Shown: positions 1-29,335 of the stretch, one piece after another
How positions within the stretch are numbered: position 1 is the first letter of the stretch
Layout: every line of letters begins with the position of its first letter
Source: a virus
DNA: 29,335 bases
Strand: one strand, 5' to 3'
Virus record (IMG/VR): IMGVR_UViG_3300009094_000055
Location: 1 to 29,335 of that record
Made by a program: the position numbers and the translations under genes
The notes under the pieces: model-generated
The model's database searches: none
The model's input: only the letters and a program-made list of their open reading frames with translations
What the model was told of the DNA's origin: nothing

Positions 1-146
1 CACACGCACTATGTCGGTCCTTACATAGATCACCAGACGCCCGGTGGATGGACCTCAGCCGGGGCCGGATGGTGCTCGGGAGTCGTGCCCCGATTCTCCG
101 CCAGTTCAACGTATATGGCTGAAAACCACCGGGTTGTGCTGATCGC

Positions 147-181
147 AAAAAATCGCAAACGAAATAATCTTGCGTTTTTTT
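147..181 (+). terminator. Weak terminator-like hairpin with T-run
   Basis: CGCAA at 154-158 pairs with TTGCG at 170-174, extended by an A-run (147-152) against a T-run (175-181). The GC part of the stem is short, so this is a weak intrinsic-terminator candidate for a plus-strand gene ending near 120. The A/T symmetry means it could act in either direction. Confidence 0.25.
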
Positions 182-250
182 GAATTGTCATCATTGACGT
201 TTTTGCTCGACACAACCGAGCACCACTAAAAACAGATCCGATTCAACCGG

Positions 251-363
251 ATCGCGATTCACCGCACCGCTTGTTTTCCAGTCCAAATGATTTTTTTCGG
301 GGGGGGTCCGCGTCAATGACGACGGGCGCAACCTGATCGCGAGTCGAGTCGGAATCGCGATTC
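251..363. promoter_or_regulatory. Cluster of ATCGCGA boxes, candidate operator
   Basis: The 7-mer ATCGCGA occurs at 251-257, 336-342 and 354-360. The last copy sits in a perfect 12-bp palindrome, GAATCGCGATTC (352-363), and the first in a near-copy, GGATCGCGATTC (249-260). The two palindrome centres are 103 bp apart. Related ATCGCAA boxes lie at 142 and 152. The palindrome lies just upstream of an extended -10-like element (378-386). A repressor or activator operator is an inference; no matching regulator gene is in the window. Confidence 0.3.
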
Positions 364-377
364 TGGAAAAGTCGATT

Positions 378-386
378 TGGTACACT
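378..386 (+). promoter_or_regulatory. Possible extended -10 promoter
   Basis: TGG-TACACT matches the extended -10 pattern TGnTATAAT with two mismatches. No good -35 hexamer is present at 16-18 bp, which is tolerated for extended -10 promoters. It would start RNA near 393 and give a leader of roughly 130 nt for the gene at 521. The 12-bp palindrome at 352-363 would cover its -35 region. Confidence 0.25.
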
Positions 387-451
387 GCGCACGCGAGTTC
401 GGAATTGGACTCGTGCGGGCGCGTTGCCCGTGTTGTTTGAAAATTGCATCT

Positions 452-492
452 GAAAAAACAGCGGCCCCCGCAGGACCAACCGCAGGGGCCGC
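452..492 (-). terminator. Intrinsic terminator on minus strand / leader hairpin
   Basis: GCGGCCCCCGC (461-471) pairs with GCAGGGGCCGC (482-492), an 11-bp stem with one mismatch and a 10-nt loop. On the minus strand the stem is followed by TGTTTTTTC (plus-strand 452-460), the layout of a Rho-independent terminator. It could end late-operon transcripts that read through the palindrome at 929-956. On the plus strand the same hairpin lies 15 nt before the ribosome binding site of the gene at 521 and could act as a leader structure. Confidence 0.5.
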
Positions 493-520
493 CAAACCAA
501 CCAACCAAAGGACAAGTATA

Positions 521-922
521 ATGACAAAAGACCCTAAAGCCAAGCTTAACGACATCGAAACCCGCATGCGGCGCTGGCACACCCGGTTAACGCGGGCGTC
601 CAATATGCTGCAAAAGCTGGAAAAACAGCGGCGGCGACTGGTGTCCCCGGTCAGGACAATGGCCGAACGCACCGCCGAACAGAAGGCAACCGGCAAGATG
701 CCACCATTTGTCACGGTGACGCCTGAGCCGTTTGGCGTGGTTGAGCATGTCGCCGAGCAGCTAGACATTCCGCCCTTCCTCAATCGGGCGGATCCGCTGA
801 TCGCCGAAAAGATGACGGCAGCCCGCAAAAAGGCAGAGGCAGAAGCCCGCAAGGCCATGCCGCTGACCGGCAAGGCGGCGATTGACTACATCAAGGCCCC
901 ACCGAAAAAGCGGAAGGCCTAA
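521..922 (+). CDS. Hypothetical basic helical protein, 133 aa
   Basis: This is the only complete, sizeable plus-strand gene in the window. ATG at 521 is preceded by AAAGGA (507-512) at good spacing; a longer in-frame TTG start at 377 has no support and would translate the leader hairpin. The protein is charged and helical: residues 5-45 are rich in Lys, Arg, Leu and Gln (coiled-coil-like), the middle (about 60-90) is more ordered with Pro-rich turns, and the end is a basic tail, KAPPKKRKA. There is no signal peptide or membrane segment. It converges on the late operon, with a strong terminator 7 nt past its stop, so it is expressed separately. I do not recognise the family; a DNA-binding or host-interaction role would only be a guess from the charge. 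Confidence 0.75.
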   Translation: MTKDPKAKLNDIETRMRRWHTRLTRASNMLQKLEKQRRRLVSPVRTMAERTAEQKATGKMPPFVTVTPEPFGVVEHVAEQLDIPPFLNRADPLIAEKMTAARKKAEAEARKAMPLTGKAAIDYIKAPPKKRKA

Positions 923-928
923 ACCTCA

Positions 929-960
929 CCCCGCCCGGTATATATACCGGGCGGGGTTTT
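929..960 (+). terminator. Strong intrinsic terminator, convergent junction
   Basis: A perfect 28-bp palindrome (929-956, CCCCGCCCGGTATA and its exact complement) is followed by TTTTCGTTTG on the plus strand. It begins 7 nt after the stop of the gene at 521-922 and ends 10 nt before the stop of the minus-strand peptidase. On the minus strand the tail is only TGAGGTTTAG, so it should be strong for plus and weaker for minus transcription. Confidence 0.85.
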
Positions 961-966
961 CGTTTG

Positions 967-1515
967 TCAGTACGCCGCCGTGAGTCGGTCGGGGAATATC
1001 GTCGGAGCAGCAACCGCCATGTGGCGATGACGCGATCGCGCGCTGGCCACCATCGTCGTCGGCCGGGATCCGCATGCCGCTGCGCTTACGCCCACCTGCA
1101 CATGCCCATAGTCAGAATGGCACCACTGCCCACCTTCAAACAGGCCATGGGCTGCGGCAATTCTGGCCGCCGTCGTTTTGTCGGGCAGGTGACAGCGGGC
1201 ATCAACCCTGCCCCGCCCGGTCTGGCAAACGTCCAAGGCCTTGCCGCACGGGTGCATGCCGCCCGACCAGCACTTGCCCCGTCGGGTGCCGCCCATGAAA
1301 CGCACGGTCGCGCCGTTCGCCTCAAGGTCATCAATGTAGGCTTGGAAGCGGTAGGCGAATTGAGCGCCGACGCGCGCCGTGGCGCCGGTCTTTTTTGAAA
1401 CGACCACGCCAGCATTTCCGTTGGCGTCAACCGCTTGACGATGTCGAGCAATAGCCGTCGATGTCGCGAACACGCACGCAAGCATGATCGCAACGACTGT
1501 TACGCGCCGTTGCAT
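967..1515 (-). CDS. Secreted M15-type peptidase, probable endolysin
   Basis: Last gene of the late operon, 182 aa. ATG at 1515 is chosen because AAGGA lies 8 nt upstream; the in-frame ATG at 1524 would have no spacing. Residues 1-23 form a signal peptide (basic MQRR, hydrophobic core, cleavage after AIA). The mature part carries the M15 (D-Ala-D-Ala carboxypeptidase / L-Ala-D-Glu peptidase) zinc signature HxxGxAxD as H88-P-C-G-K-A-L-D95, and a second half W131-C-H-S-D135-Y-G-H138, which would supply the remaining zinc and catalytic residues. Six cysteines (82, 90, 97, 108, 132, 148) suggest disulfides and periplasmic folding. Its place after all structural genes fits a lysis enzyme, exported by the Sec system rather than needing a holin. 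The substrate bond is inferred from the family; a host-wall-modifying peptidase is the alternative. Confidence 0.75.
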   Translation of the reverse strand: MQRRVTVVAIMLACVFATSTAIARHRQAVDANGNAGVVVSKKTGATARVGAQFAYRFQAYIDDLEANGATVRFMGGTRRGKCWSGGMHPCGKALDVCQTGRGRVDARCHLPDKTTAARIAAAHGLFEGGQWCHSDYGHVQVGVSAAACGSRPTTMVASARSRHRHMAVAAPTIFPDRLTAAY

Positions 1516-1550
1516 GTGGGTCATCCTTCATTTGTTGGCAAACAAAAGAT

Positions 1551-4073
1551 TCACCCCGGAGAGAAGCCCCAGCCACCACCCCAATTTATGCCGGCAAACA
1601 GATCATCCGGTAGTATCGGGAGCGGGGTCGGCTGGAAACTGAAGGGCATTGTCGAGGGGTCATATTGCTGTGTCGGCGTCGGGCTGACCGGCTGCTGTTG
1701 CTGCCACTGCTGCGGCTGTGGTTGCGGTGGCGGCGGGTTGGTCATGGCCGCTCGCGCCGTGTCCGACATCTCGGCAATGCGCCGGGCGAGAATGTCCTGA
1801 TCCATTTGCTGACTCTGGTTCAACAGGCCGGGGCTGTAGCCGGCAACCGCACCGGCAAGGGCCGCGCCTAAATTGCCGGTCGGTGATGCTTCAAATTCAC
1901 GCGGCTGTGAGGGCTGGCCGAACTGGTCGGCCGAGCGCGGCGCCTGCGCCAATGTCGGCGGTGCTTGCGAGGGCCGTTGCGGTGGTGCGTCGGATGGGCC
2001 GCCGAAGAGCCGCGCCAAGGACGATTGACGCGGTGGTTGATTGAGCGGACCACGCTGGGCCTCATCATACGAAAGCGGATCCAGAACCGGCGCCCGACTT
2101 GCTTCCTGTTGCACGGCATTTTCGCGCGTGGCCGCTTCTGCCGGCGTTGCAAAGGGCGGTGTCATGCTGCCGAAGCCGCGCTGCGGTACTAAGGTGTCAA
2201 GAAGTCGTGACAGCGTTTGCGGCCCGACATGCAGCGACACCCCGCCTGCATCGGCGCCAGCACTCAGCGAGCCGGCATAGCCCTGCGGCGGGCCGCCGTA
2301 ATCGGCGCGCGCAATCTGCGCCGGACCAAGATCCTCGCGTCCCGGCCGGGTCGGCGGCAGCGGTACATTATACGGAGAGAGGGGCAGGTCAGGCAGCGTT
2401 GACTGCCTTGGCATCATGGACAATGCGGGGGGCGTGCCGGCGATCTCTTGGAACGTCGCCGGCGATGGCGGGTTGGTCGGAGGCGTGTCGGACTTGTAGA
2501 GGTCAATCAGCGAGTTTGGTTTACCTCGCATACCTTCAAGCGTTCGTAACGTCTGCTCCGGGGGCGCCATGGTTTCCGGCTTGGCCAATCGGCCGGCCGC
2601 CTCCGGGGCAGGCGGCACCGGCCCCGTGGGTGTCCGACCCCTAGCCGCCGGCGCGGGAGGTTTTTGTGCGGCGGTTGATGGAGCCGGTGCCGATCGGGCC
2701 GGTGAAGCTGGCCCGATGTCGCGTGTAAGACCCATTGCCTGCTCACCGGATCCGCTTGGGTTGATGATCTGATGCCCGGTGTTCGGGTCGATGTAGGTCG
2801 ATGCGCCGGTCGTTGCGGCGATCTTGTCGCCAAGCGTCTGTCCGGCCGGCGCGGTCTTGGCGGGAGCACTGCCGGCTTGGGCCGCGCCTTTCGGCGGGAC
2901 AAACTTGTCGCCCTCCCAGTGTCCGGCTTTCGCGGCATTTTCGCCGGTGGCGTACTGGCTTTGGTTGCTGAAGGTCGGATGATTTGGTTTTTTGAATGTG
3001 TCCGGCCAATGCCCGGTTTGCGGATCTGCCGTTACGCCAGCCTTGAACGCGCCGCGCAGGTCATAGTCAGCGCCGCTATCGTTTGGGGCGTTTTTTTGTT
3101 TCCAAGCCTGAAACGCCGTCTCTTCGGCCGGTGACAATTTAGTCTCATAGGCGCCTGCCGCTCCCCCTTTAGCCTTTTGCTCTGCCGCCAGCGCGGCGGC
3201 GTTTGGACCTGCGGCGCCCGGCCGCTCTCGCGGCGTCGGCACCATGCCGGGAGCATTGGCGAGCACTTGTTGCGGCGCGAGTTCACCCTGCCCCTGACTG
3301 CCCCGCTGCCGGTAAAATGGACCCTGCCCCGGCGCGTCAGTTACCAGCGGATTGGCTGTCGATGGTCGCTCCGCATATTGCTGAATTGGCGGCGGTGTTG
3401 CGGTGGCACCGCTGATGGCTTTCTGCGCCGGCGCGTCCAGCATTGTAGCGCGCTGTTCTGAGGTTGGCGCCAGCGAAAACGCCTGCTCTTTGGTCGGCGT
3501 TGGTGCAGCACCAGATGCAAGCTGAGTGCCGACAGGCACATCGCCCGGCGGTCGCGGCGGGATTGGCACGCGCTCAACCTTGTGGCGCCAGATGTCCATA
3601 AACTGTTGCGAGGTCAACTTATCCACGCCACCGGGGAATTGCTTTTTGATGTCGTCGGGGACGTTGCCCCAGATGGCTTTCTTCGCCCACGCCTCGCCCT
3701 TCTGCCGGCCTTCGGCAGTATTCGCCATGTTTTGCCAAGCCGGTGCGCCGGGATTGGCCATGTGGTTGGTGATGCCGCCCTCGCCTTGCTGGTTGATGAG
3801 ATACAATTCGGTCGGATCCGGTGCGCGTCCGAATTGTTGCTGAAACCATTTTGCGCGGTCGGCGTACATCTGTGCGCCGTGCTGCAAATCCTTGCCACCG
3901 TAGCGCTTGATTTCATCCGGCCCCATCTGCAACAGGCCGACATAGGATCCGGTGCGCGCGTTTGGATCACCGCCGCTTTCAATCTTGATATAGCGCGGCA
4001 TGAATTTCGCGAGTTCTGGCGATAATCCCAGCCGTCGCGCAATCTCAATCGGATCCTCTGGGTCGCGAGCCAT
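1551..4073 (-). CDS. Virion ejection protein with lytic transglycosylase head
   Basis: 840 aa. The N-terminal 170 residues look like a lysozyme-like/SLT transglycosylase domain: IKIESGGDPNAR with E32 as the likely catalytic acid, then GSYVGLLQMG and NQQGEGG (residues 95-100). Such domains cleave the glycan of peptidoglycan during DNA entry, as in T7 gp16-type internal virion proteins. Residues about 170-310 are Pro/Ala-rich and disordered. Residues 313-394 form a second conserved block (AFQAWKQKN, DYDLRGAFKAG, DTFKKPNHPTFS, GHWEGDKFVPP) of a kind I recall from other podophage virion proteins, function unknown. Residues 400-840 are again Pro/Gln/Ala-rich, ending in a Gly-Trp tail. The start overlaps the upstream stop as TAATG (4071-4075), implying coupled translation. 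Location in the particle is inferred from gene order. Confidence 0.8.
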   Translation of the reverse strand: MARDPEDPIEIARRLGLSPELAKFMPRYIKIESGGDPNARTGSYVGLLQMGPDEIKRYGGKDLQHGAQMYADRAKWFQQQFGRAPDPTELYLINQQGEGGITNHMANPGAPAWQNMANTAEGRQKGEAWAKKAIWGNVPDDIKKQFPGGVDKLTSQQFMDIWRHKVERVPIPPRPPGDVPVGTQLASGAAPTPTKEQAFSLAPTSEQRATMLDAPAQKAISGATATPPPIQQYAERPSTANPLVTDAPGQGPFYRQRGSQGQGELAPQQVLANAPGMVPTPRERPGAAGPNAAALAAEQKAKGGAAGAYETKLSPAEETAFQAWKQKNAPNDSGADYDLRGAFKAGVTADPQTGHWPDTFKKPNHPTFSNQSQYATGENAAKAGHWEGDKFVPPKGAAQAGSAPAKTAPAGQTLGDKIAATTGASTYIDPNTGHQIINPSGSGEQAMGLTRDIGPASPARSAPAPSTAAQKPPAPAARGRTPTGPVPPAPEAAGRLAKPETMAPPEQTLRTLEGMRGKPNSLIDLYKSDTPPTNPPSPATFQEIAGTPPALSMMPRQSTLPDLPLSPYNVPLPPTRPGREDLGPAQIARADYGGPPQGYAGSLSAGADAGGVSLHVGPQTLSRLLDTLVPQRGFGSMTPPFATPAEAATRENAVQQEASRAPVLDPLSYDEAQRGPLNQPPRQSSLARLFGGPSDAPPQRPSQAPPTLAQAPRSADQFGQPSQPREFEASPTGNLGAALAGAVAGYSPGLLNQSQQMDQDILARRIAEMSDTARAAMTNPPPPQPQPQQWQQQQPVSPTPTQQYDPSTMPFSFQPTPLPILPDDLFAGINWGGGWGFSPG

Positions 4074-5947
4074 TACTGTAATCCTTCATTGGCGCCCTGA
4101 AGTCGCGCCATCTGTTCAAGGATGCGATCGAACGACGTTTTGCCGGTTGTCATCGATGGCGGCGGTGGATTCGCCATGCGATTCTGTGCCCACTTGCTTT
4201 GCAGAAGGCGCCCCTGAATGTCCGGCAGTATCTTGCCCACAGCGCCGGCGGCGACCGTTGCACCAACGTCACCGATCACTGGGCGCAGTGCGCCATAGGT
4301 GAGAAACGCCGGCCCGTAACGCTCGCCTGCCCGCGTGAAAGCACGATAGCCGCCGCCCTTGTCCGACCCATAATCCCAACGCCGCGCCAGCATTGCGAGG
4401 TCTTGTAGATCCTGCACGTTATTGCCGCCGAGCCGGGCCAGTTCCGCCTTGTCATTTGCCGTCAGATTGTCGATGCGATCAGCCAAGCCGCGCGGGCCGG
4501 CAGCGCTGTCGCGATTGAGCGAGGTGCGAAGCATCTCGGTCAGATCTTGCGCGGCGGACTGGCTGCGCGTGATGTCCATGGCGGCGTCGAAGGCTTCGGC
4601 CTTCACCCCGGCCGCAACAGCGGTTTTTTTCATGGCCTGCGTGGCCGGGTCATAGACCGTGCCGACATAGCGCGAGTCCATCCTTGGCATATCGCCAAGA
4701 TCCAAGCGCAGATTGGTGCGCCAGTTTTTGAACTGCTCATAAGTGACAAACGGCAGGGGGCCAGTGGCGCCCTGCATCCGCATGGCCTCCAGATCTTTCA
4801 AACGCGGCGCGACCTGCCTGTTCCAGTCGCCACGGTCCATCTGGTTCGCCAGCGCCCGCATAGTGTTGATAGTGTCGCTGACATCGACCGGGTTCTGTGG
4901 GCCGATACGCGCCGCCAAGTGCTGCTGTGCCGCCTGACTGGCATCGGCGCCGGCAGCGCGGGCGCGAGCGGCAACATCGACAATCTCCGCGTTCTCTGCG
5001 GTGCGCACCGGCAACGCTTGCCTGTTTTCAACCAGTCGCTTGCCGGCATCGACCATGCCGCCGAGCATCAGATCGCTCTGCGCCTGCACGGCTTCGCTCT
5101 TCGGCATCATGGTGCGTTCAAGCCGCTGACCTTCCTTGTTCGCAAGAGAACCGAAAGTGACCGGCATCGGGCCTTGCCCCGGCGCCCCTTGACGTTGCGC
5201 CGCTGCCGCGACTTCGCCTGCCTGTGTCCCGGCATATTGGACCGGATCGTAGCGACTGAGGATGGAGCGCGGAGCGCCGAGCGCCATCGGTGCGCCCATG
5301 CCGGCGGCAAGGCCGCCGATCAGGCGGCCTTTCTCGCCAAACATCTGGCCACCGACTTCACCGCCGACTTCACCGCCAACGACCGGGGCAACGGCATTGC
5401 GAATTGCGGAGCCGGCGCCGGCGAGAACGGCTTTGGCAACTGTCGGTGCCTGCGCCACGGCCCTGACGATGCCGGGGCCGGCGGGGATTGCGGCTGTGCC
5501 AACGGCCTCGGCAAACCTTTGTCCCGGCGTTGCCGCCTCCAGTGGAACGCCCATGGCATTAAGCGCCGCGTTGCCGGCTTCGGGGAACATCTTTTCACCT
5601 CTCGCCTCTTTCTTTTCCCGCAGCGTGCGCATTACTTCCGGCTCAAACGGATTGAGGCCCGCATTGCTGATGGCGGCAGGTATATCCCACGGTGCCGTGA
5701 CAAGGCGGGTGCCCATGCGCATGATGGCGTTGCCGACTTCCTGCATCAGTGGGTTTTGCACCAGCGGCGCTTCGGTCTTGTCGCTGACCTTGCGATAGGC
5801 TTCCGCGACCGTCACAAATTCCGGCGTGCCGGCCTTGTCCTTATTGTCGAGCAGCCAAGTCGCGTAATCGCGGCGCCGTTGCAGGTTTTCGTCCGGCGGC
5901 ATATCGGACGGGACTGGCGACTCTCCTATGGAGGTGTAGTCGGCCAT
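4073..5947 (-). CDS. Internal virion / DNA ejection protein, 624 aa
   Basis: The start overlaps the upstream stop as TGATG (5945-5949), with GGAAGG a few bases before. The N-terminal 60 residues are charged; residues about 130-240 are Ala/Gly-rich with several hydrophobic helices (GTAAIPAGPG, AVLAGAGSAIRNAVAP, repeated GGEVGGEVGG, LIGGLAAGMGAPMALG) that could insert in a membrane; residues 300-560 are helical, with Arg/Asp-rich coiled segments. Large, Ala-rich, partly membrane-seeking proteins in this position between head-tail and lysis genes are typical of podophage proteins that are ejected to build a channel in the cell envelope (compare P22 gp16/gp20 and T7 gp15). I see no catalytic motif. 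The role is from context and composition, not from a recognised domain. Confidence 0.7.
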   Translation of the reverse strand: MADYTSIGESPVPSDMPPDENLQRRRDYATWLLDNKDKAGTPEFVTVAEAYRKVSDKTEAPLVQNPLMQEVGNAIMRMGTRLVTAPWDIPAAISNAGLNPFEPEVMRTLREKKEARGEKMFPEAGNAALNAMGVPLEAATPGQRFAEAVGTAAIPAGPGIVRAVAQAPTVAKAVLAGAGSAIRNAVAPVVGGEVGGEVGGQMFGEKGRLIGGLAAGMGAPMALGAPRSILSRYDPVQYAGTQAGEVAAAAQRQGAPGQGPMPVTFGSLANKEGQRLERTMMPKSEAVQAQSDLMLGGMVDAGKRLVENRQALPVRTAENAEIVDVAARARAAGADASQAAQQHLAARIGPQNPVDVSDTINTMRALANQMDRGDWNRQVAPRLKDLEAMRMQGATGPLPFVTYEQFKNWRTNLRLDLGDMPRMDSRYVGTVYDPATQAMKKTAVAAGVKAEAFDAAMDITRSQSAAQDLTEMLRTSLNRDSAAGPRGLADRIDNLTANDKAELARLGGNNVQDLQDLAMLARRWDYGSDKGGGYRAFTRAGERYGPAFLTYGALRPVIGDVGATVAAGAVGKILPDIQGRLLQSKWAQNRMANPPPPSMTTGKTSFDRILEQMARLQGANEGLQ

Positions 5948-7935
5948 CAGCGGCGCCTTCCGACAAGCGCGTCGGCACGGTTAAACAGCGCGTCATCATC
6001 TGTCGGCTTCTTTGCCGGCGCCGCAGATATTCCGGCGGGCGGCGCCGTGGGTGTCGGCGACGGTGCAGCCTGTGAGGTTGTGGGCGTGGCCTGCACCGCC
6101 GCCGCTCCCCGTCGCGTTCCTGATGGCGCTATGTCCGGCGGCGCCCCGGCCGCCGATGTCGATGTCTGGCCGGGCGCCCCGCCATTAAGGTGGCCACCGA
6201 TCCTGATGAGTTCGGCATCGCCCGGTGTATCGCCGGTTTTGCCATCGAAGATTCCGTTGCCGTAGCGATTGATTTCCTTGTTGTCGAAACGTGGCGGCTG
6301 GGTCAGTTCCGGCAAGTGCTGACGCGGGTCGAGGTCACGCTGAAGCAGCGTGTCGTTGGTCTGTTGTGCCAGATTAACCGTGGCCTCAAACGACGATGTC
6401 GCCTTGGTGTAGGCCTGCTCAAGCATCTGCTGGCGTTGCTCCGGCGTCAGCCGGCCGCCGCCTTTGACATAGCTAAACAGGCCCTTCAGCCGCAGCGCGG
6501 GTGATCCGGCGCCCTTGGCTAGATCCAGTTCGCCCTCGCGCACTGCCGAGCCGGGATCCAAGATCTTGGCCAGTGCGTAGATCATGTGCAGGTCGCCGTA
6601 ACCGTTGTCGTACTTGGCCGCCCGTTGCATGCCGTTGTAGGCGGTTTCTGTCGTGCGCCAGTCATCCACGGTTTTGCTTTTGCTGAAGTTGGTAGCTTCC
6701 TGCTGATCGAAGCCCCGGTTGACCTGTGTGATGCTCATGGGGCTGCCCGGCGCCGTTTGCTGCTGCTTGATCGGCCCCGGATCCGAAGGCTTCCACTTGT
6801 ATGGCTGTCCGGCCGCCGCTGCCGGTGGTGCCCCCGGCGCCGCCGGCTGCGCTGCTGCGCCGCCGGGCGCGGCCAACCGATTGGTCGGAACGTCTGTAGC
6901 CGGCACTGAAGTTGTGCGAACGCTTGGCGCCCCGGACAGGAGTCCCTGATCGGTGCCGGGCAGTACGTTGCCGCCCGGTTGTGCCGGTGCGCCACCGGCG
7001 CCGGGTAATGGCGCTGTCGGAATTCCCGTTTGCGTTTCGGCTGGTTTGCTTGTTTGGCCCTTGCCGTAATACTCACGCCGGAGAAGTGCGTTCACCGCTT
7101 GCAGCCCCGGATTGTCCTCTTCTTTGTTGAAACCGATGACGATATTGCCACCGAACGGATCCTTGCCGGGCTGATGGATCTTTGGATTGGCGGCGTAATA
7201 CTTCTGCGCCAAGCTGGCCAACGGCTCTGCCGGCGTCCGACCCTGAAGGATCTCTTGGTTAGCGATTTGCAAATCGTTGGCATTTTTTTCTGGGCTGCCA
7301 AAGCCCGGCTGCGTCACGTTGACGGTGCTGCCGATGCCCTGCGGCCTGTAGTTAGATGGGACAAGCGAGGAAATCGGCTTGCCCGTGTAGACATCATTCA
7401 CCCCGTCGTGCGTCAGGAACGGGATCTGACGGCCGGTGCTGGGGTCCGCAAAAACCACGGTAAAGGGCGCCTTCGCTTCCTTGGTCGGATCCGGCGGTTT
7501 GCCGGCGGTCGCGGTGTAGACCTGCGTATAGTCGGCCGTACCCGGCGCCGGTCGGCCGGCCAGCATTTCGGTTTGCCCTTGGCCGTAGAAGAGTCCCTTG
7601 ACCACAGGCTCGCCACCGAGCGCGCCGGCCATGGTGGAGGCCTGCCCGAAACGGCGCCGCGCATTTAACAACTGCTCTTCCTGCTCCGGCGTCCAGTTGG
7701 CGCCAGCCGCACGCTTTGCATCGACCAGCCGGTCCATGTTTGGCTGAAACTCTGCCGCGCTGCGTCTGGCGTCCCACTCTTCCTGTGCCCGCGCCCGCGC
7801 TTCTGCACTCTTGCGGATTTCCTCGGCTATATGTGCCGCCTGAAGCTGGCGCTGCGGGCCGGCGGCAAGCGTGTTGGAAATCTTCATCAACTCGTTGCCG
7901 ATGACGCCGTTGTCGTCAAAATTTAAAACCGGCAT
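5947..7935 (-). CDS. Internal virion / ejection protein, 662 aa
   Basis: ATG at 7935 is preceded by GGAGG at 4-5 nt; a longer in-frame reading to 8022 would overlap the upstream gene heavily and is rejected. Residues 30-100 are helical and charged, 300-400 a Pro/Ala/Gly-rich linker, and 405-550 a helical block with a pattern I recognise from many phage virion proteins: DLHMIYALAKILDPGSAVRE followed by GGGRLTPEQRQQML and a QTNDTLLQ helix. The C-terminus is a Pro/Thr-rich tail. No enzyme motif is visible. It shares a TGATG junction with the next ejection gene, so the three large proteins (662, 624, 840 aa) are probably made in fixed proportion and carried together in the head. The conserved block supports a structural role; the exact function is unknown. 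Confidence 0.7.
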   Translation of the reverse strand: MPVLNFDDNGVIGNELMKISNTLAAGPQRQLQAAHIAEEIRKSAEARARAQEEWDARRSAAEFQPNMDRLVDAKRAAGANWTPEQEEQLLNARRRFGQASTMAGALGGEPVVKGLFYGQGQTEMLAGRPAPGTADYTQVYTATAGKPPDPTKEAKAPFTVVFADPSTGRQIPFLTHDGVNDVYTGKPISSLVPSNYRPQGIGSTVNVTQPGFGSPEKNANDLQIANQEILQGRTPAEPLASLAQKYYAANPKIHQPGKDPFGGNIVIGFNKEEDNPGLQAVNALLRREYYGKGQTSKPAETQTGIPTAPLPGAGGAPAQPGGNVLPGTDQGLLSGAPSVRTTSVPATDVPTNRLAAPGGAAAQPAAPGAPPAAAAGQPYKWKPSDPGPIKQQQTAPGSPMSITQVNRGFDQQEATNFSKSKTVDDWRTTETAYNGMQRAAKYDNGYGDLHMIYALAKILDPGSAVREGELDLAKGAGSPALRLKGLFSYVKGGGRLTPEQRQQMLEQAYTKATSSFEATVNLAQQTNDTLLQRDLDPRQHLPELTQPPRFDNKEINRYGNGIFDGKTGDTPGDAELIRIGGHLNGGAPGQTSTSAAGAPPDIAPSGTRRGAAAVQATPTTSQAAPSPTPTAPPAGISAAPAKKPTDDDALFNRADALVGRRR

Positions 7936-7945
7936 AGATCCTCCA

Positions 7946-8629
7946 TCAGCCAAACCCAAACCCGGCGCCGGTGGAGATGCCTCTGCCGGCGATCGATCCC
8001 AAGGCGTTGGCAATACCGCCAAGCGGCGATCCTGTAGCCTGATAGCGCAGCGGCTCTACCTGCTTGGAGACGTTGTAAGCGGCAAGATCGCCGCGCCGCA
8101 GGTTGCCGGTGAAGTCGATTAACTCGTTGCCGTGCTGGAAGGCGCGGCCGACAGTGTTGGCTAGGCCGAATTGCGAGCCGCCGTAAGACTGAATTCCAGC
8201 GAGCGCGGCGATGCGCGCACGGGCGTCAGCCGCAGCTTGCGCCACACGGCCACTGACGCCTTGTTGGAATTCCTGCGATGCGTTGGTCTGGCCCGACAGC
8301 AACAGATCGCCGGCTATCGCCTGATCGCTCTGCTTCAGGGTGTCGGACGTTAGTTCATTTGTAAGGCGCGCTTCCTCGGTATGTTGTTGCTCCTTTTGCT
8401 GCTCCGGCCCGATCTTTCCCAGCGTCTCCTGTTGCGCGGCAGATGCTCGTTGCCGGTTTTCGACATCCTTTGCCCACGCCTCTTGCGACTGCCGACGCTG
8501 ATAGGCGACCCATGCAGCATTTGCCTCTTCCTGCTTGTTCATGGCGTCTTGCTGCGCCGAATAGTTCATAAAGCCGGTCGCCAGCGAAGCGATGCCTGCA
8601 ATGACGCCACCGATCAACGGATCACACAT
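7946..8629 (-). CDS. Internal virion protein, T7 gp14-like context
   Basis: 227 aa. It begins MCDP followed by a hydrophobic Gly/Ala/Ile stretch (residues 5-22), then a long Gln/Glu/Ala-rich coiled coil (25-150) and a Gly-rich end (GFGFG). A short membrane-seeking N-terminus plus coiled coil, directly before large ejection proteins, resembles the small ejected core proteins of T7-type phages (gp14), which insert into the outer membrane. Similarity is in architecture and gene order, not proven homology. ATG at 8629 follows the upstream TGA (8637-8639) closely; GAGTGAG just ahead is a weak ribosome site, so coupling to the previous gene is likely. Confidence 0.7.
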   Translation of the reverse strand: MCDPLIGGVIAGIASLATGFMNYSAQQDAMNKQEEANAAWVAYQRRQSQEAWAKDVENRQRASAAQQETLGKIGPEQQKEQQHTEEARLTNELTSDTLKQSDQAIAGDLLLSGQTNASQEFQQGVSGRVAQAAADARARIAALAGIQSYGGSQFGLANTVGRAFQHGNELIDFTGNLRRGDLAAYNVSKQVEPLRYQATGSPLGGIANALGSIAGRGISTGAGFGFG

Positions 8630-8636
8630 TGCTCAC

Positions 8637-9275
8637 TCACGCCGTATAGCGGCCCCTATCAACGCCCGGCGGGTTCGCCTGTAGGCCCCTGCTGGTGTTG
8701 TAATTGTCTACAAACTGGTTAAGCCCGCTGATGCCACCCACCGCGATCGGTGTGAACAGCGCACCAAGCGGATTGAGATTTGGCGTGGCGATCTGACCTT
8801 GCTGTACCGAACTGGTTGCGGTGTTGGCGGCGACGGTCGGATCCTCAGTCGCGTACAGTTGCGACATCGCGCTCTGTTTCTGGTTGGCGATCTGATTGCG
8901 CAGTTGTGCCGCCTGCTGATCGCCGGCCGCCTTCATGGCGGCGGTATTAACTTCGTTTTCCTTGAACAACTGGGAGGTGGCATCAACGGCTGCCGTTGAG
9001 CGCAACAACCCGGCGCGCGACAGATCGGCGGTCAGCTTGTCCCGCGCCCGCTGATACTGGTCTTTGACCTGCGGCAGCGAGTAATTCAGGTATTTGTTCT
9101 CGTAGTCCTGATAGAAGGCATCATCAAAGCCGCCGCCCTCAAAAATTGAGTTGATCGCTTCGCTGCCTTGCTTCAGGCGGGCCTGCCGCTGGGCCTCTTT
9201 CTGCTTGGCCTCTTCGGCTTGCTGCATCTCAAATTGTAGCTGCGCGTTGTTTGATGATCTTGCTTTTCCGCCCAT
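8637..9275 (-). CDS. Coiled-coil virion protein, 212 aa
   Basis: ATG at 9275 overlaps the stop of the upstream GNAT gene as TGATG; the GTG one codon earlier is less likely. Residues 10-40 are Gln/Glu/Lys-rich coiled coil, 45-105 carry a conserved-looking block (FDDAFYQDYENKYLNYSLPQ, then DKLTADLSRAGLLRSTAAVD), 105-150 are helical and Gln-rich, and the C-terminus is Asn/Gly-rich. I recall this YLNYSLPQ/SRAGLL pattern from small podophage virion proteins encoded next to ejection genes. It probably belongs to the internal core or the head-tail passage. No catalytic motif, signal peptide or membrane segment is seen. Confidence 0.65.
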   Translation of the reverse strand: MGGKARSSNNAQLQFEMQQAEEAKQKEAQRQARLKQGSEAINSIFEGGGFDDAFYQDYENKYLNYSLPQVKDQYQRARDKLTADLSRAGLLRSTAAVDATSQLFKENEVNTAAMKAAGDQQAAQLRNQIANQKQSAMSQLYATEDPTVAANTATSSVQQGQIATPNLNPLGALFTPIAVGGISGLNQFVDNYNTSRGLQANPPGVDRGRYTA

Positions 9276-9766
9276 CACAGCACCTTTCGCATGATGACGC
9301 CGATTTCCTCGGCGCCAAATTTCCTGAATAAATTTTTGAGTGTTGGGACGGCCTCGTGACCGCCGGCGATCGGAATGTGCATTGCAACCGCGCCGTCACC
9401 TTTTGCCAGATCCATCGCAGCCCAGACCAGCATGCGGCCGACCGGAGTAAATCGATACGCCGAATAGGCGAATATCTCGCCGAGCACCGCGCACTTGTTG
9501 TCGGAAAAACTGCCGTCGAGCGAGTAAGAGATGACGCCGACGATGTCACCGCTATGGACCGCGACAATGTGCGGACAGACGCCGTTGCCAATCGCGGCGG
9601 TCAGATATTTCGATGTCGCCACCGGGTCACATGGAAACAGTTTGTTGTAGGTCGGGCTTTCCTGTAGCAGCGTCATCGCCAGCGCGGTGATCTGCGGAAC
9701 GTCCTCGACCGTTGCCAGCCTGATCTGGATTGCCGGGTGCGTTTGTCGCTTGGCGGCGGTGCTCAT
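9275..9766 (-). CDS. GNAT-fold acetyltransferase-like protein, 163 aa
   Basis: Residues 16-60 (IQIRLATVEDVPQITALAM and following) are the usual GNAT N-terminal strand and helices; HIVAVHSGDIVGVISYSL is the central beta hairpin; AVLGEIFAYSAYRFTPVGRM is the strand leading to the acetyl-CoA helix, though the classical R/QxxGxG/A loop is only partly kept (RFTPVGRM). The C-terminus (FRKFGAEEIGVIMRKVL) matches the closing GNAT strand pattern. ATG at 9766 has AGGTGG 8 nt upstream. This start lies inside the preceding gp13-like gene, giving a 140-nt overlap in another frame. The substrate is unknown; it may be a structural GNAT-fold relative like its neighbour rather than an enzyme. Confidence 0.7.
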   Translation of the reverse strand: MSTAAKRQTHPAIQIRLATVEDVPQITALAMTLLQESPTYNKLFPCDPVATSKYLTAAIGNGVCPHIVAVHSGDIVGVISYSLDGSFSDNKCAVLGEIFAYSAYRFTPVGRMLVWAAMDLAKGDGAVAMHIPIAGGHEAVPTLKNLFRKFGAEEIGVIMRKVL

Positions 9767-10223
9767 CTCTGAGCCACCTGTAAAGAATAAAATCTTCGCC
9801 GCGTTTGCCGGAGGAACGCATACAGGCTTCGGGGACGGCGCCAAACATTTTGAGCCAGCGGCCAGTATCGGTGCGGCCTGCCAGTGCTCGGCACTCGATC
9901 CGGTGAAACCCCAGATCCAGCAGAACCGGGAACATAAAGCGATTGACGTGCTTTGTCATCGTTAACAGCGCCCGGCCCCAGTCGTTTGTGCCGTAAGCAA
10001 AGGCGTAGCCGACCCCCGGCCACATCGGCACCAGCCCCCATGTGGTAATTGGCACCTTGTCGCGGCTGACAAACGCCATCAGCGACGTAGCCAAGATCTT
10101 TTCGGCCAAAAAGCCGGGATCCTCGCTGATCGCGGTCGCCGACAGTTCGATGCGATCCGGCTCGCGCAGGTTCTCGGTGACGTACTTCAGTGTGTCGAAC
10201 GTCGCCACTTCGACGCGGATCAT
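9627..10223 (-). CDS. T7 gp13-like virion assembly protein (GNAT-like fold)
   Basis: The first 150 residues follow the pattern of T7 gp13-type proteins, needed for internal virion protein assembly and built on an acetyltransferase-like fold: N-terminal IRVEVATFDTLKYVTENL, then WGLVPMWPGVGYAFAYG, a helix with ALLTMTKHVNRFM, FHRIECRALAGRTDTGRWL and FGAVPEA, ending FILYRWLR. The final 45 residues (Arg/Asp/Gly-rich) are low in hydrophobics and are translated from DNA that also encodes the next GNAT gene. At 198 aa it is longer than T7 gp13 (138 aa), mostly because of this tail. Its ATG overlaps the nozzle gene's stop as ATGA (10220-10223), so expression is coupled to the tail genes. Confidence 0.7.
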   Translation of the reverse strand: MIRVEVATFDTLKYVTENLREPDRIELSATAISEDPGFLAEKILATSLMAFVSRDKVPITTWGLVPMWPGVGYAFAYGTNDWGRALLTMTKHVNRFMFPVLLDLGFHRIECRALAGRTDTGRWLKMFGAVPEACMRSSGKRGEDFILYRWLRDEHRRQATNAPGNPDQAGNGRGRSADHRAGDDAATGKPDLQQTVSM

Positions 10224-11641
10224 CCAGATTCGGCCTTGTCATAGTGCATGATGATGTTTGAGAGAGTGGCCGGCGCCGGATCCCCGGTTGGCGCGGGGGA
10301 GCGAAAGCGCAGCGAGATGTGGGTCGAATGACCTTCCATCGGGAAGCGGCCTTGCAGGAATGTCGGGCCTGTCAGCTTGCCAAGATAATCCTCGGCGTCT
10401 TGGTTGCTCGGATTGTAGGCGGCATAAACATCCCACTCGCCGTCACAGGCCGAATCGAGGCCGTGGAATGTCTTGAACGTCGCCGGCTCATCACCCGACA
10501 GGAACGGGAAAACGATTTCGACCGGACTGTGATCGTGGATGATGCCGGTATCGGTGGCGCCGCCGTAGGAATAAATGTTGTTATTTGTGTCGCGCACGAT
10601 GACATGCTGGCGATGCGTTGCCGCCGCTACGATCTGGAACTGATCGCCGTTCTCATCGGTCGGGGTGTATTCGGACCACGCCGTAATTTTTGGCCCCGGA
10701 AATGCTGACAGGATGTAGACGCGGTCTGGCATGATGACCCAAAAGCGGCCGGTGACGGGTTGCAGGATCGAGATGGCGCGGCTGAAGAAGGATTCGCCAT
10801 ACTGGCGCAGCAATCCCTGAATGGCCGGATCGAGCGGCGAGCCAACATCGGACACCGACGCCGCCAGCGAGGCATTGCGGGCGCGCAGTGAGCGGATGCC
10901 GTCAGGCGAGATGTAGAGCACGTCGCCGGATCCATATTGCAGCACCGACTGGTGCGCGATGGTGCCGGCCTGTCGGAGCGTCTGCACATGCTGACTGAGC
11001 AGGGGGTCAGGGTCGATCGCCCACAGTTGCGTGGCGGTTTTCGACATGATCGCCAGCTTGTCGTAATAAACCTCCAGCGCGATGCAATCAGTCATGTCGC
11101 TGTCCTCAAGCGACAGATCTTGATTGCCGGAGTGTGTACCAGACCAGTCGGCCGGATTGCCGGTCGCGGAGTAGTAAAGAAACGAGCCGGCCACCGCGAA
11201 CATCTTGTTCTTATAGGTGCGGACAAAAAAGCCCTTGGCGTTTGGGTCGGTTATTGCAGCGCCGTCGTAGTAGCGCTCCACGTTGCCCTCGGTGTCGGTG
11301 GTGACGACAACAAATACTTTGTTGTCGAACGTATCGAAGTCGATGACTTCCTCAATATTGCCGGTGTCTAGGCACAACTGGCCCACACCCCAATCGCCGA
11401 CTGGCTCCACCGTTGACGGCCCGCCCGGCATGAAAACGTAAAGCTTCTGGTTGACTTCAACGAGGCTGCGGCTGGCCGGGTTAACCGTGGCAAATTTCAC
11501 AAACGCAAAGCGCTTTTCGATTTCGCCGCCCGGCGTGACGTGGCAATTCCGCAAGACACGCAACGTGCCGGCCGGCGCAGTCAGCGGGGAGCGCCGTAGA
11601 TCTAAGCCGGCGGAAAAGTCGGTGACAGTGTAATACGGCAT
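10220..11641 (-). CDS. Tail nozzle / stabilisation protein, 473 aa
   Basis: The start MPYYTVTDFSAGLDLRRSPL followed by RVLRNCHVTPGGEIEKR is the typical opening of podophage tail proteins that extend the tail below the adaptor ring (T7 gp12 or P22 gp10 role). The rest is beta-rich with repeated Trp/Gly/Asp blades (DNKVFVVVTTD, GFFVRTYKNKMFAV, KLAIMSKTATQLWAIDPD, VLYISPDGIRSL, GRFWVIMPDRVYIL), as expected for a propeller-like nozzle subunit. ATG at 11641 has GAGG about 7 nt upstream and lies 9 nt after the adaptor stop. It would assemble as a hexamer under the adaptor and form the DNA exit channel. Assignment rests on sequence pattern and gene order; high confidence for tail, moderate for the exact subunit. 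Confidence 0.75.
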   Translation of the reverse strand: MPYYTVTDFSAGLDLRRSPLTAPAGTLRVLRNCHVTPGGEIEKRFAFVKFATVNPASRSLVEVNQKLYVFMPGGPSTVEPVGDWGVGQLCLDTGNIEEVIDFDTFDNKVFVVVTTDTEGNVERYYDGAAITDPNAKGFFVRTYKNKMFAVAGSFLYYSATGNPADWSGTHSGNQDLSLEDSDMTDCIALEVYYDKLAIMSKTATQLWAIDPDPLLSQHVQTLRQAGTIAHQSVLQYGSGDVLYISPDGIRSLRARNASLAASVSDVGSPLDPAIQGLLRQYGESFFSRAISILQPVTGRFWVIMPDRVYILSAFPGPKITAWSEYTPTDENGDQFQIVAAATHRQHVIVRDTNNNIYSYGGATDTGIIHDHSPVEIVFPFLSGDEPATFKTFHGLDSACDGEWDVYAAYNPSNQDAEDYLGKLTGPTFLQGRFPMEGHSTHISLRFRSPAPTGDPAPATLSNIIMHYDKAESG

Positions 11642-11650
11642 CGCCGGGCC

Positions 11651-12382
11651 TCACGGAACGTAATCAATGCCCGGCACAGGCCCGCGTGCCGTGTTGCGCG
11701 CAGTATAGTCACCGCCGTAACGGCCTCCCATATTGTAGCTGATGCGCTTATCGGCGCCCTGATTGGCCAAAAGCCTGCGCAAATACTGATTAGCTTTTTG
11801 CAGCTTGAGTGCGGCTGCTTCGGCTTTCTGTGTGGCGAGGATTTCAGCCGCCGCGAATAGTACGATCGCCTTGGAGTCGATCACGCAGGTATCGTCATCC
11901 GCCACCAGCGGATTGCACGGCGCCTGTCCCTCAAAACGCAATATCCCATCGCTGGACGGCACCGGCAGCAATTCGACCTGCCCGATCGGATTAGTTTTGC
12001 CATCGGTGTCCACTGATACCTTGTTGCCCCAGCGCGCCGGACTTCCGACCTGTGCAGTTGTGGGGCTTAGATCAAAGGCGCGCAGGCCGTATTGCAAAGC
12101 TTTCCAGTTGTCGTTGCCGCTGGCCGCAAAATAAATGCGGTTGATCTGATCGAACGGCATCGAATTCGGATAGCTGTAAATGCTTTGATTTTTCAGGGCA
12201 GGCACATCGACCCAGTAACGCAAGTGCGGCCACTCAAACTGCTCCCATAACTCGCGTTGCTGGCGATCAAGTTGGATGTCTTGCGTCTCCTGAGATTGCA
12301 CACCCTGCGCCGGCGACAGACTTTGGCCAGTCTCGGCCCGCAGATCCCGGCGCAGGTTAAGCAATGTCACGCCGACAGGCAT
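11651..12382 (-). CDS. Head-tail adaptor (tail tube A-like), 243 aa
   Basis: The N-terminal helix (LLNLRRDLRAETGQSLSPAQ), then QQRELWEQFEWPHLRYWVDV, match the adaptor family of podophages (T7 gp11 / P22 gp4 role), where early helices dock on the portal and the W-rich segment follows. A beta-rich middle (DQINRIYFAASG, GQVELLPVPSSDGILRFEGQ) and a C-terminal helix pair (AAAEILATQKAEAAALKLQK) complete the pattern; the end is Gly/Tyr/Arg-rich. ATG at 12382 overlaps the preceding stop as TGATG, and is preferred over the GTG one codon upstream. Twelve copies would normally sit below the portal and receive the nozzle protein encoded next. Confidence 0.75.
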   Translation of the reverse strand: MPVGVTLLNLRRDLRAETGQSLSPAQGVQSQETQDIQLDRQQRELWEQFEWPHLRYWVDVPALKNQSIYSYPNSMPFDQINRIYFAASGNDNWKALQYGLRAFDLSPTTAQVGSPARWGNKVSVDTDGKTNPIGQVELLPVPSSDGILRFEGQAPCNPLVADDDTCVIDSKAIVLFAAAEILATQKAEAAALKLQKANQYLRRLLANQGADKRISYNMGGRYGGDYTARNTARGPVPGIDYVP

Positions 12383-12852
12383 CACACACCAACTGGCGGA
12401 CGCGGATGTTTGCCGGGCTTAAAGACAGCCGGGGCGACCGGAGGCTCAAGGCCCTGCCCCTTCACGGCGGCGTCATCGTCATCCTCATCGTCAGGTATCG
12501 GGTCTGGCGTCGGCGTCGGATGACCGTTGCCGTTTTCAGCCGGCAAGCCGTCCTGATCGACGCGCGGCTGATTTTCCGGCTCGCCCGGCATAACCATCTC
12601 CATGCGCGGATTGCGGCCGGGAAAAACTTTTTCGACTACATGGCCGTATTTGACCAGCAACCGATTCTTTTCCATCCGGTGATTGGCTTCGGTGATCTTG
12701 ACCGGCTTGATGTCGTGGACGCTTTCGTCCCCGTGCAGCGCGATCAAAATTTGCACCTCCGGCCACGACACCGGGTCACTCTCAAGGAAATCAACGTAGG
12801 TGAAGCCCTGACCTGCAAGGTTCACTCGGCAGGTACACAAGTGCATTTGCAT
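12382..12852 (-). CDS. Head-tail region protein, 156 aa, acidic tail
   Basis: ATG at 12852 (MQMHLCTCRVNLAG) has AAGGA 7 nt upstream; a longer reading to 12915 would run through the stem-loop behind the capsid gene and is rejected. Residues 1-95 form a small domain (VSWPEVQILIALHGDESVHD, VKYGHVVEKVFPGRNPRMEM); residues 110-156 are Pro-rich and strongly acidic (DDEDDDDAA). Proteins with this MHLC.VRV...EI..L...HG pattern occur between capsid and adaptor genes in other podophages, but no function is established to my knowledge. The acidic tail could contact the portal, scaffold or DNA exit, which is a guess. It lies just after an intercistronic hairpin, so its level may be set separately from capsid. 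Confidence 0.7.
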   Translation of the reverse strand: MQMHLCTCRVNLAGQGFTYVDFLESDPVSWPEVQILIALHGDESVHDIKPVKITEANHRMEKNRLLVKYGHVVEKVFPGRNPRMEMVMPGEPENQPRVDQDGLPAENGNGHPTPTPDPIPDDEDDDDAAVKGQGLEPPVAPAVFKPGKHPRPPVGV

Positions 12853-12873
12853 CGGTTTTTCCTTTTTGCTGGA

Positions 12874-12909
12874 CCGCCGGCGCCGGGCTTGTCCGAACGG
12901 CGCCGGCGG
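12874..12909 (-). other. GC-rich stem-loop behind the capsid gene
   Basis: CCGCCGGCGCCG (12874-12885) and CGGCGCCGGCGG (12898-12909) form a perfect 12-bp stem with a 12-nt loop, 6 nt after the capsid stop and directly before the ribosome site of the next gene. On the minus strand it is followed by an A-rich, not U-rich, tract, so it is not a standard terminator. It could protect the capsid mRNA 3' end, be an RNase cleavage site, or attenuate. Confidence 0.6.
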
Positions 12910-12915
12910 CTCCAC

Positions 12916-14037
12916 TCAGGCAATATCGATCACGAGCGCGGAGTTGAGGCGCCGTGCGCAAAGTTGCCCGGTTGAGGTGATGCCCCGGTAGAGCAGGTAT
13001 TTGTCCGGGGGCCGTGCCGGCGAGTGCTGGTGACGCCACTCGTCCTGTATCTTGACTAGGTAAATATCCCTATTATCCCACCAGTAGCAGCGTTTCGACT
13101 TGCTAATCGGTGCGGAATCGAGGCTCGGATCATAGGTAAAATCCGTGCCCATATAGGAGATCTGTCCTACGCTGACATCCTTGCCGCCCGAATAGCCAGT
13201 CATCGAATAGCTGCCGTTTGACCGCAACTCGGTTTCCAGTGCGCCAAGGAAGTCGCTGCCGCAGAGCGCGGTGTTGGGCTTGCCGCCGTACCGGGTCAGT
13301 TGCCGATACTCGGATTGCAGCTTGGCGATCAGTACGCCGCCGCCGGTTGCGCTAGAAGCAATCGGCCCGCCGCCCCAAGCACCGAGCGCGGGAGTCGTGC
13401 CGACCGCCGTACCCATCGCCGCCGTATAAGCGCGGTTGCGCCACCAAGTATAAGTTGCCCGATCGAGGCCGGCGACGATGCCGGTGCCGGGGGCGTCGGT
13501 GACAAGCGCTGCCATTCCGGCCAGCGCCTTCGGGTCGGTCGAGCCGTTGGACCACAGCAGAAGATTGAGCGATTGCGCGTAGCGTTCACTCAAATCCTGC
13601 AATGCGTCGTCAAGCAATCCGACAAGCACGGTGACATCGCGCCCGCTGTGCTCGCTTGTGCTTTCGCCGTTTGTATCGACAACGCTGATGCCGTCCACCT
13701 TGAGTTCGGAGTGCGTCAGCGTGATGCCGATGTGGTGCTCCTTCCACGGAAAGCGCGCCTGCTTCAAGTTGGCAGGCGTGTAATATTGAACTTGATCGTC
13801 AAGCTGATAACCAACCAGCTTGTCGTTGGTGCCCGGCGCTGCTGTGTTGCCGTAATCACCTTTGACGCTGATGACGATGTCGCCCTTGCCTCCGGGGAAC
13901 GACTTAGCTTTCGACTCCATCATCGCGAGCAGCGGCTTTTCCTGAATCGCCTCTTGGAAAGCCGTGCCTTTATTCATCCAAAAATCGAGCGCGGCCGTTG
14001 CTACATGCTCCAGCAACGGAGTGGTAAACGTCGGCAT
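12916..14037 (-). CDS. Major capsid protein, 373 aa
   Basis: It directly follows the scaffold gene and has the size and pattern of an HK97-fold capsid protein: an N-terminal helix (LLEHVATAALDFWMNKGTAF), the extended beta arm (DIVISVKGDYGN, VQYYTPANLKQARFPWKEHH), the long spine helix region (VTVLVGLLDDALQDLSERYA), the sequence GLDRATYTWWRNRAY typical of such capsids, and the C-terminal axial/peripheral part (KLQSEYRQLTRYGGKPNTAL, DKYLLYRGITSTGQLCARRL). There is no protease or cleavage signal that I can identify, so maturation may occur without N-terminal processing, as in P22/T7-type phages. ATG at 14037 has AAAGG about 9 nt upstream. It is followed by a strong intercistronic hairpin, consistent with its being the most abundant product. 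Confidence 0.85.
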   Translation of the reverse strand: MPTFTTPLLEHVATAALDFWMNKGTAFQEAIQEKPLLAMMESKAKSFPGGKGDIVISVKGDYGNTAAPGTNDKLVGYQLDDQVQYYTPANLKQARFPWKEHHIGITLTHSELKVDGISVVDTNGESTSEHSGRDVTVLVGLLDDALQDLSERYAQSLNLLLWSNGSTDPKALAGMAALVTDAPGTGIVAGLDRATYTWWRNRAYTAAMGTAVGTTPALGAWGGGPIASSATGGGVLIAKLQSEYRQLTRYGGKPNTALCGSDFLGALETELRSNGSYSMTGYSGGKDVSVGQISYMGTDFTYDPSLDSAPISKSKRCYWWDNRDIYLVKIQDEWRHQHSPARPPDKYLLYRGITSTGQLCARRLNSALVIDIA

Positions 14038-14054
14038 TGACGTGCGCCTTTATG

Positions 14055-15158
14055 TCAGACGCGCGCCCGATCGATGGCCTGCAAGACTGCGTCTTTCAGG
14101 GATTTTGGTTCGGGCGCCGCGCCGTTTGTTCGGCCCGTGCTGCTCGGCTGACGTGATGTCGGCGCTTTCGGAGGGCGCCAACGAGCGCTTAACTCGTTCA
14201 CACGCTTGTAAGCTTCCTTTGCAATCTCTACCGCGTGTTCCGGTGACTGCGGATTGCCGCGTTCGCGGACCACAGCCCACATCACTTGCTCTAGCAGCGG
14301 TTTTTTCACGACATAATCCGGGTCTGACCGCATCGTCGTCTGTTCCCATGCGTTCACAGTGTCGCGCACTGCGACATTGAGATTTTGCTGGGCAGTGCTT
14401 TGCACATGCGCGTCGTAAGCTTGCGCCTGCCGCACGCGCTGGCTTTCGGACAATGCGCGGTCCATGCGCTCGCGATGAAACATCGCGGCCGCCGGTGCCG
14501 TCATGTGCCCTTCCGCTACCCGTTGCCGCAAATCCTGCGGCAGCGAGATGCCCAGATATTCCTCGGCCAACTGCACATAAGGCCGCACGCCCTCGTAGAA
14601 CGTCTTGAAGTCGCCACGCCGCATTGCCGCCGCGAGTTCAAGCGTGAGCAGGAAGTCATCCTTGCCGATGTCATTGTCGGCCAGATACTTCTGCACGCTC
14701 GCCGCCGCTTGGGCTTGCGGGATGGATCCCCTGAGTTGTTCTAGTTCGGTTTGATGAGTCTGAAGTGCGGCCCGTGCTTCGTTGCGTTGACGCACGAGTT
14801 TTTCAACGCGCCGCCTTGCACCGGCCCGGTAGGCAGTAAGTTCGTCTGCCCCCGGATCATCGGACAAGTCGGCGTAGTCGTCAGGCTGTGATGGAGTCGT
14901 TCCGGCTTCAGTCGTGGGCGCGGGCGTCACGCCCCCCGCATCGCTCTCTTCCTTCGACTGTGAGGATCGCAGTTCTGGAACTGCCTGCTGCACAGCCTCA
15001 AGAAGAGACTCGCGGGAATCGCCCTGTTCTGATTTTGCGCTTGGCGAAGGCGCAGAGGTTTCGCCGGGAGACGGAGTTACCGCCGGTGCTTCAGTTGCCG
15101 GTGATGGCGGCGCCGCTGTCTCAGTCGCGGCTGGCGTTGACGGAGCATCGTCGGCCAT
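14055..15158 (-). CDS. Capsid scaffolding protein, 367 aa
   Basis: Placed just before the capsid gene, with the expected architecture: residues 1-115 are disordered and rich in Ala, Pro, Ser, Thr and Glu; residues 120-185 form a coiled coil (RRRVEKLVRQRNEARAALQT and on); residues 190-310 are helical; the C-terminus (PKSLKDAVLQAIDRARV) is a basic helix following a Pro/Ser-rich hinge, which in P22-type scaffolds is the part that binds coat protein. It would shape procapsid assembly and leave before packaging. The ribosome site ahead of ATG 15158 is weak (GGGTG). A prohead protease is not encoded nearby. The function is inferred from position and composition, which together are convincing. Confidence 0.8.
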   Translation of the reverse strand: MADDAPSTPAATETAAPPSPATEAPAVTPSPGETSAPSPSAKSEQGDSRESLLEAVQQAVPELRSSQSKEESDAGGVTPAPTTEAGTTPSQPDDYADLSDDPGADELTAYRAGARRRVEKLVRQRNEARAALQTHQTELEQLRGSIPQAQAAASVQKYLADNDIGKDDFLLTLELAAAMRRGDFKTFYEGVRPYVQLAEEYLGISLPQDLRQRVAEGHMTAPAAAMFHRERMDRALSESQRVRQAQAYDAHVQSTAQQNLNVAVRDTVNAWEQTTMRSDPDYVVKKPLLEQVMWAVVRERGNPQSPEHAVEIAKEAYKRVNELSARWRPPKAPTSRQPSSTGRTNGAAPEPKSLKDAVLQAIDRARV

Positions 15159-15219
15159 AGGCCGAGCACCCGATCATAGCCAAACTCCCCTGAAGCGCGG
15201 AATGTACGCTGCAAATGGT

Positions 15220-15615
15220 TTATGACCCGTACCCAACGGATTCGTCGCCATCGTAACCGACGCGCAGTGAGCACGAGCGCTCCAGCATCGCCGCCAGCTT
15301 GGCGTCGTGGACGGTGTCGCTCCGCAACTCCCGCATGATCCGCATTGCGGAATGTGCGGATTGACTTCCTTGCTCACTTTGCTCACGCATTTGCGCACTT
15401 TTGCGCGCATTTTGCGCACGCACTTTAATGCGTTTCGCATATGCGTCTTGCTGTGGTAGCGGCGGACTTACGGTTTGCCCTGCCGCCGCCCTACCAAGCA
15501 TGCGGATCAAATTCGGCCGTTCGACATCAAGCATCCTGCCATCGGGCAGGCCACAGCGCTCGATCAGTCTGGCCTCCAACCCTGCCCAGATTTCAGCAGC
15601 GCGCGCTTTGCTCAT
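15220..15615 (-). CDS. Small protein between portal and scaffold, 131 aa
   Basis: ATG at 15615 is one base after the portal TGA, with GGGAGG ending 6 nt upstream inside the portal gene. The N-terminal half (AEIWAGLEARLIERCGLPDG, ERPNLIRMLGRAAAG) looks folded and helical; residues 55-90 are Gln/Arg/Ser-rich (RAQNARKSAQMREQSEQGSQ); the C-terminus (DAKLAAMLERSCSLRVGYDG) is short. Small proteins here in other phages include scaffolding helpers and head decoration factors, but I do not recognise this one. The DNA for residues 66-82 holds an unusual 10-bp periodic repeat (15370-15420) out of step with the codons. Confidence 0.65.
   Translation of the reverse strand: MSKARAAEIWAGLEARLIERCGLPDGRMLDVERPNLIRMLGRAAAGQTVSPPLPQQDAYAKRIKVRAQNARKSAQMREQSEQGSQSAHSAMRIMRELRSDTVHDAKLAAMLERSCSLRVGYDGDESVGYGS
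15370..15420. repeat. Five tandem 10-bp units (TTGCKCAC type)
   Basis: Consecutive 10-11-bp units at 15370, 15380, 15391, 15401 and 15411 read TTGCTCACTT, TGCTCACGCAT, TTGCGCACTT, TTGCGCGCAT and TTTGCGCACG. The 10-bp period matches a DNA helical turn and is not a multiple of three, so it is a DNA-level pattern rather than a protein repeat. It lies inside the 131-aa gene between portal and scaffold. A protein-binding array (for example a packaging site) is possible but unproven. Confidence 0.5.
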
Positions 15616-15616
15616 G

Positions 15617-17872
15617 TCAGCCTCCCGGTCCCGGCATTGCGCCGGCCGCTCCCGGCGGCGGTGCCCCGGTCATCTGGCCGGCCATGTCGGGCGGCCCACC
15701 CGGCGGTAACTGTGATGGGCCGGCTTGGTTGCTGGCGCCCTGCGGACCCTGCCCGGCGCCGGCCGGCGCGCCAGCCATGGGCGCCTGTCCTTTTACCATT
15801 CCGTTCATGGCGACAATCGACGGCAGTTGCGACTTGAAGGCCTGCGTCAGATCTAGGCGATCGTCGAGCCGACGCAAAAGGTCTTTCGCTAGGTAATTTG
15901 GATCGATTCCCGGAATCTGGATCAACAGCGGATAGATGCGTTGAGCGTTGGCGACTTCCTGCGCGGCGTTCGGCCGGCCCATGGATCCTGCCTCGATTTC
16001 CAGCAGCACCTCCTGCGCGATGTCCTGCCGCGACATCTCCGGCCACACACAGCCGATGCCGACAATTTTTTCAACGGTCGGCTTTGTCACCTCGGCCAAC
16101 AAGATCTGGCCGCCATTGCGCGCAAGCTGGGTCAGCAAGTCATTCAGGTCGTCGATGTTTGATCCCATCGATGTCATACGGCTGCCTTCGGCGATCTGTG
16201 CCTGCGTGGCGGTGGTGTCCGACGTGCCGCCCAGATTGGCCTCTTGGATCCCGGTGGTGCGAAGGATGTCCTCATAGACTGGGTTAACTTCGTACAAGTT
16301 CTGGTCGATGCCCGGCCCGGCAAAAGCCTGCAACAAATTTTTAATGTCCTGATTCGGTTGCAGCGCGTTCAACTCAAGGATGGCGTTCGGCTCTCGTTCC
16401 GACAGCTTGACCAGATCATCCTCTTCCATGGCGCCGGCAACCACACCGATAAACGGCCGCGCCGCTTTGCGCTGCTCCTTCAGGCCCTCGCGGCAGCGGT
16501 TATATTCCTTCTGCATGTCGCGCATGAGCCGCACGTCGGACGGCGGGAAAATTTCGTTCTCGTGGTCGCTTTCGTTGAAAATCAGCCCGTACCACGGATA
16601 GAACCGCTCGTTATAGATTTCGGGGCTGGCCGGCTCGCGTAGAAAATCCTCGTAGCCGTCACATACTTCGTACACGAGGCCATCCTTGCGGCAATAGATC
16701 TGCCAGACACAACAGAATTCGCACTCGCGATCGGCCGCCTTGCCGCCCTCGCGCCACTCGTAGCCGGCCATCATCTCGTGCGCCATGCGAACCGGATCCG
16801 GCCCCTTCATGTCATTGCGCCTGTAGGCGGTGTAAGCCGTGCCGACATCAACGCCGTAGATTTCCTCGATTTCGTTCGGCGTCAGCATGAATTCCTCGGC
16901 GACCCAATCGCTGCCGAGAAAGTTTCGCAACTCGATCGTCTTGGGGTCAGGGATGATGTTGGTGGATAATGGATAGTCGAAGGTCAGGCCTTCGCGCGCC
17001 ACAAATTGCGACTGTAGCGCCATGTCGTTAATCATCAGCCGCAACTGCTCGGCTTCCTTGCTGTCCTCGGCGGTGATTTCGTCATGCAGGTCGGCGCCCA
17101 GCCGCTCCAGTGTAGCCAGCCGCTCATTGGCGTCAGCGATGCCCTTCTCCATATCGGGCCGCTGCTCCATCACCCGCTCAAAGCCCAGCTTGACCCAGCC
17201 GACGCCGGTGGTGACGGTACGTCGCACGGTCAGCTTCATCATGTTTTTGAACGGGTGCGGCTGCTCGGCGACGTTATAGGCGTAGAGCAGTTCCAGCGTG
17301 CGCCCCAGCTTGTCGAGCATGGCGTTTTCCTGCTTCACGCGCAGCGCGTCTTGCGCAATCGCCATGCCTTGCTGTAACGCGCCCATCGCCGCCGGATTCA
17401 TCAATCCCATCATTCCAGTCGGCGAGGTCTGTGCCTGCTGCATCAGCATGCCGGCCGACTGCACTAACTGCTCCAGTGAGGTTTGTGATTCATCCCAGAC
17501 TGTTGCGTTCAAGCGCTCGCGCCGGCGCGCAACGGCCTTCGGGTTCTTCGCGTACAGAAACGCGGTCTTTTGCGCGACCAGCCGCAGCGTCAGGTTGGCG
17601 ACGTAGCGCGGGTCGGTGTCATCCTTCGACCACTGCTTTCCGAAACAAAAATCCTGATCGTCGCGCATGCGCTTGAAGGCTTTATCCCAATGCGATTTCG
17701 CTGCCTTCACGCGGCTCGCCCATGCGTTGACCAGTGCCGAGCGTTGATCCGGCGGCTCCGGCGCCTCGCGCGAGATGTGATCCTTTTTGGCCTCTTCTAC
17801 GACACCAGTGAGCGGCGATGCCGCGTCGGTCGGTGGAGCCATATCCATGCCAGTGGGGTCATCTATTACCAT
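15617..17872 (-). CDS. Portal protein, P22-like, 751 aa
   Basis: The length and pattern fit the P22-type portal: an N-terminal helical region (ALVNAWASRVKAAKSHWDKA, DDQDFCFGKQWSKDDTDPRY), the clip/stem segments, RRTVTTGVGWVKLGFERVME, YPLSTNIIPDPKTIELRNFL, FYPWYGLIFNESDHENEIFP followed by VRLMRDMQKEYNRCREGLKE, and IRRTTG-like YEDILRTTGIQEANLG before the C-terminal helices. The last 60 residues are Gly/Pro/Ala-rich and disordered. Twelve copies form the ring through which DNA enters and leaves. The start ATG overlaps the terminase stop as ATGGTAA (17866-17872), so translation is coupled to the motor gene. A strong ribosome site for the next gene lies within its last codons. Confidence 0.88.
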   Translation of the reverse strand: MVIDDPTGMDMAPPTDAASPLTGVVEEAKKDHISREAPEPPDQRSALVNAWASRVKAAKSHWDKAFKRMRDDQDFCFGKQWSKDDTDPRYVANLTLRLVAQKTAFLYAKNPKAVARRRERLNATVWDESQTSLEQLVQSAGMLMQQAQTSPTGMMGLMNPAAMGALQQGMAIAQDALRVKQENAMLDKLGRTLELLYAYNVAEQPHPFKNMMKLTVRRTVTTGVGWVKLGFERVMEQRPDMEKGIADANERLATLERLGADLHDEITAEDSKEAEQLRLMINDMALQSQFVAREGLTFDYPLSTNIIPDPKTIELRNFLGSDWVAEEFMLTPNEIEEIYGVDVGTAYTAYRRNDMKGPDPVRMAHEMMAGYEWREGGKAADRECEFCCVWQIYCRKDGLVYEVCDGYEDFLREPASPEIYNERFYPWYGLIFNESDHENEIFPPSDVRLMRDMQKEYNRCREGLKEQRKAARPFIGVVAGAMEEDDLVKLSEREPNAILELNALQPNQDIKNLLQAFAGPGIDQNLYEVNPVYEDILRTTGIQEANLGGTSDTTATQAQIAEGSRMTSMGSNIDDLNDLLTQLARNGGQILLAEVTKPTVEKIVGIGCVWPEMSRQDIAQEVLLEIEAGSMGRPNAAQEVANAQRIYPLLIQIPGIDPNYLAKDLLRRLDDRLDLTQAFKSQLPSIVAMNGMVKGQAPMAGAPAGAGQGPQGASNQAGPSQLPPGGPPDMAGQMTGAPPPGAAGAMPGPGG

Positions 17873-19428
17873 CCGCTGAGACTCCCTTTGACGCGATCAA
17901 GGCCCTCGCGTCGTTTTGTCTGCGCCCACAAGGCGCGGTACGTCCCTTCCTGCACGGTTGGTTTTTCTGGCTTTTGCCGGTTGCGTGGCCGCATTTTCGA
18001 CAGGCCAAGCCCGATCAATGAAAGCGTATCGACAAAATCATCCTTGGAGCCGTTCGGAAATTTTAGGATCTGGTCCTGCGCCTCGGACCACCAGCGGCAC
18101 CACGTCGGGAAGTGAACCATCTTCATCGCGCTGCGCGCCTGAATGGCCTGCGCGCGTTGCTGCTTATCGACCGCCGGCGCGATTGGATCCATTGCACAGA
18201 ACACACGCTTCTCCAGCATGCGTTTGCGCAGGAACGGGCCGATCGATTTGGTGATGCTGCCGGCTTCCGCCCACCAGAATTGCGGTTTGTATTTTTCGAT
18301 CAGCATGCACATGCCTTCGACGGCGGCATGGCTATCGAGCCTCATCCACACCACGTCTGGCATGACCCAGACGTGATCGGCCTTATCGACGCCGACCACC
18401 ATCAGGCATGTTTTGTCGCCCTGCTTCTCAAGCGTCACCGCATGATCGGAAGCGGCGTAGAAACGCATTTCCTCGTGTGCCGGCAGGTCGCGCATGCTGT
18501 TGTAGCCGACCAGATCCTTGTGCTGGAAAAACGCGCCCTCTTTCGGCGATGGCCGCCCTTGGTAGAGCGCCATGAAGCCGCGTGGATCGGAGGCGCGGAT
18601 TTCCTCAAGATATTTTTCATCGAAGCGGTCAGGCCACAGCGCCTCGCCCGGTTTGCGGCCGAGCACATCGTCATCCTCGGCCAGCGCCGGCAGATCGATC
18701 GAGCGCCAGATCTTTGCTTCCTCGTGGCTGTAGTAAGGATTGAGCGGATCCGTCAGGCGGCCAATCAGGTCATCCTCATTCCATCGCGTCTGAATCATCA
18801 CGATTGTCCCGTGACGATTCATCAACCGCGTGCGCAAGACCTGCGTGTACCAAGTCCACAGGCCGTCGCGGATGGTGATGCTGTCCGCTTCCTTGCGGTC
18901 TTTAATCGGGTCATCCAGCAGGATGGTGTGAGCGCCGCGCCCGGTGATGGCGGACCCACGACCGACGCAAAAGACAACGCCGCCGGCGGTCGTTTCCACG
19001 CGGTTGACAGCGGCAGCGCGCTTTTTAATTTCCAGTTCTGGAAACACCTGCCTGTATTGCGGCGTCTCCATGATGTCGCGGATCTTGCGACCCAGATCCC
19101 AGCTATAGTGCTCGTTGTACGTTGCAACGATCACCGAGCGGTCGGGGTGACGACCGGCATACCAAGCCGGATACATATTCGACGCCAGCGTGGTCTTGCC
19201 GGCGCGCGGCGGTAAAATGATTTTTAGCCGCCGGATTTTGCCTTTTTCGACTTCCTCCAGCCCGACGCAAACGACCTTGTGAAACTTCTGCGGCGAATAA
19301 AGCGAGAAGGCCGGGTCATCCGGGTTCTCCGGGTCCGGCATCATTAACTGCGCGAAAGCGATCAGATCGTTGCGGGCTTGCAGGATCGCTTTCTTGCGCT
19401 TGAGCAGCACAAGATGACGCGAACTCAC
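17866..19428 (-). CDS. Terminase large subunit, 520 aa
   Basis: DNA packaging motor. The N-terminal ATPase has Walker A PPRAGKTT (residues 75-80 the core), Walker B HTILLDD (D172-D173) and the coupling motif QTRW (213-216). The C-terminal RNase H-like nuclease shows D328 in AASDHA, E388 in WWAEAGS and DDFVD (463-467) as the likely metal ligands. Length is normal for the family. The start is GTG at 19428, the first possible codon after an in-frame TAA; the ribosome site is poor (GGGGTGG about 11 nt away) and a 10-bp stem-loop sits right upstream. It cuts and pumps concatemeric DNA into the prohead through the portal encoded next. No small terminase gene is recognisable in front of it, where it would be expected. 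Confidence 0.93.
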   Translation of the reverse strand: MSSRHLVLLKRKKAILQARNDLIAFAQLMMPDPENPDDPAFSLYSPQKFHKVVCVGLEEVEKGKIRRLKIILPPRAGKTTLASNMYPAWYAGRHPDRSVIVATYNEHYSWDLGRKIRDIMETPQYRQVFPELEIKKRAAAVNRVETTAGGVVFCVGRGSAITGRGAHTILLDDPIKDRKEADSITIRDGLWTWYTQVLRTRLMNRHGTIVMIQTRWNEDDLIGRLTDPLNPYYSHEEAKIWRSIDLPALAEDDDVLGRKPGEALWPDRFDEKYLEEIRASDPRGFMALYQGRPSPKEGAFFQHKDLVGYNSMRDLPAHEEMRFYAASDHAVTLEKQGDKTCLMVVGVDKADHVWVMPDVVWMRLDSHAAVEGMCMLIEKYKPQFWWAEAGSITKSIGPFLRKRMLEKRVFCAMDPIAPAVDKQQRAQAIQARSAMKMVHFPTWCRWWSEAQDQILKFPNGSKDDFVDTLSLIGLGLSKMRPRNRQKPEKPTVQEGTYRALWAQTKRREGLDRVKGSLSGW

Positions 19429-19438
19429 TTTTTAATTT

Positions 19439-19470
19439 GTCCACCCCGGACAAGCCCAAGCGGGGTGGAC
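19439..19470 (-). other. Stem-loop before the terminase start
   Basis: GTCCACCCCG (19439-19448) pairs exactly with CGGGGTGGAC (19461-19470), loop of 12 nt. On the minus strand the 3' side is AAATTAAAAAGTG, the terminase start, with no U-run. The stem takes up the only GGGGTGG that could serve as a ribosome site for the terminase, so folding may limit terminase translation. Confidence 0.55.
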
Positions 19471-19477
19471 CCTTTCA

Positions 19478-19684
19478 TCAGTATTTCGGGGCCTTCGGCC
19501 TCCCGACTGGGTTAGGATGCTTGGTGACGTGCATCGGCACAGTCCTCTTGCTGACGGTGCCGGTGACTTGCCGCGCCGAATTGCTGATCGGCGTTACCGG
19601 CGTCTGCTTGTTGCCGGGGTACGGCGACGTATGGTGCGATGTCGGCCGTACCAAGTGCGACGGCTGTGGCGGTCCTTTGGCCAT
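19478..19684 (-). CDS. Small basic hypothetical protein, 68 aa
   Basis: ATG at 19684 has AAGGAG 6 nt upstream, so it is preferred over the GTG at 19702. The product is rich in Pro, Thr, His, Ser and Lys (for example SHHTSPYPGNKQTPVTPISN) and ends VGRPKAPKY, with no predicted membrane segment or cysteine. It looks unstructured and positively charged. It is the last gene before the terminase. A small terminase normally has a helix-turn-helix and oligomerisation domain and is at least twice this length, so I do not call it that. Function unknown. Confidence 0.6.
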   Translation of the reverse strand: MAKGPPQPSHLVRPTSHHTSPYPGNKQTPVTPISNSARQVTGTVSKRTVPMHVTKHPNPVGRPKAPKY

Positions 19685-19722
19685 CAGAATCTCCTTACTC
19701 ACACCTCAGAACATTATGCTCA

Positions 19723-19947
19723 TCATACAAGCAACGGCAGCATGGCTCCAAGTAGCCTGCCGGAGTGCGGGAGTAAAAGGCGCACCAAGATCAGCAGACA
19801 CACGAGCGCAAAGACGACCCAAATTATCTGGATCACCTTCGGCGGCAACTGGACGCCCGCGACGGTGCCCAGCACCCAAAGGATCAAATAGATGACCAGC
19901 GCGAGCAAGCAGATGTAGATAAGCGCATAGATGACTGCTTCGATCAT
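19723..19947 (-). CDS. Two-TM membrane protein, holin candidate, 74 aa
   Basis: Two hydrophobic helices, about residues 4-30 (AVIYALIYICLLALVIYLIL...) and 38-61 (VIQIIWVVFALVCLLILVRL), are joined by a short polar turn (VQLPPK), followed by a short basic C-terminus. This two-helix layout and size fits class II holins, which form lesions in the inner membrane at lysis. The ribosome site is strong: AGGAGG with ATG at 19947. It is far from the peptidase at 967-1515 but within the same operon. The alternative is another small phage membrane protein; no other better holin candidate is present in the window. Confidence 0.6.
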   Translation of the reverse strand: MIEAVIYALIYICLLALVIYLILWVLGTVAGVQLPPKVIQIIWVVFALVCLLILVRLLLPHSGRLLGAMLPLLV

Positions 19948-19956
19948 TGTTTCCTC

Positions 19957-20130
19957 CTATGTGCCGGTGAGAACATTCCCCAACGGCTTGCCCCTCACCC
20001 GCTTCGGCAACTTGCCGCCGGGATCGGCTTTAGAAAATTCCTTGCCGACCTTTTTCGGGATGCCGAGCGTCGATTTGCCGGCGGCGGCGGCGCGCATGGC
20101 CTTGCGCTGCGCCTCACTCCTTGGCGGCAT
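19957..20130 (-). CDS. Small basic phage protein, 57 aa
   Basis: Reads MPPRSEAQRKAMRAAAAGKS, then TLGIPKKVGKEFSKADPGGK and a basic end with LPKRV. The pattern SxAQRKxMRAAA...GIPxxVxKEFxxADPG is one I recall from many short phage proteins (DUF3008-like group), with no known role. ATG at 20130 lies inside the preceding 26-aa gene (17-nt overlap, another frame) and its own ribosome site is weak, so it probably depends on coupling. The stop is 9 nt before the two-TM gene start. Confidence 0.6.
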   Translation of the reverse strand: MPPRSEAQRKAMRAAAAGKSTLGIPKKVGKEFSKADPGGKLPKRVRGKPLGNVLTGT

Positions 20131-20194
20131 ATTTCTTTCTCGGTTTCCGCTTGCCCTTTTTTGTCGGCTTACGCTTTGCCTTACCCTTTGCCAT
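20114..20194 (-). CDS. 26-residue Lys/Arg-rich peptide
   Basis: A very small gene too short for usual callers. ATG at 20194 follows an excellent ribosome site, AGGAGG with 5-nt spacing. The product reads MAKGKAKRKPTKKGKRKPRK and ends KYAAKE: 11 Lys and 3 Arg in 26 residues, no acidic residue except the last. The composition resembles histone-tail or protamine-like nucleic-acid-binding peptides. It is flanked by a perfect 11-bp stem-loop (upstream) and overlaps the 57-aa gene. The strong ribosome site and the position within a compact operon argue for real translation; function unknown. Confidence 0.55.
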   Translation of the reverse strand: MAKGKAKRKPTKKGKRKPRKKYAAKE

Positions 20195-20212
20195 TACTTC
20201 CTCCTGTGTTGT

Positions 20213-20238
20213 GGCAGCGCGCACGATTGCGCGCTGCC
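20213..20238 (-). other. Perfect 11-bp stem-loop between genes
   Basis: GGCAGCGCGCA (20213-20223) and TGCGCGCTGCC (20228-20238) with a 4-nt loop. It lies between the Pro-rich repeat gene stop and the ribosome site of the 26-residue gene. On the minus strand it is followed by CACAACACAGGAGG, so no U-run and not a classical terminator. Confidence 0.6.
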
Positions 20239-20250
20239 AGTTGTGAAGTC

Positions 20251-20742
20251 CTACTTCTTCGGTGCCGGTGTTGGCGGCAGACCTTGCGACGGGCGGGCCG
20301 GCGCCGGCGGCAAGCCTTGCGACGGATGCCCCGGCATGGGCGGTAGACCCTGTGACGGATGCGGTGGATGGATCACGATTGGATGTGACGGATAGATCGG
20401 CTGGTCCGCCGGTAACTGACCGCCATCGGGCAATTCAATCGGATGCGACGGGATCAATCCCGACCCCGGCGGAATGACGATTGGATGCTCTGGGTGCCCC
20501 GGACACCGCTCAATATAGATCGGATGCGCCGGCACAACCGGCGTGCCCGGCGGAATAACGATCGGGTTTTCGGGGTTAGCCGGATTCTGAATGTAGATCG
20601 GGTGTGTCGGGATAACCGGCTGTCCCGGTGGCAGGACAATCGGATGCGCTGGTTGTCCGCCACCACCGGGGACACCGTAGCCGGGATCAACCGGCCCAGA
20701 TCCGCCGACCGGCAAGATCATCGCGAGAAAGGGCTGAGTCAT
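20251..20742 (-). CDS. Pro-rich HPI / PSQGLPP repeat protein, 163 aa
   Basis: ATG at 20742 overlaps the upstream stop as TGATG, with AGGAG 6 nt ahead. After a short N-terminus (MTQPFLAMILPVGG) the protein is built of degenerate repeats: three copies of a unit like HPIVIPPGTPVVPAHPIYI (residues about 33-102), then three exact-spaced 11-residue copies of the type HPSQGLPPMPG (128-160), ending PKK. This is an extended polyproline-type sequence with no enzymatic motif. Similar low-complexity repeat proteins occur in other soil-phage genomes as far as I recall, with unknown function; an extended virion or cell-envelope linker is a guess. Confidence 0.65.
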   Translation of the reverse strand: MTQPFLAMILPVGGSGPVDPGYGVPGGGGQPAHPIVLPPGQPVIPTHPIYIQNPANPENPIVIPPGTPVVPAHPIYIERCPGHPEHPIVIPPGSGLIPSHPIELPDGGQLPADQPIYPSHPIVIHPPHPSQGLPPMPGHPSQGLPPAPARPSQGLPPTPAPKK

Positions 20743-21089
20743 CACATTCTCCTACGTTGTGGTGTTGGTGCTGGATTGCACTGACTGCGGTAGATAGCAG
20801 GGATTAGGTAGTTCCCGGTTTTCGGCCCGTTCGGATCAAAGCCGGGATCTGCGGGGCCGGTGCTGACCGCGACCGCCGGATCACACGACGTTCTGCGCAC
20901 AAGATCGAAGGCCACGGCGACCGGGGGAACCCCCACCAGCGGCACGTTACCCTTGCTCCATTGATCGCAACCCGGCGTCGTGCAGGCCGGCGCCGGCTTG
21001 TTGATGCGGACGTGCTTGCGCTTTGCCAGCGCCTCGGTTGCCGGCAACAGCATGACGGCGATGATGGGCGCAACCAGAATTTTTTTCAT
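20742..21089 (-). CDS. Secreted Cys-containing protein, 115 aa
   Basis: Residues 1-22 form a clear Sec signal peptide (MKK, hydrophobic ILVAPIIAVMLLP, cleavage after EALA). The mature part begins KRKHVRINKP and contains four cysteines (in CTTPGCDQ, SCDPAV and QCNPAP), suggesting two disulfides in the periplasm. There is no lipobox, so it is not an Rz1-type spanin lipoprotein. The start overlaps the RlpA-like gene's stop as ATGA (21086-21089); AGAGGA lies about 10 nt upstream. Function unknown; an envelope role at lysis or superinfection exclusion is possible but unsupported. Confidence 0.6.
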   Translation of the reverse strand: MKKILVAPIIAVMLLPATEALAKRKHVRINKPAPACTTPGCDQWSKGNVPLVGVPPVAVAFDLVRRTSCDPAVAVSTGPADPGFDPNGPKTGNYLIPAIYRSQCNPAPTPQRRRM

Positions 21090-21517
21090 GCGACTGTTTC
21101 CTCTCGTTTTTTTGGTGGAATGATAACAACTTCGACCTCGTCATCAGTCTCAATGCCGAGATCGATCATCAGGCCGCGTGAAATGTCAGCAATGCGCCCG
21201 GTATCCTCGTGCGGCCCCCAGTCAGCAGGTTTTGCCCAGAATGACTTACCAGTCGCGGGCGCGCGCACGAGACAGACTGTTCTCAGCAAATCCTCTTTTG
21301 ATGTTTCGTCGTAGTCCCAGCGCATCGCGATGTAGTGTTCGCCATCGGAGTCGAGCCGCCGCGCCAAGCCGGTGGTGCCGGGCGGCTGCTCATCAAGGAA
21401 CAGACCGGGTGCCATTGACACATCGTAGATAAAAGCAAGGCCCTCTGAGGGGCTGACGCCCCCGTCATCAGGGCCACCAAACCAAGACACTTTGCCGCAG
21501 AGGATTTCACCGAGCAT
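21086..21517 (-). CDS. RlpA-like double-psi beta-barrel protein, 143 aa
   Basis: No signal peptide. The pattern suggests a double-psi beta-barrel as in RlpA and related endoglucanase/expansin domains: KVSWFGGPDDGG near the start (compare the SWYGPG opening of RlpA), a middle strand AMRWDYDET, and PADWGPHEDTGRIADISRGL (97-116) followed by GIETDDEVEVVII, which matches the RlpA closing pattern of DRGP, RIIDLS and ALG...V.V. RlpA proteins act on denuded peptidoglycan glycan strands; whether this version is catalytic is unknown. It may be a virion or lysis-related cell-wall protein. Its start overlaps the FlbD-like gene by 11 nt. The fold call is from residue pattern only. Confidence 0.55.
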   Translation of the reverse strand: MLGEILCGKVSWFGGPDDGGVSPSEGLAFIYDVSMAPGLFLDEQPPGTTGLARRLDSDGEHYIAMRWDYDETSKEDLLRTVCLVRAPATGKSFWAKPADWGPHEDTGRIADISRGLMIDLGIETDDEVEVVIIPPKKREETVA

Positions 21518-21719
21518 TTTTCATCTTCTCCATGATTTCTTCTGGCTTTTCACGCACGCACAGTCCGCGTGGACCGACACGGATGGCCGCACCTGTGCCT
21601 GCGCTGCATGAAGCGATGTGCGGGCGTATGATGATAACTTGTGTGCTCTCTACCCAAACCGGCGAGCCGTCGAGCGATGTCAGCATGACCAGTGCGAGTA
21701 CGATGGTCGCTTTGTTCAT
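21507..21719 (-). CDS. FlbD-like small protein, 70 aa
   Basis: The pattern LTSLDGSPVWVESTQVIIIR, then GTGAAIRVGPRGLCVREKPE and EIMEKM, resembles FlbD-like small beta proteins (LTxLxGxxVxVNxxxIxxI ... GTxIxLxxGxxxxVxExxEEV). Such domains occur in small phage proteins as well as in flagellar operons; their biochemical role is unclear. The N-terminus (KATIVLALVMLTS) is hydrophobic and could be taken for a signal peptide, but lines up with the first strand of the fold. ATG at 21719 overlaps the fibre gene's stop as ATGA, with AAGG just upstream. Moderate confidence in the similarity. Confidence 0.5.
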   Translation of the reverse strand: MNKATIVLALVMLTSLDGSPVWVESTQVIIIRPHIASCSAGTGAAIRVGPRGLCVREKPEEIMEKMKNAR

Positions 21720-23281
21720 AGCCTTATCATCACGTTGAGGAAGGTTGTCGGCTGCACGTTGGTATGCGCGGCACCGCCGCCGATACTCGTCACCATGCCG
21801 TTGGTGCTGTTGACGTTCGGTGCGGTGCTTGAGAACATCGCGCCGCCAGAATTTTCCAGCAGGAATGATTGGATCGCCGCCGGGTCAGTAGACGGAGTGG
21901 CGCCACCGGGCGGCTTCCCGGCATCCTGCATTTTAAGTTGATGTTCATGCGCGGGGATTTGCGCCGCACTCAGCGCGACGGCTTCAACGCCATCCGTCTG
22001 CCCAACCACATGCGGCGTCAGGCCAGCACCGGCGCCAGCCGCAGCCAAGGCACGACCGAGCACTTTAAGCAGCGCGATCCGCTTGTGTGCCGTCCAGTCA
22101 GCGTCGGCGCTGGCGCCGCGACCGCCGGTGACGGGCGCATAGGTCTGGTTGATGTTGGCCCACAGCAGCTTATACAGCGCCTCGCAGTCAGCATTGGCGT
22201 GCGTTGCGCCCGACAGATCATCGCCAATGGTGCCGTCGTTCATCAGCAACCAACCGAGCGATGCCACGGTGTTGATCGTAAACTTTACGTCACCAGTGTC
22301 CCAGACCGTCGCAACGTCGCCGACTTGCTTGGTGATGGCCTGTTTCACGCGCAAGGGCGTCATGCCCTTGGTGTTGTTGGTGCCGGTTTCCGCCTCTGTC
22401 TGCGTGGCGATTGCTTTAATCAACTGCTGGGTGGCAATCTCCTGCGCGGTGCGCAGTGGTGTCATCGCCTTGTCATCGACAGTGCCGGCTTCGGCCTCGG
22501 CTTGGGTGGCGACGGTCACGGCGATGGTGCGGTCAACACTCAGATCACCGCCGCCCGTCGCCAACCCCGAAGTGCTGATGAGCCGGATGTTCGGCACCAT
22601 GACGGCAAACGTCGCGCTGATGTTCGACCACGAGCCGTTTTGCCTCGCAAAAATATTCCCATCTACAGGCGCTTCGGCAAGGCCGGTGCCCTTGTTATCA
22701 ACGTACTGCTTGGTCGCTGCTTCAAGGCTGCCAGTCGGATTGCTTGCCAGCGTGAGCGGCCCGGTCAGCGTGCCTCCCGCCAATGGCAGATAGTTGGCGG
22801 CAATATTGTCGTCAGCCGCCGCAAAAGCCACGGTGACGGCGGCGATTGCTTGGTCGCTATATTGCTTGGTAACGGCCTCCAGATCACCGACCGGATCGCG
22901 CCACAGCACGAGCGGCCCGGCCATGGTGTCGCCAGCGCGTGCAACCTTGCCGGTGGTTTCGCCGCTGATGTAGTCGCGGGTGGCGGTGTCGTCAGAATAT
23001 TTTTCCCAATCGACTGGATTAAATGCGGCAGGGAAATTGAGGTTTGCCTTGGCGCGATACAGCGTACCGGCATTGACGACAAAATCCCCGGCAGCGTACA
23101 CCGCGCGCGCGTCAAAAATTCGCACCGCCAGCAACGACAGCGGAGAGCCGATCGATGCGGATGCGGAGTCGCCCACGGCAACCTGCCGATTAGCCGTGTT
23201 GACGGAGAGTTCTCCCGGCTCCAGTTGACTAAACACAACTGACGGGTTCGACGTGCGCCTGTGCCGATAGTGCGAAGTCAT
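21716..23281 (-). CDS. Tail fibre with C-terminal collar domain, 521 aa
   Basis: Residues 1-95 are an N-terminal domain (YRHRRT, LEPGELSVNTANRQVAVGD, VRIFDARAVYAAGDFVVNAG) shared with the fibre at 24793-26352 and probably the virion anchor. Two copies of the tail-fibre repeat AGDTMAGPL...LEAVTKQYSD / GGTLTGPL...LEAATKQYVD follow (115-196), then EAPVDGNIFARQNGSW, and two repeats of AEAEAGTVDDKAMTPLR type (259-312). Residues 330-521 are a phage tail collar-type domain: GWLLMNDGTIGDDLSGATHA, a Gly-rich middle, AAQIPAHEHQ and the terminal QPTTFLNVMIRL. It would bind the host surface. AGGAG precedes ATG 23281. Good confidence for receptor-binding fibre. Confidence 0.85.
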   Translation of the reverse strand: MTSHYRHRRTSNPSVVFSQLEPGELSVNTANRQVAVGDSASASIGSPLSLLAVRIFDARAVYAAGDFVVNAGTLYRAKANLNFPAAFNPVDWEKYSDDTATRDYISGETTGKVARAGDTMAGPLVLWRDPVGDLEAVTKQYSDQAIAAVTVAFAAADDNIAANYLPLAGGTLTGPLTLASNPTGSLEAATKQYVDNKGTGLAEAPVDGNIFARQNGSWSNISATFAVMVPNIRLISTSGLATGGGDLSVDRTIAVTVATQAEAEAGTVDDKAMTPLRTAQEIATQQLIKAIATQTEAETGTNNTKGMTPLRVKQAITKQVGDVATVWDTGDVKFTINTVASLGWLLMNDGTIGDDLSGATHANADCEALYKLLWANINQTYAPVTGGRGASADADWTAHKRIALLKVLGRALAAAGAGAGLTPHVVGQTDGVEAVALSAAQIPAHEHQLKMQDAGKPPGGATPSTDPAAIQSFLLENSGGAMFSSTAPNVNSTNGMVTSIGGGAAHTNVQPTTFLNVMIRL

Positions 23282-23316
23282 GGCTCAATCACTCCTCAAT
23301 CACGAGTAGGGCGCAG

Positions 23317-23595
23317 TCAGCCGCCTTTCATTTTTTTGCTTAGGAAGTCACCAATCGTCAGCGGCGGCTGTCCTTCCAGCGAGCGCAAACGGTTCTCATG
23401 GTCGTACAGCACCACATCTTCCGGTGCCGGTTCTGGCGGCACCGGCGCTGGCGGCACATAAGGATCGGGCACACCGCCGTCGGCGAGCCATTGCTCGTAC
23501 TCGGCGCGATCACGGTTGGCTGGATCATCGGGAATTGACGCGCCATCCTCGGTACGGATGACAACATCGGTGGCGGTGAGTTGATAGTCTGCCAT
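23317..23595 (-). CDS. Tail fibre assembly-like protein, 92 aa
   Basis: ATG at 23595 overlaps the upstream stop as TGATG and gives MADYQLTATDVVIRTEDGAS; an earlier in-frame start would run into the preceding gene and is rejected. DDPANRDRAEYEQWLADGGV and PYVPPAPVPPEPAPEDVVLY form the typical middle of small phage proteins encoded next to fibres (N.D...Y..WLA.GG.PDPY.PP), and the end LRSLEGQPPLTIGDFLSKKM is a helix. These often act as fibre chaperones or tail-fibre assembly factors; that role here is inferred from pattern and position between two fibre genes. Confidence 0.65.
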   Translation of the reverse strand: MADYQLTATDVVIRTEDGASIPDDPANRDRAEYEQWLADGGVPDPYVPPAPVPPEPAPEDVVLYDHENRLRSLEGQPPLTIGDFLSKKMKGG

Positions 23596-24791
23596 CACAG
23601 CCTCGCATCGAGTGTCAAGCCGGTAAGAGCTACTTGCGTTGCACCCGCGCCCGGTACGGTCCAACCTGCATTAAGGTATTGAGTCCCAATGGAGGTAAGG
23701 ACGAATGAACTGGCGTTTACATAGGCCGCCCCAAGTGCCGTGACCGTGGGAGGTGCGCGCATCTTTGAGAAGAAAACAGGTGTATTCCATTGACTTGGCC
23801 CCGTCAGACAACCCCAAAATGTCATAGTCCCTATCGACTGATAATATCGCTGACACAACACCAGTTCCTGATCGTAAGGCCGCATGATGAACGGCGAACG
23901 CGCGGCGCTTGGTGCTTCATTGCCGGGAAGCACGACGACGCCGGTGATGCGGAACAGGTCGCTCATCGCGCCGACGCCGTTCACCTGACCCGGTGCAGCG
24001 ATGTAGTTGCCAGCGAGCCATGCATTAGCTGATGGTGCTGTGAAGGTCGCGCCGCTAGCTATTGCAAAATGAACAGAGAGGCCGACTGTATTGTCGGTGG
24101 CCCAAGCACCTGTCGTATCGCCGGGAATAGTAACAGTGTTGTACTGCGGAACGTCAGCAGCGGCTTGCGTATAGGTGAAGGCGTAAGATCGTGTGCCGCC
24201 AACATTGCCGACAACGCCACTATAAAGGCCGGTTCGGTGATGCGCTGTCCAGAAGCCAATAGTGATCGGCTGTGCGTTTGCAGTGCCCCACTGTAGTCGT
24301 GCAATACGAAAGCCTTCGATTTGGGTCATGACTTGCACAAAGTCGCCAGCGCCTAGCGATGCCTGCGCGGTTCCCATGCTTGTGATGAGGTTATAAGGAA
24401 AGCCGGGAAATACGGTTGATGCGGCAGCGGCTACACCGACCGACATTGTACCGGCCCAATAAAATTTCCAGCCATCGCAAATGTAACTTCCGTTCGCGCC
24501 CGTACCAGCCGTGCCTTTCTCCTGACTGACCTCCATCGCACCATTAATCTGTAAGCCGCTATAGGCCATCGCATCAAACGGTGCAGCGTAAATGTTCTGC
24601 CGTGCTTGTTGTTGCTGCGGCGCTGTCAGCGTTTGTACGGTGTCGTATAGCACGGCCATGCCGCCGCCAGTTGCACCGCCTATCGTCGTCCACTTCTCGC
24701 CGTCCCATGTGTAGGTAGGAACGCCAGCGACAGGTGATGCCGGATATTTCTGGCCGATGCTAGGTGATGCAGGAAAGTCAAATGCTGCCAT
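23595..24791 (-). CDS. Putative receptor-binding / fibre tip protein, 398 aa
   Basis: ATG at 24791 (MAAFDFPASPSIGQKYPASP) has AAGGA 8 nt upstream; the ATG at 24800 has no spacing. The opening and TYTWDGEKWTTIGG are a common phage fibre N-terminus. TAPQQQQARQNIYAAPFDAM is a short helix seen before fibre head domains. Residues 100-398 are beta-rich (GLQINGAMEVSQEKG, YICDGWKFYWAG, FRIARLQWGTANAQPITIGF, CQRYYQSIG) in the manner of phage carbohydrate-binding tail proteins, a pattern (NGAMEVSQE ... DGWKF ... CQRYYQ) I recall from many phage tail proteins. Its DNA is visibly less GC-rich than its neighbours, suggesting module exchange. The exact ligand is unknown. Confidence 0.7.
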   Translation of the reverse strand: MAAFDFPASPSIGQKYPASPVAGVPTYTWDGEKWTTIGGATGGGMAVLYDTVQTLTAPQQQQARQNIYAAPFDAMAYSGLQINGAMEVSQEKGTAGTGANGSYICDGWKFYWAGTMSVGVAAAASTVFPGFPYNLITSMGTAQASLGAGDFVQVMTQIEGFRIARLQWGTANAQPITIGFWTAHHRTGLYSGVVGNVGGTRSYAFTYTQAAADVPQYNTVTIPGDTTGAWATDNTVGLSVHFAIASGATFTAPSANAWLAGNYIAAPGQVNGVGAMSDLFRITGVVVLPGNEAPSAARSPFIMRPYDQELVLCQRYYQSIGTMTFWGCLTGPSQWNTPVFFSKMRAPPTVTALGAAYVNASSFVLTSIGTQYLNAGWTVPGAGATQVALTGLTLDARL

Positions 24792-24792
24792 A

Positions 24793-26352
24793 TCAATCAT
24801 CCTTTCCGCGTCGATCAATCCAGCCGGTTGTACTGATGTAAAAATTACCGGTGGTGCTGCCTCGGACGCCAACTTGTTGACTGGTGTTTGTCAGCACACG
24901 ACAGGTCGCGGGTCCGGTGTATGGCGATGCCGCAGGGGCAGATGCGGTAACGCCGCCGCCGCCATTCGCCGCAGCTGCTTCATCAAGCTGCAAGGGTGAG
25001 GTGACGAGGGCACTGACCGTCGCAGAGGGACCGGCAACAAGAAAATTAAAACACGCCTCGACGTTCACGCCGGATGGCACAGTGAGTGTGACAAAATTGC
25101 GTGAGGATGAATTAAGCGCGACGTTGTTTGCGTCGAAAAAAGCACCCGCTGTCCAGAGAAAATTATCACCAACCTGACTAAACTTGGTCCATTGCCCACC
25201 AGCCGCAATACGCATCGCACCAATGCGGCGCTTGAGTGTGTAGCTGGCTGGCATGGTCGGCGCGGTTGGCGAGAGCGACACCAAAACATCAACAACGCCG
25301 GTGTCGGTGCGCTTGATAAGGAAAACGTGATACCAAGTCGCGGTCACAACCGTGCCGGTGTCGAGCGCACCATTGCCAGAACCAGCCACCCACGCCCCCG
25401 ATGTTTTGCTGATGGCGGCTGCGAGTGCAATCGTTGCCGTGTTGCCGTCATCAGTCGCTTGTCCTGCGGCAACTGAAAATGTCGTCGAGCTTCCGGCGGT
25501 CGAAAGCGCCAGCCCTGCAAGGTGGCTCCTTGTTACAAACACACTGGTGTCAGGCTGTGGACAGGCGATGACCCACTGCGTCGAGTTGCCGTCATTGTAG
25601 CGGACGTAAAGCAGACCAGTGTCGCTCTCCCACCACAGAGAGCCATCCTTTGCGCCAACGGGCGGTGATGCTGCGACAAACAATGAAGCGCCGGCGGCAT
25701 CGACGTACTGCTTCGTCGCCGCGCCGAGGACGTTCGACGGATCGGCATTGAGGATCAGCGGCCCGGTCATCGTGTCGCCAGCCTTGGCGACCTTGAGCGC
25801 GTCCTGCGTATCGACGTAGGTCTTGTCAGCCTTCAGCGCGTCGGCGGAATCGACATAAGTTTTGTCGGCCTTCAGCGCGTCGGCACTATCGACGTAAGTC
25901 TTGTCGGCCTTGAGCGCGTTTGCGCTGGCGAGCGCGGCGTCGGCGGCATCGACGTAAGTGATCGCCGCCTTCTCGGCATCGACCTCGGCAATCGCTGCCT
26001 GTACGTTGGTCGCCGAGACGTTGCCGCCCGGCGCAAACCCAACCATGGCGGCAGTCGATGACGACCCAATCTCGCTCCAGTTTGATGCGTTGAAGGTGCC
26101 CGGCGGGATCGAACCGTTGGCTTTATAGATCTTGCCGTTCTGGACGACGATGTCGTTAAGGACGTAGGCCCCGGTGGCGTCGAAGAAGCGCACGCCGATG
26201 AGTTGTTTCGGCTGGCCGAGCGTGCCAGCGGCAGCATCACCGACCGCAATCTGTCTCTGCGCGGTGTTGACGACAATCTCGCCGGGTTCAACCGGCGACG
26301 GGAATGGCGTTGCGGCAAGCGGAGTGCGTCGGTGGCGATAACGCGATGTCAT
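24793..26352 (-). CDS. Tail fibre protein, 519 aa, repeat-containing
   Basis: ATG at 26352 (MTSRYRHRRT) has AGGAG 9 nt upstream and matches the start of its paralogue at 21716-23281; the TTG at 26358 is less likely. Residues 1-95 are the shared N-terminal domain (EPGEIVVNTAQRQIAVGDAA, VRFFDATGAYVLNDIVVQNG). Residues 110-187 are a coiled coil including three 13-residue repeats of type ALKADKTYVDSAD (146-184). AGDTMTGPLILNADP...AATKQYVD is the fibre repeat; KDGSLWWESDTGLLYVRYND follows. The C-terminal half (about 270-519) is beta-rich with no collar domain, so the two paralogues differ in tip. Probably a trimeric fibre. The stop is 2 nt from the next start. Confidence 0.8.
   Translation of the reverse strand: MTSRYRHRRTPLAATPFPSPVEPGEIVVNTAQRQIAVGDAAAGTLGQPKQLIGVRFFDATGAYVLNDIVVQNGKIYKANGSIPPGTFNASNWSEIGSSSTAAMVGFAPGGNVSATNVQAAIAEVDAEKAAITYVDAADAALASANALKADKTYVDSADALKADKTYVDSADALKADKTYVDTQDALKVAKAGDTMTGPLILNADPSNVLGAATKQYVDAAGASLFVAASPPVGAKDGSLWWESDTGLLYVRYNDGNSTQWVIACPQPDTSVFVTRSHLAGLALSTAGSSTTFSVAAGQATDDGNTATIALAAAISKTSGAWVAGSGNGALDTGTVVTATWYHVFLIKRTDTGVVDVLVSLSPTAPTMPASYTLKRRIGAMRIAAGGQWTKFSQVGDNFLWTAGAFFDANNVALNSSSRNFVTLTVPSGVNVEACFNFLVAGPSATVSALVTSPLQLDEAAAANGGGGVTASAPAASPYTGPATCRVLTNTSQQVGVRGSTTGNFYISTTGWIDRRGKDD
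25801..25917 (-). repeat. Three 39-bp tandem repeats in the fibre gene
   Basis: Three consecutive 39-bp units encode ALKADKTYVDSAD, ALKADKTYVDSAD and ALKADKTYVDTQD in the fibre at 24793-26352; the DNA copies differ at several third codon positions, so they are not a recent exact duplication. Unit number would set the length of the fibre coiled coil, so gain or loss by recombination could change reach. Confidence 0.75.
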
Positions 26353-26358
26353 GGGCAA

Positions 26359-26586
26359 TCACTCCTGCGGCTTTGCTGGATCCTTCTGTAGTGGAGCGGG
26401 TGGCGGCGGGTTGTTGGCGTCGTAGTCCTGCTTGATGCGGACGGCGCGGTTGATGCCGCGCAATCCGAGCGCATAGCTGCGCACGACGTTGTCGGGCGTT
26501 TCTGGCGGCAACCCTAAAGTCACCGCCAGCTTGGAGTGGTTGCGCGTCGTCGGGTGCCGCAAGAGCAGCGGCTTAATTTCAATCAC
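26359..26586 (-). CDS. Small hypothetical protein, 75 aa
   Basis: GTG at 26586 overlaps the upstream stop in GTGATTGA, giving a start IEIKPLLLRHPTTRNHSKLA; a GTG at 26622 would add 12 basic residues but overlap the upstream gene by 44 nt. The product is helical in the middle (DNVVRSYALGLRGINRAVRI) and Pro-rich at the end (NNPPPPAPLQKDPAKPQE). No domain is recognised. It sits between tail genes and ends 6 nt before the fibre start, so a fibre assembly or tail accessory role is plausible. The start choice is uncertain. Confidence 0.55.
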   Translation of the reverse strand: MIEIKPLLLRHPTTRNHSKLAVTLGLPPETPDNVVRSYALGLRGINRAVRIKQDYDANNPPPPAPLQKDPAKPQE

Positions 26587-26845
26587 TTTTTTCCGCCGGG
26601 GGTGTGCCGACCTTGTCGCCACCCGGCGCGCTTTCAGGATTTGGTGCCGGCGACGGCCCCTTTGGGGTGGCCATCGGATCCGGCTCGTTGCTCGCCGGCG
26701 GCTTCGGTGGCGCTGCCGGTTTCTTGTCGTCGTCTCTTGCCATTTTCTTTCTCCTTTTCGGTTTACCCCGCGAAGTCGGTAGGATCCGCGCCAGCCGCGA
26801 CGGCCGTTTTTTGCTTTTGGTTTTTCGCTTCGGGCGCTGCGGCAT
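26579..26845 (-). CDS. Small protein with two possible starts, 88/54 aa
   Basis: ATG at 26845 overlaps the upstream stop as TAATG and gives an 88-residue protein with a strongly basic first 34 residues (KRKTKSKKRPSRLARI, GKPKRRKK). A second in-frame ATG at 26743 has a much better ribosome site, AAGGAG 7 nt ahead, and would give a 54-residue Pro/Asp/Lys-rich protein beginning MARDDDKKPAAPPKPPASNE. Both forms may be made. No domain is recognised; the C-terminal part looks disordered. A small tail accessory protein is the most I can say. Confidence 0.5.
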   Translation of the reverse strand: MPQRPKRKTKSKKRPSRLARILPTSRGKPKRRKKMARDDDKKPAAPPKPPASNEPDPMATPKGPSPAPNPESAPGGDKVGTPPAEKSD

Positions 26846-27288
26846 TACCTTCTCGATCTACTGGAGCGCGCCGCCGGATCAGTGAACGAGAAAACAATCT
26901 CGTTGCTCATCTGGCCGGCACCATCGCGCACGGCCACCGGGCAGTCGGCCGGCACCACAAACAACGACGGCTTGACGCCGGTTGAAACCTGCGCGGCCGA
27001 GACAAAGGTGGTCGGCTCGTCGTAGCCGTTGAATACGATCACGCAATCGGGTGTGAAGTTCTCGCCCATCACGCTCATGGTGATGTCGGCGGGATCGCCG
27101 GCGGGCGCGGTGTTGGGCGACAGGCCAGTGACAAGCGGCGGGTCGAGCGGAACAAACGGCTCCGGCGGTTTTACAACCGGCTCGCCATCGATCAGCACGG
27201 ATCCGGGGATGTCGGTGGTGACGACGATCTTGGCCGGGCCGGTCACTTCGGCAACCGAGCCGTCTTTCACTTCAATGGTCACGCCCAT
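26845..27288 (-). CDS. IPT/TIG Ig-like tail protein, 147 aa
   Basis: Residues 1-35 are a beta-rich lead (VTIEVKDGSVAEVTGPAKIV). Residues 50-135 form an IPT/TIG immunoglobulin-like domain: PLVTGLSPNTAPAGDPADIT, MGENFTPDCVIVFNGYDEPT, then VSAAQVSTGVKPSLFVV and CPVAVRDGAGQMSNEIVFSF, the usual P.i..lSP..g.aG......v.G..F strand pattern. Such domains decorate phage tails and heads and may bind surface carbohydrates weakly. AGGAG is about 10 nt before ATG 27288. The C-terminus is a basic RSSRSRR tail. Tail or head decoration is inferred; the fold assignment is good. Confidence 0.75.
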   Translation of the reverse strand: MGVTIEVKDGSVAEVTGPAKIVVTTDIPGSVLIDGEPVVKPPEPFVPLDPPLVTGLSPNTAPAGDPADITMSVMGENFTPDCVIVFNGYDEPTTFVSAAQVSTGVKPSLFVVPADCPVAVRDGAGQMSNEIVFSFTDPAARSSRSRR

Positions 27289-27299
27289 GATTTTTTCTC

Positions 27300-27623
27300 C
27301 TAGTAGGTTCCTGCGTCGATGATGGCGAGTGAAACCCAGCCGGCGTCCTGCCGGGCGAATGGCTGACCTGTTACTGGCGCTTCCTCGATTCCTGAGGCGC
27401 CGCCGCCTGACGGGCTTTCCGACCAGCCGCCGTTGCGTCTGGAATAAAATTTTGAGTCAAACGGCGCCTCTTCGATGCCGCCGCCGCCACCGCCGCCGCC
27501 AAGCACAAAGCGCGTCGGCAGAACTTTCTGCGCCTGCTCGCTGTTTTTGGTGACAATGCCGTCGCCTACTTCCGGCGGGGTTTCGACCGGCACCCAGAGC
27601 GCAACGCGAAGAGCCTGTGTCAT
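27300..27623 (-). CDS. Tail protein with EAP-FxRxxxGW repeats, 107 aa
   Basis: After VALWVPVETPPEVGDGIVTK and a helix, the protein has a run of eight glycines (residues about 42-49), then two copies of a short motif, IEEAPFDSKFYSRRNGGW and IEEAPVTGQPFARQDAGW, separated by a Ser/Gly linker. The same motif type (EAPVDGNIFARQNGSW) occurs once in the fibre at 21716-23281; it is common in phage tail proteins and probably forms a small beta unit used for tail contacts. The start overlaps the fibre stop as ATGA (27620-27623). Probably a fibre connector or assembly protein; function not established. Confidence 0.65.
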   Translation of the reverse strand: MTQALRVALWVPVETPPEVGDGIVTKNSEQAQKVLPTRFVLGGGGGGGGIEEAPFDSKFYSRRNGGWSESPSGGGASGIEEAPVTGQPFARQDAGWVSLAIIDAGTY

Positions 27624-29047
27624 GGCACGGCCTCCGGCTCAAACCAGACCGCCCACAGATGCGCGTCGGCCGGTGGCACCACCGACAGATGCAGCGCGGA
27701 CCCGGAAGCGGAGAAATCGGCGCCCGGCTCCTGCAAGGCGCCGTCGAGCGACACCAGCAGTTCGGGCGAAGAGCCGACATTGGCGGGAACGGTTGCAGAA
27801 CTGGCGTTGACATAAGTCAATGAAAAATCCTGCGTGCTGCCGTCCGGCACCAGCGGCAGCATTTTCCAGACCTTGACGATGGCCGTTGACGGCGCCGGCG
27901 GGACCAACAGATCCCACTGCACCATCGATGTTGCGGTGAGCGGCGTGCTGATGTGCAGCGTGTCGGTGCCGACATCGATGCTGTAGTCCAGACCGGGAAC
28001 GAGCCGCACGCCGTTGACATGCACCATGGATGGAAAGTCGCCGACATCCGGCGTCTGCCCAACGGTGTCGGGACCGGAAAAATCCTGCTGTCCGGCGGTC
28101 GCCTCGTAGACGTAGCTGGCGTGGAACGACGACACCTGTGCAACGGAAGTTTTCCAAGCGCTGCCGTTCCACACCATGACCTGATGTGACGTGGTGTCGT
28201 AGTAGATCGAGCCGGGCGGAATCGGATTGGGCGCGACCTGCCCGGTTGCCGGATTCTGTTCGCCGGGCAACGGGCCGGCCGGCCACGGCCCCAGAAAGAA
28301 CTGCCCGGCGGCGCCGACCAGATTGTAGGCTTGCAGCGCCCACCACTTCGCCGACCACAGGCCGGCCATGCCGCCCTCGACCGGCTGGTAGAACAGCCCG
28401 TTGGGAAACTTCGATGCTTCAATGAAGTCGGGCGCGTGCGCGGCGTCAACCACCGGGCCGGCGAGATATTCCGCCCACTGCAACGCCTCATCCTTGGCGG
28501 CGATGGCGTTGTCGGCCTGCGCGCGCGAATAGTTCGCCCAGTTTTCCGAATCGGTGGCGTAGATGTCGGCAACCTCGGCGGCCTTGTTGTTGGCCCTTGC
28601 GCCGGATTCGACCTTCAGGCGCAGCGCTTCGATGCCGGAGGTGATCTGCTTGGCGACGTTGACGGCGGCCTCGGCATCCTTGGCGTAGAGCGCGGCGTTG
28701 CGCTCGGCGTTCTGCGTCTCGCTGATGCCGGCATTGATGGCGGCGCGCACCGGCTCGACAACCTGCTGGAGATTGTTCACCACCTCGCTAAACAGGCCGG
28801 TATCCAGTTGCTCCCGGCCGATTGAGGCATTGCGCAGCTTGCCGTCATCACGGCGCAGTTCGGCGAGCGCGTCCTGCGTGGTGCGGATCGCCTCGGCCAA
28901 TTCCATGAACATGGCGTCAAGCCGGTCGCCGGGGTGCGGCTCGCGCGGGCGCGTCTTGCTCCAGTCGGTAAAGCTGAATAAGCGCTCTGGGCGCTTGACC
29001 GTCGTCACGGTGCTAAATGGGCTTCCAACCTTAGCGCGGGAAGCCAC
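27620..29047 (-). CDS. Tail fibre protein, 475 aa, first late gene
   Basis: The start is taken as GTG at 29047, the first good candidate in the frame; no clear ribosome site is visible, so it is uncertain by a few codons. Residues 10-60 (ERLFSFTDWSKTRPREPHPG, DRLDAMFMELAEAI) look like a virion-binding N-terminus. Residues 60-200 are a long coiled coil (QNAERNAALYAKDAEAAVNV, ALRLKVESGARANNKAAEVA), as in trimeric fibres. IYYDTTSHQVMVWNGSAWKT (281-300) is a beta motif; residues 305-385 and 393-472 are two copies of a fibre beta domain (MVHVNGVRLVPGLDYSIDVG and LLVSLDGALQEPGADFSASG). It is the first gene downstream of the late promoter region. Confidence 0.8.
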   Translation of the reverse strand: MASRAKVGSPFSTVTTVKRPERLFSFTDWSKTRPREPHPGDRLDAMFMELAEAIRTTQDALAELRRDDGKLRNASIGREQLDTGLFSEVVNNLQQVVEPVRAAINAGISETQNAERNAALYAKDAEAAVNVAKQITSGIEALRLKVESGARANNKAAEVADIYATDSENWANYSRAQADNAIAAKDEALQWAEYLAGPVVDAAHAPDFIEASKFPNGLFYQPVEGGMAGLWSAKWWALQAYNLVGAAGQFFLGPWPAGPLPGEQNPATGQVAPNPIPPGSIYYDTTSHQVMVWNGSAWKTSVAQVSSFHASYVYEATAGQQDFSGPDTVGQTPDVGDFPSMVHVNGVRLVPGLDYSIDVGTDTLHISTPLTATSMVQWDLLVPPAPSTAIVKVWKMLPLVPDGSTQDFSLTYVNASSATVPANVGSSPELLVSLDGALQEPGADFSASGSALHLSVVPPADAHLWAVWFEPEAVP

Positions 29048-29119
29048 CGCGCGGCGCTGCCGGCGCGTGACGAGCAGGTCTTTTCAATACACCCGCTGTT
29101 TCAAAACGGGAAGGTAAAA

Positions 29120-29197
29120 ATGGCAAGGGATTTTACGCCGGCGCGGATTATGATTATAATAATGAGTGGATCATCGTTAACCATGGGGCTTGTCTGA
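29120..29197 (+). CDS. Possible 25-residue leader peptide
   Basis: ATG at 29120 is preceded by GGAAGG at 5-nt spacing. The peptide reads MARDFTPARIMIIIMSGSSL and ends TMGLV, with a short hydrophobic centre. Its TGA is one base before the ATG of the next plus-strand gene (TGAGATG), the layout of a coupled leader. The AT-rich promoter-like core lies inside this ORF, so it may be fortuitous if transcription begins at 29167. Confidence 0.35.
   Translation: MARDFTPARIMIIIMSGSSLTMGLV
29132..29160 (+). promoter_or_regulatory. Possible plus-strand sigma70-type promoter
   Basis: TTTACG (29132-29137) and TATAAT (29155-29160) with a 17-bp spacer. The -10 is perfect and the -35 matches 4 of 6. It would drive the gene at 29199, RNA start near 29167. 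It overlaps a minus-strand promoter-like element, so the region looks divergent. Confidence 0.4.
29153..29180 (-). promoter_or_regulatory. Possible late-operon promoter
   Basis: On the minus strand, TTAACG (29175-29180) and TATAAT (29153-29158) with a 16-bp spacer. RNA would start near 29146, leaving about 100 nt of leader before the first fibre gene. It is the only good sigma70-like promoter I saw ahead of the operon; phages often use their own activators or polymerases for late genes, so host-type recognition is uncertain. Confidence 0.4.
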
Positions 29198-29198
29198 G

Positions 29199-29335
29199 AT
29201 GCCGAAGCTATTTCCAGTGCTCATCGAAATTGAACAGTCACAGGTCGGCAAGGTGATGCTGGCGCTCAACAAAATGCCGGGGGTCGCCAAGATCGGCCTT
29301 GAGATGGACCGCCGCAAGCCAAAGCCAAACGGCGA
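29199..29335 (+). CDS. Partial plus-strand gene, runs off window
   Basis: ATG at 29199 opens a frame that continues past the right edge; 45 codons are visible. The N-terminus reads MPKLFPVLIEIEQSQVGKVM, then LALNKMPGVAKIGLEMDRRK and PKPNG. The alternation of hydrophobic and polar residues suggests a small beta-alpha fold followed by a basic linker. I do not recognise the family. It begins a plus-strand gene set divergent from the late operon, probably early or middle genes. Confidence 0.6.
   Translation, partial: MPKLFPVLIEIEQSQVGKVMLALNKMPGVAKIGLEMDRRKPKPNG

Follow-up and report, generated by a model that had tools for sequence, protein, structure and literature searches.

The window, as the whole analysed stretch of 29,335 nt is called here, comprises positions 1-29,335 of the IMG/VR record IMGVR_UViG_3300009094_000055 and contains the tail-fibre island of a short-tailed phage (Table 1). 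The two fibre ORFs of the original prediction were confirmed on the minus strand, as was their common N-terminus, in which 45 of the first 95 residues are identical (47 %, E = 4e-24, BLASTP). The leader reported near their ribosome sites was also found, with the same 11 nt, AGGAGTGATTG, before both ATGs. The C-terminal halves gave no BLASTP match to each other, in agreement with the prediction, and F1 and F2 additionally match in two short AGDTMTGPL-type stretches. The leader occurs in only 5 of 66 anchored genes (F1 and F2 of the window, F1 of L149, F2 of L141, and L191) and is therefore a feature of some lineages only.

Table 1. Coordinates of the fibre island and its flanking markers in the window.
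Feature	Position	Strand	Remark
c1, conserved upstream 475-aa protein	27620..29047	-	bounds island; weak tail-fibre PHROG matches
F1, anchored tail fibre, 519 aa (P0003)	24793..26352	-	ORF from ATG at 26352
F1 anchor, residues 1-95	26068..26352	-	Mtd_N-like and CBM5/12-like part
F1 spacer	25699..25921	-	39-nt repeats 25799-25921 and AGDTMTGPL module residues 186-218
F1 W module, residues 219-278	25519..25698	-	
F1 tip TF1, residues 279-519	24796..25518	-	
Middle fibre gene, 398 aa (P0002)	23595..24791	-	anchorless Tmid tip family member
J1 seam, P0002 residues 64-92	24516..24602	-	
Core cassette, P0002 residues 94-279	23955..24512	-	CBM4-like jelly roll
J2 seam, P0002 residues 280-316	23844..23954	-	
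Knob cassette, P0002 residues 318-392	23616..23840	-	
J3, P0002 residues 393-398	23598..23615	-	conserved 3' end of middle gene
sm, small 92-aa protein (P0004)	23317..23595	-	from ATG
F2, anchored tail fibre, 521 aa (P0001)	21716..23281	-	
F2 anchor, residues 1-95	22997..23281	-	sister to L141 F2 anchor
F2 tip TF2, residues 312-521	21719..22348	-	collar-like
Terminase large subunit (TerL)	17866..19428	-	downstream backbone marker

The low GC content claimed for the gene between the fibres was reproduced (0.559 vs 0.606 record-wide), and only 4 of 282 windows of equal length are as low. Judged by its sequence, this middle gene belongs, without an anchor of its own, to a tip family that is borne by anchored fibres in many relatives. 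Its proposed exchangeable nature is borne out by the occurrence of this family on both anchored and anchorless genes. The adjacent small protein sm has a homologue in 25 of the 37 listed loci with a Tmid tip and is a possible tip chaperone. The collar domain has only indirect support in F2: no Pfam family was found at E <= 0.1, but residues 311-521 are 46 % identical to Bordetella phage proteins annotated as 'tail collar'. TF1 is absent from the nearest F1 relatives, which carry other tips, and present in fibres of other phages. The last part of the W module is common to F1 of L140 (65 %), L142 (63 %), L087 (60 %) and L141 (55 %), with L149 F1 excluded (26 %). No depolymerase domain was recognised in the window proteins with Pfam and PHROG, and no gp10-like (XD) branching domain, as in complexes of the CBA120/G7C type, was named among the Pfam and PHROG matches of F1, F2 and the middle protein.

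Anchor domain and history of the two fibres

The anchor alignment comprises 54 members with a mean column identity of 62 %, and the structure model of the domain has a pLDDT of 91.6. Anchor residues 1-96 align with residues 21-118 of Agrobacterium phage Milano gp124 (Z 8.7, rmsd 4.5 Å, 82 aligned), and the 7-7-1 tail fibre was matched with Z 8.0 and rmsd 5.2 Å over 84 aligned residues. Most other structural match rows cover anchor residues 52-98 only. The VIA-align lists used here and for the core cassette are a re-examination of Foldseek's own matches, and other folds may exist beyond them. Since residues 1-175 of Milano gp124 are called tail-binding (PMC10811340), the modelled fold suggests that the anchor would bind the tail. 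Mtd_N matches 20 of the 54 anchors at E <= 0.05 (best 1.1e-5), with the score of the one full fibre listed lying below the curated cut-off.

Because the shared 5' ends of F1 and F2 in the window are identical in only 160 of 292 DNA alignment columns (55 %), with a longest identical run of 9 nt, the two fibres appear to be old paralogues with homologous N-terminal anchors. Across 13 two-copy genomes, the DNA identity of the F1 and F2 anchors averages 0.675 within a genome (range 0.57-0.72) and 0.672 between genomes (maximum 0.74, 169 pairs), with the window pair showing the lowest identity of the 13. In the anchor tree, for which one duplicate F2 anchor was merged, no genome has its F1 and F2 placed as sisters. 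The window F1 groups with L149 F1 (100/91) and the window F2 with L141 F2 (98/97), whereas L149 F2 is placed elsewhere (100/98). The histories of F1 and F2 therefore differ, which indicates that an F2 gene or its 5' part moved between lineages. Residues 1-225 of the window F2 are common to L141 F2, at 52-71 % by segment, and its tip matches the F2 tips of L149, L140, L087 and L142 at 44-46 %. This sequence pattern may reflect a tip swap in L141 or an exchange of the 5' part.

Cassettes and seams of the tip family

The Tmid tip consists of two cassettes, a core and a knob, which are framed by the seams J1 (about residues 64-92) and J2 (about 280-318). The tips of 32 anchored and 30 anchorless genes are intermixed in a tree that is poorly resolved and whose bootstrap had not settled (22 changes vs a shuffled mean of 21.0). 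The core was modelled as a CBM4-like jelly roll (Z 14.2, rmsd 2.6 Å, 161 aligned) and, because this fold spans residues 78-290, J1 and J2 lie at the domain edges. Such a fold suggests that the tips could bind surface glycans.

Sequence identity at 4-fold sites was compared between distant pairs after near-identical tips (>= 80 %) had been dropped, which left 60 of 62 tips. The core (0.30) and the knob (0.28) are saturated, and the seams (0.57-0.79; J1 0.57, J2 0.62) behave like the backbone and control genes: TerL (0.49; 11 loci, 54 pairs), portal (0.54), c1 (0.57), sm (0.57) and the anchor (0.53). Special conservation of J1-J3 was considered and rejected, as their 4-fold identity is at backbone level and the seams use codons differently from the cassettes. 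Since 12-codon windows of TerL reach 0.80, the seams are not more conserved than the backbone, and the comparison does not demonstrate a dedicated recombination site. The GC content at 4-fold sites is 0.56 in the core and 0.51 in the knob, compared with 0.84 in J1, 0.79 in J2 and 0.87 in c1. Column shuffling revealed a modest excess of haplotype variance in J2 (0.0308 vs 0.0218 for the highest of 40 shuffles) and in J1 (0.0427 vs 0.0402 for the highest shuffle).

Tip exchange in relatives and its explanation

Close relatives carry unlike C-terminal tips behind near-identical anchors at F1. In L087 and L142, the F1 anchors are 98 % and c1 100 % identical with F1 tips at 51 %, and in L180 and L205 the anchors are 94 % and TerL 98 % identical with tips at 52 %. 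Taking these pairs together with L010/L199, identities amount to 94-100 % for c1 and, where present, TerL, 94-98 % for F1 anchors and 51-71 % for tips. F2 tips follow their anchors in all five close pairs allowing comparison (L087/L142: anchor and tip both 100 %); switching among these is therefore seen at F1 and middle genes, not at F2.

At a finer scale, near-identical relatives differ by single cassettes. In the L100-type allele, core 1 of L098 is joined to knob 2 at residue 305, within J2, and the 121-nt junction is repeated without a mismatch in four contigs, which come from four metagenomes. Gene 2 of L197 bears the core of L196 gene 3, with switches at residues 76-77 and 283-285. The F1 genes of L186 and L190 differ sharply in the core only, and those of L179 and L182 in the knob only (92 % vs 41 % nt). 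A comparison of 166 distinct tips, derived from 257 near-full-length ORFs of 278 with re-fetched loci included, covered 12,376 tip pairs whose alignments had sufficient columns. J1 and J2 contain 14 of the 16 unique block ends; the remaining two are located elsewhere, one of these within the core. Six switches were mapped, two of which are the same event, and all are located at J1 or J2, at varying positions (residues 76-77, 283-285, 282-302, 302-305 and 305). As in adhesin swapping of the T-even type, the recombination junctions are inside the tip gene at conserved motifs. The genes of case A begin with another N-terminus instead of the 95-residue anchor.

The comparison between related phages proposed in the original prediction therefore confirmed tip exchange, with swapped tips and clear breakpoints, but placed the breakpoints at the edges of the tip cassettes and not at the duplicated 5' ends. 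Receptor-tip switching, likewise, was found at F1 and middle genes of relatives, but neither in the window species nor in the close F2 pairs. One arrangement among relatives can be read as the product of a deletion between tandem tip genes, but no deletion or alternative tip was detected in four other contigs of the window species, two of which span the whole island. The samples that yielded this species have the record numbers 3300050504, 3300050505, 3300050511, 3300050515 and 3300009162. In L006, identity drops after the F2 stop. The window lineage shows only the whole-tip difference at F1 and the incongruence of F1 and F2, and none of the recombinants found involves the window's own middle gene.

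We consider it highly probable that the locus is a fibre island whose tips are exchanged at conserved intragenic seams and not at the duplicated 5' ends. This reading builds on the observed homology, architecture, recombinant alleles in contigs and seam positions. Tips would be exchanged by recombination at conserved seams within fibre genes; in the Tmid family, the jelly-roll core and the C-terminal knob would each be replaceable alone, and cassettes would pass among the tandem genes within a lineage as well as from one lineage to another. The swaps would be performed by homologous recombination, either by the host's or by the phage's own RecE/RecT-like pair; in the 43.6-kb record of the window species, a RecE-like (YqaJ) exonuclease gene adjoins the gene of a RecT-like annealing protein. 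More tentatively, the island could be a combinatorial tip library, in which the tandem anchorless genes serve as an in-genome store. RecE/RecT-like-aided recombination at the two intragenic seams would then move core and knob independently between the store and the anchored fibres and between co-occurring phages, so that core and knob would be newly combined with neither a retroelement nor a fixed-site switch.

The originally predicted recombination between the duplicated 5' ends, by which tips would be switched or deleted, now seems improbable. The homology of the anchors, the leader common to both window genes and the differing histories of F1 and F2 would suit it, and engineered Ackermannviridae phages recombined fibre genes with conserved 5' ends (PMC11414711). 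However, the anchor tree, the DNA identity and the block ends all speak against it: the window anchors are too diverged to share more than very short identical runs, anchors are not more alike within a genome than between genomes, and none of the 169 between-genome pairs exceeds 0.74. It is even less probable that a site-specific recombinase swaps tips as an inversion system of the Mu/P1 type or as a cassette system. The window species does encode an invertase-like serine recombinase (best PHROG 'DNA invertase', E = 3e-28). With four relatives included, PF00239 is present in half of the 10 records examined (G001, G002, G004, G006 and G011), all with two anchored fibres. It was not found in G012-G015, with one anchored fibre in the fetched stretches, or in the 29-kb window record, a comparison that covers few, related genomes; PF00589 matches occur in 7 of the 10 records, 6 of them above the cut-off. 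Yet the serine recombinase gene sits in the replication/recombination region outside the island, the switches lie at several places instead of one site, and of the 157 tip ORFs, counting those from re-fetched loci, none is encoded on the strand opposite the anchors. No inverted 14-mer was found within the island of the window species and no 16-mer common to the island and the 1 kb around the recombinase gene, searches that imperfect sites would escape. Moreover, the L182 and L188 lineages swap cassettes, yet PF00239 was not found in their fragment records.

As all data are metagenome contigs, mosaic alleles might be assembly chimaeras joined at conserved seams. For L167/L165/L196, misassembly is possible because 59 nt of the switch region are identical in the parents; L165 and L196 also have the same sample number. 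As a general explanation this is very unlikely, since no more than 17 (case A), 17 (case A') and 15 (case D) identical nt are common to the parents over the stretch compared, the fused junction recurs without mismatch in four metagenomes, and the within-gene contrasts in saturation and GC hold family-wide. Divergence in place, through strong selection or a diversity-generating retroelement like that acting on Mtd of BPP-1, would account for tips far more divergent than their flanks, and the anchor has Mtd_N-like matches. It is the least plausible explanation, as the borders are abrupt, identical or near-identical cassettes are found on different cores or backbones, and the reverse transcriptase family PF00078 was not found in any of 10 records, a set that includes fragments.

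Relation to known systems

The exchange of whole fibre tips is already well known. For the distal tail-fibre locus of T-even phages, Tetart, Desplats and Krisch reportedly described in 1998 that recombination between conserved motifs swaps adhesin specificity. Swapping at conserved motifs is common to both systems, but the T-even locus involves other proteins. Here, what is exchanged is either a jelly roll of the CBM4-like kind or a knob, and the seams are common to the tandem tip genes of an island. Ackermannviridae, with their branched tail-spike complexes, likewise have several fibre genes in a row, and recombination between two fibre genes of one genome replaced a receptor-binding domain (PMC11414711). 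In that system, homology lies in the N-terminal XD/TD domains, whereas here it lies in seams flanking tip cassettes. Modular receptor-binding proteins resemble these fibres in combining a conserved N-terminal module with an exchangeable C-terminal specificity module. Unlike in those proteins, no depolymerase domain is seen here, and sub-tip cassettes are exchanged, also between anchored and anchorless genes.

In cryoconite phage pan-genomes, the core genomes are nearly identical, the identity of receptor genes falls to about 40-70 %, and the tail-fibre variants are shuffled independently (PMC7468147). In the accessible part of that study variants are traced per gene or domain, whereas here junctions were mapped intragenically to two seams. 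Recent C-terminal domain shuffling behind near-identical N-termini was also reported for phage receptor-binding proteins (PMC10684548), in a general survey whose excerpt contains no tandem seam system such as the one seen here. The host is only hinted at, because matches in bacterial genomes are limited to seven tip-profile loci (best Bradyrhizobium elkanii WSM2783 at 59 %), and the anchor profile gave 0 relatives from 19 pattern matches.

In these natural phages, exchange units smaller than a gene, and the seams that frame them, are directly legible in the sequence. The seams coincide with the borders of a single sugar-binding-like domain, and tips are passed on among anchored genes and their anchorless neighbours. 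These natural domain borders are offered for glycan-recognition studies, and the rate at which natural phages are re-aimed becomes testable by counting junction reads. Swaps of such sugar-binding-looking tips could change what the virus binds and would, in turn, be expected to change its host range.

The fibre island and its phage

Against the 29,335 bases of this IMG/VR virus record, a 43,577-base record differs at 3 of 19,578 compared bases, and another 8,378 bases agree throughout. The backbone genes suggest a short-tailed phage. TerL matched PHROG 38 (E = 9.7e-99), and the other backbone matches were a P22-like portal (weak), a major head protein and an internal virion protein. The nearest phage records by TerL were Microcystis phage Mae-Yong1326-1 (51%), Rhizobium phage RHph_N65 (43%) and Pseudanabaena phage Pam1 (38%). 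A PHROG acetyltransferase match (E = 5.8e-13) lies at window positions 9275-9844, amid virion genes. In two longer records, G011 (46,357 bases) and G014 (46,972 bases), TerL is divided between the two ends of the contig, an indication that the genomes of the phage group are circularly permuted, 46-47 kb long and here complete. On the 94,958-base contig IMGVR_UViG_3300021082_000020 (fibre loci L208, L218, L348, L354), TerL and the fibre island each occur twice, which looks like a joining of two genomes.

The island runs from the conserved upstream protein c1 through small genes to the anchored fibre F1, the middle gene, the small protein sm and the second anchored fibre F2. The gene coordinates of the original prediction are correct, and its description of the locus was borne out: F1 and F2 have a common N-terminus, the anchor, over residues 1-95 (45/95 identical, E = 4e-24), their C-terminal tips are not shared, the same 11 nt, AGGAGTGATTG, form the leader ahead of both, and the middle gene has a lower GC content (0.559 vs 0.606). 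The F1 spacer (window 25799-25921) contains a 39-nt direct repeat in three to four copies, with 13-aa units such as KADKTYVDSADAL; this stretch is possibly a length-variable shaft.

Coordinates of the fibre island genes and of a recombinase gene in a longer record
Feature	Record	Position	Strand
c1	window	27620-29047	minus
F1	window	24793-26352	minus
Middle gene	window	23595-24791	minus
sm small protein	window	23317-23595	minus
F2	window	21716-23281	minus
Invertase-like serine recombinase (PF00239)	G001 (L139)	5940-6362 (1835-2563)	

Tips of two cassettes and their seams

The middle gene product, P0002, is anchorless, and its residues 79-398 define the Tmid tip family, in which the seams J1, J2 and J3 lie around a core and a knob cassette. 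Tmid tips sit on an anchored gene in 33 of the 55 listed loci, 23 of which also have an anchorless Tmid gene, and on an anchorless gene only in 4 of the 55, the window included. A tree of 62 tips, 32 from anchored and 30 from anchorless genes, left many forks unresolved and showed no correlation between tip position and phylogeny: label changes numbered 22, the mean after shuffling was 21.0, and 382 of 500 shuffles gave as low a count. The P0002 model (pLDDT 85) has a jelly roll at residues 78-290 that aligns with CBM4 modules for the binding of xylan and xyloglucan (Z 14.2 with 161 residues aligned at rmsd 2.6 A; Foldseek E = 1.6e-7), and because of this CBM4-like fold it is a putative glycan-binding domain. 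A Bradyrhizobium elkanii WSM2783 contig (L299, 5221-7325) carries a Tmid-tipped collagen-repeat fibre ORF followed by an sm-like stretch, a hint of rhizobial hosts for the Tmid tip pool.

Across 60 tips, residues 94-279 and 316-393 showed an identity at 4-fold sites close to that given by codon usage, and residues 40-92, 280-315 and 394-398 a higher one. For 11 loci with TerL, this identity was 0.57 in J1, 0.62 in J2, 0.79 in J3, 0.30 in the core and 0.28 in the knob. The backbone control on distant pairs gave 0.49 for TerL (single 12-codon windows reaching up to 0.80), 0.54 for the portal, 0.57 for c1 and 0.53 for the anchor. Judged by this control, the seams behave like backbone, with saturation in the core and the knob. 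GC at 4-fold sites was 0.87 in c1, 0.84 in J1, 0.56 in the core, 0.79 in J2 and 0.51 in the knob; the core was lower than c1 in all 28 tips with c1 at hand and lower than the seams in 27, and the knob was lower than the seams in 28. The window itself has 0.86 in c1, 0.80 in TerL and, in the middle gene, 0.51 in the core, 0.71 in J2 (21 sites) and 0.50 in the knob, with its N-terminal part also low (0.53, 49 sites). The F1 tip has 0.60 vs 0.75 upstream, and the F2 tip 0.78 vs 0.74.

Mosaic tip alleles

Among 166 distinct tips (12,376 pairs), 11 pairs combined a core of at least 75% identity with a knob below 58%, 10 a knob of at least 75% with a core below 65%, and 14 were alike in both, several pairs stemming from one event. 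In case A, L098 carries two genes, core1-J2-knob1 and core2-J2-knob2, and L100, 98.8-99.1% identical to it over most upstream sequence, runs from core1 to knob2. The arrangement can be read as a deletion of 1,390 bases, of presumed direction, that switches at P0002 residue 305. The fused junction, a 121-nt string, occurs with 0 mismatches in L099, L100, L102 and L106 from four metagenomes (two of these contigs were fetched again as L235 and L238). The case A genes start with a different N-terminus, not the 95-residue anchor. In case A', L103 and L158, the latter of an anchored lineage, are 99.4% identical over 1,602 bases spanning J2, knob 1 and gene 2, with cores only 50% identical. The F1 gene of L167 (case B) equals that of L165 up to J2 (99.8%, 3,987 bases) and gene 3 of L196 beyond it (99.0%, 510 bases). 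In case C, the F1 genes of L186 and L190 agree at 97.5% ahead of the tip and at 100% beginning with J2, and their cores differ (49%). L197 gene 2 (case D) joins the core of L196 gene 3 (97.1%) to the knob of L196 gene 2 (99.0%), switching at residues 76-77 and 283-285, and the F1 genes of L179 and L182 (case E) differ in their knobs (41% identity, against 92% in the core).

These alleles might instead be assembly chimaeras, and case B could be one because its parents share 59 identical nt. In cases A, A' and D, however, no more than 17, 17 and 15 identical nt, respectively, are common to the parents within the region examined, and 15-17 nt are small for the word sizes of usual assemblers. An analysis independent of assumed cassette borders, using blocks of at least 97% identity and at least 90 nt between distinct tip genes, gave 49 blocks with 28 internal ends, 16 of them unique. 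Of the unique ends, J2 holds 10, J1 4 and the core 1; one more lies a little upstream of J1, and the knob has none. J1 and J2 make up about 20% of residues 47-392; a hand-calculated binomial of about 1e-8 is an overstatement since several ends share one event.

Close relatives also differ in blocks. L087 and L142 have identical c1 (100%), with 98% in the F1 anchor, 51% in the F1 tip, 89% in the N-terminal part of the middle gene and 45% in its tip. L180 and L205 have 98% in TerL, 94% in the anchor and 52% in the tip; L189 and L193 have 94-98% in the N-terminal parts and 45-59% in the tips (the third over 39 residues), with a single 60-nt bin at 98% within a tip. This is no general rule: F2 tips follow their own anchors (anchor/tip identity 100/100% in L087/L142, 97/95% in L010/L199, 97/89% in L140/L194, 80/72% in L140/L149 and 76/77% in L172/L208), and the middle tips of L179 and L182 are 100% identical.

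Anchors, window tips and the probable exchange mechanism

The anchor profile found 88 viral stretches, the best 80 of which were kept as 79 loci; in a bacterial genome collection, none of 19 pattern matches was a relative. An HMM search of 221 records gave 109 loci (re-fetched ones included) with 62 distinct signatures, 14 of which have two full anchored genes. Milano gp124 aligns through its residues 21-118 with residues 1-96 of the anchor model (pLDDT 91.6) at Z 8.7 and rmsd 4.5 A, with 82 residues aligned, and the 7-7-1 tail fibre does so through its residues 22-118 at Z 8.0 and rmsd 5.2 A, with 84 aligned; the remaining structural matches are mostly limited to residues 52-98. Excerpts on gp124 give residues 1-175 as a tail-binding module and a PPGPFDPANW-bearing stretch among its contacts (PMC10811340). 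Profile residues 60-98 align with this stretch, and at E <= 0.05 Mtd_N matched 20 and CBM_5_12 matched 19 of 54 anchors. On this evidence, the anchor is a putative tail-binding part.

Recombination between the duplicated fibre 5' ends, as originally proposed, found no support. In the window, the anchor DNAs of F1 and F2 are 55% identical with a longest identical run of 9 nt, and F1/F2 anchor identity within 13 genomes (mean 0.675, range 0.57-0.72) equals that between genomes (mean 0.672, maximum 0.74, 169 pairs). In a tree of 66 anchors (99 columns, many forks open), no F1 was sister to the F2 of its own genome. The window F1 groups with L149 F1 (100/91), then with L140 and L141, and the window F2 with L141 F2 (98/97); the F2 anchors of L149, L140, L087 and L194 form a separate clade (100/98). 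F1 and F2 therefore have different histories, with a transfer between lineages of one such F2 gene or of its 5' part.

The window F1 shares 83% of its anchor with L149 F1 but 24% of its tip, no more than unrelated sequences would. Its nearest relatives among F1 genes have Tmid (L149, L140) or an S74-chaperone tip (L141), and the window F1 carries TF1; W, ending near residue 278, is the last module it shares with the F1 genes of L140, L141, L087 and L142. In all 22 other loci brought in by TF1, this tip is on anchorless ORFs of 238 to 1,298 aa; in L093 it is joined to a divergent anchor, and Bradyrhizobium phage ppBjS10J-1 has it at 44%. TF1 seems to be a second tip family kept in tandem; L395, L400 and L402 have it on two or three consecutive ORFs of a single contig.

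No alternative tip or deletion was seen in the window's population, as represented by the 43.6-kb record, L006 and the partial L004 and L084. The 43.6-kb record has the same island sequence as the window, and neither L004 (up to oriented position 5103, with F1 and the beginning of the middle gene) nor L084 (from 5952, F2) differs from it in the part covered. L006 differs once between oriented positions 1381 and 7610, 9 times in 1-1380 and 21 times in 7611-7783; its island is almost identical, and both flanks diverge more. Identity falls to about 88% exactly where F2 ends, a drop that could stem from a recombination edge or from chimaeric assembly of the contig.

In the 43.6-kb record, a gene for a YqaJ/RecE-like exonuclease (Pfam E = 1.1e-10, PHROG 'RecE-like' 8.3e-25) adjoins one for a RecT-like annealing protein (PHROG 1.1e-27), whose Pfam RecT score of 21.5 bits falls short of the cut-off of 24. 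YqaJ matched in 7 of 10 records, 5 over the cut-off, and the RecT-like protein weakly in 2 of 9 others. RecE/RecT-like phage recombinases accept short, imperfect homology. Less probably, tips could be swapped by a site-specific serine recombinase rather than a purely general mechanism: an invertase-type enzyme lies in the replication region of the 43.6-kb record, and PF00239 was present in all five searched two-anchor records (G001, G002, G004, G006, G011) and in none of four whose fetched stretches show one anchored fibre. However, none of 157 tips was inverted and no inverted 14-mer was found in the island. Reverse transcriptase was found in none of 10 records.

Tip swapping itself is long known, T-even phage fibres (reportedly Tetart 1998) being one example. 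Among titles and abstract openings on tandem or paralogous tail-fibre genes, none on this arrangement was found. Excerpts of published work describe domain mosaicism in phage receptor-binding proteins (PMC10684548), recombination between paralogues in Ackermannviridae (PMC11414711) and flexible receptor genes in natural phages (PMC7468147). The portions of the literature searched contained no two-cassette tip with mapped seams common to anchored and anchorless genes. Most likely, these tips are exchanged by homologous recombination at the conserved seams, between co-infecting phages or tandem paralogues, alongside selection for new binding tips.
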